NCBI GenBank assembly: GCA_037355855.1
Contig: CM074758.1
Coordinates: 3,197,001-3,261,000 of the forward strand
Reading direction: 5' to 3'
DNA: 64,000 bases
Source of the DNA: Pseudo-nitzschia pungens
Lineage: Eukaryota > Bacillariophyta > Bacillariophyceae > Bacillariales > Bacillariaceae
Part shown: positions 1 through 64,000 of the stretch, one piece after another
Layout of the letters: each line of letters begins with the position of its first letter
Numbering within the stretch: the first letter of the stretch is position 1
Notes under the pieces: generated by a model
What the model saw: the letters and a program-made list of their open reading frames with translations, nothing else
Database searches by the model: none
What the model was told of the DNA's origin: nothing
Program-made: the position numbers and the translations under genes

Positions 1-681
1 AGAAGAATCCGAAACAGCTGTGTCGGAGTAGAGCGTTGACGTCGACGTCGTCACTATTTGGCGGCGACTGTTGCTGAGGGGCACAAAGGCATCGGTAATT
101 GTGCTGAATAACGCAATTGCTTGGAAGAAGGTTACCGATAATCTCATCGTGAATTATTATAGCTTGTGTGTTGTGGCGTTTGATATTGTTGTTGTTACCG
201 TATTGCAGTGTCGCAATTTTGTACTGAAAAGATTGAATTGATTGAGTGTTTTTCAACTTTCAACAAATTATTTTTTTTTTGTGGGAACTTTGAAGGGATT
301 GAGAGACCATGCGATCCATCCCTCTCTAGATCCCCGTGTCAGCGAAAATGAAGGAGGAATGTGTGTGTCGACCGCTTGTCAACGGTCCGTCAATCAAAAT
401 TAGTCTACGGAGTCGAGTTTAATACTACGTGTACGAACTCGAACTCTTTGTAGTTCTTTTCCATGCATGTTTCAAAATGTTCGTCGTTCGTCGTTCTTTC
501 CTCATTATGAGAATACGGTAAGGTTTAGCAGAAGATGTTCTAGAACCAATGGGCAGTCACTAGCTGCTAATGACTTGTTTGATTGGTGAAAAAGGGGAAA
601 AGTGGTTCGTACTGTATGATCCTACGATACCGGTACCCGTACGAGTATGTGCTTGAACTTGTAGTTTCACTTTTACTTTAC
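1..681. other. Unassigned spacer
   Basis: No convincing open reading frame or RNA gene is visible on either strand. The stretch is AT-rich with short homopolymer runs and GTAC/TACG-type words, like the other host spacers in this window. Confidence 0.5.
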
Positions 682-922
682 GTAAGATTACTACGGATCG
701 CCTAACAATTTTGAAATAAAAGTTTTTTTACCGGACGTGTACCAAAAAAACTAACCAATCAAGAGATCACTGAAAACCCTCAGACCGTCATCATTTCCAT
801 GTATTGACAGACTCAGAGGGGGGTCTGAGGGTTTTCAGTGATCTCTTTATTGGTTTTTTTTTTGGTACACGTCCGGTAAAAAAACTTGTATTTCAATTGT
901 TAGGCGATCCGTAGTAACTTAC
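682..922. repeat. Foldback (hairpin) element, MITE-like
   Basis: The left arm at 682-786 is the near-perfect reverse complement of the right arm at 822-922, with only a 35-bp loop between them. Matching landmarks are ACCGGACGTGTACC (left) with GGTACACGTCCGGT (right), and CTACGGATCGCCTAACAATT with its complement. There is no coding capacity. A miniature inverted-repeat element or a palindromic duplication are the likely explanations. The outer boundary is set only by where complementarity stops, and no target-site duplication was identified. Confidence 0.75.
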
Positions 923-1047
923 TGGTAACCTTAAAAAATCTTACTCGTACCTTGTAATTCGATTCGGTTTGGTTCCATCGTCAATGAGAACCCACTCCCT
1001 TCATGGTGTGGGCGAACACTTGTGTCAGTACATTTTACCGATACGGT

Positions 1048-2546
1048 GATGGTAACTACACAGAATGCAACTAAAAAGAATGAGTACCAGAAAACATGTA
1101 GAATTTCTACGTGGGCTCATTTGGCGCGCAAAACTCATTTGGTTACAAAAAGAATGAGTACCAGGGAAACACGTACAATCCTACATGGCAGTGTGAGCGA
1201 TGCTTAAGACCAAGACCGGTAGAACGCATCACAAAAATATTTGCAAGTCGAAAACTAAAAACACCGTGTAAAATCACGTGATAAAATTTGACATAGATTT
1301 TTTCTTTAGATGTTATCTGATTTTACTTGACATCTCTTCGGCCATTCTGAAGGAGAGCAGATCCGCAGACCAACAAGGGTAACAACAATAAACCTGAACT
1401 AAAAACATGCCTTAGCAGCAACAACAGGGGTACTTTGCCTAGCCAACAAAACAAACAGCAATACTAGTACTAGTAGTACTAGTAGTAGTGAAACAGGGGG
1501 GTGTTGGTGCAAGGCTGCCAGGATACTACTACTGGTACTACCTAGAGTACTGTCCTGATAGGCACAAGCATGTATTTCCAGATGTGATTGTTTGTTTGAT
1601 ATACCAGAGCTCACACTTGTTTAGATGATCTCATGGAACTAGTAGTATTGTACAAATACATGAAATGATGCTAGTAATATTAGTAGTAGTAGTAGTACTA
1701 AGATGCATACCACCATTGGTATCACCATGCCCATGCTGGAGTGCTATGCTACAAGGGAACAAGATGCTGTCACAAATACAGAGCTGAGCTGAGCTGAGCT
1801 GAGCTAACTCCTTTAAATTTAAGTACTAAATCATGCCCCCACCACTATTGACTAATACTACTATTGTACCTCTAGGGGAGTGTCTTGTAGTATCTGAGCA
1901 TGTACAATAGCGCTTGAACAGTATCCCCCTGTAGACTCACTGTTTGCCAGCAGTCCGTGGGCTGCTGTTATTGCTGTTTCTGTTGTCTTATTCATATCTC
2001 TGGCTGATGATCAAATATCAAACTAGTAGTAGTAGTAGTAGTATCCAGTACTATTACTAGTACTACTATTACTAGTACTACTATTACTAGTATTACTACC
2101 ACTACCACTACCACCACCAATACTACTAATAGAAGTAGTACTACTAATAGTAGCAGTAGCCTTGGCATGGTGTTTTGGTGTTTTGGTGCTCTGTGTTTTT
2201 TTTTCGTGAAATAGTGAGCAAACAGTGGATTACAGGGGATTTTGTGAAGCTTTCGGAGAGGCGACTGACAGAATTTTCCTTAGACATGAGTCCTGTCTTT
2301 AAAATAATAATGAATCCTGTCTTTAAAATAATGCAACGAAGGTTGCGCGCCTCCGTGTTAATATACGGAGAAAAAAACTACTGTTCCTGCAATCTTAAGG
2401 GGGTCTAGAGAGCAACCGGTACTGTACTCTCAGGCATTAAAAACGGTCCCGTCCGTCAAAAAATGAGGCGTACTTAGGAACGTACCTATGTGTAGGTACT
2501 AAGTAGTAGGAGTTGCACGGGCGCATAGCGCGCGCAACTACGGTTG
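1048..2546. repeat. U repeat, copy 1 (complete)
   Basis: This is a 1499-bp non-coding repeat. It begins GATGGTAACTACACAG and ends CGCAACTACGGTTG. The centre is rich in TAG/TAC/ACT triplet microsatellites (about 1465-1510, 1675-1705 and 2020-2160) and contains a GAGCT pentamer run near 1782-1805. Short reading frames inside it (71 and 77 codons) recur in every copy only because the DNA is duplicated; they have no recognisable domain. The ends are neither inverted repeats nor LTR-like. It is probably a non-autonomous element of unknown class. Confidence 0.7.
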
Positions 2547-2563
2547 CATTTTACCGATACGGT

Positions 2564-2888
2564 GATGGTAACTACACAGAATGCAACTAAAAAGAATGAG
2601 TACCAGAAAACATGTAGAATTTCTACGTGGGCTCATTTGGCGCGCAAAACTCATTTGGTTACAAAAAGAATGAGTACCAGGGAAACACGTACAATCCTAC
2701 ATGGCAGTGTGAGCGATGCTTAAGACCAAGACCGGTAGAACGCATCACAAAAATATTTGCAAGTCGAAAACTAAAAACACCGTGTAAAATCACGTGATAA
2801 AATTTGACATAGATTTTTTCTTTAGATGTTATCTGATTTTACTTGACATCTCTTCGGCCATTCTGAAGGAGAGCAGATCCGCAGACCA
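2564..2888. repeat. U repeat, copy 2, left part
   Basis: This is identical by eye to the first 325 bp of copy 1 and ends at the retrotransposon insertion point. The last 16 bp (2873-2888, GCAGATCCGCAGACCA) form the left copy of the retrotransposon target-site duplication. The element continues at 13637. Confidence 0.85.
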
Positions 2889-3185
2889 TTAATTAATATA
2901 CGTATTTAAATAACTTTAATCACCAAAGGTGAAACTAAATTACTCAGTCTGTAACCAGACTTTAACGTCGCCTCCATCATAGAGTCAGGACCCCAAGTGG
3001 CAGAACGACAAATTTTCAAACAAACCTTGAACATCAAGCAGGGGAAGGACAAACAAGTCCCACAAAAGAGGGACTTGAGAGAAAGTGAAATGGGAATGAA
3101 GATATTGGGATAAGATCCAGTATCAAAAGGGATGGGACAGGATAAGAAGCAGGAACAGAAGACAAAACCAAGGTACAAAGTGTAA

Positions 3186-6100
3186 TCAACCCTGAGGTCC
3201 AGTAAGCCAGGCTCTGAGAAGAGCAGCTTCTTGTTGGTATGGCTGCACTGGTGGGACAGGCGCTGCATACTGCTTCCTTGCAAGGTGGATGGTTGCAAGC
3301 CACTGCCGCTTGGCAGTCAGGGTGTAACCTTGTAGGACGTGGAAAGGGGTTTGTAACAGGGAGTGGGACTGGGGAAGTGCACCAGCTGCACCAATTGCCA
3401 ATTCTGAAGTGATGGAAGCATCAAGAGATTGGTGTTGTTCAGCATCCAGGGTACCCCCAGGACCATGGAGTCGTTCATTCCTATAAGTCCAAAGATCCCA
3501 GGAGGTAAGAAAGAACTGATGGATGATAGCTGTAGCCCAACGTTTGGGAGAGCGCTTGCTTCCAATGTGGGAGTAGTAATCAGCCTGGATTTGATACCAG
3601 CGAGGAGACCACCTACCAAGAAGCCAGTTGTGCCAGCCAATAGTCCTCTGTGCCCTGACAGCTGACGCAATTGCAAGTGAGTAGGATGATGGATAAATGG
3701 TCTGGCCCTTCCGAACTCTGGTGAGAAGATCCACAATGGCAACAACCAATGATGGATCAGTTTGTTCAACTTCAAGCCTCTTCTGCAGTGGTCCCTTGAA
3801 AGCTGACACACTGTGCTGTACTGCCCCAGTGTCCTTGCAGGAGAGCACATGAGAGACCTTCTCGTTGTCTGCATCACACAATGGGCACCGGGAGTGATCC
3901 TGATACTGGTAGTGAAGTAGTTGGTTGCCAACACCAATGCATCCAGAAGCAAATTTGACAAACCACCGTTGCATGCCAGGAGGTAATCGCTTGAAGGCAG
4001 ACAGATGGGCACACCAATGGATGGAACTCAAAACAGGTTGTGGAATGGGAATATCATGGTGGGTCTGCCAGTATTTAAGAAGAGGAGGACCAGAAATGGC
4101 AACATGCAGAGCATTCTGATCAAACCTTGAACACTTGCATCCATTGAGAGAAAATGCCCAAGGCTCAAACACAAGTCTGGGATAGTGATGGGCCGAAGCT
4201 CTATGAACAGAGAGAAAGGCCTTTGCCATGCTGTCAACCTGATGATTGCGAAGGGCCCACCAATCAAGAAAGATTCCAGCTTGATGGCCCTGAACCCACC
4301 GAAAGTGCACAGAGATTGGCAGGGCAGAAATCATGTTTCTGATGACATAAACATAGTCAAAAGACTTCTGGGAAATAACCAAAGGCCAAGATCCCTGAGC
4401 CTGTTTGAGAGCTGTGTCACCATCCAGAGCAATAGTGATAGAGCCAGAAGCAATATCAAAAAGATTCACCAGAGCAGTGCAACAGGTGAGAACTCCAATG
4501 ATACCCGCCAGTTCACTCCTGTAGGATGACTGATCCTCAGGGGATCCACTGACAAAATTACAGCCAGTGAGGAACAATGAAGCAGTCTTGGTGGAGGTAT
4601 TGGGTGACAAAATGAATGCAGAAGTTCCTCTGAGAAGGTCCGGATCAAAAGACCCATCACAGACAGCACTGGCAATACCACTCTGGATAGCATCAACAAG
4701 GTGTTGACAGCCAGCCTGTGGTAGAGAATATTTGTGGAGAAGTACCCTTGGAGACGCACAGAGTGCATCAAAGGCATCTACTGGGGAGTCTGGAAGAGAA
4801 TCATATGGATTGTACTCCAGAGGATCCATGTCAGGAGGTTCGGAAACAAAGGCTGAGGACCCAACCACTCGAACAACTTGGCCACAGATAACAGGGCAGA
4901 CAAGCACATCAGCGCAGGCAGGTTTGTCAGAAAGGATTTCAGCAGTGACCCTGTATCTGCCCCTGCCCTGGGAGGTGCTCACAGTCCAGCCAGTAGAAGT
5001 TTTGAAGAATATTCTGTTGGTGGATGGAGACAAAAACCAAGGCCAAAGAGAAGCTGTCTGGGGAGAGAGCCAAGGCCCAAGATGAAAAGAAGGAGCCAGT
5101 GCCCTGGCTGCAGGGGGTGGACAAGGGGGAAGAAAACAGGTCTGAAGTGCCTTAGTCCAAAAGCGCTTTGCTGCTGGAGGCCAAGATGGAGGACATCTCG
5201 GCCAGTCAAGATGATCCCTCAAGTGATTGGAGGATGTCAGCTGGAAAGCCATGGGAGAGAGTCTCTTTCCATCTGGAGTACAAATGTCAGCAAGGGAGAT
5301 AGCCTTGAGTGACATGCGCATGTGATTCAAGAGGGACAAGTCAGCACCTCTGAAGCCAGAGTTGACAAAGGCGTGCATGAGATAGCAGTCATTGGAACGT
5401 AACAGGGGAAGATCTGGGAAGTCTTCAAACAAGCTCACAGGGTGAACAGAGAAAAACTTCCACACATGTTTGTACCAGCAAGGAGTGACGTAGGAAGCAA
5501 AAGGATGATATGGTGTGACACCAAGATGGAGAGGAATGCCAAGTTCGAGCCGTAGAGACTCAGCAGTTAGCCTGAGAATCCTACCAGTTTGGGAGGACCT
5601 GACAGATTCCTGAAAGAGGGTGGCAATATGACTGAACTCTTGGAGGAGGTATGGATGGATGAATCCAAAGCCTTGATAGAGGGAAGGACCATAGAACACA
5701 TGTCTGGGAAATGTCCGTGACATCCCTGCTTTATTCAGCACAGGAACAAGAGCTGGGTGAATTATCTTAGTCCAAGTGGCCTCATCAAGTTGCGTGACAG
5801 GCATGGGGTATTCAACAGACTTCATGAAAGAATACTTGAAGGTGTAGAGGGATGCGCGCTTCTCACACTTGGAAGCCCTGAGTTGAGAGCCAAAAGACTG
5901 AGACTGTGACTTTAAGTGAGCAATCTGTGCTTCCTCATTGCCATCCATGGAGATAAAAACCCCAAGCGTCTTGTCAGCATGGTCAACTTCAAAACGATCC
6001 AGGGTAGCGCGATTGCCATTTTTGTCAGCAACTGAGAAGTCACCGGGCATGTCAGCAATGGAGCGATAGTCCCAACCGGATCCATTCCATTTGAAATCAA

Positions 6101-9098
6101 TCAAATAACAGAAAGATTTGGCAGGTTCAATCGCACCACCAGTGGCAATAATCCCACCAGCCCATCGGTCAAGAGCTTCCTGAAAGTCAACAGCTAATTC
6201 TTCACCAGATGTTGAGGAATCAGAGCCAGCACAAAACAAATCTGTGTCATCCACAAAGGCAAAACCCACAAGAGAAACCAGTTGCAGTGACAAAGAAGTG
6301 ATAAGATGGACACCATGCCCAGCCTGTTGCATCATTCGGAAGACAATGGTTGACACCAAAGCCCAAAGAGTTGGACCAATACCATTGCCTTGGCCACAAC
6401 CACTGAGAGGAACAGGTTCATCACCATACACAGGACCTGACCGACCAAAACCAGTTTTGATGTGGTGCTTAGCATGTTGCAGAGTAGACAGAAGAACTTC
6501 ACACACATGTGCAGGAACACCAAAGCTCTGGAGAGTGAGACCTGCAATGGGATGAGAGATTCTATCATAACAGCCCTTGGCATCATTCATAGCAACAGCA
6601 CCGGATCTTCGCTTCTGCCTCAACACATCACAGATGAGCTTCTTGTTCAAGCAGGTGTTGATGGCCTTGTGGTGTTTCCTGCTTCCATGTTGATCAACCG
6701 CCACTGCATTGGCACGTTCAGCATGGGCAAGAATGCGTCTGCCAATCATCTTGTTGTTGATTTGGAACTCAGGAGACATCAACTGGATGAGTCTCATCTT
6801 ATCCACTCTATATTCACCAGGTTTCTTGAATATCTCAACATCCGTGATGACCTGCCAGGCAGAAGGAGAGAAGCCAACAATCAATGGGACTGATCTCAGT
6901 AGAGTGTCAAACTTGTTCAACTGGGGATCCAGGGCAAAAGCCTTGTGGTGGGCAAAACTCAAACATGAAGGTTCACTTGCTGTGCGTTCCCTCTGGTGTT
7001 TCCAGGCAGCAGCATTGTCAGCTGGACACACTGAATAGTCAAAGGGAGGCAAACTCAGAATAGAGGCAGGGACTTTGAGACAAGAAAGAAATTCAGACAG
7101 GTATTTGTCAGTGGCAGGAGGAGGATTATATGTGCCATCAAGAACTTGAGCAGAAGCATGGGCTGTGCCGAGGTAGCCAAAATCTTGAATGAAGGAGGGA
7201 GTCATGGAAGGAGTGCCAAGACACTGCTGTTGACGCCGGACATTGGATTCAGCCATAGCTGGAACCATAGTGGACTGGGACTCCAAGACCTGTTCAACAC
7301 CATCAGGGCCAACTGCAATAGCTCGCAAGACAGCTGACTTGTTGACACGTCCCCGAATAGACCTAGCAGCAAGGCCAAGCTCTCTTTGAAGACGTTCCCT
7401 GCGCATCCGGGCACGAATCTGGGAAGCATTCTGGTTGTGAGGTTTGCCTTCAGCAAGAAGTGCATCCACCAGGCCTTGATTGAAGGAGTCTCTCCAAGAG
7501 GGGGCCAATTTTTTCACTGCCCGGTATTGCCTGTAAGCTTGTTTCAGGTGGAGGACAGCACTGGAAAGATCACAGTGTTCTCCTTTGTAGAGAGAAAGCT
7601 TGCATGCCAGCCTTTTCAAAACAGTATGACTGGTGGACACACCCTGTCTCAGCTTAACAACACGCCGCCAAAAGTCAATTGTATCACGATAGACTTGCAG
7701 CTTCGGGGACCATGGAACCAGACCAGCTCTTGTGTGGCAAAGGTTTTGTTCAACAGAGAGCCTAAGAGAGGTGGAGGTTTCATGGAGGACTTCATATGTG
7801 GTGATGAGAGCAGTGCGCACAGAAATATCCCCAGACTGAAACTGAGCCAGGAGGTGTTCCAGCTTAGCTTGGAGAGAAAACACTCCAGCCTTGAGAAAGC
7901 TGTGCCTGACACGCTTGAAATACCGTTGGCGCAGAAGAGGGTGGGAGGACTGGAGTTTGGAATGAGAGAAGCTCACGGTTGGTGGCAGGTGTTTGCCCAT
8001 GAGGCTGCAATTACAGACTTCAATCCAAAGCATTCTGTGGTCCGAGTCCATACCATAGGCGCCACCAAAGGGACAATACCCAGCCCTGAGAACATCAACA
8101 TTCTCAGAGACCCAAATGGCATCAATTGGTGTTCTGGTAGTGTTGCGGTTGTGAGTGGCAGGAGGAGAAGACTGACTATGAAGGGTAAGAATGGCATCTC
8201 GGAAACCAAGAGCCTTGAGCTCAAAAGACAAGCCATCAGTCCGAACATCAGCATTTTGATCAATCCCAAGAATGACCTGGTCACCTGCACCCAGACAGAC
8301 CTGAAGGGCAGCAGTCAAATCCCTGTGAAAGAGAATACGTGGGTTGGGACTGAAAAGATTTTCAGCTGCTTGAAAGTATCGGTACTGTTGATTCCAGACG
8401 GAACCAAGGTCCCTGTCATTTTCAACAGGGCAGTAAGCAGAAAACATAGTGACAGTGTAACCATCCCTGCCCTGAAACTTGACAAAGGACCATCTCCCAA
8501 GACCAGAAGGATCAGCCCCATGGGCAATCTTGTGGGAACTGAACAGTTGATCAATGGAAAACCCTGTACCACCAGGCTGAAGCCATGAACAGTCGGAAGC
8601 TTCATGCTTGTTGTTGGCAAGGTAGGAAAAACTTGAGGGACTGATATTCTTCATGCGCCGATTGAAAAGATCACATGGCAGGAGTTTGGATTCATTCAAA
8701 CAATGTTCAGCAAAAAGAGCCACACTGGCATTGCTCTTGACAAATTGACGGGAGTTGTGCTTGGACATGGACATAAAGGAAGCTCTGCGCTGTGGTCCAA
8801 TGTTTTGGAAAGTGATGATGGTGGAGTTAGAGGATGGAGCTTGAGGGAAGGAGTGACCAAAACTGTCAGAATCCTTAGCAGCAAGAGAGTCTCCATGAAG
8901 AGTTAATTGGACAAACTGAGAGACAGGGGAAGAGGCGGAGGAGGAAAAGGGAGAAACAGTAGAAGCATTGATAGGATTTGGAGTGGAAGGCATCCCATCA
9001 AACCTCATACCAGAAGAGCTAACCATGATCAGAAGGAAACCCAGTCTGTCGCAGGGATGGAAGAGTTGCCGGAGCTGATTTGGTGGAAACATTGGCAT
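3186..9098 (-). CDS. LINE ORF2 polyprotein: APE endonuclease, reverse transcriptase, RNase H
   Basis: The protein is 1970 aa. Residues about 94-360 look like an apurinic-type endonuclease, with Glu near 131 (AEHCLNESKLL), a GIDQNAD segment near 278-284 and the terminal catalytic motif SDHRML near 352-357. Residues about 750-1100 form the reverse transcriptase: palm motif A near AMNDAKGCYDR, the GCGQGNGIGPTLWA segment, and the active site FVDDTDLF near 947. Residues about 1475-1620 resemble RNase H (CDGSFDP, YRSELAG, ALDGD, WVQGHQ). A Cys/His cluster (CPLCDAD...HVLSC) near 1737 is a typical LINE C-terminal zinc knuckle. The enzyme would nick chromosomal DNA and copy the element RNA in place. 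The first ATG (9098) lies 80 nt inside ORF1 in another frame; the Met at about 9026 is also possible. Reinitiation or coupled translation is therefore likely. Confidence 0.92.
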   Translation of the reverse strand: MPMFPPNQLRQLFHPCDRLGFLLIMVSSSGMRFDGMPSTPNPINASTVSPFSSSASSPVSQFVQLTLHGDSLAAKDSDSFGHSFPQAPSSNSTIITFQNIGPQRRASFMSMSKHNSRQFVKSNASVALFAEHCLNESKLLPCDLFNRRMKNISPSSFSYLANNKHEASDCSWLQPGGTGFSIDQLFSSHKIAHGADPSGLGRWSFVKFQGRDGYTVTMFSAYCPVENDRDLGSVWNQQYRYFQAAENLFSPNPRILFHRDLTAALQVCLGAGDQVILGIDQNADVRTDGLSFELKALGFRDAILTLHSQSSPPATHNRNTTRTPIDAIWVSENVDVLRAGYCPFGGAYGMDSDHRMLWIEVCNCSLMGKHLPPTVSFSHSKLQSSHPLLRQRYFKRVRHSFLKAGVFSLQAKLEHLLAQFQSGDISVRTALITTYEVLHETSTSLRLSVEQNLCHTRAGLVPWSPKLQVYRDTIDFWRRVVKLRQGVSTSHTVLKRLACKLSLYKGEHCDLSSAVLHLKQAYRQYRAVKKLAPSWRDSFNQGLVDALLAEGKPHNQNASQIRARMRRERLQRELGLAARSIRGRVNKSAVLRAIAVGPDGVEQVLESQSTMVPAMAESNVRRQQQCLGTPSMTPSFIQDFGYLGTAHASAQVLDGTYNPPPATDKYLSEFLSCLKVPASILSLPPFDYSVCPADNAAAWKHQRERTASEPSCLSFAHHKAFALDPQLNKFDTLLRSVPLIVGFSPSAWQVITDVEIFKKPGEYRVDKMRLIQLMSPEFQINNKMIGRRILAHAERANAVAVDQHGSRKHHKAINTCLNKKLICDVLRQKRRSGAVAMNDAKGCYDRISHPIAGLTLQSFGVPAHVCEVLLSTLQHAKHHIKTGFGRSGPVYGDEPVPLSGCGQGNGIGPTLWALVSTIVFRMMQQAGHGVHLITSLSLQLVSLVGFAFVDDTDLFCAGSDSSTSGEELAVDFQEALDRWAGGIIATGGAIEPAKSFCYLIDFKWNGSGWDYRSIADMPGDFSVADKNGNRATLDRFEVDHADKTLGVFISMDGNEEAQIAHLKSQSQSFGSQLRASKCEKRASLYTFKYSFMKSVEYPMPVTQLDEATWTKIIHPALVPVLNKAGMSRTFPRHVFYGPSLYQGFGFIHPYLLQEFSHIATLFQESVRSSQTGRILRLTAESLRLELGIPLHLGVTPYHPFASYVTPCWYKHVWKFFSVHPVSLFEDFPDLPLLRSNDCYLMHAFVNSGFRGADLSLLNHMRMSLKAISLADICTPDGKRLSPMAFQLTSSNHLRDHLDWPRCPPSWPPAAKRFWTKALQTCFLPPCPPPAARALAPSFHLGPWLSPQTASLWPWFLSPSTNRIFFKTSTGWTVSTSQGRGRYRVTAEILSDKPACADVLVCPVICGQVVRVVGSSAFVSEPPDMDPLEYNPYDSLPDSPVDAFDALCASPRVLLHKYSLPQAGCQHLVDAIQSGIASAVCDGSFDPDLLRGTSAFILSPNTSTKTASLFLTGCNFVSGSPEDQSSYRSELAGIIGVLTCCTALVNLFDIASGSITIALDGDTALKQAQGSWPLVISQKSFDYVYVIRNMISALPISVHFRWVQGHQAGIFLDWWALRNHQVDSMAKAFLSVHRASAHHYPRLVFEPWAFSLNGCKCSRFDQNALHVAISGPPLLKYWQTHHDIPIPQPVLSSIHWCAHLSAFKRLPPGMQRWFVKFASGCIGVGNQLLHYQYQDHSRCPLCDADNEKVSHVLSCKDTGAVQHSVSAFKGPLQKRLEVEQTDPSLVVAIVDLLTRVRKGQTIYPSSYSLAIASAVRAQRTIGWHNWLLGRWSPRWYQIQADYYSHIGSKRSPKRWATAIIHQFFLTSWDLWTYRNERLHGPGGTLDAEQHQSLDASITSELAIGAAGALPQSHSLLQTPFHVLQGYTLTAKRQWLATIHLARKQYAAPVPPVQPYQQEAALLRAWLTGPQG

Positions 9099-11976
9099 GG
9101 CTCAAATCACTGACACTAGCATCATGGCTGGAGGAGAATGCAATTGCAGCAACTCCAAGCCTCAATGCAGAGGCTGCGTCTTCCCCACCACCGGCAGCAG
9201 GAACTGCAGTTGAGGAATCAGGAGAGGCCACAGGGAGGTCACCAGCCATGGCATTCTGGGGAGGGTCAGGAACTGCAGGGGGAACTTCAGGAGGAATACC
9301 AGGAGAGGCATCAGCCTTGGCAACATTGGAAGAATCACCTCCAGTAGGAACACCACCTGCAGGCGCTGAAGCCTGGACATCAGTGAGATTGGAAGTACCG
9401 GTTGCTAAAGTATCCATGGATTGAGAATCATCAAATCCGCCACCACCACTGTCAGCACGGGCTTGGAGGTTAAAGTGCAGATCCAGATCAAAGGTAAGGT
9501 CTGGGGCAAGGTCAACTGACAAGTCATCATCAACAAGTTCCCAATCTCTTGCATCCCCATCACCAAAAAAGGGAAGAGAGTCATCCTGCATTGGATCTGC
9601 AGCAGGTTCAGTTTCCACAACACAATTGGCAGCAGCATCCCAATGGTAGGCTTCCATTTCAGTCAGGCACTCAGAAGAGAACCATTGTCGAACACAAGAA
9701 CCATAATGAGCTTCCAGTATAATAGGCAGGAAAGACAACATGGCCATTGCTTCAGCCTTGGTAGTGATATTGTACAAAGCAAGGATCTCGCCTCGGTATG
9801 AACTGGTATCGACAGAAAGAAAAAGAGGCCATGACCAATTGTCACGGGTTCTGATACCCAGAAGCACACTGCGCAGTGTCTTCAAACCCAGCCCTTGGCC
9901 CAGGTCAACTGGAAGATCAAGATCAACTACCCCCAGAACAGGAGCAGTTTCATGGCTCTCAATAAATTTAGCTTGGCGGTGCTTAGCCTGGCGAACAGTC
10001 TTGAGCTTGGAGGGGGGAAGAGGTCTGTCAGAAGGATTGGTAGCTGTCTCAATAAACTTGTAGAATTTACCATCAGGGAGAGAGGCAATGTCTGAAGGTT
10101 TGCACCGATTGAACTGGGCTTTGAGGAGCTTAACAGTTTGGGCGCGCTTTGTAGCATCACACAAAACATGTGCAGCCTGAACAGGATTGGGATCAGGAGT
10201 TCTGGAGTTGTCAAGGCTGATATTCTTCCTGATAACAGCAATAGGACATGCCTGAAACCTGGGATGAGTCTGAAGCAATTCGTTGTAGTGGTCAAGATCA
10301 AAACTCTGCATGTAAGATCCAAGGAGAAAGCCACATGTGACAATAACTGGGGCCTGTATGTGGTCATATTTCAGGTCCATGTCACGGTCTCTGAGCCTCT
10401 GGAGCAATTGTGCTGAAAAGAGTTTCTCCAGGGAAGCACTGTGGCCCACAAAGAAGCGTAGATGAGGAGCAGTTCTACTGCGAAGCCAGAGCTGAGCAAC
10501 ATACAATTCCAAGGTCTTCCTGTCAGGAAGTGTCGTCCAAAACTTGGTAACAGGCTTGGCCTTGGGGTTGAGCCTGGCTCTGGAGGGAAAAACATACAAC
10601 ACCAGGCGCTTGTCAACAGTCCATAGAAGATCCAAAGCTTCCTTGAGAGACTTGAGCAGCTCATCATATAGTTCCCCAGGGTGTTGTGACATCAACCTTG
10701 GAAGGGACAGAGTGACATAAGAACGATGAGAACACTTGGTGCCAGCAGTGACATCCACTGGAGCTCTAGAATCACTGGAGCAAACCCCTCGGCGTTGGAG
10801 GAAATGCCCAGCAGAGGAGGACAAGACAGTAGCATCACCTCCACCAGGAAGAAAGGACACTGATTTGGAAGTGGAAGCATCATCAACTGCAGTTGGCGCA
10901 GGTGTAGGAGGTCGCTTCTTGAAATACCAGTGGGAGCCAAGCACCTGATTGGCTGCCAACCAAACTCTTCCTTCAGTGCTGGGCAAAAGGTTACCTTCAC
11001 AATACAGGTCATCAAAACACTCAGGAGACATCTTGGCCAAACCAATAAGACATCTCTTCAGAGCATGGCCTGAAGGTTGCTTGGTCCAGTCTGCAGAGGC
11101 TTGGAAGCAGAGAGAAGCAAGGGAAACCAGGGACTCCACAGAAGCAGTTCTCCACTCAGGGTTGTCAGGAAAAGCTTGAGCATATGCTGGAGGGATGGCA
11201 GACTGACAGACATCATGGATGGATTTCTTGTCATTCCCATCTTTCTTGCTGAAGAAGTGAGTGGGACTAGGACACCCAGTCCATAGCCGGGATCCTGCTG
11301 GAGTTTTACGAAGAGTGTGGATAGGGGTGGGAATGGAAGCACGACCAGTAAAAGGCCCCTTACCGTAGAAGCACCAGAGGAAGGAATCTGAGTGAGCTTT
11401 GTTGGCAGCAGCCAGGGCTTTCTTGCGCAGGGCATGTCGCTCTGCAGACGGTGTGTCAGAAAGAAATGCAAGAGTAGCTTGTTTCAGACTAGACTTGGAA
11501 GGAGAGACCTTGGAAGGAGGGTGCTGAGAGTCTGAGGGCTCAGAGCCTGGCTGGCCATCCCTAGACGTCGCACTGTTGGACTTTCCACTGTTGGGCTTCC
11601 CACTGTTGGACGTCCCACTGTTGGAAGTTCCACTGTTGGGCTTCCCACTGTTGGACTTCCCACTGTCAGACGTCCCACTGTCGGACTGCCCACTGCCTGA
11701 ATGCCCTGTGTCTGAATGCCCAGTGCCTGACTGCTCAGTGCTCATATCAACATCATCTAGTGCACCAGTAGACACAGCAGAAGTGAAGGACATATCATCA
11801 TCAGAAGGGAGTGAATCCCTAGCTGTACGGGGAGAGGGAGGGGGAGAGGGAGTAGCCTGAAGAACGGAACCAGCAGGTGGTCGGCGGGAAGGGGTCCCCG
11901 TAAAGGCGCGTTTGTTTGAAGGAGTGTTAGCCAAGGTAGACCTTTTTCGCCTGGAAGCTGGCGGGGGGGGAGGCAT
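9019..11976 (-). CDS. LINE ORF1 protein (gag-like, RNA-binding presumed)
   Basis: The product is 985 aa from the ATG at 11976 (MPPPPPASRRKRST). The frame stays open upstream to a GTG at 12183, but that extension has no better start. The N-terminus is Pro/Arg-rich and Ser/Thr-rich. It is followed by a run of 5-6-residue repeats of the type SGKPNSGTSNSG, about residues 85-145, encoded by short GTTGGGCTTCCCACT-like DNA repeats at about 11570-11720. A mixed-charge globular middle and an acidic C-terminal third (many Asp, ending near a Pro/Ala-rich stretch) follow. I recognise no named domain. The position before an APE-RT ORF2 is the basis for calling it ORF1p, which in other LINEs coats the element RNA and escorts it to DNA. 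It overlaps ORF2 by 80 nt. Confidence 0.75.
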   Translation of the reverse strand: MPPPPPASRRKRSTLANTPSNKRAFTGTPSRRPPAGSVLQATPSPPPSPRTARDSLPSDDDMSFTSAVSTGALDDVDMSTEQSGTGHSDTGHSGSGQSDSGTSDSGKSNSGKPNSGTSNSGTSNSGKPNSGKSNSATSRDGQPGSEPSDSQHPPSKVSPSKSSLKQATLAFLSDTPSAERHALRKKALAAANKAHSDSFLWCFYGKGPFTGRASIPTPIHTLRKTPAGSRLWTGCPSPTHFFSKKDGNDKKSIHDVCQSAIPPAYAQAFPDNPEWRTASVESLVSLASLCFQASADWTKQPSGHALKRCLIGLAKMSPECFDDLYCEGNLLPSTEGRVWLAANQVLGSHWYFKKRPPTPAPTAVDDASTSKSVSFLPGGGDATVLSSSAGHFLQRRGVCSSDSRAPVDVTAGTKCSHRSYVTLSLPRLMSQHPGELYDELLKSLKEALDLLWTVDKRLVLYVFPSRARLNPKAKPVTKFWTTLPDRKTLELYVAQLWLRSRTAPHLRFFVGHSASLEKLFSAQLLQRLRDRDMDLKYDHIQAPVIVTCGFLLGSYMQSFDLDHYNELLQTHPRFQACPIAVIRKNISLDNSRTPDPNPVQAAHVLCDATKRAQTVKLLKAQFNRCKPSDIASLPDGKFYKFIETATNPSDRPLPPSKLKTVRQAKHRQAKFIESHETAPVLGVVDLDLPVDLGQGLGLKTLRSVLLGIRTRDNWSWPLFLSVDTSSYRGEILALYNITTKAEAMAMLSFLPIILEAHYGSCVRQWFSSECLTEMEAYHWDAAANCVVETEPAADPMQDDSLPFFGDGDARDWELVDDDLSVDLAPDLTFDLDLHFNLQARADSGGGGFDDSQSMDTLATGTSNLTDVQASAPAGGVPTGGDSSNVAKADASPGIPPEVPPAVPDPPQNAMAGDLPVASPDSSTAVPAAGGGEDAASALRLGVAAIAFSSSHDASVSDLSHANVSTKSAPATLPSLRQTGFPSDHG

Positions 11977-12359
11977 GGTGGAGCGAGGATCGTCTGAATA
12001 GGCGTGTTGGCTCGGGCGCTGGTAGGCTGTCAGTGTTAACCTGTATGGATATATACAGATGGGTGTTTCCTGGAAACAGGGTACAGCAGCAACAACAAGG
12101 GTAACCTTGGTCTGGACAAGGAAAAGGTCCCTGGGGATCCAAAAAATATACTGGAGCACACCCACAAAAGTCACCGGGGACACTGGAAATTTTTGCTAAA
12201 AAACGAGCAAAATTTGTCTCACACTTGGAGCCCAAAAACTCTGCGCGGAAGAACTCTGCAAATCGTGTAGGCTTGTACTCTGCAAATTGTACTCTGCAAA
12301 TCGTGTAGGCTTGTACTTGTAAGGTTACTGTACTCTGTAGAAACCAACCACCGACAACT

Positions 12360-13220
12360 GGCTTGTATCAAAGACCTGGTATTAGGGACACTGCTTGCGT
12401 GAAAACAGGGGCTTTAGTAGGAACACTTAGGGACCGGGGGATATCAATGCCAGGGCACACTTAAAAGGCTCAGGAGGGAACTTGAAGTTCAAACTCGCAA
12501 GGACTTATAAGCGGAAACAGTATCCAGGGGCAATTGGCTTGAAAACAGGGACCTTGAGCGAGACACTTAGGGACCAGGGAAGCAGTGGAAACAGTATCCG
12601 GGGGCAATTGGCCTGAAAACAAATACCTTGAGCGAGACACTGAGGGACCAGGGAAGCTGCTTGCTTGAAAACAGGGGCTTTAGTAGAAAGACCTAGGGAC
12701 CAGGGGGAGGCTTGTGTCTTGAAAACAGTGTCGAACTTGAAGTTCAAGTTGGGGTGCTTAATAGCGAAAACACTTAGGGATCAGGGAACTCGCGAACACT
12801 TAGGGACCAGGGAAATTGTAGTCTTGAAAACAAGGGGCTGTAGTAGCTGTAGTCTTGGAAACAAGAGTGCAATAAGTAGGAGGTACTTAGGGATCGGTTG
12901 GTCTTGGCTTGAAAACAGGTGTAGTAGGGAAAGCCTTAAGCGAAAACACTTAGGGACTAGGGGGCTGGGCTAGGAAACAGGGGTACTCTTAAGTGATAAA
13001 CACTTAAGGAGTGGTGGGCAATTGGCTTGAGAATAAAGGGGGAACTGGAAGATATGCTCGCGTGAACTTGCAAATACTTAAGGATCAGCGCGTAGGAACC
13101 TTCTAGAAGGGGGGGTTTGTATGTGTTCGACAACTTCAACTTGAAAAGACTTAGGGAACTCAGCAAGGAACCTTGAAGAATGTAGAACTTTAAGTGGATA
13201 TCACTTAAGGGGCTTGGAAG
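12360..13220 (-). promoter_or_regulatory. LINE 5' region with degenerate promoter-like monomers
   Basis: About ten degenerate copies of a motif combining CTTGAAAACAGGG with CACTTAGGGACCAGGG recur at irregular spacing, for example near 12400, 12540, 12610, 12665, 12770, 12800, 12890, 12950 and 13000. They lie just 5' of ORF1 in the element's sense direction. Tandem 5' monomers act as promoters in some LINEs such as mouse L1, and that role is inferred here by analogy. No ORF crosses the region. The outer 5' UTR (13221-13620) has no obvious repeat. Confidence 0.6.
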
Positions 13221-13636
13221 ACTGTATAGCGTTAAATAATAAGGTAGCTTGAAAACAGATCGAAAAACAAACCGAGCTCGGAGACAAACTGAGCGTGGAG
13301 ACTAACCGGAGCAGAGCTGCTGTAGAATTAGTACTGCATTCGCTGTAGAAAATTATGTGTTGTTTTGCTTGTTGCTGGTGTTGCCGATCGACCGACCGAC
13401 AGGAAACAAGCAACCAAAGCAACCAAAGGAAGCAGGGAGCAGCCAAGCAAACAGCAGAATCAGATAGGGGAGGTCTCTGTTAATAGGTGTAGTGCTTGGT
13501 TTTGTTGTAGAAGCTTTAGAAGTGAGTGAGATATCAAAGGGGAAAGTTGTGTAGAAATCTACGTGTTTTAAGTACTGGAACATCGGAACGTCGGACAAAA
13601 TCGCGCGTCGCAAAATTGTAGCAGATCCGCAGACCA

Positions 13637-14810
13637 ACAAGGGTAACAACAATAAACCTGAACTAAAAACATGCCTTAGCAGCAACAACAGGGGTACTTT
13701 GCCTAGCCAACAAAACAAACAGCAATACTAGTACTAGTAGTACTAGTAGTAGTGAAACAGGGGGGTGTTGGTGCAAGGCTGCCAGGATACTACTACTGGT
13801 ACTACCTAGAGTACTGTCCTGATAGGCACAAGCATGTATTTCCAGATGTGATTGTTTGTTTGATATACCAGAGCTCACACTTGTTTAGATGATCTCATGG
13901 AACTAGTAGTATTGTACAAATACATGAAATGATGCTAGTAATATTAGTAGTAGTAGTAGTACTAAGATGCATACCACCATTGGTATCACCATGCCCATGC
14001 TGGAGTGCTATGCTACAAGGGAACAAGATGCTGTCACAAATACAGAGCTGAGCTGAGCTGAGCTGAGCTAACTCCTTTAAATTTAAGTACTAAATCATGC
14101 CCCCACCACTATTGACTAATACTACTATTGTACCTCTAGGGGAGTGTCTTGTAGTATCTGAGCATGTACAATAGCGCTTGAACAGTATCCCCCTGTAGAC
14201 TCACTGTTTGCCAGCAGTCCGTGGGCTGCTGTTATTGCTGTTTCTGTTGTCTTATTCATATCTCTGGCTGATGATCAAATATCAAACTAGTAGTAGTAGT
14301 AGTAGTATCCAGTACTATTACTAGTACTACTATTACTAGTACTACTATTACTAGTATTACTACCACTACCACTACCACCACCAATACTACTAATAGAAGT
14401 AGTACTACTAATAGTAGCAGTAGCCTTGGCATGGTGTTTTGGTGTTTTGGTGCTCTGTGTTTTTTTTTCGTGAAATAGTGAGCAAACAGTGGATTACAGG
14501 GGATTTTGTGAAGCTTTCGGAGAGGCGACTGACAGAATTTTCCTTAGACATGAGTCCTGTCTTTAAAATAATAATGAATCCTGTCTTTAAAATAATGCAA
14601 CGAAGGTTGCGCGCCTCCGTGTTAATATACGGAGAAAAAAACTACTGTTCCTGCAATCTTAAGGGGGTCTAGAGAGCAACCGGTACTGTACTCTCAGGCA
14701 TTAAAAACGGTCCCGTCCGTCAAAAAATGAGGCGTACTTAGGAACGTACCTATGTGTAGGTACTAAGTAGTAGGAGTTGCACGGGCGCATAGCGCGCGCA
14801 ACTACGGTTG
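13637..14810. repeat. U repeat, copy 2, right part
   Basis: This continues U copy 2 after the LINE insertion. The right target-site duplication GCAGATCCGCAGACCA lies at 13621-13636, and U sequence resumes without loss at 13637. Sequence and microsatellite lengths match copies 1 and 3 by eye. Confidence 0.85.
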
Positions 14811-14827
14811 CATTTTACCGATACGGT

Positions 14828-16326
14828 GATGGTAACTACACAGAATGCAACTAAAAAGAATGAGTACCAGAAAACATGTAGAATTTCTACGTGGGCTCAT
14901 TTGGCGCGCAAAACTCATTTGGTTACAAAAAGAATGAGTACCAGGGAAACACGTACAATCCTACATGGCAGTGTGAGCGATGCTTAAGACCAAGACCGGT
15001 AGAACGCATCACAAAAATATTTGCAAGTCGAAAACTAAAAACACCGTGTAAAATCACGTGATAAAATTTGACATAGATTTTTTCTTTAGATGTTATCTGA
15101 TTTTACTTGACATCTCTTCGGCCATTCTGAAGGAGAGCAGATCCGCAGACCAACAAGGGTAACAACAATAAACCTGAACTAAAAACATGCCTTAGCAGCA
15201 ACAACAGGGGTACTTTGCCTAGCCAACAAAACAAACAGCAATACTAGTACTAGTAGTACTAGTAGTAGTGAAACAGGGGGGTGTTGGTGCAAGGCTGCCA
15301 GGATACTACTACTGGTACTACCTAGAGTACTGTCCTGATAGGCACAAGCATGTATTTCCAGATGTGATTGTTTGTTTGATATACCAGAGCTCACACTTGT
15401 TTAGATGATCTCATGGAACTAGTAGTATTGTACAAATACATGAAATGATGCTAGTAATATTAGTAGTAGTAGTAGTACTAAGATGCATACCACCATTGGT
15501 ATCACCATGCCCATGCTGGAGTGCTATGCTACAAGGGAACAAGATGCTGTCACAAATACAGAGCTGAGCTGAGCTGAGCTGAGCTAACTCCTTTAAATTT
15601 AAGTACTAAATCATGCCCCCACCACTATTGACTAATACTACTATTGTACCTCTAGGGGAGTGTCTTGTAGTATCTGAGCATGTACAATAGCGCTTGAACA
15701 GTATCCCCCTGTAGACTCACTGTTTGCCAGCAGTCCGTGGGCTGCTGTTATTGCTGTTTCTGTTGTCTTATTCATATCTCTGGCTGATGATCAAATATCA
15801 AACTAGTAGTAGTAGTAGTAGTATCCAGTACTATTACTAGTACTACTATTACTAGTACTACTATTACTAGTATTACTACCACTACCACTACCACCACCAA
15901 TACTACTAATAGAAGTAGTACTACTAATAGTAGCAGTAGCCTTGGCATGGTGTTTTGGTGTTTTGGTGCTCTGTGTTTTTTTTTCGTGAAATAGTGAGCA
16001 AACAGTGGATTACAGGGGATTTTGTGAAGCTTTCGGAGAGGCGACTGACAGAATTTTCCTTAGACATGAGTCCTGTCTTTAAAATAATAATGAATCCTGT
16101 CTTTAAAATAATGCAACGAAGGTTGCGCGCCTCCGTGTTAATATACGGAGAAAAAAACTACTGTTCCTGCAATCTTAAGGGGGTCTAGAGAGCAACCGGT
16201 ACTGTACTCTCAGGCATTAAAAACGGTCCCGTCCGTCAAAAAATGAGGCGTACTTAGGAACGTACCTATGTGTAGGTACTAAGTAGTAGGAGTTGCACGG
16301 GCGCATAGCGCGCGCAACTACGGTTG
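14828..16326. repeat. U repeat, copy 3 (complete)
   Basis: The third 1499-bp copy is apparently identical to copy 1, including TAG/TAC microsatellite lengths. It ends at the junction word at 16327-16343, after which the sequence becomes unique. Confidence 0.85.
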
Positions 16327-16343
16327 CATTTTACCGATACGGT

Positions 16344-16788
16344 ACAAGTACCAGTAAACTTTACTATGTAAAGGTACGAGTAGACGTCAACGTTGGGATA
16401 TCCATCTCCAGAAGTGGATTCGATGATTGATTCGATTCATTTCTTCGTACGTCCGTGAAAATTAAAACTAATGTAGTTCCCAGTTGTTCTTTTTTGATGA
16501 GACAAGAAGATCACGATTGATTTTTTTTATTGAGATTGAACGATCGCTAAAATCTTTTTTTCATCCAAGTGACAACCTAACTGAATACGACGAACATAGC
16601 ATAGACGCATTGAACACAGAAGATTGGAAAGCATTAGGCAGATTCCCAATCCATTGCTGACAGATTGGATTGATTTGGATTCAGGATTTAGAGAGCTTCA
16701 TGAAACAGCCGACGTAACGAAACCCATGACCAATTTTCTTCCCACTATCCGACTAAGCGGCAACAAGTGTCGAAATTGGTATTAGATC
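16344..16788. other. Spacer upstream of the metacaspase gene
   Basis: This AT-rich unique sequence has no ORF or obvious repeat. It should contain the promoter and 5' UTR of the plus-strand gene at 16789, but no specific element can be pointed to. Confidence 0.4.
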
Positions 16789-18282
16789 ATGTACCCAATG
16801 TATTATCGGAATAACCGCCATGGTTCACGAAAAGCCACGGCGGCGAACCATCGACCAAATAATATAAACCACGGTCGTTATGAAGCAACAAGCAACAGCA
16901 ACGAAGACTTTGGCCACCAAGCGGAGTATTTGGTTCCGGCGGAAGTGCGAATGATCAGTGGGTGCCACTCCCTCGAAACGTCGGCGGATCTTTCCAACAT
17001 CCATGCCGTCGCCGGTCGAGGAAAGCTGCCGTCTCCGGAAGGTCGTGCAGGAGGAGCGTGCACCACGGCGCTCTTGTCGATATTGTACGATGCTCAAAAC
17101 CGGGGGAGGAACGGGAACCCTGCTTCGGAAAGCAACGTTACCTTTCAGAGGCTTCTGCTGGAATTGCGGAACCGATTGGCACAAACCGGCATGTCGCAAA
17201 TTCCGCAGTTGACGAGTTCGCGTCCGCTCGAGCTGAAGGAGACCCCGTTTTCGTTGAAAAGCACTCCACGGGAGGGGAGAGCGGGAACGCAGCGTGCCCT
17301 TTTGGTGGGAATCAACTATTATGGACAAAATGGACAACTTTCGGGCTGCATCAATGATGTCAAGAATGTTAAAAAGTATCTGTGTACCCATCAGGGCTTT
17401 CAAGAGAAGCACGTGCTTCTTTTGATCGACGATGGTCGCAATCACCATCCAACCCGAGACAACATCATCCGCGCACTGCGTCGATTGGTCGAACAGAGCA
17501 AACCGGGGGACAGCGTATATTTTCATTACAGCGGCCACGGTGGTCTCTTGGATCCCCAATTTTGGAATCGCTACAAGTCCGGCGTGTCGCAGAAGGAATA
17601 CGACGAGACATTGTACCCGGTAGATCACGCAAGAGCGGGACAAATTCGAGATTTTAATCTCTTCAATCATTTTGTCAAGCCCATGGCAGCCGGTGTGACA
17701 GTGACTTGTGTTATGGACTGTTGCCACTCGGGAAGTGTTTTGGATCTACCCTATTCCTATCGGCCCACAAGCGACGGAAGGATTCGGATGAGGCAATCCA
17801 TGGACTCCCTCGCACACTTAGCTTTTTTGTATATTTTGGCGGGTGGAATGCTGCCCGATCTGGGATTTGAATCCCTCGCCGAATCTATAGAAAACGCAAC
17901 TGGTGAAGCGATGGATATTCTACAAGGGACAGGAGTCGAGGAGCTGTCGTCGGATATCAATGGATACGCGAATGGACTTCTGAATAGCGATAATTTCGTC
18001 ACAGAGGCTGCTACTGCCGCAGTAGACGGAACATATAATGATGTCAGCGATTTCGTTCCCGAAGGCGGTTATTTTGATTATGGAAGGGGCGAGATTATTG
18101 GAGAAGATGCAAACTACGATGTTGACGGTAGGGGTTTTGATGATCTCGGCGGTTCAACTTTGGAGGGTGTACAAAGTGGTTTCATACCTGACGATTACGG
18201 CGCAGACGGTGATTGTGGGGGAACCGACTGTGACGGTTGCGACGCCTTTGGAGAAATATTGAATACGTTGCTTGAGGAATGA
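16789..18282 (+). CDS. Type III metacaspase (p10 before p20), Cys protease
   Basis: The product is 497 aa, intronless, with an in-frame TAG immediately upstream of the ATG. Residues about 54-157 match the metacaspase p10-like region (MISGCHSLETSAD, then TFQRLLLELRNRL, then SQIPQLTSSRPLEL). Residues about 166-320 are the p20 caspase-like domain, with catalytic His250 in HYSGHGG and Cys312 in MDCCHSGS. The p10-then-p20 order defines type III metacaspases, described in algae with secondary plastids including diatoms. These enzymes cleave after Arg/Lys, are usually Ca2+-dependent, and are linked to stress and cell-death responses. After p20 there is an acidic, Gly/Asp-rich tail of about 170 residues ending in a Cys-rich DCGGTDCDGCDAFG motif. 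No signal peptide is visible. Confidence 0.93.
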   Translation: MYPMYYRNNRHGSRKATAANHRPNNINHGRYEATSNSNEDFGHQAEYLVPAEVRMISGCHSLETSADLSNIHAVAGRGKLPSPEGRAGGACTTALLSILYDAQNRGRNGNPASESNVTFQRLLLELRNRLAQTGMSQIPQLTSSRPLELKETPFSLKSTPREGRAGTQRALLVGINYYGQNGQLSGCINDVKNVKKYLCTHQGFQEKHVLLLIDDGRNHHPTRDNIIRALRRLVEQSKPGDSVYFHYSGHGGLLDPQFWNRYKSGVSQKEYDETLYPVDHARAGQIRDFNLFNHFVKPMAAGVTVTCVMDCCHSGSVLDLPYSYRPTSDGRIRMRQSMDSLAHLAFLYILAGGMLPDLGFESLAESIENATGEAMDILQGTGVEELSSDINGYANGLLNSDNFVTEAATAAVDGTYNDVSDFVPEGGYFDYGRGEIIGEDANYDVDGRGFDDLGGSTLEGVQSGFIPDDYGADGDCGGTDCDGCDAFGEILNTLLEE

Positions 18283-19356
18283 TATGATGATAGAAGCAAT
18301 GAAGACCACAACTCAGAAAAATTCTAGAATAGTCATGACATATGGCATAATAAAATAATGGTAAAATGTTTTACAACGGTAGAAGCAGCGATACAAAGTT
18401 CTGGATGCATTATTCCATTCCTTTTTGAACCCACCTTTTCATACGAAAGGCAAATTTTACCCATTATTTCCAAAACTTGGTCTTGTACATTTTCCATTCT
18501 AGATTCAGTCTTTCAGAAAGTCAATTTTTTGATCATGCTTGGAATTGCTACAAGGAATCAATGACGATTTCATTACTACTACGTCAAGTAGTCGAAAAAC
18601 ATGGTCGCAGTACACGTAACATACCGATATGGGGATCAGTAGACACTTGATATTACTGATTTGGATACAGCACTTATTGTTTTCCTTGTGCTTGGTTGCC
18701 GAGTGATATCTTGTACTTCTTAGATGATTCATCGTGTAGCTCTGGCACTGCGGATGTAATCGCGTCCAGCGTGAACACAGTATCATTAAGCATCAAGACA
18801 CGTCTACTTCTTGTACGTAACAAACAAACAAACAAGAACGAATGGCGTGTTTCGAGAGGAGTCATTGCATGAGTTAGAATGAAGTCGGAGTAAGATCTTA
18901 GTAAGTGTGACCGCTTCTCAGGCAGGATTTTCCTCTCCTGTCTCAGTCGTGCACATAGTATTTTTTATCCACGTCGGATGCCTTGCGCGACGGTGCGGTA
19001 TTCCGATTCTCCAAGATTGCCAAACCCAAGCGTTAAACGAAAGAACATTTGGAAAACGAAATTAAATTAATAGCAATTAAACGATCCCGCGATCTCATTC
19101 GTGCACTACGCACACCACTTCGACACGTCGCACATTGTACTCACATTTTTCTTCGCCGTCGTTTCAATCAATCAAAATCAAAACGTGACAAACCACCTCA
19201 TTTTGCCAACTAAAGTACAGTAATGATCATCTCTCTGAACCTGAGCACTATCCAATCCGGTTGAGAAGACGTCTCACCAACCTATTCACCACCTCGAAAT
19301 TGTCATAAAATTGCAAATCAACCGAAGTGAAAACCAAAAGAAAATTACAATTCAAA
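18283..19356. other. Intergenic, nothing recognised
   Basis: Short reading frames on the minus strand (for example around 18505-18865) lack domain character and typical coding bias. The last 150 bp contain the 5' UTR/promoter of the EF-hand gene, including an AT-rich ATTAAATTAATAGCAATTAA stretch near 19060. Confidence 0.4.
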
Positions 19357-19989
19357 ATGAATCGACTTGTTGCCCGCGCTTTCATTCTCTCGCTCTTGTT
19401 CGCAGCAAACGATGCGTTCTCTCCAGTCCGAGTCGCCCCGAGACAGAGAACTGTTATTTTTGACAACACGTCTCCGTCGGTTGTTGAGTCGTCGGTGGAG
19501 GAAACAACCGTTGTAGAAAGTGCGCAGGAACCAACAGTACCCGCACCTGCACCAAAGAAGAAACCTGCGAAAAAGGACGCTGAAGGTATTTTTGCGCCAG
19601 CCGTACTATTGACGAAGGATATCGTGGGAGAGACGAAGCTCAACAAACTCAGAGCCAAGATTATTGGTATGCATTCCGACGTGATTGGTCGATTCACCGA
19701 AACTGCGCAGACTGAGTTTGGAAACCAAGTCTTGAAGGTCTTGTTTACTCTTGCAGACAAGAACGGCGATGGCACAATCGACGAGGAAGAACTTACGGTT
19801 GCATTGCAGGCATTAGGATTTGATTTCTTGAAGGAGAAGCAAATCGCGGGTATCTTCGAACGGGCCGACGGAGATAAGAACGGAAAATTAGATTTCGACG
19901 AGTGGCAAAAAGCAGCCCCGAAAACCCTCAAGACCGCTCTCATCAAACTAGCAAAGAAGAACGGCCACGACTTGGGTTTCTTGGCTTAA
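19357..19989 (+). CDS. Plastid-targeted two-EF-hand calcium-binding protein
   Basis: The product is 210 aa from the ATG at 19357; an in-frame ATG at 19327 would add ten residues and spoil the signal peptide. The N-terminus is a hydrophobic signal sequence (RAFILSLLFAANDA) followed by FSPVRVAPRQR. Phe right after the predicted cleavage site plus a basic, Ser/Pro-containing stretch is the diatom ASAFAP-type bipartite presequence, which directs proteins through the ER into the four-membrane plastid. A Pro/Ala/Lys linker follows. The C-terminal half carries two canonical EF-hands, DKNGDGTIDEEE at about 134 and DGDKNGKLDFDE at about 170. It probably senses or buffers plastid Ca2+; the partner is unknown. 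No intron is needed. Confidence 0.85.
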   Translation: MNRLVARAFILSLLFAANDAFSPVRVAPRQRTVIFDNTSPSVVESSVEETTVVESAQEPTVPAPAPKKKPAKKDAEGIFAPAVLLTKDIVGETKLNKLRAKIIGMHSDVIGRFTETAQTEFGNQVLKVLFTLADKNGDGTIDEEELTVALQALGFDFLKEKQIAGIFERADGDKNGKLDFDEWQKAAPKTLKTALIKLAKKNGHDLGFLA

Positions 19990-21439
19990 TTAGCTTCTTT
20001 TATTGAAGACGAAACAAAAGAAATCGTCTGCTCAGGGCATCCTTTACGAAGTCAACTGCATTATGTACGGGTACAGTAAATTATTTGAATATTAAATCAT
20101 ACATAGAGTATTACAATTACCAATCACATCATCTAGGATAACTTTTTCGGTGTAGAGCTGATCTCATTCTGAGAAACAGACGACGAACAGAGAAAATACA
20201 AAATACTCTGTCGTATTGAATCGTCAGAAAAGTTGATCGAAATTTATTTTGAGGAGTCGTATCTTTGCCAGAACCTCTTCCACCATGGTCATAATGTGTT
20301 GAAAATGTGCTCCATGTGGCTGCCAATTACCATAACCGAAGGACCATGGAGTGAATTGTTGAAGGTGGGCTAAAGAGGTTATATATAATGCATTCCCACC
20401 ACAGCTGAGTTCACTGAAAAAAAATCATCAATACCGATGATAAATCTACCGTAACCATGTACCAATTAGGATTAAGATCGTGAACACATCTGTAGTTCCT
20501 ACATAGTTACTACAGGTAGAACTAAAACAAAGATGGTGCAGTGTGGGTTTTGAGACTGGATGGATGTAGGAACATATTGAAATACATAAGTGCCAAAATG
20601 AAAGAAATTGAAGCAAACATCCTATTGAAAAGTTCAGAGCGGTCAAACCTACTAGATACTTTGAAGGAGGTAATAATCACCAGAGAAGCAAGTAAGACCT
20701 GTTAACAGAATGGAACCAACTTATACAACTCCAAACAGTGGTGAATTCCAGTACAGAATACCTCTCTGCTGAGCTTTGGCTCTAGTTGTACCATTAATTT
20801 AGATGGTAATCAAATTATGTCCTAGTAATGTCTTCTGTTCTTCATGCTTCTATCCTGGTGTTTGTTTCAAATGAAGTTATTATCCATGTTGCTAAAGCAC
20901 GTGTTCCCAACTTCTTGTTTGAAACAAGAATGGGGGAGTTGGACACCTGACTGCCATTACTCTAAATGGAGATCAAAGCAACTCTAGTAGTGTCCAATCA
21001 AACAGCTCATGATTGTCCAAAAGGTACTGCAAGCTAATTTTAAAATCCACTAGATTCAACCCAAGAAGTGTGAGCTTTGTTTAGCTTGTGGAGCTTTCAT
21101 TCCAGTACAGTACTACTAGTACTAGTAGTCCATGGCACTCTTCTTCTTGTATTAGCTTCCTGTCATCTGTAAAGGTGTTCTGGAGAAAGCACCAAAGTAA
21201 CCCGCCATTAGCATATTGGCACACATTTCGATGTTTGTGGACTTGATACGGAAAACAAAATTTTATCACCAGTCTCATGAGAGGGTTTGTAAAACTCAGT
21301 TTCTATCCCTGGATATTATGATCCATCCAAGCGTCCTGGTACTACAGCAAGCGCGAGCACTGGAGTCCTTCTGGGAGTATCAGTTTCCGGGGACTGCCTT
21401 AGTTGCTCCGTACAGGACTGCTAGTATGAATCATGGGGA
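19990..21439. other. Long intergenic stretch, no gene seen
   Basis: This 1.4 kb has no credible coding frame. It holds scattered short ACTAGTAC/TAGTAG runs (near 21108-21130) like those in U repeats, but no clear repeat copy. Confidence 0.4.
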
Positions 21440-21730
21440 CTATGAAGATATCCAAGATGGATGCTAGTATGGACAGTGCTAAGACTTGTGTGTAGGGAAC
21501 TGTACTGAGGCTACAGGTATTAGCCTCCAGTAACTATCTACTACAAGGTGCTAGGCTGTATGCTACTAGACGCTTAGCATACAGGCTTAGCATACAGGCT
21601 TAGCATACAGGCTTAGCATACAGGCTTAGCATACAGGCTTAGCATACAGGCTTAGCATACAGGCTTAGCATACAGGCTTAGCATACAGGCTTAGCACAGT
21701 CTATAGCATCCATCTTGGATATCTTCATAG
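21440..21730. repeat. Inverted repeat flanking a 13-bp minisatellite
   Basis: A perfect 26-bp inverted repeat (21440-21465 and 21705-21730) encloses about nine tandem copies of the 13-mer GCTTAGCATACAG (21572-21694). Between the left arm and the array is unique sequence (about 105 bp). This could be a small foldback element with an expanded internal satellite. No flanking duplication was found. Confidence 0.75.
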
Positions 21731-23027
21731 GTTGACTGAAAAGGGAATAGAATATGGATGTCGTCAAACGGAGGGAGGGCGAAACAATCATCAACATATG
21801 ACAAATCATGAATACTGGTACGTACCGTAGGTACCGGTAAACAATACGAAGTAATAGTACGTGCCCGTACTTATTTGTACTGGTATGACGAAGAATATGT
21901 ACTCGTACTATGTACATAACTTACATCATACGGTACAGTAACCTTACGGCTACGAGTAAGGTTTTTACACTGATTTTAAAACTAGAGCTACAGTAAACCG
22001 TGTTCATAGTCACACACACAATTTTTTTTATTTACGTAAGGTTTACCGCAGTAATTAAAATGGAGTGAACAGTACTCGTACGTAGTAGAGGTAGATGATT
22101 TGTATGTTTGATATACTCCGACTCTTTTTGAGCTCCTCTCCCGCCCCTCTCTTTCCGTTGGAATGCCTATTACTTGTATTTCTTGCTGTAATTTTATTCA
22201 ATACCAGTAAGGTTTACTCCCTCTTAATTAATTAAGGTTACCGTATTCCTACGATCGTTTAATTAAAAATTCCTGGCCGGGGTTGATTTGAAAATGAAAA
22301 AGGTTTTTTGAAATCCTGGCAGCATAAGACTTAAGCCTACAGTACCGGTACGCAGCGTCACGCATCCTATAATGCATGTGCCTGGGTAGAAGAAAACGCA
22401 ATGTGACGGTGAACCCCGCGGAAGAATTGTTTTTTTGGAACAAGAATAGACATTGTACACGTAATTACGATGATGTTTTTCTATCAATACAGTAATCCGA
22501 ATTGACGAATAAGGTTTACGGTACCGGATCAAACGAGTCCCTACGGGTACTTCGAAAAAAAAATCAGAGACGCCATAAACAGTCGTGATTGGCACGAGGC
22601 ACGGTTCTTCGAAATCTTTCGTCCATGGCGAACAGCGAGGAAGTTGTCAAAAATAGGGCACCAAAGACCGAAAAATTGTGTTCCAACAAAAATCACCTGT
22701 AGAAACTTCCAGATGGTTGTGCTCGTATCGTACGGTACGGTACATTATCGTAAGGATTTAACTCGTGATCTTACTCTTAGGCCATTTTCGAAACCACTGC
22801 GAGGATTGTCACAAAGACCAGGGTAGTGTAAATTGACTGAACTCTCTTTCATACAGGGGAGATCGATGATCATTGACCATTAGCCCTGTTCACAATAATA
22901 AATAATATTGCAGCTGCCAGCGTGAGACGAACCATTCCTGCTACTCATTTTTGCCTTTCAAACCAATCCAAAGAGTATCTCTCCCGGAGTCTCCTTCCAT
23001 CTACAAAAATTGAGCACAACGTTGGCT
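21731..23027. other. Spacer upstream of the Ca2+ pump gene
   Basis: No gene is recognised. Dense self-complementary words (GTACCGGTAC, CGTACGGTACGG near 21820-21850 and 22725-22745) are typical of host spacers in this window. The promoter and 5' UTR of the gene starting at 23028 must lie at the right end. Confidence 0.4.
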
Positions 23028-26000
23028 ATGACAATCGAAGATCAAGGGGCTCACAAGAACGGTCACAGCAACGGCTTCAAGTTGATCGGAGAAGAAGGTT
23101 TCGAAATCGATCACGTCAATGGTGATGTCGACGAAACTTTGAATTCACTGAAGGAAAATGGAGGGGTGAAGGATCCTATTCAGAAACAAAGTAAAAACGA
23201 AGGATTCCTTGTGAAACCCGATGATCTCTCTGATTTTGCGAAAGATCGGGATCACGAAGCTCTGATCCGAATTCTGGAGAAGGCTGTGGATGGCCACGCT
23301 CACATATTGAAGAGGAAGAATGGGAAAGAAACAGCTTCCATCGACGACATTGAAACTCCCTCGGTGGATCGTGAAGTATTCGCCAAGACAATCGACTTGG
23401 TTGCAAAGCTGAAGGATGATCTAGCAAAAGGACCATTCCAGAAATACAGTCCAGAACAGCACCAAATGGATATGCATTTTGATCAGGCTGTTGCACTGGT
23501 AGCCACCCTTCTGTTGCGCTCGTGCCCCGAGCAGGGAATCGACGAAGACGAGGTCGACTATCGAAGAGAAGTTTTTGGATCCAATGCGATTGCCGAAAAA
23601 CCAATGGAATCCTTTCTAGCGTTATGCTGGGAAGCTGTTCAGGATTTTGTATTGGTAATGTTGATTATCTTGGGTATCATTGCATTGGTCGTTGAAATTT
23701 CTGACAAAGGTCCCTGTGGGTCTTGTTGGGCCGAAGGGACTGCGATTCTGTTGACCGTTCTATTGGTTGTTCTTCTCACTGCAAGCATTGATTATGCAAA
23801 ACAGTTTGCCTTTCAACGACTAGCGCGCAGTTTGTTCGAGAGCAATACCAAACAGGTCATTCGCAATGGCAAACAAGTGACGGTCATCGACGATGACATC
23901 GTTGTAGGTGACATACTGTGTGTCAATTCACATTCTCTTGCAAGCATCCCAGCGGATTGCGCCTTGTTGGGACCAGCCGCAGATTTGAAAATGGATGAGT
24001 CCACCTTGACGGGGGAATCGGAACCTGTAGCTAAAAAGCCAGGTGATGTAATATTGAGTGGAACGAATGCAATTCAGGGATCTGGAAATATGGTGGTCAT
24101 TGCCGTTGGTATCAATTCGGTCGCGGGGAAAATTCGAGCTCACGTATACGAGTCAACTGATCATGAAGATGAGTTGGGCGACAGCGACGAAGATTCGCCC
24201 CTCTTCACGAAATTAGATAAGATTGCGAAACAAATCGGCATTGCAGGGATGGTAGCGGCTTGCTTTTCGTTTGTTGTGAGCTGTGTAAGTAATAAGGAAA
24301 AATTATTTGCGAGGGAAGACTGGAAGAAACTTGGTACGGATCAGACGAACTTGCGTTTCCTTGATTGCATTCGCGCTCACGATGACGTTCGATTCGTTCG
24401 GTAGATCATTGGCTTGGGAGTTGAGAAAGATCCAATCAGAAATTTGCTCAATTACCTCGTCACCGCGATCACTGTGTTAGCTGTCGCTGTTCCCGAGGGG
24501 CTTCCACTAGCGGTTACATTGGCCTTGGCTTTTTCGTCTCGTCGAATGACAAAAGAACATAATCTGGTCAGAAAACTCAATGCATGTGAGACCATGGGTT
24601 GTGCAACTACTATCTGCACCGACAAAACTGGTGCGTACCCTCGGAAGGATTTCGCCTGCAATGTCGAGAAATATGCTCTGCGGGGTTGTGTGATGCATCC
24701 TTTCCTGACGGTACTGCCTCATCAAGTGAATTCTTTTTCTGCTTCAAACATTCAGGAACTCTTACCGCAAATAAAATGTCTGCTCGGGCTCTGTATGTAG
24801 CGGGCAAAGACATGACCGTGGATGATCACAAAAGAACCCTCGGTGATTTTGTAAGAGAGCATCTTCTAGACTTAAGTATTTTAGAAATGATTGGAAAAAT
24901 CATCAGCATCAATACAATGAATGAGACAACCTTGGAATTGGACAAAGATGGCGCGGTGGAAGGATCAGCTGGAAATCCTACCGAAGTTGCTCTGTTGGTG
25001 CTCGTTCATGATTTGGGTTTCAACTATGAGCACATTAGAAATTCTACACGGGGACGTTCGTCTTACGGTGAGCAGGCGGACTATTTGTCTGATGGTAAAT
25101 TGTACGGTTTCTCCTCTGGACGTAAAATGATGAGTTGGGCCGTTCCACTGGAGAATGGTGAATATCGTATATACACCAAAGGTGCACAGGAAGTCATTTT
25201 GTCGCGTTGTAACAGATATGTTGCCGATGGAAATGAAATCAAGGATCTAACACCAGAAGGTGTTGAAGAATTTATGAAACATTCTCAAATCTATGCGCGG
25301 CGTGGAATGAGAACAATAGCACTTGCATATGGAGACTTGCCTGCAGGAACTGATTTGGAAAAAATTTCATCGACGATTCAAAATCCAGACGGAAGTGACG
25401 CCTTTCAAGCTGAGTCAAATTTGGTTGCTGTTGGATTGGTGGGTATTGAAGATCCCCTGCGACATGAAGTCCCAGATGCAATTGAAAGTTGCTATGGTGC
25501 CGGTATTGATGTGCGGATGGTCACAGGTGACAACCCCAGTACTGCAGCAAGTATTGCTTATCAGGCAGGTATTCTTCGAGATTTTCACTTTAAGGAAGGT
25601 ACAACAGAACGCATAGCTTCAAATCTAAAGGAAAACGTGCTTTTGACAGGAGACGTATTTCGAAAAAGAGTTTATCGTACCCTTGCGGGCGAAAATGGCG
25701 CCACTGGCAAGCTGGAATTCGATCAAGCTGCATTTGACAAGATTTGGCCCTTTCTACGGGTTTTAGCCAGGTCTTCCCCGGATGGTACGTTTTGGACACA
25801 TGGTTTACAATTTCGACAGAGTGGACATGATTTGAAAATGAATCCTTCTCAACCAATTTTTCGGCATTCTCAGATAAATTGACACTGGCACACGGTTTGA
25901 ATCAATCGGCTCTTTTCGCCGACGAAGCAATTTGCAAGAAGCTAAAAAATGAAGACAACATTGACATTTTCCCTGATCGCCAGGTCATTGCCATGACGGG

Positions 26001-27060
26001 AGACGGAACCAATGACGCTCCTGCCTTAAAACGAGCAGATATCGGTTTTGCAATGGGCATTTCGGGGACTCAAATCGCAAAGGATGCTGCAGACATCATC
26101 TTGCTGGATGACAATTTCGCTTCGATAGTGACAGCTGCTAAGTGGGGTCGAAACATCTATGCTTCGCTACAAAAGTTTCTTCAGTTCCAACTGACTGTGA
26201 ATATTTCAGCAGTGACAACGGCTATCGTTGGAGCTTGTTACTCTCAATACAGTCCGTTAGCTGCAATTCAACTTTTGTGGGTAAATATTTTGATGGATTC
26301 ATTGGCAAGTCTTGCACTTGCATCAGAACCACCTGTGAAAGAATTGCTACAGAAGCCGCCAGTTAATCGAACTCGTCACATGATTACCAAACACATGTGG
26401 GCAAATATGCTTGGTCAGGCTAGTTATCAAATATGCGTTGTGATGACGTTACTTTTTGCAGGACCAAAAATATTTGACCTTGAACCTGGTCACGTGGTGG
26501 AAGATAGGAAAGAGAACTCTGTTCATTACACGTTGATTTTCAACGCCTTTGTGTGGATGCAGTTGTTTAATGAAATAAATTGCAGAAAGCTGAAGGGGGA
26601 ATGTAAGTACGAGTTCCAAATGATTCGAACGACGACGAATTTTTTTTCTTACTTGGCGTAAACTACCCGTAGAGACGGTGGAGGAAAATCAATTTTCTGG
26701 TCCTACATCTCATTAGTTGTCTTCGGCATCATCTTTGACACCACAGCCAATGTCTTTAAGGGAATTTTGGACAATCCAATTTTTTGCTCGATATTATTTT
26801 GCACTTCGGTTCTGCAGGTTTTAATTGTTCAATTCGGAGGCAATGCATTACATGTTGCAGACGGGGGTCTCAGTGGTAGATTTTGGATCCTTAGCCTTCT
26901 AGTAGGTGCTGGTTCTTTGCTGGTCCAGCAGCTTATCAACGTAGCATACACTCTCGGTCAGAATACCAAAAGATGGAGGCAGCAGAAGAGGATAGAGAGA
27001 GATTCGAGCATGCGAGCTCAGCATCGGAAGACTGTGGAAGGTCATTTGCATAAAGATTAG
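23028..27060 (+). CDS. P-type Ca2+-transporting ATPase, type IIB (PMCA/ACA-like), five exons
   Basis: Exons read 23028-24284, 24405-24630, 24756-25784, 25874-26602 and 26747-27060, giving 1184 aa. All four introns are GT-AG, 89-144 nt long, and restore conserved sequence: the phosphorylation motif DKTGTLT spans intron 2 (Asp492), and NVFKGIL follows intron 4. Landmarks are TM1-2 after a roughly 130-residue N-terminal extension, actuator TGES near 327, PEGLPLAVTLALA in TM4, a nucleotide-binding region, TGDGTNDAPA at 879, and six C-terminal TM helices containing NILMDSLASLALA. The pump would export Ca2+ from the cytosol at the plasma membrane or into a vacuole. The C-terminus is short and basic (TKRWRQQKRIERDSSMR) and could bind calmodulin, but this is inference. 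Intron 4 has alternative acceptors nearby; the one used here gives the best family match. Confidence 0.92.
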
Positions 27061-29558
27061 CTCCAGAGGATGGCTACGTGTACTTCTTAATTGTGAAAAA
27101 CGAATTTCTGTCTGGGCAAGGGTCTATATCTTCTACTATTAGATCGTGAAGGATGTATTGCGCTCTTGAAATCAGTGTACAGAATGCTACTCGTGCACAT
27201 AGCCGATGACTGAATCCATTGTGCATCTGTTTGTGACAGCTTTTGGTTGGGATTTTGAGAAACTTGTTGATATTTTCATTTCGAGTGAGATCACTTTGGT
27301 AATTCTTTCTTAGTAGTTACTAAGTATTTGCTCGACTACTGTTGATGGATAAATGAATTTGCTTCTGTGCTGTTCACTAATATGTTAAAGGTGTTATTGA
27401 TGAAAGGGTACCCCCTGGGAATTTGAATGAAGTAACTTTTTTGACAGATTGTTCCCTCGCTATCAAGCCAAATATTACCATCAGTGATGGAAACCTTGTC
27501 AACACAAGTTACAACTTGTTTGAAAAGAGTGTAAACAAACTGTTTGCAACAACCCTCACTTACATCAATCCTTTATTCATGAGCTGCCCTTTATTCGTGA
27601 GCTTACTCAACAACCAATAAACAACATCATCAAATAGGAATGTAAAACATTGTAGATGAGAGTGTCAGCTAGAAGATGATATCTTTACTCTGAACAGAGA
27701 GGGTGTGTGTGCAGAGTTATGTCTGAAGGGATGAACTTTGTCACAGACTTGGTTCCTTTGCAAAAAGTTGCTTCATTTTACTTTGCTGCGGGTATTATGG
27801 TTGCATTTGTATCATCAATAGTACACATACAATTGAATGATTGAAATTGCAAAATATGTCTTGTCTCCTGAGACTGAATACTTAGTGTGAAAAGGTCAGT
27901 GTTTCCAAAACACCAAATGTTACCAATGGACAGTGGCCTTCTCTCATGTACAAATTCATAGTCATAAAAATACGTTTTTCCCAACAAAGTTGGGAATTCT
28001 ACTCATTAGATGTCAGCAGTCAGGCAGATGAGAAGATGCAAGATTGTGTTGAGTTGACCTGATCTACTAGATTGTGAAACACAATGTGTGGTTGAATTCA
28101 TGGGCATGCACAGAATGCCTTGCAAAATCTCTCAGAGCGGACAGCCTGCTATGAGGGCAAAAGGTCTCATATTCTCACAGATTGACACTAGTAGAAGCAC
28201 AATGCATTGGGTAAGCCACCAACTTTTTTTTTCATAACTCATGATTCATAAGGGTGACATAACCCAGATATTCAACAAGACTGACACATTCACAACATAC
28301 AATTGCAAAATACATCATCATGAAACAAAGAGAACAAGAAAAGCTATCATGCTAGTGGACAAGAAGTGATCAGAAAAAGAATGACATTTACAAAAAACTC
28401 TTATCTAAACTCCAACCATTGCAATACCTGATTCAGTGTATTGGCTGTGTTAACAGCAAAAACAACCCCTTTATTCACGGATGTGACTCCTCATTAGGGA
28501 GCCAATCAACAATATCAAATTTCTTTGTAGTACAAATCGCCTGCTTCTTACAATCCCCCCACCTACTCCCCGTAGGAAACATTGAACTTGTCATCTGCAA
28601 TAAACCGGCCAAAAGCTACCAGAATGCGGAATGGGTTCCTGCAGGCTTTCGGGTAGGATGTTAGTAATTGACTACTGCTGTATTATTAATACCGTATCAT
28701 GATTTTGAACGGACACGATAAATCTTAATATCCATACAGTTTGCGTCACGCTAATATTATGGTCAACCTAACCTTACTTTGCTACTCGCACACAACAAAA
28801 CGAAAAACTGTTCCAACGTGATCCCATACGGAACTTCAGTTCGCAAGTTTTAAGGAAATACGAAGTAATGACCACAGTTACTAATCACAGTATTTTTTTA
28901 ATTAAGCTTTTCAATTGCTTCTTATCACAAGCAGTTTTTTTATTCTTGCATGTCTCTGTGCAATAAGCAACTATTGAATTGACAAACAACAGGTGAAAGG
29001 TGATCTACGTAGAATTGCTAAACGGTGTTCAAACTGTTGTAACAATAATACGGTACAGTAATTTTTGTCGATGGATGTGACACAGAGAGAAAATTTTTAG
29101 TCTGTGATCTTCAATGTACAACTACGTGGTCAACTCTTATGTAAACCGAAGAATTAGTCCTAAAAAACAAGATTGATGGGTCATTTTGGCTTCGCTTGAA
29201 TGTTAATCGTAGGTATTTTGCGCCAAACTCTAGAAATTGGAAGAAAAGCAACCAAAAATACATCGGAAAGAAGATTTTTGTGCTTGAATTTGAATGTTCA
29301 ATTTCATGTGTCGAAACACAGGCCTGAGTCCATTCGGTTTGCTTCATTACTGATCCCGCTGACGGCTGTTTGCATACACCTGCCTTAGCGTACGGGCACA
29401 GCATCCGATCCCGCCACCCTATCCGAGAAGTTCTTGTTTTTTTCTTATCTGTCACGATATCTCGTTTCGGATGAAAGACCACGTTGTCTCCAAGAAGTGA
29501 ATGAAGCGAGTCTATTGAAATCGGAGAAGAGGACTTTTCGGGCAAATTGTAGCTGAAC
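27061..29558. other. 2.5-kb intergenic region, no gene seen
   Basis: No supported ORF is present. Two short related words (CCCTTTATTC with a following CAACAAT/CAACAAC) occur near 27588 and 28469. They may be relics of a dispersed repeat, but the match is too short to define one. The minus-strand 170-codon frame at 29111-29623 overlaps the 5' end of the next gene and has no domain, so it was not called. Confidence 0.4.
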
Positions 29559-32500
29559 ATGAGTGGGCGACTTGATGAAAAAGCAACGGCTTTGCCGACA
29601 CCATTAGACTCACGGATAACCACTCATGCAACATCTTGCAGAGGTACGAAGCGTCGAAGGTGTCGGTCTGCTGGATTATCGCGTCACAATATTCATGACG
29701 AAGACTCCGTCTATTGGCGGCAAAAGAGCCATTCAGGGAGAGACACCACTTCAAATTCGAGAGCAACGCGGCTGATGTGGAAGATGAAACCAGCTCGCAT
29801 TGCTGCTATTGGAATCTCATTGTTAATGTCCGGAACAAATGCTGCAATTCCCTTGAAAACCATCACCACCTCCACTACAATAAATTCTGACTTCATAACG
29901 CGCTTTCGTAATGAACATCGGAATTTGCAGCAAGATCCATTTCAACAGTGCAAGGTGGCACTAGGGGCGGGAGACAGCAATCGGGATGATACTCTCGGCA
30001 AAGACGAGTACATGCTATTCGTAAGCGTTCTTGCGAATAAAAATTTGGGTGAACAAGATACCGAATACACCGGTCTGTCCTCGTTTGATCAATTACCCCA
30101 AGATCTCAGGGACAATTACGACAAATTCAACGACGTCAAACGCGGTGGAGTTGACGTGTCGGGCTTTCGTCCCGGTACAGCTGCGACTACCGAGCAAGAC
30201 ACTCAACTAAAAGAACTTTGCGAGTTCACGAGGAAAATAATCCTCGATTCAAACGGTGGGTTGACTCCCTCTACCGGTCCAATGAGTTCGGGTGATCCAA
30301 CTCCTTCCGAGGGGGACACCGGTGTCGTCATCGTTCCCTCGAATTTGGATTGCAGCAAGATGATCGACCGAGGACAATGCAACGTAGATCTATCTATTTC
30401 AGATTCCTACCAAAACGATCTTTTGGATGAGTCGGATTATGTCAAATTTGTGAATAGGCTTTCGGCGAATGCATATGCTGGTTATCGATTCGAACAACTT
30501 CCTGAAAACATCAAACAAAATCATAAAAAGTTTGCGAAGGACCGTCAGGTTAACATATCAGGCAGCAAACCAGGTAAGCGACGGCGAAATCCGATTTTAT
30601 GCGAACGAAAAACAATCCGGCGATATAGCATCTGCAATGTCATGTTTGCTTACTCACCACCAAATATTGTACCAACAGGCGACCGTGTTTCAATGGAACA
30701 AGATACATTCATCGATGCTTTTTGTTGCGAGACAGATTGGGCTGTGGAGAACCCCGGGGTGTCCATTACAGAAGCACCAGCATCTCAACCCGATGGGGTG
30801 GGAACAGCTGCTCCAACGTTTGACCCATTTTTCTGTCAAAGGTCCATGGCATCATCTGATTTAGAACGAAGCGACAAGTTAAATAAAGAAGAGTATGTAA
30901 TCTTCCTAAATCGCCTTACCAACAACGACTACATTGGAAAATCGTACAGTGACCTCAATTCTGCCCTGCAAGCAAACTTTGAAAATCTTGCGGGAGATGA
31001 CGGGCAAATTTCTATATATGGTTCGAAGCCCGATCAAAAAGTCATCAGTGCTGAAGAAGAAGAGAATCTTGCAACAATATGTCTCGAGACAAGTTATGCT
31101 TTAAACGGTTTGGCTCGACCTACCGACGCAATGGCCCCAACACCGACAATCACCCCAACATCGACAGCACCGAACCCCTTTGGAACACCCTCACTTGAAC
31201 CAACTGTACTAACGACTCTGCCTCCCACGTTCGATGAAATTGACTGCAAGACCGCTATTTCACAATCAGATATCAACGACGACGATTATTTGGACAAAGA
31301 AGAATATACAGTATTTGTGTTACGGGTAACTGGAGTTGCACAAGAAGGATTGACATTCAACGGACTCCCTTCACCACTTTCGGATACCTACTACAAATTA
31401 GTGTCAAACAACGAAACTGGTATTGGCATCTACGGGGCAAAACCTGATGAAAATTCCAACGAGGAACAACAGGCCTTTTTAAAGCGGATTTGTCTGGATG
31501 TTGCTGTCGCCTACAGCCAGACGGAAGGATGGACATCACCTCCAGCTGCTGCCCCATCCGTCCCGCCTGGGCTCTCTGAATGTTACAATTCGTTCATTGT
31601 TTCAAACAAAGGAGGTTTATCAGCATTGGACCTCAAGAATGGAGCTAATCGAGATGGTCTAGATCAAGCATATAATCAATTCATAGAGAAGGCGATCGAT
31701 GAAAGCGACTTAGTGATTGGAACATTACCGCCATCTACAACAAGGGGCCGCTTACGACGTCGAAAGCTCGCTGTCAAACTTTTAACCGACAGCCCAGTGA
31801 TTTATATACTGGAGGACAGCGATTGTCCCAAGGACCTATCATCGGTTGAAAAATGTCAAACTGCCTTCGCCAAATTCCAGCTCACAATTGACGAAGAAGA
31901 CCAACAAACAGTTAGCGAGGTATACACAGCTTATACTCAAGATCTGATTTCCCAGCGATTTTTGGAAATGATGTTGAATGAAGTTGACTCCCGAAACCCC
32001 CTGAAAATCGTGAATGCGAGCTTTCCTGTTGTGCCCGAACCCCCGACTCCTGCACCTACTGCAGCGAAAGAAGAGGGGAAGAAGAACCGCGCAGGACCTA
32101 TTATAGGCTGGTTGATTGGTGTAATTCTTCTTTGCGTGATAATAGCATTCGTCGTGATGAAAAGATGTCCATTCGAGGTGAAACTTCCGTTTGGACTCGA
32201 ACTCCCTTCCTTCTTGAATCGTTCTGGAGGTCTTGGTGGTAAGAAAGGGAGTATAGAGGACGATGAAGGAAGATTGGGGTTTGACCAAGAAGATGATGAC
32301 GTTTCTGCCAGTGGAAAATACGGCGAGGGATTTGGATTCCAAAGCGACAATCCTTTTGGTGAAGAAGACGATGACGATGACGATGACGATGATGACGAAG
32401 AAGAACAAAAGGACAAAAATAGATTTGGATTCAACAGATTTATGAGGAAAAGTGACGAACCCGATAATGCGTTTGGTTTGGATTCACAGAAATTTGCCTC

Positions 32501-34127
32501 TGAATCGTTTGCGAACACAAATGATGACATTTATGACTTTGAGGAGCCCTCGGAAGCTGGCAGCGATTCAGAGGAAGAAGATGATCAAAAATCGCTTGGT
32601 CAAAGCGCGAAATTTGGAGATTCTATCGCAAGTCCAACTTGGGGAACAGACAATGTCTTTGGGTCGGACCCATCCGGTCAATCCACTCCAACATGGGGTG
32701 CGAGCCAAGGATCAGATAATTTCTTTGAAACCTCTACTCCAGACAGAAAAGAGAAAGAAGCAGGATCTGGGTCGGTCTCAGAAGATAGCGAATCGTATAG
32801 TTCTGATGATGAAACTTATGAATCTGGTGAGATGGATGAAAGCGAAGACCGTTCCGAGCAATACAGTGGAGAGTTTGGCATGGAAGGGGTTGGGCAACCG
32901 GAATCCTTCTCTGTTTCGTCGGCAGATTACAGTGAGCACTCCACATCTATATCTGATGAAAGGATGAGTGCTGATTTAAAACTCAAAAACGACGATATGG
33001 ATGCTGCTATTGACAAAGGTGATTGGGACGCCGTTGTTCAGGCAACGAAATCTTTCGGTAAAAGTGATATCGATTCAAGTGGAGGATCAAATAATAAAGG
33101 ATTGGGGGAAGTCAACGTCGAGTCTGAAGACGAGGATGAAGATGACTCATACAGTGACTCGTACAGTGGATCTGGTGGGTCTGCGAGTTCTGTAACCACG
33201 ACGTCGGAAATCCGAGAAAAACGAGCCGAATATCGTGCGCAGGTTGAGGAATTGGTACGAATCGTACTTCCGGACGAGACAGAAAAGGTAGATGCCATGA
33301 TGGACCAATTCAAGGGTAGAGAAGCAGAACTAGTGTCTACCCTACAGACCATGGAAGAACGAAGCGGCAACCAGAGGGCCCGTGCAGCCGTTCACAAAAG
33401 CAAGCCTCCGGCACAACAGCAGAATACAGCAGTGACGGCAGGCTCTAATGGCCCGGGAACGCAAGGAGGCGAAGGGTCCATGGCTGGAACCGCTGCTATT
33501 GCTGCCGCAAGTCTTCCGATCCCAGCCGAAGAAATGTTCGATGACGAGGATCAGGACGATGGTTTTGATGATGGCTTCGGGGACCAAAATGCCTTTGAAG
33601 ACGGAGGCGAAGATCAATACGACAACGAGGGAAGCGAATACTCTGAAGGTTACGACGGCGAGGAAAGAAGTTATTACAGCGACGAAGAGGGTTCCGGTGT
33701 CAGAAGCTTCTACAGCGAGGAGCAGGGTTCCGCCGCGAGAAGTTTCGATGATGACGAAGGTTCCCAACCAGGTAGCGACTACAACGAAGAAGAACAAAGG
33801 AGTTTCTACAGCGAAGAGCAAGGTTCCGCCGAAAGGAGCTTCTATAGTCAGGAGGATGAAGAAGGGTCGAGAACAAGAAGTTTTTATAGTGAGGAGGAAG
33901 GCTCTGGTGAAAGAAGTTTTTATAGCCAGGACGAAGAAGGATCTCTTCCACCAACGTCCAATAGTCAAGAAGAGGGTTCCGCTTCAAGGAGCTATTACAG
34001 CCAAGAAGGCAGTCGGAGTTTTTATTCCGACGAGGGCAGCTACTATAGTGGCCAGGATCCCGAGGAGGGTAGCTTTTTCAGTGACGAGGGAAGTCAGAAC
34101 GAAGAGCGATTCACCAAGACTGAATGA
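29559..34127 (+). CDS. Large single-pass membrane protein with EF-hand-like repeats and acidic Ser/Tyr tail
   Basis: The reading frame is open for 1522 codons, but 30574-30678 (GTAAGC...ACAG, 105 nt) looks like an in-frame intron because it breaks an otherwise conserved repeat; splicing gives 1487 aa. A hydrophobic stretch near residues 76-95 (ARIAAIGISLLMSGTNA) suggests a signal peptide, so translation may start at the ATG at 29775. Four repeats of about 110 residues follow, each with Cys, a degenerate EF-loop (such as SDINDDDYLDKEEY), a GLP/QLP segment, a (I/V)xGxxP motif and a second Cys. A TM helix (GWLIGVILLCVIIAFVVM) is near residue 812. The cytosolic part is highly acidic, with a run of ten Asp and about ten EGSxxRSFYS-type repeats at the C-terminus. 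The architecture suggests a Ca2+-responsive cell-surface or vesicle protein. I do not recognise a named family. Confidence 0.8.
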   Translation: MSGRLDEKATALPTPLDSRITTHATSCRGTKRRRCRSAGLSRHNIHDEDSVYWRQKSHSGRDTTSNSRATRLMWKMKPARIAAIGISLLMSGTNAAIPLKTITTSTTINSDFITRFRNEHRNLQQDPFQQCKVALGAGDSNRDDTLGKDEYMLFVSVLANKNLGEQDTEYTGLSSFDQLPQDLRDNYDKFNDVKRGGVDVSGFRPGTAATTEQDTQLKELCEFTRKIILDSNGGLTPSTGPMSSGDPTPSEGDTGVVIVPSNLDCSKMIDRGQCNVDLSISDSYQNDLLDESDYVKFVNRLSANAYAGYRFEQLPENIKQNHKKFAKDRQVNISGSKPGKRRRNPILCERKTIRRYSICNVMFAYSPPNIVPTGDRVSMEQDTFIDAFCCETDWAVENPGVSITEAPASQPDGVGTAAPTFDPFFCQRSMASSDLERSDKLNKEEYVIFLNRLTNNDYIGKSYSDLNSALQANFENLAGDDGQISIYGSKPDQKVISAEEEENLATICLETSYALNGLARPTDAMAPTPTITPTSTAPNPFGTPSLEPTVLTTLPPTFDEIDCKTAISQSDINDDDYLDKEEYTVFVLRVTGVAQEGLTFNGLPSPLSDTYYKLVSNNETGIGIYGAKPDENSNEEQQAFLKRICLDVAVAYSQTEGWTSPPAAAPSVPPGLSECYNSFIVSNKGGLSALDLKNGANRDGLDQAYNQFIEKAIDESDLVIGTLPPSTTRGRLRRRKLAVKLLTDSPVIYILEDSDCPKDLSSVEKCQTAFAKFQLTIDEEDQQTVSEVYTAYTQDLISQRFLEMMLNEVDSRNPLKIVNASFPVVPEPPTPAPTAAKEEGKKNRAGPIIGWLIGVILLCVIIAFVVMKRCPFEVKLPFGLELPSFLNRSGGLGGKKGSIEDDEGRLGFDQEDDDVSASGKYGEGFGFQSDNPFGEEDDDDDDDDDDEEEQKDKNRFGFNRFMRKSDEPDNAFGLDSQKFASESFANTNDDIYDFEEPSEAGSDSEEEDDQKSLGQSAKFGDSIASPTWGTDNVFGSDPSGQSTPTWGASQGSDNFFETSTPDRKEKEAGSGSVSEDSESYSSDDETYESGEMDESEDRSEQYSGEFGMEGVGQPESFSVSSADYSEHSTSISDERMSADLKLKNDDMDAAIDKGDWDAVVQATKSFGKSDIDSSGGSNNKGLGEVNVESEDEDEDDSYSDSYSGSGGSASSVTTTSEIREKRAEYRAQVEELVRIVLPDETEKVDAMMDQFKGREAELVSTLQTMEERSGNQRARAAVHKSKPPAQQQNTAVTAGSNGPGTQGGEGSMAGTAAIAAASLPIPAEEMFDDEDQDDGFDDGFGDQNAFEDGGEDQYDNEGSEYSEGYDGEERSYYSDEEGSGVRSFYSEEQGSAARSFDDDEGSQPGSDYNEEEQRSFYSEEQGSAERSFYSQEDEEGSRTRSFYSEEEGSGERSFYSQDEEGSLPPTSNSQEEGSASRSYYSQEGSRSFYSDEGSYYSGQDPEEGSFFSDEGSQNEERFTKTE

Positions 34128-34784
34128 AAAAGATAGATACTAGAAATGATGATAAAGAATGATAATAATATAGTGTACATTAAAATTGCATCATAGTATT
34201 ATACCACATTCGACAAGGTGAATACATTTATGGTTTGAAATAATAATAATAATACGATGTTAATATTGCAACTGGAATATCGAATGTACCGTACCGTAGT
34301 CGGGATGACCACTTTTGATCTTTGTCATAGCAAGAAACCTTTCTTTCTGACAGTGGAACATGCATAGTACAACATCATATTAATAGAATAACTACTAACC
34401 ACAATATGTTGTTGAGCGTGAGGAGCAGTCAGGAAGACTGAAGCAGTTCGAGCAGCCCAATGTTCTGAAAGTACGAACTAGGAAGTACAAACTCCGTACA
34501 GTAACTTCAGTGAACTCGTGCTTCATTAATTTACTGTAACCTGAACTGTTTTACTACAGTAACCTTACGGTATTAATTTTAAAAAAAGAAGTGCGAAGTC
34601 TTACCTCGTATTACAGTATTAAGAGTCGTATTTCGTACTGTTCGTATGGATACTCCGTACGCCATTACCAGTCTCACTTCTTCTATTAGCACTAAGTAAA
34701 TTAACCTTCAGATCTTATCTTACTGTACGGCATTACTACGTAAGTCTTACTTCGTTATCTTGCTTCTATTTATTTTTTGTAGAT
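34128..34784. other. Intergenic, nothing recognised
   Basis: AT-rich with many GTAC/TTACGTAA-type palindromic words, and no ORF. It separates the membrane protein gene from a diverged U repeat. Confidence 0.4.
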
Positions 34785-36140
34785 GTACCGTGATGGTATC
34801 GTAACAATCTGCAACAATAAATGCACAGTACAATAAACACGTACAATTGTACGTACATGTAACAAGGCGCGCAGCATACACATCAGTTGAGTCGTATGCC
34901 TAAGACCATTGGAATGCATCACAAAATTATTTCCAAGTCAGAACACTGAAAAACAGTGCATAAAATCACGTGATAAACTTGACATCGAATTTCTTTTGAA
35001 ATGTTATCTGATTTTACTTGACACTCGACCGACAAGGGTAACAACAATAAACTTGAACTCTGAAACATGCCTTAGCAGCAACAACAGGGGTACTTCCCCT
35101 ATCCAACAGGAATAAGGAGGAGGAGCAGCAGCAGCAGCGGCGGCGGGAGCAGGAGCAGGACGACGAGTAGCAGCAGCGGCGGGAGCAGCAGCAGCAGCGG
35201 CGGCGGCGGAAGCAGGAGCAGCAGCAGGACGACAAGTAGCAGCAGCGGCGGGAGCAGCAGCAGCAGCAGCAACAGCGGTGGGAGCAGGATCAGCAGCAGC
35301 AGCGGCGGGAGCAGGATCAGCAGCGGGAGCAACAGCGGTGGGAGCAGGATCAGCAACAGCGGCTGCGGGAGCAGCAGCAGCGGGAGCAGCAGCAGGAGCA
35401 GCGGCAGCAGGACAACAAGTAGCAGCAACAGCGGGAGCAGCAGCAGCGGCGGCGGCGGGAGCAGGAGCAGCGGCAGCAGGACGATAAGTAGCAGCAACAG
35501 CAGGAGCAGCAGCAGCAGCGGGAGAAGTAGCAGCAGCAGCAGCAATGGGAGAAGCAGCAGCAGCAGCAGCGGGAGAAGCAGCAGCAACAGCAGCGGGAGC
35601 AGCAGCAGCGGGAGAAGCAGCAGCAGCAGCAACGGGAGAAGCAGCAGCAGCAGCAGCGGAAGCAGCAGCAGCAGCAGGACGAGAGTAGCAGCAGCGACGG
35701 GAGCAGCAGCAGGGGCAGCGGCGGGAGCAGCAGCAGCAGCAGCAACGGGAGCAGCAGCAGCAGCAGCAGCGGGAGCAGCAGCAGCGGGAGAAGCAGCAGC
35801 AGCAGCAGCGGGGAGCAGGACTCAAATTTGTGAGCTGAGTTTACAATAAAAAATTTGGAAAACAGTCCCGGGATGGAAGATTCCGCGACTCTCAACTCCC
35901 ATGTCAGTTGGTTTGTTGCCTTAGTTGCGCACCTCGTGTTAAAATACGGGAATAAAAATCTACTTAAAGATCAATTTTACAGTGTATTGAAACGCAACTG
36001 ATACGCTATTAAAAACCGTTGAAAATCATTCTGTACCTCTCCTTCTGATGGGGTATGAATGAGGTATTTAGAATGTAGGAGCTTCCACGTAGAAGGTTGT
36101 ACTAGCGCAGGGCGCGTGCAACAACGGTTGCATTTTATTA
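34785..36140. repeat. Diverged U repeat with expanded triplet core
   Basis: Both flanks match the U repeat of region 1 in order and orientation. The left part (about 34890-35105) shares ATAAAATCACGTGATAAA-like sequence, GTTATCTGATTTTACTTGAC and AACAAGGGTAACAACAATAAAC; the right part (about 35925-36135) shares the CGTGTTAAAATACGG region and the GCAACAACGGTTGCATTTTA end. The TAG/TAC-rich middle of U is replaced by a GCA/GGAGCA array. The outer boundaries are approximate. Confidence 0.7.
35107..35815. repeat. 700-bp GCA/GGAGCA trinucleotide expansion
   Basis: Imperfect AGC/GCA triplets are interspersed with GGAGCAGGAGCA and GGCGGC variants, inside the diverged U repeat. All frames are open over much of it (poly-Ala, poly-Cys/Ser, poly-Leu), which is a consequence of the triplet period and not evidence of a gene. 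Confidence 0.9.
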
Positions 36141-36605
36141 ATATCGTACCGGTACGCGTCCGAACAGTAAGATCGTTCAGTCGTGTTAGGATGTACGAAT
36201 TGATTATTACGTAGTACGTACTACGTATTATTTTTTTATTATGATTCCAACTGAGACTTTCAAGATTGAAGATGGGAGGGAACACGCTCAACGCCCAGAA
36301 AGACTCCTGAATGTACAGCAATGATGAATAGTAAGGTTTACCGTAGTCTTAGGGCAAGGCAAGTGCGAAAGGCAATGTAGGATCGTATGATCCGTACCAT
36401 TGACCCAAGCCTACCATTGTCCAGTGCCGTAGTGAACAGAGCTGAACAGTGAGGAATGAGCAGGTACAGTAGAATGTAGAGCAGTAGGCAGAGCTGCTGA
36501 GCAAGGGTCTTTGGTACGGATACTATTCTCATTGTTTTCGCAAAGAGCGAGCCGTAAAGCTGTCTTCGTGAATGGACCGACAATGGCGGTCTGAGAAAAA
36601 GTAAT
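36141..36605. other. Spacer between U repeat and DIRS-like element
   Basis: No ORF with coding character. Composition changes sharply near 36606 from mixed sequence to C/A-rich sequence, which is taken as the approximate start of the next element. Confidence 0.35.
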
Positions 36606-37285
36606 CACCTCCAATAACAACAACAACGATACAAACACCAACAACACAAAACATTAATCACCACCACCACAAACATCGAGCATTGTGGCTCGACACTCCA
36701 CAGCGAAAACACTAACAACGAACAAACCACACCACAAACAACCAACCAAAACAACAAAAAACAAACGACAATGACGACAACGACAAAAACAACAACGACA
36801 ACACCACAACGCAACACACAACATCCCACACAACACCCCACACAACATCCCACTACATCCCACCACATCCCACACAACATCCCACACAACATCCCACACA
36901 ACACCCCACCACATTCCACAAAAACAATCCCACCACCAAATCGAATCCCACCCCATTCACCCTCAAACCTAAACCACGATCAACAAAAACAAAACCACGA
37001 TCAACAAAACACCAAAACACCAGAACCGACCCCGTCAAAAAAACCCACCAAATCCCACCCCACCAAAAAACACCAAAACGAACAGAACCGACCCCGCCTA
37101 AAAACACATCTAATCCCACAACACCAAACAACCTTCTCAATAACCTTCTCACACCACAAAAAATACCCCACACAAACAAAAAAGACAACAACCAACCCGA
37201 ATACACAAAAACCCACAACAAACACCAAACTCTCACAATCCCAGAAACAGGACAACCAAAAAGACTTCCAAACAAACCTACCACC
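36606..37285 (+). other. C/A-rich untranslated leader of the DIRS-like element
   Basis: Almost G-free AAC/ACC/CAC-rich sequence, with repeats such as CACACAACATCCCACACAAC at about 36810-36910. It reads through in one frame as low-complexity Thr/Pro/His/Asn, but no domain is visible and it ends before the gag ATG. It probably contains the promoter or leader. Confidence 0.5.
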
Positions 37286-39712
37286 ATGACATCCACCGCC
37301 CAACTCGCCGCCGCTCGCCTCAAAGCAAGCACCCACTCCCACTCCACCTTCTCCAACCTCCCAGGAACATCCTTCCTAGCCTCCGAGAAAAAAACCCAAC
37401 GCCTAACCCACATCGGATCCGAGACTATCGCAGCCTCCATCCAAAACGAACCATCCATGCGCTGGATCATCATCACCAACAACCGCACCGCTATCATCCA
37501 TAGCATCACCCCGACCTTCAACAACGACCAAACCAAACTCATCGCCCTCCTTACCGACGACATCCACCAAGCAACCTACATCGAAATCCCCAACGACACC
37601 TTCACCAAAGTCGCCGTTGGCCTCTCCAAACGTAACACCCCAGGAACCGAAAACTTCACCTCCATCGAAACCCCCACCCCATCCGAATGCCACGACCGCA
37701 ACAAACCCGAATCAACCCTCACCCTCGAACAACTCGACCTTGCCCCCGGCCACAACCCCCATGGCCCAACATTTGTCATCATCCCAACAGCCTTCCCACT
37801 CGCCCCAGGCGAAAGCTTCCCCGAAAACCTCTCCCTCACCGAAGAACTACCATCCCAAGAAACCACCATCGACCAACCAGCCCTAGCCTGGCTCCAAATC
37901 ATCAAACGCACCATCAAACAAAACCAAGCGCCCTGCAACAACACCACCGACGGTACCTTGTTCCTCCCATCCGAATGGGAAAAACCAAAAGACTACGACG
38001 AACAAATTGACCTCTACGCCCACCTACCCTGGACCAACATCCAAAACCCCTACAACAACACCCTATCAAACACCTTCAACACTAACTACACAATCCTCAA
38101 CCCACTCGACCCCATCCTACCACCACTCAAAACAACAATCGCCTTCTCCACCCTACGCCTCTTTGACCAATGGAACACCACCATCCCAAACCCCGAAACC
38201 AACGACCTAAACGCCGCAACTACCAACATCCTCCAAACCTCCACCAAACTCCTCGAAACCTCAGTATCCGCAATCGCCAAAGTCACCACAAACTCCTCAA
38301 AAGACAACACCCAAACCGACCCCGAATATACCCTAAATCAAAAAACCGCATACCAAATCCTATTCGCCGGCGTAACCGTTGACGCCGACGGAAACAGAAT
38401 CCTCCAACCTGCCACACTCACCGAAGAATTCACCGCACCCTTCGCACTTACAAAAAACGAACACCGCACCAACACCTACAGAACAAACTACACCCGCCAC
38501 CACTCAAACTTCACTAGTGAACTCTCATGGAAAAACAGAGCCGCCTTCGACTCCTACCTAATCACCTCAGGCTACGTCCGATGCATCATAAACGGACAAT
38601 GGTACAACAACCTCAACTCCTTCCGCCGCGACGGAGGAGACAAACTCCTCAGCATATACAACTTCTGCCCCCCCACCTCTACCCAACACACCTGGAACGA
38701 CTATGCCCAAAAAAGCGCCGCCTCCCAGCAAGACACAACCTTCGAACCAAACTCCCGCCACCACAAATCCAAAGTCACCTCCCTCTACAAAGACGGAGAC
38801 GTAAGTTCCCACAACGCCGTCATAACCACACTAACAAACTTCCTCTCCTTCATCGACTTTGCAGTAACTGAACCCAAAAACTGTACCCTACACACACTCC
38901 TCTACGACCTCCTAAGTGCCCTATCCAGCCACCGAGGCAAAGATTGGTTCACAAACTCCATCGAAGAATCCAAATGGATCGGCCACTCTATTGTAACCGA
39001 TATCGGCCAAATCATCTGCATCTTCATCCAAAACCTCCTCGAAGACCATGCAGCAATCACAGCCACCATCAAAGAAGAACCCATCTCCGCAACTAACATC
39101 GATACCGTTGCATCCACCGCACAATCCATCATCGACTCAATCAAAACTGCCGCCTTCAAACAAAGCCCCCACTACATCAAACCCTACCCCCTCATCACCT
39201 GTTTCGTCTACGGAAACGCACTCACCCGCGAACCCTCCCCAAACTCCACCAAAACCAACCAAACCTCCAACGGATCAACTTCCCATTCCAACCAAAACTC
39301 CAAACGCAAGAACAATAACAATAACAACAACAACAACAACAACACCAACCCAAACAAACAAACAAAAACCGCCCAACGCTGTACCGACGAACAAGCCAAA
39401 GCACGTAAAAAACACGGATGGATCATCACCCTCCGACCCAGCAAACTACCACCCCTAAACTTCACCAACCCCGACACCGGAAAAAATCCATGCAAAGGCA
39501 ACATCATCCTCGACCGCAACTGCGGATGGAAAGACTGCTCCGACTGCCCCAAAGACCACCCAATCCCCGACAAAACCACCAACAATAACTCCAAAACCTC
39601 CTGGGATAACGCCAACCCAAACCTCCGCAAAGCAATCACCGATTGGATCACCGAACACAAAGACCAAATCGCCTTTGCCCCCGGAATCCACTTCAAAGCA
39701 ACCAAAGGTTAG
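37286..39712 (+). CDS. DIRS-like gag ORF (spliced or read into RT)
   Basis: The reading frame is 808 codons from a CCACCATG start to TAG at 39710. The protein is Asn/Thr/Pro-rich with a low-complexity poly-Asn run near residues 674-684. A Cys cluster (CKGNIILDRNCGWKDCSDC) near 733-751 could be a nucleic-acid-binding zinc knuckle. The position before RT suggests gag. The stop lies just inside a probable intron at 39708-39799 (GTTAGT...CGTAG, 92 nt). Removing it joins residue 807 through a split Ala codon to an open frame of 96 further codons leading into the RT ORF, giving a single gag-RT polyprotein. Whether the intron is used is unproven. Confidence 0.7.
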   Translation: MTSTAQLAAARLKASTHSHSTFSNLPGTSFLASEKKTQRLTHIGSETIAASIQNEPSMRWIIITNNRTAIIHSITPTFNNDQTKLIALLTDDIHQATYIEIPNDTFTKVAVGLSKRNTPGTENFTSIETPTPSECHDRNKPESTLTLEQLDLAPGHNPHGPTFVIIPTAFPLAPGESFPENLSLTEELPSQETTIDQPALAWLQIIKRTIKQNQAPCNNTTDGTLFLPSEWEKPKDYDEQIDLYAHLPWTNIQNPYNNTLSNTFNTNYTILNPLDPILPPLKTTIAFSTLRLFDQWNTTIPNPETNDLNAATTNILQTSTKLLETSVSAIAKVTTNSSKDNTQTDPEYTLNQKTAYQILFAGVTVDADGNRILQPATLTEEFTAPFALTKNEHRTNTYRTNYTRHHSNFTSELSWKNRAAFDSYLITSGYVRCIINGQWYNNLNSFRRDGGDKLLSIYNFCPPTSTQHTWNDYAQKSAASQQDTTFEPNSRHHKSKVTSLYKDGDVSSHNAVITTLTNFLSFIDFAVTEPKNCTLHTLLYDLLSALSSHRGKDWFTNSIEESKWIGHSIVTDIGQIICIFIQNLLEDHAAITATIKEEPISATNIDTVASTAQSIIDSIKTAAFKQSPHYIKPYPLITCFVYGNALTREPSPNSTKTNQTSNGSTSHSNQNSKRKNNNNNNNNNNNTNPNKQTKTAQRCTDEQAKARKKHGWIITLRPSKLPPLNFTNPDTGKNPCKGNIILDRNCGWKDCSDCPKDHPIPDKTTNNNSKTSWDNANPNLRKAITDWITEHKDQIAFAPGIHFKATKG

Positions 39713-39799
39713 TACAACCCCCTTATAACATACCACACCACTAACAACCTATAAATACCTAACTTACCCACTATCTAATCCATACCCACCACCTCGTAG

Positions 39800-41450
39800 C
39801 CTCTTCCACACCACAAACACTCACTGCCCTCCAAAAACTACTCCCCGCTACAACCTCCTCCTACCTCCCCCCTATCGCCCCACAAAAATCAAACACAATC
39901 CTCCCCCCTTATATCGTACCACCACTACCTATAACCACTAACACTGACACTAACACCCCCACTAACCCCCCAAACCCCGAATTTTTCCCAAAACTCACAA
40001 AAACTAACCCAATCCCCTTTCCCACAGACACTGACCCCAAAAGCTCCAAACCACGCTCCCCCGCCACCCTCCAAACCACACCCCCAGCAATGCTATCCAC
40101 AACCGAACTAGACCTCTTTGGTTCAACCCTTGACCCACTCGTCCAAAACGAAATCTATAACAAAAATGGTAAGCCCCACCCTAACATTTACTTCACCGGC
40201 GAAGTCCGCTTCCGCCACATCATTCCACACCTCTTCCCATACACAGAAACCCTCCTCGACCAATCCACCCTACATACCTTCCACATTGCCTGCCCCCTCT
40301 ACACAAAATACAAACGCGTCCACACAACCTACTCCCACCTAAACCCAAACCCCGTCCGAGGTTATGCACCCTACAACACCTTCCGCACCAACAAAGAGAT
40401 CAACCCCGAAACTATCCGCCTCACCACAACAGCACTCCTCCACCACGGATGTAACGTTGAAAAACTCGTCCGCTGGCTAGGTGGCCCCCACACCTGTGCA
40501 CACCGCAATGTCTCCCAAATCATGAAAACCCTCACACCCGGAGTTGACAAAGCAACACGCCAAGAACTAAAACGCATATTCAAATACGGTCCCCCCCGTC
40601 ACTGTCAAGCCCACAACACCGAAGAAAACCTCCTCAAATACGTTCGCTACGGCAACCATTCCTCCGTCACCAACAACGAAGAGAAATTCCTCAAAGTCCT
40701 TAAAAAAGACTTCTTCCGCGGTAACGTCACCATCGTCGACCCTGACCTCCTCCCCTTCATCCCCCACCTCCACCTCACCCCTCAAGGACTCATGTACCTC
40801 GACGACAAATGGAAAAGCGATCGACCCGTATTCGACTCTAGCTTCCTCGTCGACGACTATGCACAGTGCAACAACACATGGACCAACAAAAAAACTGAAC
40901 CAGAAGTCACCTTCGCATTCAGCCTCCTGCGCCTCCTCATCTTCATCTGGAACCTCCGCGCCACCTATCCCGACAAGCCCATCCTCCCCGGCGACAACGA
41001 CATCACGAATGCCTTCAGCACTGTCAAATATAACCCAGCAGTTGTCTCCATGCACGGTTATACTTCCTGTGGACACCTTGTATTCGCCACCGGCCAATCC
41101 TTTGGTGACTGCACCTCCCCATCAAATTTCGAACCCATCGCCGCCGCTCGCATGCAACAAGCCGAATGGCTTTGGACCCACAAACCCGAGGAATGCCTTC
41201 AACGCGCAGACAAATACATCAAATCCATGGTTATAAACACCGCCCCAGAAGACCCTCGCCCATTCGCACCAGCAAACCTTGACTCCTTCAACACAGGCGT
41301 CCTAAACCCCGACGGTTCCCGCCAACCACCTAAAGCCCCCATGATGGTTGACGACCACATATACGCCGACATCCCCGAATACTTCCCCCGAACTGTCGCT
41401 GCCAGTGTTGCCGCACTCGAAGACGTCTATGGCCCCCCCCACCCTAACCA
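39800..41450 (+). pseudogene. DIRS-like reverse transcriptase, 5' part (interrupted)
   Basis: The frame is open from the proposed acceptor at 39800 through the ATG at 40090 and into the nested transposon, whose terminal repeat supplies a TGA at 41455. RT motifs visible are YLDDKWKSDRPVFDSSF (fingers), GDNDITNAFSTVKYNP (motif A region), TGQSFGDCTSPSNFEP (motif B region) and MMVDDHIYADIPE (active-site DD). The thumb and RNase H continue at 55902. With the insert and one copy of the CA duplication removed, the codon at the junction (CA+G) joins the two parts in frame. The gene is therefore broken only by the insertion. Confidence 0.85.
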
Positions 41451-41469
41451 CGTCTGATAACTGTCACGC
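41451..41469. repeat. Left terminal inverted repeat
   Basis: CGTCTGATAACTGTCACGC, an exact reverse complement of 55881-55899. It is followed by three CGCGACCCAA direct repeats (41468-41495). The right end has related GCAACCCC repeats in inverted orientation. Confidence 0.9.
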
Positions 41470-41687
41470 GACCCAACGCGACCCAACGCGACCTATTTTC
41501 GAGAAAATCAAGCCTAAATTATGCCACGCGCAACCTTAACCTTGATTTTCGCGAGGTTTCTTCCAAGTTTTTCGCAACCCCCCCCACCTCGCGACAAAAA
41601 TACCATTTTGACCCAGGCTTGTCGCGTATGATTTGTACCAGTTGTACATACCCCGGGTATAGCATCCGCATTAAAAAATACGAAGTA

Positions 41688-44032
41688 CAGTGTAGCTGAG
41701 TGCTACAAGGTTAGGGTTGCTAATGCTACGAAATACGTACTGGATATGCTAACCTACCATGCTACCATGCTAAGATACTATGCTACCGCCGGGGTCGGGT
41801 CACTGGTGTACAATATGTACTATGAACGGACGCCTGACCCAAACAGTTACCCAACCCGCTAGCACACCTTTGAATCTAATTAAACGGAGCTACGCTACGC
41901 TACCCGTATAATACAGTACTGGAGCTACAGAGCTCTATTATCTACGAGTTATCGGAACGCTGTCACGATACGATACAGAGCTGAGCTGCGCTCATCCCCT
42001 GTAGCAGCGCTGTATCGCTGTATCGCTGTATCGCTGTATCCCTTCAGCGCTGTAGCGCTGTATCCCCTGTAGCGCTGTATCCCCTGTAGCGCTGTAGCGC
42101 TGTATCCCCTCTATCCCCTGCAGCGCTGTAGCAGCAACGCATCGATAATACAGGGGGGGGGGACAGCAAGCAGCAAGCAGCAGCAACGCGTCGATAATAC
42201 AAGAAGGGGGGGGGGACTGCAAGCAGCAAGCAGCAAGCAGCAGCAACGCGTCGATAATACAGGGGGGGGGGACTGCAAGCAGCAAGCAGCAAGCAGCAGC
42301 AACGCGTCGATAATACAGGGGGGGGGGACAGCAAGCAGCAAGCAGCAGCAACGCGTCGATAATACAGGGTGGGACAGCAAGCAGCAAGCAGCAGCAACGC
42401 GTCGATAATACAGGGGGGGGGGGACTGCAAGCAGCAAGCAGCAGCAACGCGTCGATAATACAGGGGGGGGGACTGCAAGCAGCAAGCAGCAGCAACGCGT
42501 CGATAATACAGGGGGGGGGGGACTGCAAGCAGCAAGCAGCTCGTAGCGATACGGTACTGCAGCGCTGTAGCTCTAACTCCAAAGATACTAGGGCCGTCGC
42601 GTACGATTTGTACCAATCGTACGTACCCCGAGTAAAGCACCTATTATGGTGTAGCTAAATGCTACAGGGTTAGGGTTGCTAATGCTACGTGATACTGAAA
42701 GATGCTAACCTACCATGATACCATGCTAAGATACTATGCTACCGCCGGGGTCGGGTCATTAGTGTATAATATGTACTATGACCGGATACCTGACCCAGAC
42801 GGTTACCCAACGCGCTAGCACACCTTTGAATCTAATTAGTAATAAGCGTAGCTACGCTACTACGCTACTACGCTACTCCGTACACTATGCTACTCCGTAC
42901 GCTACCCGTATAATACAGTACTGGAGCTACAGAGCTCTATTATCTACGAGTTATTAATGCTACTTCTAAATACTGGATATGTTAACCTACCATGCTACCA
43001 TGCTAAGATACTATGCTACCGCCGGGGTCGGGTCACTGGTGTACAATATGTACTACGACCGGACGCCTGACCCAAACAGTTATTAAGAGAGCAAGCCAGC
43101 AGCATCTAATTAATCGCTACTAACGCTGTAACGCTGTATCGCTGTATCGCTGTTTCCCCTGTAGCGCTGTAGCGCTGCAGCGCTGTATCCCTGTACGAGT
43201 ATCCCTGTAGCGCTGTATCCCTGTATCCCTGTAACGCTGTAGCGCTGTATCCCTGTATCCCTGTATCCCTGTAGCGCTGTATCGTAGCGCTGTATCCCCT
43301 TTAGCGCTGTATCCCCTATAGCGCTGTATCCCCTGTAGCGCTGTAGCAGCAACGCGTCGATAATACAAGGGGGGGGGACTGCAAGCAGCAAGCAGCAGCA
43401 ACGCGTCGATAATACAAGGGGGGGGGGGACTGCAAGCAGCAAGCAGCAAGCAGCAGCAACGCGTCGATAATACAGGGGGGGGGGGACTGCAAGCAGCAAG
43501 CAGCAAGCAGCAACGTGTCGATAGCGCTGTAGCGTAGCGCTGTACTAACTGTTTACGAGATACGTAGTATTTGGTAACAGTGTAGCTGAGTGCTACAAGG
43601 TTAGGGTTGTTAATGCTACGAAATACTGGAGACGCTAACCTACCATGATACCGTTGCTAAGATACTATGCTACCGCCGGGGTCGGGTCATCATAGTACAA
43701 TATGTACTATCACCGGATACCTGACCCAAACAGTTATTAAGCGGGGTAACGCTAATACGAGCTAGGGTTAGCGCAAGCGCGTTAGAGTTAATGCAAGCGC
43801 ACGCGATCTAGCTAGCACCATTAGGGTTAGATACTACGGTTGTGGCGTACGATTTGTACCAGTTGTACATACCCCTGATATAGCATCGGTACTAATACAG
43901 TGTAGCTGAGTGCTACAAGGTTAGGGTTGCTAATGCTACGAAATACTGGTTATTTTCACCTACCACGCTACCGTGCTAAGATACTATACTACCCCCGGGG
44001 GTAGGGTCAGTGGTGTACAATAGGGTTAAGGT
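41688..44032. repeat. Left internal repeats: five copies of an ~150-bp block
   Basis: Blocks starting near 41695, 42650, 42950, 43580 and 43895 share TGCTACAAGGTTAGGGTTGC, CTAAGATACTATGCTACCGC, GGGGTCGGGTCA and CTGACCCAAACAGTTA in the same order. The second and fifth copies are diverged. Each carries a GGGTCGGGTCA...CTGACCC inverted pair and a TTAGGGTT word. No coding function is seen. They may be internal binding sites or an amplified element within the transposon. Confidence 0.8.
42120..42545. repeat. G-run tandem array (8 copies)
   Basis: Eight units of about 45-60 bp have the form AGCAGCAACGCGTCGATAAT, then ACAGGGGGGGGG, then ACTGCAAGCAGCA. Three to four more units occur at 43340-43525. 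Upstream of each group is a run of GTAGCGCTGTATCCCCT-like units (42000-42120 and 43120-43340). The minus-strand frames rich in Cys/Leu/Pro across here are repeat artefacts. The G-runs could form quadruplexes. Confidence 0.85.
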
Positions 44033-44033
44033 A

Positions 44034-44575
44034 TGTACAGGAATATCAGTAGAAAAAAATTCGATCCTATGGTAAGGTTTACCGGTACGTCATTATGACA
44101 ATATTATTCGATTTGTTATTATTATTTACTACGTACTTCGTAGTATCTTTTACGTCATTATGACAATATGGGTGTCAATAAGGACCCGACTCGACGACAC
44201 CCACCGGTTAAGCCAATCAAAAAATTCGATTTTTCAGTACAAACTGTACAGGAATATTAGTAGAAAAAAATTCGATCCTGTGGTACCGGTATTACGTCAT
44301 AACGACAATATTATTTGATTTACCTAGTATTATTATTATTATTTGGTATCTTTTACGTCATTATGACAATACGGGTGTAAATAAGGACCCGACCCGATGA
44401 CACCCACCGGTTGAGCCAATCAAAAAATTGGATTTTTCCGTATAAACTGTACAGGAATATCAGTATAAAAAAATTCGATTCGTCATTACGACAATATTTG
44501 ATTTATTATTTGGTATCTTTTACGTCATTATGACCATATGGGTGTCAAAAGAGAAGAGCCGACGACACGCCCACC
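44034..44575. repeat. Three tandem copies of a ~205-bp unit
   Basis: Units begin at 44034, 44245 and 44449 (periods of 211 and 204 bp). Each starts with TGTACAGGAATATCAGTA and contains ACGTCATTATGACAATA, GGACCCGAC and GACACCCACCGGTT. The third is shortened. No ORF. Confidence 0.8.
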
Positions 44576-45097
44576 GTTTTTGCAAATCACTGTATTAAAT
44601 CACTGTATTTTGTATTTTGCTCCTCGCTCTCGCAAATCGCTGTATTTTAACTGTGTATCCTCGCATAATCACTTTTTTTGTGCTCCACTCACTATTTTCT
44701 TCAGGAATAACACAAATCACTGCTGTTTCGATTCACAATCCGACTTATTTTGAGTAGAGTTGCTTTATTGCACTCCGTCACGAGAACGAATCATAGAACC
44801 CGCCCTACGGTAGGCTCTTTTGCTCATTTTATTTTAGTCCGAATAACCTCCTTGAAGTGGTACAAGAAGGAATACCTATTGGTAAACACTTCAACACGAT
44901 CAAGTTCTTGGTTTTCGCGTCGAGGATTTTAAGAATAGAACGTCAGTGTTCTTTGTTTCCCGCCCTTCTCCCTACTATCTTTTCCTAGCCGGTAAGTGAT
45001 TAGTTGATTCCGTTTATTTCAATCGAAGCCTTCGTTCCTTTCAACGACCTCACGATCCTATTCATCCCTCTTTCGATCGATTCCAAGCCGGTGTACA
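44576..45097. other. Spacer within the transposon
   Basis: Unique AT-rich sequence with short plus-strand frames of 60-71 codons that lack domain character. Nothing is recognised. Confidence 0.35.
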
Positions 45098-45790
45098 TTC
45101 CCCCTACGATCGATTCTATCGGATCGATTCGACCCTACGATTCATCGGATCAAAGCCCTTGCTTTCCCCCCACAATTCATCGGATCGATTCAACCCTACG
45201 ATTCATCGGATCGATTCAACCCTGTCCCTAAACCCTACGATTCATCGGATCGATTCAACCCTGTGCCTTTCCCCTACGATTCATCGATCCAAGCTGCCTT
45301 CTCTTACGATTCATCGGATCGATTCAACGCTACGATTCATCTGATCGATTCAACCCTGTGCCTTTCCCCTACAATTCATCGGATCGATTCAACCCTGTCC
45401 CTAAACCCTACGATTCATCGGATCGATTCAACCCTGTGCCTTTCCCCTACGATTCATCAGATCGATTTAACCCTACGATTCATCGGATCGATTTAACCCT
45501 ACGATTCATCGGATTGATTCAACCCTTCGATTCATCGGATCCAAGCCGCCTTCTCCTACGATTCATCGGATCGATTCAAACCTAACCCTGTGCCTTTCCC
45601 CTACGATTCATCGGATCGATTTAACCCTTCGATTCATCGGATCCAAGCCGCCTTCTCCTACGATTCATCGGATCGATTCAAACCTAACCCTGTGCCTTTC
45701 CCCTACGATTCATCGGATCGATTCAACCCTTCGATTCATCGGATCCAAGCCGCCTTCTCCTACGATTCATCGGATTGATTCAAACCTAAC
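45098..45790. repeat. GATTCATCGGATCGATT array directly before the dioxygenase ATG
   Basis: About 20 copies of CGATTCATCGGATCGATTCA are spaced 22-45 bp apart and separated by AACCCTA, CCTGTGCCTTTCCCCTA or AAGCCGCCTTCTCCTA. The last copy ends only ten bases before the ATG at 45791. Each core holds the palindrome ATCGAT or GGATCGATTC. Several frames are open (repeating PYDSSDRFNP), but stops interrupt all of them before the gene. The position suggests promoter or 5' UTR repeats, perhaps sites for an element-encoded DNA-binding protein. Confidence 0.8.
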
Positions 45791-46888
45791 ATGAAAACAG
45801 TCACGAAAGCAACGACAGAAAAGCAACTGTCTAAAAAAGGGCGTTACCAAAAAGCCAAGAGGAAATACGGGAAGGCAGCTAGAAAGAGAATGACATCGGA
45901 CTTCATCAAGAACGCACCACCGAAGTCGAAAATCCACAATACTTTTAACCACTTGGTGAGGATAAAACCAAGGATAAAACCAACGAACCAGAACTTGACT
46001 GTTACACCTATGACAAACATCGTCAAAAGAGAATTGCGGATTGTAACCAACAACGATTTATTCAACAATGAGAAATTCTTTGCAACGAAGTGGAACAACA
46101 ACCATCCCCCCAACGCTCTGTCTATCGACGATCCGGAATCTTTCACGACATTGGATAGTACGAACGATGACCACGTTGTAGCTGTGGATAAAATTGTACC
46201 ATCTCTGAGAGTGTTTGCAAAAGTGTCGAGGGATAAAGCGAGACAACATCTGGCTGGAACGGAGGCTATCCAACATACAAGAATGTTTGCGACAAAGATT
46301 GTTAAAGCCAAACCAACAATTAAAAGAGGATGTAAGTGTGGTAGTATCGATAACGGATATGCTATTGTCGGTGTTCGACCCAACCGTGCACAGCGTGGCC
46401 TTGGTCCGTATGTGTTCAAAAAAACCGTGAAGCTATGGGAACAAGAGGATTTAAACGATGCTGCAGATCATATCGTGGATCAAATGGAGGAAAGTTTACG
46501 TCCGCTTGATCACTTTTTTGGTCATGAAATCTCTGTCATCCATCAGGTTTATGATCTAACAACACTGAAAACAGTTGGCAGTCGCTCCCTTGCCTTCTCA
46601 ATAGGTAAGGATTATCATTCCAAATGCCATATCGATGATGACTATTACTACACTCTTTTGACTGTTGTTGGTCCGTCGGAGGTAGGTAACGTGATTGTTA
46701 ATGATGATGAGGTTCTATATTATTTCATTTTCCCTTCCTATGGAATCAAAATCCCACTTCGTTCTGGGGATACACTGTTGTTTAACCCTAGCATCTTGCA
46801 TAGCTGTTCCAATCCTAAATACAAAGGCTGTTTCATTATGAGTGCCTTCGTACCTAGAAAAACTTTACTAAGAGCCGACATTCCATAA
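45791..46888 (+). CDS. 2-oxoglutarate/Fe(II)-dependent dioxygenase carried by the transposon
   Basis: The product is 365 aa with a clear ATG after the repeat array. The N-terminal 60 residues are strongly basic (KKGRYQKAKRKYGKAARKR), suggesting nuclear or nucleic-acid association. The C-terminal 120 residues form a double-stranded beta-helix dioxygenase. The iron ligands are His280 and Asp282 in CHIDDDYYYTLLTV and His337 in LLFNPSILHSCSNP, with Lys345 or Arg356 as the likely 2-oxoglutarate contact. The segment IFPSYGIKIPLRSGDTLLFNP is characteristic of the fold. Substrate is unknown. TET/JBP enzymes of this superfamily oxidise methyl groups on DNA pyrimidines and travel with KDZ-type transposons in fungi, so a DNA target is plausible but inferred; a protein hydroxylase is the alternative. 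Composition matches the surrounding transposon. Confidence 0.75.
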   Translation: MKTVTKATTEKQLSKKGRYQKAKRKYGKAARKRMTSDFIKNAPPKSKIHNTFNHLVRIKPRIKPTNQNLTVTPMTNIVKRELRIVTNNDLFNNEKFFATKWNNNHPPNALSIDDPESFTTLDSTNDDHVVAVDKIVPSLRVFAKVSRDKARQHLAGTEAIQHTRMFATKIVKAKPTIKRGCKCGSIDNGYAIVGVRPNRAQRGLGPYVFKKTVKLWEQEDLNDAADHIVDQMEESLRPLDHFFGHEISVIHQVYDLTTLKTVGSRSLAFSIGKDYHSKCHIDDDYYYTLLTVVGPSEVGNVIVNDDEVLYYFIFPSYGIKIPLRSGDTLLFNPSILHSCSNPKYKGCFIMSAFVPRKTLLRADIP

Positions 46889-47390
46889 TAATATTAAACG
46901 ATAATTTGAACTACTTGTCTTGTCCGTCTGGTACAGCCTGTGATAGTAAGTTCTATTGCCATTCTGATATGAAACGCCGAAACGAATCGATTGATCCGTA
47001 ACTACTTATCCGTCTAATTCGATTGCCATTACGATAGTTCCTTCGATTACCATTACCATTCCGATAGTTCGATCACCCTAAATGAATCGATCGAATGAAA
47101 CGCCCGTACGAATCGAGCGATTGATCAGAAACTAGTAGTACTTGTCCGTCTAGTTCGATTGCCATTCCGATAGTTCGAATCGATCGAATGAAACGTCGGT
47201 ACGAATCGAGCGATTGATCAGAAACTAGTAGTACTTGTCCGTCTAGTTCGATTGCCGTCGATGGATTGATCAGCCTGTGTGGTGATAGTTAGTTCGATTG
47301 CCATTCCGATTGTTCGTTCGACTGTGATAGTTGGTTTGATTGCGATTCTGATACTAGTTACCTGGATTCCGATAGATATGGTTGATTGTT
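46889..47390. repeat. Degenerate ~95-bp repeats downstream of the dioxygenase
   Basis: Two to three copies of a unit contain GAATCGAGCGATTGATCAGA, AACTAGTAGTACTTGTCCGT and CTAGTTCGATTGCCATTCCG (near 47040-47270), with looser relatives on each side. Their GAATCGATCGAATGAA words resemble an inverted form of the array upstream of the gene. No ORF is credible. Confidence 0.65.
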
Positions 47391-48880
47391 GAAGTGGGGG
47401 CGCAGGGAGAATGCTGAGCAAACCCCCCACTTGACTTTTAAGGCAAGCCCGAACCTATCAGTTTCTTCTCCAAACGGGCTGCCAGAGGCACTTTGTATAT
47501 GGAGATGAGGCACCGATGACACCTGGACTGATACGGTCAGTTATCCAAACCGTCGCTGTGTACGGAGGTTTTCCAATGAACAAAGGTAGTAACAACTGAA
47601 AGCAGTCAAAACCACCGCGGGGCCACCGCAAGTTCAATCAGAATCACTCCTTTAAAGACACCAGCAGCCTCGTTGAAAAGACCTCAATCACAGCAAAATT
47701 ATGCAAGGTTCACCACCCTGTCCCACCAGGGCCACTGCATTTTGCTATGTAAAAGATCCTTCCCTTGTGGTTACACCCAACGATGACTCCGACTTGAGGA
47801 ACCCAACGAAGACTCTGACTTGAGGAAACCAACGAAGACTCTGACATGAGGAAACCACCATCTCCAGTCTAGAGAGACATTTAGCAACCAGGCATACCTT
47901 GATCCAGAGTCATAGTGGAGGTATTAGGTTGTTGTCCCTCTCCATGGTATCTCAACAGTGCGCTCGTACAGCTAGTGGTATGATCTCAGGGAGCTACCCC
48001 ACCACTAGGCTAGCCCTGTACATTGAGTTAGCCCTGAAGAGAATCCCATGGTGACCTTCGATCCGACGTTGTTGTGTCAATCCGAAGTATGAATTCAGTT
48101 TTGCCAGGATGCAAAACTAGAATTGTGATCTTATACTGTTGTTGGAAAATGAAGAAATGAAAATGCTAATTCCACTATTGCAACTGCTGGTGGTGATACT
48201 TCCACTATTCTGAGTGTTACTACTTTCATTACTGATCTAGTAGCGTGTTGATTCTGAAACAACTCAGGTTTAATTTGGATACTTCTATATGTACACTTCA
48301 TTAGAATCACAGAGTACAATTTACAGGAAATATGAAAAAACCAAAATTCATTCACACTATCACAGAGTACAATTTACAGGAAATATGAAAAAACCAAAAT
48401 TGATTCACAAAAATTCAGGTTTTAAGTGGCTACTTCTACATGTACACTTCATTATGGGTACAAAGTACATTTTATAGTAAATCATGAAACCATTAAAATT
48501 TAATTCACAGAAATGTTTATTAGCCAACAGACACCACTTACAATCAGAAATTGATTCACGTTCCTATTGAACTATCAACAGACAAAACTTAATTTGATCG
48601 TGGTCATGTTAATGTACCAACAGACAACAAATTTAATCACATTAATGTGGTTTACCTTCCAACAGACAACACTTATCAACCCAAAATTTTATCATGTAAT
48701 TGTTCACCAGACAAACTTTTAATCCCACACCAGTAATATTCCATTAATTGATTTACATAAGTCATTTTTCTTTCATATCTACTAACATTCGTCTCTTAGT
48801 AGGAGCTAAGGTATGATACACTCTATCGTTCCTGTTAGAGGACCCTACTACCATGCAGTACCATCCCAAAGTACATCAAA
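47391..48880. other. Non-coding interior of the transposon
   Basis: The first 700 bp are of balanced composition with three 27-28-bp repeats (CAACGAAGACTCTGACTTGAGGA-type, 47767-47855) but no ORF, LTR or recognised RNA. From about 48240 there is a 61-bp direct duplication containing ACAGAGTACAATTTACAGG (48308 and 48363) and AT-rich sequence with recurring CAACAGACA words. Confidence 0.4.
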
Positions 48881-49530
48881 TACATGTGACATCCAAACCA
48901 TCCGGTGTTTTGGACTCGGACTTTTTCCGTAGTCCCAAGGATACATAGGGTGAGGACTATTGGCGGTGGAATGGTTAAAATATTCCATATATTGATTTGC
49001 ATAGGTCATTTTGTACATTTTCTAGTATAAAATGGCACTACTGGAGGAAATATGCATGAAATACATGTGACATCCAAACCATCCGGTGTTTTGGACTCGG
49101 ACTTTTTCCGTAGTCCCAAGGATACATAGGGTGAGGACTATTGGCGGTGGAATGGTTAAAATATTCCATATATTGATTTGCATAGGTCATTTTGTACATT
49201 TTCTAGTATAAAATGGCACTACTGGAGGAAATATGCATGAAATACATGTGACATCCAAACCATCCGGTGTTTTGGACTCGGACTTTTTCCGTAGTCCCAA
49301 GGATACATTGGGTGAGGACTATTGGTGGTGGAATGGTTAAAATATTCCATAAATTGATTTGCATAAGTCATTTTGTATATTTTCTAGTATAAAATGGCAC
49401 TACTGGAGGAAATATGCATGAAATACATGTGACATCCAAACCATCCGGTGTTTTGGACTCGGACTTTTTCCGTAGTCCCAAGGATACATAGGGTGAGGAC
49501 TATTTGCGGTGGAATGGTTAAAATATTCTA
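48881..49530. repeat. 181-bp tandem repeat, about 3.6 copies
   Basis: TACATGTGACATCCAAACC starts at 48881, 49062, 49243 and 49424, an exact 181-bp period. Units differ by only a few bases. They contain GTTTTGGACTCGGACTTTTT and CACTACTGGAGGAAATATGC. The array ends just past the 3' end of the transposase gene, which is on the opposite strand. Confidence 0.9.
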
Positions 49531-49593
49531 TACTTTTGATTAACATAATTCATTTTGTCAACCAAATATTGCCAAATACATGTGGCATGCAAA

Positions 49594-52500
49594 TTATGGG
49601 TACTGGTTTATATTTGGATTGGGATATGCAGGGTTTTCTTTGTACCGATCGTATAATGATATCGAGACCCTTTCACGATTCTTGCTCATGGAATGAATAA
49701 GTTCCATAAACCAATCGAGCCATGTAGTACGATTAGAAATGACTAACCAAGAATTGGTTTGAGTGTGACCTTCATCAACTTCTGCCACAACAGCCAAATC
49801 TGATACAATAGTATCTACGTGAAAAAGGAACAACTTATCACTTAGAAGCTTCCCGGTGGTGACAAACCGTGACATTGTTTCATTTGGTTTGCCCTGGAAT
49901 CTTCTTACAACTGCATAAATTCCATCTTCCTCCACAGGATATCCATTCACTAGCGAAGCAGAGATGTTCCGAAGTTGCAGGAAACACATGATCTGACAGG
50001 GTATTTGTTCATCGTCCAAATGGAAAAGAGCCCAGTCCATCCAAACAGCGTTGACTTGTGAACTGTTGGATCGATACGATGTATGACAACGAAAAATATA
50101 TTTCCTATTGTTCACTTTGTCATGACGGTTGTGCTCAGTGAACCCCTCCACGTGGGAAACATTGTCAAGAATTGGAATGACTTTGTCGCAAACAAAGGCA
50201 AGGACATCCATCGGGTATGACGGCTTATCCTTGTTGGATGTTCTAGACCAGGTCATGCTTGGTGTGTCGTTGGTACGTTGGATTGTAAAACGTGAACCAC
50301 CAACGGGATTACATGTCTGTGACTGTGTGTCATTCTTTACTCCCAATCCATATTCAGAAGTGGCTGTGCGTAGTAACATTTTCTCTTCTTGTCTCTTTGC
50401 TGTTTGTTCGATCAAAGTTGAAGCATTTTGTTGTGTGTTTTTTGAAGGAGCTTTGATTTCCGTTTTATGGTGAGATTCAGAGTACGCCGAGTCCCAGCCA
50501 CATGGTTTTCCCCATAACTTGATGTAATCAGTGAGGTGAAAGTACAAATGGTTTTTAATCAACTTTGATCCTGCTCCATTCCGAAGACAGGTTGTATTAA
50601 CGCAATCAATGAAATACGAAACGGTCTTTGGAAGTTTCTTCAAATCTCCAACGGTAATGTCACCCTTTTTTAAAAACTCTTCCATGGAAATGATGAGCTC
50701 GATAACCTCGATTTGCTTCTTGTTGAAGCGTCTGTCACCAAGGATGTTGTCCAACGGATTACTTGCAAGGGTTATTAGCACCGATATAAGAATGCCCGAG
50801 TATTCCTGCCCTCCCTTTTTCGTGGAGCTCAGAAGGGCACCAGTAAACTTAGTACGAGGAAAGTCCCGATCCGACTGTCTTGAAAGCTGTGCCCCGCATA
50901 GCCGTGCCAAATCTTCGACTATTGAGTAACTTTTTTTCCCAACACGAAGATCAGGTGCATACGGACATTCACCCGTTTGTAACTGACCCAAAAGCAGAGT
51001 CCCAAGTGCCTCAACACATCGTTTTGCTACACCTAGCTGATGCATGTGGAGGCATTCCCCGGGAGAGGCAAGATGAATATTGTGGACATTTACACCAAAA
51101 TTGAGCTTGTGGAATGCATTCTTTATAGGGTGATGAGAAATCGACTGGCAATACCTTTCTGTTTCAGTACGGTCTTCCATTTCAAAAATTTTTTGGAAAT
51201 CATATGGGACCCATAATCTTCTTTGTTGGAGTGTTTGTGCGTTTGGTTTGTTAATATCCTCCGACGGACAGTTGCAATGACGGCATAGTTTGTTCACTAG
51301 AAGTGAGCGGGATCCGAACTTTCCACAGAGTTTATCATGCAGTTCAGTGTCACCAATCACAAATGCAATAGCAAATTTCATTTTAATCGGTGTTAGACGT
51401 CCGTCGTGGGGGAAAAAATCCCACTCGATAGGGGTATTGCTTTCACATGTCGTTCTCAAAGATGATAAGGCAGTGTCTATTGCGTTGTGTAGGTTCTGAA
51501 TAGATTCGTGGGGTTTTTCCTTTCGGGTGTTACGGCCGATTGACTCTAACTGATGATCGGGGTGGAAATAGATTGTTGTCCATGCTTCCGGTTTTTTTCT
51601 TGTTTCAGTGTTAAAAATTCCAAGGGTCATGTTCAGAGGAGTGAGAGACAAACGTCCATGCACGTCGAGACTGATACCATCCATGTAGAAGAGTAATGGA
51701 ACTAGCATTTTGTCTTTTTTGCATAGTTGCTTCCAGGAATCGCTCCACCAGGATCCATGATGCAACTCTGTGATCATGGTATTATCAGAGATTGAAGGGA
51801 AGTTTTCAGGGGACAAAGGATCTCTGGAGTTTGGGAGGGAAATATTTTTTTCCTTCATTAGATCATTATTTGTCAACAAAGTATGGAGTGCATCCTGGAA
51901 AGGTCGCACATAAATTTGGGTTGGGAGATTACCTGGGAGCCAATTAGTGAGTTTTGGTTCAAAGTGCGTTGGGGGAACATTGAGATGGGTTTTCATTTCG
52001 TTGAAGATTGCATCTCTTGAACGGGCAGGCGTTGATGCAAAATCGAAGCCGTCCATTCCTTGCGCGTCTTTAGCCCACTCGAATATCGACTTGAAAGTGT
52101 TGAGGTGTAGCTTGTGCTTCATGAGTAGATTCATGAGCTTGATTTCTGCTATCAGTCTAGGGTTGGCATTGTATCCTCGACGAATCCTGTTGGAGCAGAA
52201 AGATATTTCTCTGTCATTGATGGATGGGAAGGGTTGTTTCCTCTTTGAGTTGCAATCGTCTGCTTCATCAGATGAATCGAGAATATCAAGAGAGTTGCTA
52301 TCAATACTTCCGTCACAACGCGGAAAGTTGGTGGGTGGTTGATACATGTTAGCATCCATTGCACCTCTGTCGATTGGGGGAATTAGAACGTTGTGGACCA
52401 CTTGCCCGTTGAGCCTAGCGTGAAGGTCAAGGTTGGATGGATTGTTGTTGGGGTGGGGGTTGGAGGGTAGAATCCGACCAAATTCTTGTAGAGTGTACTT

Positions 52501-52971
52501 TTTACTAGAAAGAGGAATCGATGAATCGGAATCTTCCTTCACTACCGACGTGGAGTAACATTTCTGTAGATTTCTTGATTCGTAAAAGAATAAGCAATAC
52601 TCGTTATTTGCCAGATGGTTTGATAGTCCCCTCGAAACATATTTTATGGAACCGCGGTGAGAAACAGATACTTTTTTGACTCCAGAAAACGTCTTCTTCT
52701 GCTTCTTCTTGTTTCTATCCGAAGCGGCGCACGCCACGCAGTAGAATAGCTTCGGGTACTTATTGCAATTGACAAAGTGAGAATTTGGGTACATGCTTTG
52801 GAGTTCGAGTATGATGTTGTTGAGGATGTTTGTGGTGTGGTGGACGTTTTCAATGGATGTTGTTGAGGATGTTTGCGTTGAGGTGGACGTTTTCAATGAT
52901 AGTGTGACAGAACGACATGGTGCTCGTGATGTTTTGAAACGTATTCCATGTGAGTATGGATGAAGAGACAT
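49594..52971 (-). CDS. Plavaka/CACTA/KDZ-like DDE transposase
   Basis: The product is 1125 aa with no internal stop. The frame starts at a TTG at 52974, and the first ATG is 52971. A Cys2-His-Cys-type cluster near residues 78-125 (CVACAAS...SNHLANNEYC) looks like an N-terminal DNA-binding zinc finger. The core has LLFYMDGISLDVHGRLSLTP and LNMTLGIFNTETRKKP near 425-460, then ASPGECLHMHQLGVAKR near 630. This is the D-containing strand and the PxExLHxxxxG signature of the large Plavaka/EnSpm-like transposases of fungi and stramenopiles. It would bind the subterminal repeats and cut at the terminal repeats. The family assignment rests on recalled motifs, so the exact superfamily is uncertain; a transposase function is well supported by its place inside a TIR-bounded unit. 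Confidence 0.72.
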   Translation of the reverse strand: MSLHPYSHGIRFKTSRAPCRSVTLSLKTSTSTQTSSTTSIENVHHTTNILNNIILELQSMYPNSHFVNCNKYPKLFYCVACAASDRNKKKQKKTFSGVKKVSVSHRGSIKYVSRGLSNHLANNEYCLFFYESRNLQKCYSTSVVKEDSDSSIPLSSKKYTLQEFGRILPSNPHPNNNPSNLDLHARLNGQVVHNVLIPPIDRGAMDANMYQPPTNFPRCDGSIDSNSLDILDSSDEADDCNSKRKQPFPSINDREISFCSNRIRRGYNANPRLIAEIKLMNLLMKHKLHLNTFKSIFEWAKDAQGMDGFDFASTPARSRDAIFNEMKTHLNVPPTHFEPKLTNWLPGNLPTQIYVRPFQDALHTLLTNNDLMKEKNISLPNSRDPLSPENFPSISDNTMITELHHGSWWSDSWKQLCKKDKMLVPLLFYMDGISLDVHGRLSLTPLNMTLGIFNTETRKKPEAWTTIYFHPDHQLESIGRNTRKEKPHESIQNLHNAIDTALSSLRTTCESNTPIEWDFFPHDGRLTPIKMKFAIAFVIGDTELHDKLCGKFGSRSLLVNKLCRHCNCPSEDINKPNAQTLQQRRLWVPYDFQKIFEMEDRTETERYCQSISHHPIKNAFHKLNFGVNVHNIHLASPGECLHMHQLGVAKRCVEALGTLLLGQLQTGECPYAPDLRVGKKSYSIVEDLARLCGAQLSRQSDRDFPRTKFTGALLSSTKKGGQEYSGILISVLITLASNPLDNILGDRRFNKKQIEVIELIISMEEFLKKGDITVGDLKKLPKTVSYFIDCVNTTCLRNGAGSKLIKNHLYFHLTDYIKLWGKPCGWDSAYSESHHKTEIKAPSKNTQQNASTLIEQTAKRQEEKMLLRTATSEYGLGVKNDTQSQTCNPVGGSRFTIQRTNDTPSMTWSRTSNKDKPSYPMDVLAFVCDKVIPILDNVSHVEGFTEHNRHDKVNNRKYIFRCHTSYRSNSSQVNAVWMDWALFHLDDEQIPCQIMCFLQLRNISASLVNGYPVEEDGIYAVVRRFQGKPNETMSRFVTTGKLLSDKLFLFHVDTIVSDLAVVAEVDEGHTQTNSWLVISNRTTWLDWFMELIHSMSKNRERVSISLYDRYKENPAYPNPNINQYP

Positions 52972-53471
52972 CAAAGGGAATGATTGGGAGTATCTTTGGA
53001 CTAAGTGCTAGTAAGGTAAGGTTAAGGTGATGAAAATGGCTGGGTGTACGTTCACGAATCAGTTGAGTCAAATGCTGTGGTTATGTGGGGGACTCTTCTT
53101 CATACAGTTAATAAGAACGAGGTTACTATCAGACAGTGGTGGGAAGAACTTGTAGTAGTGGGTGAGGGCAGGCTTGCAGTCGCCCTACTGGTGGTACTAG
53201 TAGTAATTCTGTAGTCAATACTAGTAGTAGTAGTAGCTCTACACAGTAGGTATTGAGTGTTCCTATAATGTACAGAAGGAGGTGAGGGACAAATTATGGC
53301 GCGGGAGGGTAGGCGTGATTCATGTAGCCTGCATGTGCACTAGCGGGGCAAGAACGCCCACTTCACATTGACTTTTTCACATTGACCTTGATGGTTGTGT
53401 CTCTTTTGGAGAGGTGCAGAAGACACATAATTTTTCACAGCGTTACTAGTAAGTAAGGTTACTGGGTAAAA
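52972..53471. promoter_or_regulatory. Divergent promoter region of transposase and accessory gene
   Basis: This 500-bp spacer separates the two divergent start codons. It contains a duplicated GGTGGACGTTTTCAATG word at its transposase edge and ACTAGTAGTAGTAGTAG microsatellite near 53218. No TATA box stands out. Shared regulation of the two genes is inferred from geometry. Confidence 0.45.
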
Positions 53472-55025
53472 ATGAATACAACCAATCCAAATTTATGTCC
53501 AGAAAAAAGGTCCACACGAAGAATGTCGTATGGGCCAAGTGTATACGAGGATGTAGTAGACACAACAGAATTGGATCAACCGACCACAGTAAATGACGAG
53601 ACAGTGAGAGCGTCTACTGAGATGAGCAAGAAACGAAAGTTGAGTGACGATGAAGAACTCGGGACGATTGTATCCAGAGCCGGTGGAGGGACAGGAAATT
53701 CAACAGGCAAGACGACAGACGAGAACACAAAAGAGACACCGCCAGGACGACTGGGTAGTATGAAGAAGCGAGCTAAAGCAGAGAGGGAGAAAAAGGATTT
53801 CGAGCAAGGCGTGGAGACGATAAAGCGCTTATTGCGGGGAAAGAAGGGTGGTGACTACAAGAAGGTGGTGACGGAGATTTTGTTGTCCAAGACTACACGT
53901 TCTGATCCTATCAACAACGACGAGGAGAACAAACGACAGGCGATACCTGGCGTTCCAAAGGGTATAGCATTGCCGGTCGAAGAAGTGAGAGGACCAGATA
54001 ATGAGGACAGAAAAATTAGTGAGTTAAGCAGTCAAATGGAAGGATTGGTGTCGGGTGATCTATTGTCACTAGCCGACACAAAGGGAAAAGTTGTTGAGAA
54101 GCAGGTGAGGGAATACATAAGAGAGAAGGTATATAAATTGACGAAATTCACGATGAGCAAAACACAAGAGAATGCCAAGATTATAGAGAAGGGAATCAAA
54201 GCGGGTAGGATAAGTATTCTCAAGGGGGTGACCAGCAAGACGTTTGCTAATTACCATGTGGGTACCGTAAAGCTAGCACTCAGTGCGCTGCGACATAACA
54301 CTCAAACGCTGGCACGAAAAAGATGGTTTGGTAAGTTGAGTGACAACAAAAGAGGGTAATTGCACATGTGTATCATAATATGAACAGGGAACTCACTGGT
54401 GTGCATTGTTTATGAAGACGACGCTTACGCAAATAGGGTACCAGAACATTTTCCAAGCAAAGTACAAATTGATGTAACGACAAGAGATATCATTTGCCCT
54501 GAATACCGCAGACCTAACATGTTTGATAACGATGAGTATCAGTACTTTTTGACAAGAATTCTGTCGGCGATCAATCCAAATGTTACGAATTTTGATACAA
54601 GAAAGAGTGAAGATTTGATTAGTGAGATATTTACAGTATCGGATGAGGCATTTGGTTTGATGATGATTCACAACGAATACAGGGTGTGGGTTGAGCAGAA
54701 GACAATTAAGGATGGTCCAAATCCAAAGAGGAGGGGTACAGAGAAGAAACGATACTGCGATCAAAGAAGTGGAAAAAAGGATGGATGGACTCAGGAAGGA
54801 ATGAGAGTTTTCAATCGGTTGTGTAGACGTGTAAGGGAATTAAGAGAAGGTGAGGAGACTGGGAGGGAGTTTGAGATGCTAGTAAAGGAAAAATTTGTGC
54901 GTGAAAGCAGTAATGAGGATGATGGTAATGATGATAGTGACAGCAGGGAGGAGGACGATTCAGAAGAAGAGGCATTTGTTGATCCAGGTATGGTTGAGTT
55001 CCTAGGTGAGATGGAGAGTGTATGA
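53472..55025 (+). CDS. Transposon accessory protein of unknown function, two exons
   Basis: Two adjacent open frames join through a 57-nt intron (54331-54387, GTAAGT...ACAG) into 498 aa. Exon 1 is 53472-54330, exon 2 is 54388-55025, and the split codon reads GGG. The join turns a weak second start into continuous sequence (RWFGNSLVCIVYEDD). The protein has a Ser/Thr-rich charged N-terminus, a basic Lys/Arg region (KKRAKAEREKKDFEQ) that could be nuclear-targeting or coiled coil, a middle rich in Lys and Leu, and a C-terminal tail of mostly Asp/Glu/Ser. I recognise no domain. It is divergent from the transposase and ends about 60 bp before the right repeat array, so a role as a second transposition or regulatory protein, as in two-gene CACTA elements, is plausible. 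Confidence 0.65.
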
Positions 55026-55084
55026 TAAAAGTAGCAGAAAAAAGACATAGTGGAATTGTAATTGTGGAGGCGAGTTATGATATT

Positions 55085-55760
55085 CAAAACGGGGTATAAC
55101 TCGTTTGGGATAGTGTGACATGGATTTTCGCAACCATAGGAATTGTTTCAGAATAGTAAGAGGTTGCGTTTCACAACCACAGAGTCTGATTTTCGCAACC
55201 ACATAGGAAGTAATTCAGAATAGTAAGAGGTTGCGTTTCACAACCACAGAGTCTGATTTTCGCAACCACATAGGAAGTATTTCAGAATAGTAAGAGGTTG
55301 CGTTTCACAACCACGGAGTCTGATTTTCACAACCACAGAATCTGCGTTTCACAACCACGAAGTCTGATTTTCACAACCACGGAGTCTGCGTTTCACAACC
55401 ACGGAGTCTGCGTTTCACAACCACGGAGTCTGATTTTCGCAACCACATAGGAAGTAATTCAGAATAGTAAGAGGTTGCGTTTCACAACCACAGAGTCTGA
55501 TTTTCGCAACCACATAGGAAGTATTTCAGAATAGTAAGAGGTTGCGTTTCGCAACCACGGAGTCTGATTTTCACAACCACAGAGTCTGCGTTTCACAACC
55601 ACGGAGTCTGATTTTCACAACCACAGAGTCTGCGTTTCACAACCACGTAGTCTGCGTATCACAACCACGGAGTCTGCGTTTCACAACCACGTAGTCTGCG
55701 TTTCACAACCACGGAGTCTGCGTTTCACAACCACGGAGTCTGCGTTTCACAACCCCCTGG
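55085..55760. repeat. Right subterminal array of CACAACCAC motifs
   Basis: More than 20 copies of TTTCACAACCACGGAGTCTG, or the variant TTTTCGCAACCACATAGGAA, stand in direct orientation at 22-66-bp spacing, ending about 120 bp from the right terminal repeat. A longer 66-bp unit containing AGTAATTCAGAATAGTAAGA recurs four times. Small palindromes GTTGCGTTTCACAAC are embedded. Subterminal repeats of this kind are transposase binding sites in CACTA and related elements. The left end has only one or two weak matches (TTTTTCGCAACCCCC near 41570). Confidence 0.85.
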
Positions 55761-55880
55761 CGCGACCCAAACCGCGCAATAACCTTGAACGTATAGGTTG
55801 TGCAACGCAAGGTGATGCAAACATATGTCGTGTTAAATTTGCACACAAAGGAGGTTGCCACGGGGGGTTGCCACGGGGTT

Positions 55881-55899
55881 GCGTGACAGTTATCAGACG
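55881..55899. repeat. Right terminal inverted repeat
   Basis: GCGTGACAGTTATCAGACG, the exact reverse complement of 41451-41469. The DIRS-like RT frame resumes at 55902. Confidence 0.9.
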
Positions 55900-55901
55900 C
55901 A

Positions 55902-57159
55902 GGTTCAATACCTCTCCGACGAAAAACTTAACAACACCTACACCGAACAACGACTCCTCTTAGGCCACTACATAGACACCCGCAATATGGTTGTATCCCT
56001 CTCCCCACGCAGACGCGAAAAAATCATCAAGTACCTCTCAGTCGAAGGCTGGATCCTCCCCAAAAAACGAGCCACCATCACCGAGATCAGTACCGTCCTT
56101 GGACTCATCGGTTCCATATCCGAATACTTCCCCTGGGCCCGTGCGCAACTCCTCCTCCTCACCGACCTACTCGCTCGCCAGATTAACATCCGATACCAAG
56201 TCCTACGACGCGACCCCAGCTTCCGTAAACGACTTGCAGACACAACCCGCAACATGCCCGAAAACCTCCACTTCCGCCTGCGCTACCTCCCCCAAAAATG
56301 GAAAGCCCAGGCCGTATGGCGCACCAATGCCCGCGTCACCATCAACGAGGCCATTCGCAAAGACATCCAAAATGTATATAAATATCTTGTCTCTGACGAA
56401 CCCTGGTGGTCCCCTATCGGCCACGTCGTCCCCCGCGTACCCGCATTCACCTCTTGGGGCGACGCCTCCAACCGCGCCCTCGGCGCCCAGATCCCCGCAC
56501 TGCGCGCCTGGGTTATGCTCCCCTACACCGAGGACCTCTGCAAACGTGTTGACGCCGGTATAACACACATAAACTGCCTGGAATTCATTGCCCTCCTCCT
56601 TGCCTTCATTATGGCTCTCGAGCGATACACCACAAACCCCTCCCTCTACCCCCCTACCCCACAAATGCTCTCATACGGCGACAACACCACCGCTAACGCA
56701 TGGTGGCAAAAAATCAGCACCCACTCCGTCACCGGTCAAAACCTCCTCTGCCTCTACGCTGAATACCAGCGCCTCTCCCCCCTCAACTCTGTGGCTGAAC
56801 ATGTGCGCGGTGTGGACAACGTCAAAGCCGACGCCATTTCTCGTCCCCATGAACTCTTTACACCCCACCTCACCTCACCTTGGTCTGTCCCTTATCCCAC
56901 TCTTGTCCAACAGGTAGTCACTCATTACTCAGAGAAAGAATCCTGGGACATTTTCGTCCCCAGTCCAGAGCTGCATTCCACCCTTTTGCGAACTCTCTCA
57001 TCCGCCTCAGTAACGGGTCGTCCAAGCCTGCCAAAGAGCAACGGACACTTTATTCCCGCCGCCTCCATTTTATCTACTTCTGCCACCACATCCACGTCTA
57101 CGACGACCTTTTTCCTCGGGTACACCAGCACGTCAGCAGTGAGCAACTCTGCTACATAA
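55902..57159 (+). pseudogene. DIRS-like reverse transcriptase thumb and RNase H, 3' part
   Basis: This continues the RT broken at 41450. The upstream frame from 55855 reads through transposon sequence and is not part of the gene. Early residues (LLLGHYIDTRNMVVSLSPRRR) match the post-palm region of DIRS-type RT. RNase H follows: FTSWGDASNRALGAQ with its first Asp near 56462, HINCLEFIALLLAF with Glu, LSYGDNTTANAWW with Asp, and VRGVDNVKADAISR near the end. There is no damage other than separation from its 5' half. The last 280 bp overlap the tyrosine recombinase frame, as is common in DIRS elements. Confidence 0.85.
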
Positions 57160-57876
57160 TCGCCGGCTACGCCGTCTTCCTCGCCTCTGGCCACACCATC
57201 AACGCCCGCTTGATTAAGGCAGCCACCGTCCGCGAATACCTCCGCGCCGCAGCTGACCTCATCCGCATCTTTGATGACGCCTCCCGCGACGCCAGAAAAC
57301 TCCCCGGCGCCACAACCTTCCACCCCGACATCCAACGCGTCCTTACCGCAATGGAACGCTTCGAAAAGATCCCCAACAAAAAAGAAGCCTACACCCTCGC
57401 CATGCACTTCGCCCTCGCTAAAGCCTGCCAACCCCTCGGATGTGACGACCTCCGCGTGGCTGTTTACGAATGGTTTGGCGTCACCCTACAGGGCGGAAAC
57501 CGCCGCGCTGAATGGTGCCAACCACGAGGTTCCACTACACTCGCCACTTACCAACGAAACCCAAACAACGAATCCTACGCCTTCACCCTCGGCGACATCA
57601 CCTTCTACAGCTCTTCCCGTCAGGCCCTCACCATGGACTACGCCTATTCTAACTCTGCAACTGTCGAACGAGTCCGCATTACGTACCGTTGGCAAAAGAA
57701 CGGCGACCATGGCCTTTCAAAGTTCTACTCCCGCAATTGCGCAAACCCCTGAGTTTATTAAGCGAGCCCTCCGTTGGCGAAGTGACGCCTGGCAGGATTA
57801 CGTGCGCGACCTCATTATCCACGAACAGGACCACAATGCCATCCTCTCCTCTCTTTGGGGCACCGCAAATATTTAA
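56883..57876 (+). pseudogene. DIRS/Crypton-like tyrosine recombinase, frameshifted and internally deleted
   Basis: The frame open from about 56883 to the TGA at 57750-57752 (no early ATG, overlapping RT-RNase H in the -1 frame) carries a SAM-like N-terminal DNA-binding region and QGGNRRAEWCQ, the first catalytic Arg box, then RITYRWQKNGDHG. The sequence jumps directly to TPEFIKRALRWRSDAWQDYV in another frame (57745-57876), which holds the final Arg/Trp and nucleophile Tyr. About 100 residues expected between these parts, including the HxxR box, are missing. A deletion with frameshift near 57735-57750 is the simplest reading. This copy should be unable to integrate on its own. Confidence 0.7.
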
Positions 57877-58082
57877 TCGTTCCACGACTCCCGTCACTGG
57901 AAAACCTGAGTCCCCACGCTCGAGCTCCACGATACCCCCCCACGATATCCCCCCACGATTTCCATGTAAAACCATCTATCCCACTGCAATCCCCCCACTT
58001 CCAGCCTTCTGCTCTGCTCATAAATTTAGTTTGAACATACTTCAAATTCCGAAACCACTTTACCAACCCCAGCCTTTCCACC

Positions 58083-59078
58083 ATGGCGACCCCGATCGAA
58101 GAGCTCATCCACCCCATCCATGCCGTCGAGGCCCTCGCTCCTCACGCCATGCAGGATCTAACCCGAGGCATCCGCCTCGCTGCCGCCCAAGCCATCGCTG
58201 GCGCCCAGGCCCATTCGCAGGCCCGCAACGACGCCCCTGCGGCCATCCCTCGTGCCCCCTCGGACGAAACCAGCAACAACGGCAACAACAACGCCAACAA
58301 CCAGGGACCCCCACGCGCGAACAACCAGGCCCGCAACATTGCCCAGGACCCTGGCGACTTCCACGGAGAGGAGTCGGACCTCTCGGACGACGAGGCCGAA
58401 CACCTCCCCTACCACCAAACCCGTTCGACCCGGATTCTGAAACGTACCCAGGCCATCCCATACCTTGAGGCCCGTGGCATCCCGCGCGACCGATGCAACG
58501 TCGTCGTGACCGCTCTGGGCCTCGGTAAACCGAACCTCCATGCTAACACGACCACCTGCGCCGCGTTCCTACTCACCGCCCTGGGCCTCCCCGCACCGGA
58601 TGACACCCTCACCGGTGCGCTCACCTCCGGCGGAACAGGCACCCTTACCAACCCAGGCCAGTTCCACTTCTACCTCCTCCGCCACCTGGGTGATCACGAC
58701 AGCACAGTATCCTCTGCGGTGTCCTCTCTCCCCCTCAGCCAAACCATTGCGGGCGCTTCGGAGCGCATCGCTAGTGTCCCCACACCCACCCCCTCCAACA
58801 TCCAACTCATCACCATCCAGTTCGAACCGATCTCAACTGACGGCCTCCACCACCGTAAAAGTGGGTTCCTGCGCGCCGTCCTCCTCAACGGGCTCCTTTT
58901 CACCTTCAGCGAAAGCTGCTTCTTCTACCACCTTGGCGTCCAGGTCCAGCAATACGCTGACAACACCTCCCACCTGGAACAATACCTCAGCAACCTTTTC
59001 TTCCGCAAAAGCTCCCGCGACCGCACCGGTGAGCGCCGCACCTTCTCCCACTGCGAAACCCGTTATTACTGGGTCTAA
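58083..59078 (+). CDS. Extra ORF of the DIRS-like element, unknown function
   Basis: The product is 331 aa from CCACCATGG. The N-terminal third is Ala-rich with a basic/Asn-rich linker and an acidic patch (EESDLSDDEAEHLPY). The rest is a compact domain of moderate hydrophobicity ending RTFSHCETRYYWV. It shares the C-ending codon bias and start context of the gag ORF, so it belongs to the same element. I recognise no family; it is not the adenine methyltransferase found in some DIRS elements, since no (N/D)PPY motif is present. It could be a second nucleocapsid-like protein or a captured gene. Confidence 0.55.
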   Translation: MATPIEELIHPIHAVEALAPHAMQDLTRGIRLAAAQAIAGAQAHSQARNDAPAAIPRAPSDETSNNGNNNANNQGPPRANNQARNIAQDPGDFHGEESDLSDDEAEHLPYHQTRSTRILKRTQAIPYLEARGIPRDRCNVVVTALGLGKPNLHANTTTCAAFLLTALGLPAPDDTLTGALTSGGTGTLTNPGQFHFYLLRHLGDHDSTVSSAVSSLPLSQTIAGASERIASVPTPTPSNIQLITIQFEPISTDGLHHRKSGFLRAVLLNGLLFTFSESCFFYHLGVQVQQYADNTSHLEQYLSNLFFRKSSRDRTGERRTFSHCETRYYWV

Positions 59079-59864
59079 ATCCCTTCCCCCACTGAACCCG
59101 CTATTCTTGGGTTCCCACCAAATCCTATCCTTTAACCTCTATCCTTTAACCTCTATCCCACAACTTTAAAAAGTTTTTTATTTTTTAATTTTTTTCCGCC
59201 TGGCCTACACCTGCTGATCTGTTGGTCAACACCTCCAGATAAGATGGCCCGAAGTGTTTTGATCCCGGTGCACACACCATGCTCAACGCAGCCGACGCAG
59301 CCCAACCAGATGGCGGCGGAGGGCGATGCACCTTTGCAACTGCTTCTAGCATGGGACTTAAGCCCTGCTACGTGCAGTCGCATATGCGATCACACTTTCT
59401 CTCTAGCAGCTTTGTTAGCCCGCCAAACCTATGTATCATAGTTAGTATACCTATACATAGGACCGCAGGTCCCATAGCTCCTAGGAGGGTTGGTCAACTA
59501 GCAACACGACACCTTCAGACCGGTAGTTGCTGGCCAGACGAGACGGCGCCCGGGAATTGGGCATAGCAGATTCACGCAGTAAGATTACCGTATCTCACTT
59601 GGTGAGCAATACTTCGTACATAATAAGGCCTTACCATCATCCGTAAGGTAATCTTACTCCTGACAATTTCAAAATCATTGGAAAAACTGAAATTTAAAAA
59701 AAAATATATATTGCGACGCATGGTGATTGTCGGGTTCAAGCCTCCAGAAACCTCGTTCGCAACGCCCGAGGTTGCATCCCTTCACAACTACTTCGTACTT
59801 CGTACTTGCTTCTACCACAGGTCGGAAGTGCTCGGCTCGCACCGCAAATCAAGTACACCTAGAC
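59079..59864. other. Right flank of the DIRS-like element and upstream region of the SET gene
   Basis: C/A-rich element composition fades after a T-rich tract at 59165-59200 (TTTTTTATTTTTTAATTTTT). The 59200-59560 stretch is GC-richer, with small hairpins (GGACCGCAGGTCC near 59460) and no ORF of substance. It may still be element terminal sequence. The final 300 bp resemble host spacers and should hold the promoter of the gene at 59865. Confidence 0.35.
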
Positions 59865-62048
59865 ATGAGAAGAATGCAACGTGTTCCTTCGACGTTGTTG
59901 GGGGTCTTCCTGTTGCAGCTCTTGTCATTGTTGACCCTGTCGAAATCGTCTTTGTCGGACGACAGCGAAAGAAACAAGGACTTGTGCGGAATGTACCTCG
60001 CACCGAGTACGATACCGGGAGCCGGCATGGGAGTTTTTGCGGGGCACAGGAATATTCCGAAAGGCGATTACTTGTTGACAGACGACGGAGATCTAGTAGT
60101 TCCGGTGTACGAAATGACCAAGAACGTTGGACACACCAAGTACAGCTTTTTGTGGGAAGAATACACATGGAAAGCAGCCAGCTATGGTGGAATGAACGAA
60201 GAAGTCGACGATGTGAAACACGTGAAGGCGTGTTCCACCGGCTTGGGGGCGGCCATCAATTGCATACTTCCCCTTGTGAACGTCGTTGACGATTACGATA
60301 ACCGAAGGGTCGGACTCTCTGGAATAGATATCGACATTGACTCGACAAACGACGCAAGCAATGCGGGCACGGCGATCAATGCGACCAAATCGAAGCCATT
60401 CGCCTCGCTATCCTCTCCGGGAGCAGGTGCATTTTCACCGTTCTACAATCGACGGTGGAAGGCAAAGCGTTACATTCCTGCTGGAATGGAGTTGTACGGC
60501 AACTACGGAGAGGGATATTTCAAAACTAGATCTTCCTACAAAAAGGTTCCCCTTCGAAGCAATTACAGAGAAGTCGACAAGCTACTGAGCAAATACCAAA
60601 CGATCTCGAATAGCACCGCAATTACACACGAGCAACGAAAAGACCTGTTGATCTACCTCCAGAGCCTGTCCTCGATCTGGAAAGATTCTCGCAACATGCA
60701 CGCCATTCCCCAGACCGATCCAAAGGGCAATTCGGCAGTGGTCGATTGGTTGCTCCGGCAACCGGATGGGTCGGGAATGATCCACTACAACTCCAGCATC
60801 CGAGACCTAGACTGGTTGCACCAGCACGGGCGATGCATGGACAACATTCGAGACGGAATCAGCACGATCCCGCACGCCGGCCGAGGAGCCTTTGCCCGTC
60901 GGAACATCCCGCAAGGATCCGTCGTGGCACCGGCTCCCCTCATTCAGATCCCCGACCGAGACGTATTCACTATTTACGGTGAAAAGAGGAACACGACCAA
61001 CGACGACGGAGACTCCGAGATTGTACCCGATCACGACAATCCCATTCACCACCAACTCTTGTTGAATTACTGTTTTGGACACGGGGAAAGCAGTCTCTTG
61101 CTCTGTCCGTACGGGTTGATGACGTCCCACATCAATCACGACGCGATCGATCCCAATACCAAGATCGTGTGGGCCGCAGACGATCAGATGGCACACCCGG
61201 AATGGAGGAAGCAACCGATCAAAAAGTGGGGCAGGAAGGAGAAGGCAGGACTTTCCTTTAATTTTGTGGCACTTCGCGACATCGAAAAAGACGAGGAAAT
61301 CACCATTGATTACGGAAGCGAATGGGAAGAAGCCTGGCAGACACATCTCCGAGACTACTACGACAGCGACCAAACGGTTGGCGAAAGTTTCTCGAAAACA
61401 AACACGGCAGAACTGATGAAACACCATGTTCCCGCCTTTGAGCTTAACAAATTGGTGGATTTGAAATTGCAGACCATGGAAGAGGGAGATTATGAAAACC
61501 AAGGCCTGCGTTTGTTTTGCTACCAACCCTATTTATTGTGGTACGGTGCCAGTGCCGATGCCCTAAATGAAAACTTTGATACTTATCTAGTTCGGTCCCC
61601 TGGAACAAAGAACCAGGAAATCACCGTGAAACGAACCGACTACGGCGATTGGGACGATTACGAAGTGTATCCTTGTCGGATACGCAAGAGATACAGTCTC
61701 GCGGACGACAACCGGGTTGGAACGAACGAGGAAAACCCCGCCTCGTATCGATATTTGGTGGAAGTTTTTGAACGTTCCGACGAATTCGAACCTTCCGACG
61801 CCGACGACACCGACACAAGAGAGCAGAGAACAACGCAAGACTTTGTCTGGGCCGTGCTGTTTGGTGTCCCCCGCGATGCCTTTTATTTCGAAGACCAGAA
61901 GAATGGTCGCCACCACCATCAGCTCTGGTCGTTCCGGCACGAGATGAGAATCCCCGACGAGATCTTTCCGGACATTTGGAAAAACAGGGAGGACCGAATG
62001 CAGCGACAAGGGAAGGAAAGAATCCCAATCCACGAGGAAACTAACTGA
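59865..62048 (+). CDS. Secreted or membrane-anchored protein with two SET-like domains
   Basis: The product is 728 aa from the ATG at 59865; the frame stays open upstream, but there is no ATG before this one. The N-terminus MRRMQRVPSTLLGVFLLQLL is a signal peptide or anchor. A first SET-like half (about 46-235) has IPGAGMGVFAGHRNIPKG and ends GMELYGNYGEGYF. A second (about 325-492) has IPHAGRGAFARRNIPQG, CPYGLMTSHINHD and DEEITIDYGSEWEEAW, the knot residues of a SET lysine methyltransferase fold. The C-terminal about 200 residues are charged and unassigned. SET proteins normally act on histones or cytosolic proteins, so a signal sequence is unusual and may indicate ER or plastid entry. No intron is required. 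Activity of the first half is doubtful, since its catalytic-core motifs are less complete. Confidence 0.8.
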   Translation: MRRMQRVPSTLLGVFLLQLLSLLTLSKSSLSDDSERNKDLCGMYLAPSTIPGAGMGVFAGHRNIPKGDYLLTDDGDLVVPVYEMTKNVGHTKYSFLWEEYTWKAASYGGMNEEVDDVKHVKACSTGLGAAINCILPLVNVVDDYDNRRVGLSGIDIDIDSTNDASNAGTAINATKSKPFASLSSPGAGAFSPFYNRRWKAKRYIPAGMELYGNYGEGYFKTRSSYKKVPLRSNYREVDKLLSKYQTISNSTAITHEQRKDLLIYLQSLSSIWKDSRNMHAIPQTDPKGNSAVVDWLLRQPDGSGMIHYNSSIRDLDWLHQHGRCMDNIRDGISTIPHAGRGAFARRNIPQGSVVAPAPLIQIPDRDVFTIYGEKRNTTNDDGDSEIVPDHDNPIHHQLLLNYCFGHGESSLLLCPYGLMTSHINHDAIDPNTKIVWAADDQMAHPEWRKQPIKKWGRKEKAGLSFNFVALRDIEKDEEITIDYGSEWEEAWQTHLRDYYDSDQTVGESFSKTNTAELMKHHVPAFELNKLVDLKLQTMEEGDYENQGLRLFCYQPYLLWYGASADALNENFDTYLVRSPGTKNQEITVKRTDYGDWDDYEVYPCRIRKRYSLADDNRVGTNEENPASYRYLVEVFERSDEFEPSDADDTDTREQRTTQDFVWAVLFGVPRDAFYFEDQKNGRHHHQLWSFRHEMRIPDEIFPDIWKNREDRMQRQGKERIPIHEETN

Positions 62049-62785
62049 CCGGAAAGTGGTCGGTAACGCATCGAAAACCTTGGCGTGGTGTGTGGCGGTG
62101 GCGTGCTCTATTGAGATGGCTCGAAAAATCACCCTACTAAGTAAGATTACGACTAATCCGATAGAACCGATGTCCGCAAAGGTATTTTTGATTTCTGTGG
62201 GGATTATTGGGGGTCCTCTAATCGAATGAATCAACTTTACGAATAACTTACCGGAGAGGTCCTCGTAAGATTTTAACCTTACTTTTACGTAAGGTTTACC
62301 GTACAAGTTGGTAACCTTACTCTTACTTGTGATGAGTAAGGTTTAGTTCAGACCAAAAAACTTCAAAAACCTTTTTTGAGATCATTCACTCCCCATCACA
62401 TATTTTTTCATCCTAGCTCGCACGTAAACCTTACTTACCCGTAGACTTACTGTACGAACTCATAATAGCATAATCTTTGGTTGCACTGATTCTATGAAGT
62501 GGGAGATGAATGAATCAGTAAACCTTACGGTAAGATTACCGGTAATTACCAGTATCATTCCTTTTTTAGAGCGATAATCCCCTCGCAAGTGTACGAGTAG
62601 CCTGTTTGTGAGAAATAATAATAATAGCACCGAACACGGAAGCAACTTTACAATCCCACTGCGGGACGAGTTGTTAGATCGGGGCCTTCGACAACAATCG
62701 AGCAGATTCACCCACCACACAATCACAGTATTGTAATTTTCGCGTTAGTTTGGTGCTGTCTTTTCGACTAAGAACGCCTACGGCG
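62049..62785. other. Intergenic, nothing recognised
   Basis: Rich in GTAAGGTTTACC-type words (for example 62283-62345 and 62520-62550), as in other host spacers. No ORF is supported. The minus-strand frames overlapping 62460-62991 lie antisense to the next gene. Confidence 0.4.
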
Positions 62786-64000
62786 ATGTCGACGATGTCC
62801 TTGTTGTCACGAGTTTCCGGTGCCGTTGAGAATGCACTCGTTGCAAGTCGTTCGGTTCCAAAGAGAACACTACAAACGAAGGGAAATTTGACCCTAGCTC
62901 GACACGAAGAGCAACAATGCTCTATCCATCGCTCTGCGAATAGACGGAGATGTTGGAACGGATACCGCAGTTGTACAAACACCAGAAGCATCCATTCCTG
63001 TAGCTCTCTACAGTATCAGCACGAGAATTTTCTCTGTCACGGTGCACCAAGCTTCAAAAGTCGGTACGGGGTGGTCGCGCGAACTCAGAATCACGATGGT
63101 CAGCTTTGTCGTCATTTCATTCACCGTTTCTCGACGACAAACAAAAATTCCAACGACGAAAACGGAGACGGCGGCAGCAGCAGCAGCAGCAGCAGCAGCA
63201 AAAAGCCACCTCCACAAATGCCGGACAAAGACACCGAGTTAAGATTAGCGGACCTCCAAGCCACCATCACCGAGGAATACAAAAGAGGCAACTTTACGAA
63301 AGCACTCGACACCTCAAAAGACCTCTTGAAGCAAACACAACAACATTTTGGATACAACGTCGATCATCCCGCCACGGCCTCGGCGATGAACAACGTCGGC
63401 TTGATGCACAAATTATTGGGCGACTTTACGGAAGCTCGACAACACTACGTGGCTGCCATGCGGATATACGCGAGCGTCTGCGGAAGAGACCACGCGAGTT
63501 ACGCCATGACCCTGCACAACCTTGGAAATCTCAACAAGTCACAGGTCCACTTCGACGCCTCTCTGAAAGCTACGGAACGATTATCGTTGGTAGAGGCCGC
63601 AATGGAATACCTGGAGGAAGCCTATGCCATTCGAATCGCAGAGCTGGGTGTGGAGCATCCCCACACGATTGCTACCCGGTCGGCAATTGGTTCCACGCTT
63701 GCAGCACAGGTCTTGTATCAACACAGAATGGTGGAAGATAGCAAAAATGGGGAAAATGCCATTCGGAAGCAATATGTCTCTCTCAATCCTCGAGGCATTA
63801 CACAACAGCAATGGAGGGCGGCCGAAGAGCACCTGAGAGTATCTCTTCAAACAGCAATCGACAATCCGAGAGGAAAGCAGATCCAAAACAATCGACATCC
63901 GAAAGGCAACAACAAATTCAAGAAGACCAAGGGAAAGAAGCATTTCAGCAATCAGAAGAGTACCGGCGGCACAGACAAAGCTTCTCCTGCCTCGTCGATT
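62786..64000 (+). CDS. Kinesin-light-chain-type TPR protein, probably mitochondrial (3' end outside window)
   Basis: The frame from the ATG at 62786 is open for 405 codons to the end of the window. The N-terminus MSTMSLLSRVSGAVENALVA followed by SRSVPKRTLQTKG is rich in Arg, Ser and hydrophobics and nearly lacks acids, like a mitochondrial presequence. A Ser/Asn-rich linker contains a poly-Ser run encoded by a GCA-type microsatellite (63172-63200). From about residue 150 come TPR units of the kinesin-light-chain class: HPATASAMNNVGLMHKLLG, DFTEARQHYVAAMRIY, HASYAMTLHNLGNL and EAYAIRIAELGVEHPHTIAT. The visible end is Lys/Asn-rich. Such proteins are scaffolds; the mitochondrial complex III factor TTC19 is one relative with this layout, but that identity is only a possibility. 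Confidence 0.75.
   Translation, partial: MSTMSLLSRVSGAVENALVASRSVPKRTLQTKGNLTLARHEEQQCSIHRSANRRRCWNGYRSCTNTRSIHSCSSLQYQHENFLCHGAPSFKSRYGVVARTQNHDGQLCRHFIHRFSTTNKNSNDENGDGGSSSSSSSSKKPPPQMPDKDTELRLADLQATITEEYKRGNFTKALDTSKDLLKQTQQHFGYNVDHPATASAMNNVGLMHKLLGDFTEARQHYVAAMRIYASVCGRDHASYAMTLHNLGNLNKSQVHFDASLKATERLSLVEAAMEYLEEAYAIRIAELGVEHPHTIATRSAIGSTLAAQVLYQHRMVEDSKNGENAIRKQYVSLNPRGITQQQWRAAEEHLRVSLQTAIDNPRGKQIQNNRHPKGNNKFKKTKGKKHFSNQKSTGGTDKASPASSI

What the first reader, a model, noticed from the sequence alone, without database searches (positions are those of the whole stretch)
41451..55899. DNA transposon carrying its own 2OG/Fe(II) dioxygenase next to a Plavaka/KDZ-like transposase
The sequence shows one TIR-bounded 14.4-kb unit holding a large transposase, a basic-tailed dioxygenase with HxD...H ligands, and a spliced accessory gene. 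In fungi, TET/JBP-type dioxygenases have expanded together with KDZ-class transposons, and the pairing is thought to modify methylated DNA around the element. A comparable pairing in a diatom may be a separate or unreported instance of a transposon that brings an enzyme able to edit host DNA marks. That the dioxygenase acts on DNA is inference.
Basis: partly seen in the sequence, partly recalled or inferred. Interest (0 to 1): 0.88.

Follow-up and report, generated by a model that had tools for sequence, protein, structure and literature searches.

The report
Diatom transposon carrying a TET-like enzyme
A cut-and-paste transposon in what appears to be a diatom carries, beside its transposase, a gene for an enzyme shaped like the TET enzymes that oxidise methyl marks on DNA, so it may bring its own tool against silencing, a pairing previously described in fungi.

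The parts
41449..41450 (.). target-site duplication, left copy (CA)
   Evidence: matches 55900-55901; same rule in 23 of 23 elements read
41451..41474 (+). left terminal inverted repeat CGTCTGATAACTGTCACGCGACCC
41501..45750 (.). left arm of diverged repeats without a recognised gene, shared with non-autonomous copies and partly with the second family
45791..46888 (+). TET-fold Fe(II) dioxygenase, 365 aa, basic N terminus, H280-x-D282...H337
47406..48540 (.). about 1.1 kb block shared (94%) with the second element family; the dioxygenase cassette of the C1:4825983 copy changes origin at its left edge (~47417)
49594..52974 (-). Plavaka-like (CMC) transposase, 1126 aa; D432, D542, C564xxC567, H809x3H813, E833
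53472..54330 (+). accessory gene, exon 1
   Evidence: homologues in two related families
54331..54387 (+). predicted 57-nt intron (GTAAGT...AACAG)
   Evidence: donor conserved in second family; no RNA evidence
54388..55025 (+). accessory gene, exon 2 (acidic C terminus; predicted product about 498 aa)
55201..55760 (.). right-arm tandem repeats (gcgtttcacaaccacggagtctg type)
   Evidence: read by eye
55876..55899 (-). right terminal inverted repeat
55900..55901 (.). target-site duplication, right copy (CA)
40090..41450 (+). host retroelement ORF, part upstream of the insertion (continues at 55902-57159)
55902..57159 (+). host retroelement ORF, part downstream of the insertion

Best explanation
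This is an autonomous Plavaka-like (CMC, DDE-type) DNA transposon. The transposase cuts the element out at its CGTCT...AGACG ends and inserts it with a 2-bp target duplication. The element also encodes a TET/JBP-fold Fe(II) oxidase that most likely binds DNA through its basic N-terminal arm, flips out and oxidises 5-methylcytosine at CpGs on or near element copies, and so relieves methylation silencing and lets the transposase be expressed or act. Shown here: element structure, TSD, empty sites, association with two transposase families, purifying selection, TET fold of the model, kept Fe triad, excess of CpG transitions between copies, host methyltransferase domains. Inferred: autonomy, binding and oxidation of 5mC, and anti-silencing as the benefit.
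Against: No activity, expression or methylation data. The Arg that holds 2OG in TET2/NgTET1/CcTet is Cys (25), Ser (5) or Gly (1) at the corresponding spacing, Arg/Lys in 0 of 31 rows; the base-contacting His/Arg two residues after the aromatic is Pro/Ser/Asn/Lys; the Asp/Asn at D+3 that contacts N4 of 5mC is absent, with Asp/Asn at D+2 instead. The Foldseek TM-scores to TET entries are moderate (0.33-0.61 by query length). Pfam Tet_JBP finds nothing in the genome, though its control was silent too. 5 of 18 family-C transposases have no detected dioxygenase, and family B is numerous without it, so it is not needed for transposition as such. CpG is not depleted in the element (observed/expected 0.93, window 0.81). 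The CpG-transition excess could be genome-wide: no control on genes or on family B was run, and three of the four comparisons share the window copy.
Confidence: 0.6

Rival explanations
1. The enzyme acts on methylated DNA bases but with a different co-substrate or product, as Chlamydomonas CMD1 does with vitamin C (5-glyceryl-methylcytosine), because the classical 2OG-binding Arg is gone. The mark would then be masked rather than removed.
Against: Another conserved basic residue could hold 2OG: R324 (R/K/H in 31 of 31 rows with a residue), K278 or R196. Residue equivalence rests on spacing, not on an inspected superposition.
Confidence: 0.2
2. The protein is a TET-fold DNA-binding helper without catalysis, used in transposition or regulation.
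For: Loss of the 2OG-binding Arg; strongly basic N terminus; location beside the transposase.
Against: H280, D282 and H337 are intact in 17 of 17 own copies and in 15 of 15, 14 of 15 and 14 of 14 external rows with a residue; related family B has no copy nearby.
Confidence: 0.08
3. It is a protein hydroxylase (prolyl or asparaginyl) captured by the transposon, acting on chromatin or host proteins.
For: P4H, AspH and PHD2 also match by Foldseek (5.8e-5, 1.2e-4, 2.2e-4); weak sub-threshold PhyH/cupin matches at the second-His region.
Against: All TET-family entries listed rank above them in both comparisons; TET2 and CMD1 align over 251-257 of 290 residues, PHD2 over 178.
Confidence: 0.07
4. The gene is a neutral passenger caught between the ends.
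For: 24 of 28 same-ended elements lack it.
Against: Uninterrupted in 17 copies, dN/dS 0.33-0.36 across 63% identity, near transposases of two families in 16 of 17 cases, homologous proteins in Pseudo-nitzschia multiseries.
Confidence: 0.05

Closest known systems
Fungal TET+ DNA transposons (Kojima 2025, PMC12730594), especially TET+ Plavaka (PlavakaB) of Agaricus bisporus and Gymnopus confluens
   Same: DNA transposon with a Plavaka-type transposase, 2-bp TSD (2 or 3 in PlavakaB), a TET/JBP-fold gene inside the ends, and transfer of the dioxygenase gene between transposon lineages.
   Different: Probable diatom rather than fungus; termini CGTCT...AGACG instead of TGT..ACA (PlavakaA) or CATCA..TGATG (PlavakaB); HxD rather than the HxE hallmark of the PE type; no 2OG-binding Arg at the usual place; the inter-family transfer here is 99.9% identical over the dioxygenase CDS, against about 80% for the one case over 70% that the paper reports.
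CcTet (Coprinopsis cinerea, AG type), human TET2, Naegleria NgTET1
   Same: Fold over the core, HxD...H triad, aromatic residue at the base-stacking position.
   Different: Only 8-15% sequence identity in the structural alignments; Arg and His/Arg of the last strand replaced; acid at D+2 rather than D+3 (CcTet uses D+9).
Chlamydomonas CMD1 (vitamin C-dependent TET homologue)
   Different: I saw nothing about transposons in the CMD1 passages I read.

Membership tests
Plavaka / CMC transposons | PF18759 Plavaka transposase domain | tested here: inconclusive
   Window protein itself: no hit at E up to 5. 9 of 14 members of its alignment hit PF18759 (best 3e-9); the closest homologue, 44% identical over 92%, bears PF18759.
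Plavaka / CMC transposons | D, D, C(2)C, H(3-4)H, E signature of CMC transposases (as given in PMC12730594) | tested here: met
   D432, D542, C564xxC567, H809x3H813, E833; D542, C564, H809, H813, E833 invariant and D432, C567 at least 90% in 14 sequences. Roles assigned by order and spacing.
Plavaka / CMC transposons | 2-bp target-site duplication | tested here: met
   23 of 23 family-A-ended elements read, plus two second-family elements (TT, TA).
PlavakaA or PlavakaB (fungal subgroups) | termini TGT..ACA or CATCA..TGATG | tested here: not met
   Termini are CGTCTRATAACTG..CAGTTATYAGACG; so not filed under either subgroup.
KDZ transposons (Kyakuja-Dileera-Zisupton) | KDZ transposase domain; 7- or 8-bp TSD | tested here: not met
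   No KDZ Pfam hit in 14 members; TSD is 2 bp.
TET/JBP dioxygenases | TET-type double-stranded beta-helix fold | tested here: met
TET/JBP dioxygenases | HxD...H Fe(II) triad | tested here: met
   17 of 17 own copies; H280 15 of 15, D282 14 of 15, H337 14 of 14 external rows with a residue.
TET/JBP dioxygenases | Arg binding 2OG on the last core strand (R1896 TET2, R289 NgTET1, R385 CcTet) | tested here: not met
   Cys/Ser/Gly in 31 of 31 rows at the matching spacing; equivalence by spacing to published numbering, not by inspected superposition. Lowers the claim of a canonical 2OG-dependent TET, not of the fold.
TET/JBP dioxygenases | aromatic residue stacking on the flipped base (Y1902, F295, F391, F416) | tested here: met
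   F/Y/W353 in 31 of 31 rows with a residue, by the same spacing.
TET/JBP dioxygenases | Pfam PF12851 Tet_JBP sequence match | tested here: inconclusive
   No match; the control genomes rang nowhere either.
Fungal PE-type TET (type reported for transposons including Plavaka) | HxE instead of HxD | tested here: not met
   HxD in 31 of 32 rows, one HxN; hallmark from PMC12730594 section 3.4.
TET/JBP dioxygenases | oxidation of 5mC (or a related base) in DNA | not testable with these tools
   needs biochemistry

The most novel reading that the evidence does not exclude
A non-fungal lineage of transposons has a TET-fold enzyme that has lost the 2OG-binding Arg and writes a different DNA mark (for example with ascorbate, as CMD1 does), placed on its own CpGs to hide from the host's methylation readers; the enzyme cassette is traded between transposon families within one genome.
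Probability: 0.25. Interest if true: 0.9.

Novelty: new variant of a known kind. Interest (0 to 1): 0.78.

Why it matters
In the papers I could search (CC-licensed PMC; capped listings; no paper at all in 135) TET-carrying transposons are described only for fungi. A second, distant lineage would mean that capture of a base-oxidising enzyme by cut-and-paste transposons is a recurrent strategy. One compact genome holds a natural comparison: two families with the enzyme, one related family without it, same-ended elements lacking both genes, and a fresh cassette swap. Whether the enzyme relieves silencing can therefore be tested directly by long-read methylation calling. The altered active site also makes a new co-substrate or a new DNA base plausible.

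Full report
1. THE ELEMENT. A genome-wide scan for the 22-nt pattern TCTRATAACTGTCACGCGACCC (up to 3 mismatches) gave 84 places and none for the reversed control. They pair into 28 elements. Flanks of 20 pairs were fetched and 3 more were read from other stretches, so 23 of 28. In 23 of 23 the two bases just outside the terminal CG are identical on both sides (TA 11, TT 4, TG 3, CA 2, CT, AA, AG 1 each); shuffling gives a mean of 6.7 and a maximum of 15; a 3-base match is found in none. So the element runs CGTCTGATAACTG...CAGTTATCAGACG with a 2-bp TSD, CA in the window. Of 11 places matching the 169-nt joined flanks, two are the window's own halves and nine match from end to end, four at 100%: these are empty copies of the retroelement into which the transposon jumped. 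Removing the element and one CA joins the two host ORFs into one open frame of 872 codons. The insertion is therefore probably young.

2. THE TRANSPOSASE. The 1126-aa ORF on the minus strand (49594-52974) has 79 relatives at E <= 1 (26-55% identity), 26 of them with PF18759 (Plavaka transposase) precomputed. Of 14 aligned members, 9 match PF18759 on scanning (best 3e-9); the window protein itself does not. The alignment shows D432, D542, C564xxC567, H809x3H813 and E833, the arrangement that PMC12730594 (introduction) gives for the CMC group; the roles are assigned here by order and spacing. The same paper (section 3.2) gives PlavakaA 2-bp TSDs with TGT..ACA ends and PlavakaB 2- or 3-bp TSDs with CATCA..TGATG ends. 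The ends here differ from both. It is not KDZ.

3. CO-OCCURRENCE. Dioxygenase search of the own genome: 29 matched stretches, about 25 places after I merged pieces; 17 carry an uninterrupted ORF over 300 aa, 3 of an A type and 14 of a B type (the C6 copy appears to have an N-terminal duplication). Transposase searches scored 41 of 243 candidates and 44 of 242, so counts are lower bounds. Family A (98-100% to the window transposase): 4 copies (three matched over the full length, the C1 one at 1-1034 and 1066-1126), all 4 with a dioxygenase inside the same pair of ends. Family C (92-100% to L045:2269-5415): 18 copies, some partial, 13 with a dioxygenase 2.5-3.2 kb away (12 uninterrupted, 1 broken), 5 without one. 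Family B (54-56% to the window): 33 scored copies, the nearest dioxygenase 31.6 kb away. In all, 16 of 17 uninterrupted dioxygenases lie within 10 kb of a family A or C transposase; C3:385386 does not. The other 24 of the 28 A-ended elements (3.4-17.7 kb) contain no listed dioxygenase and no listed family A or C transposase; one of the 24 was read (L046, 7.8 kb) and has matching ends and no match to the four proteins. Thus the dioxygenase goes with the transposase, not with every pair of ends.

4. TWO LAYOUTS AND A SWAP. Family A: dioxygenase (+), transposase (-), accessory (+). Family C, read at C8:5117-19166: dioxygenase (+), transposase (+), accessory (+), ends CGTCTAATAACTGATTTT, TSD TT; the ends of a second copy at C4 show TSD TA. 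Family B, one copy read at C9:2780701-2794500: transposase about 450 nt after an end-like CGTCCGAAAACTG motif (its other end was not found), homologous accessory gene (25% and 40%), no dioxygenase match. In a tree of 17 transposases C groups with B (93/91, below the tree's star level), not with A. The copy at C1:4825983-4841119 is 98.6% identical to the window element over the transposase and accessory half, yet its dioxygenase is only 60-63% identical in protein to the window's and 99.9% identical in DNA to that of a family C element. Identity jumps at element position ~5967, at the edge of a 1.1 kb block shared by both families. The cassette was exchanged very recently. PMC12730594 (sections 3.4 and 4.1) reports such transfer between fungal transposons, with one case over 70%, at about 80%.

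6. THE ACTIVE SITE. Fe ligands H280, D282 and H337 are kept in 17 of 17 own copies. In solved TETs the last strand carries Arg, then an aromatic at +6 and His/Arg at +8 (R289/F295/H297 NgTET1, R1896/Y1902/H1904 TET2, R410/F416/R418 CMD1 from PMC7854593, passages; R385/F391/R393 CcTet from PMC11040006, passages). Here H337+10 is C347 (25 Cys, 5 Ser, 1 Gly of 31 rows), +16 is F353 (aromatic in 31 of 31), +18 is P/S/N/K. R385A abolishes CcTet activity. So either another basic residue holds 2OG (R324, K278 and R196 are conserved candidates), or the co-substrate differs, as in CMD1, or the enzyme is inactive. Equivalence is by spacing only; I could not open the model.

7. THE HOST SIDE. The genome has 6 matches to the C5 DNA methyltransferase domain (PF00145) over the cut-off. 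Between copies, transitions are concentrated at CpG: 24 of 111 CpG C/G positions against 12 of 398 others in 14 B-type ORFs (odds ratio 8.9, p 2e-9); 12 of 411 against 18 of 2057 (3.4); 14 of 130 against 33 of 886 (3.1); 12 of 106 against 9 of 574 (8.0). Other changes at the same positions (8/111 v 14/398, 5/411 v 13/2057, 4/130 v 28/886, 0/106 v 7/574) show no such consistent excess. This fits deamination of 5mC in these elements, but I ran no control on host genes or family B, and the element is not CpG-depleted (0.93 against 0.81 for the window). PMC9998398 (abstract and passages) reports that loss of DNMT5a in Phaeodactylum goes with lower methylation and overexpression of young TEs.

8. 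MECHANISM, most likely. Element copies are methylated at CpG by the host; the element's TET-fold enzyme binds DNA, oxidises 5mC and lifts or masks the mark, so the transposase and accessory genes stay expressed. Steps shown: element, association, selection, fold, Fe triad, CpG-transition excess. Steps inferred: DNA binding, substrate, co-substrate, benefit.

9. NOVELTY. Known kind: TET+ transposons of fungi, including Plavaka. New: a probable diatom lineage with other ends, no 2OG Arg at the usual place, two families plus a related dioxygenase-free family in one genome, and a fresh inter-family swap. Searches for diatom or stramenopile cases (CC-licensed PMC only, listings capped, most listed papers not opened) showed none; 'diatom' and 'Pseudo-nitzschia' do not occur in PMC12730594. 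The PNAS 2014 paper by Iyer and colleagues on fungal TET/JBP and KDZ is recalled and was not read.

Noticed in passing
window 37286-39712 and 40090-41450 + 55902-57159: Retroelement that hosts the insertion; its second ORF looks like reverse transcriptase/RNase H by eye (recalled, no Pfam hit). Nine other places match the junction, four identically, so it is itself young and multi-copy.
   Followed up: partly
G000 C9:2780701-2794500 (L091, L092): Family B: at least 33 scored copies of a related Plavaka-like transposase; the one copy read has the accessory gene but no dioxygenase. A natural control family.
   Followed up: partly
G000 C8:2592254-2600059 (L046) and 23 other paired ends: Same-ended elements of 3.4-17.7 kb, many near 8 kb, with no listed transposase or dioxygenase; the one read has no match to the four proteins. 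Unusually long for non-autonomous elements.
   Followed up: partly
G000 C10:2861773-2885753: A family A element of 24 kb with several kb of extra DNA between dioxygenase and transposase, probably nested insertions; its left terminal CG reads CA.
   Followed up: no
G000 C4:6551555 and several TSD flanks (L055, L083, L087): Some insertion sites sit at TA in palindromic or TAC/GTA-repeat sequence (for example ATGG-TA-CCAT).
   Followed up: no
window 59727-62048: SET-domain ORF (PF00856, E 1e-12), probably a host gene.
   Followed up: no
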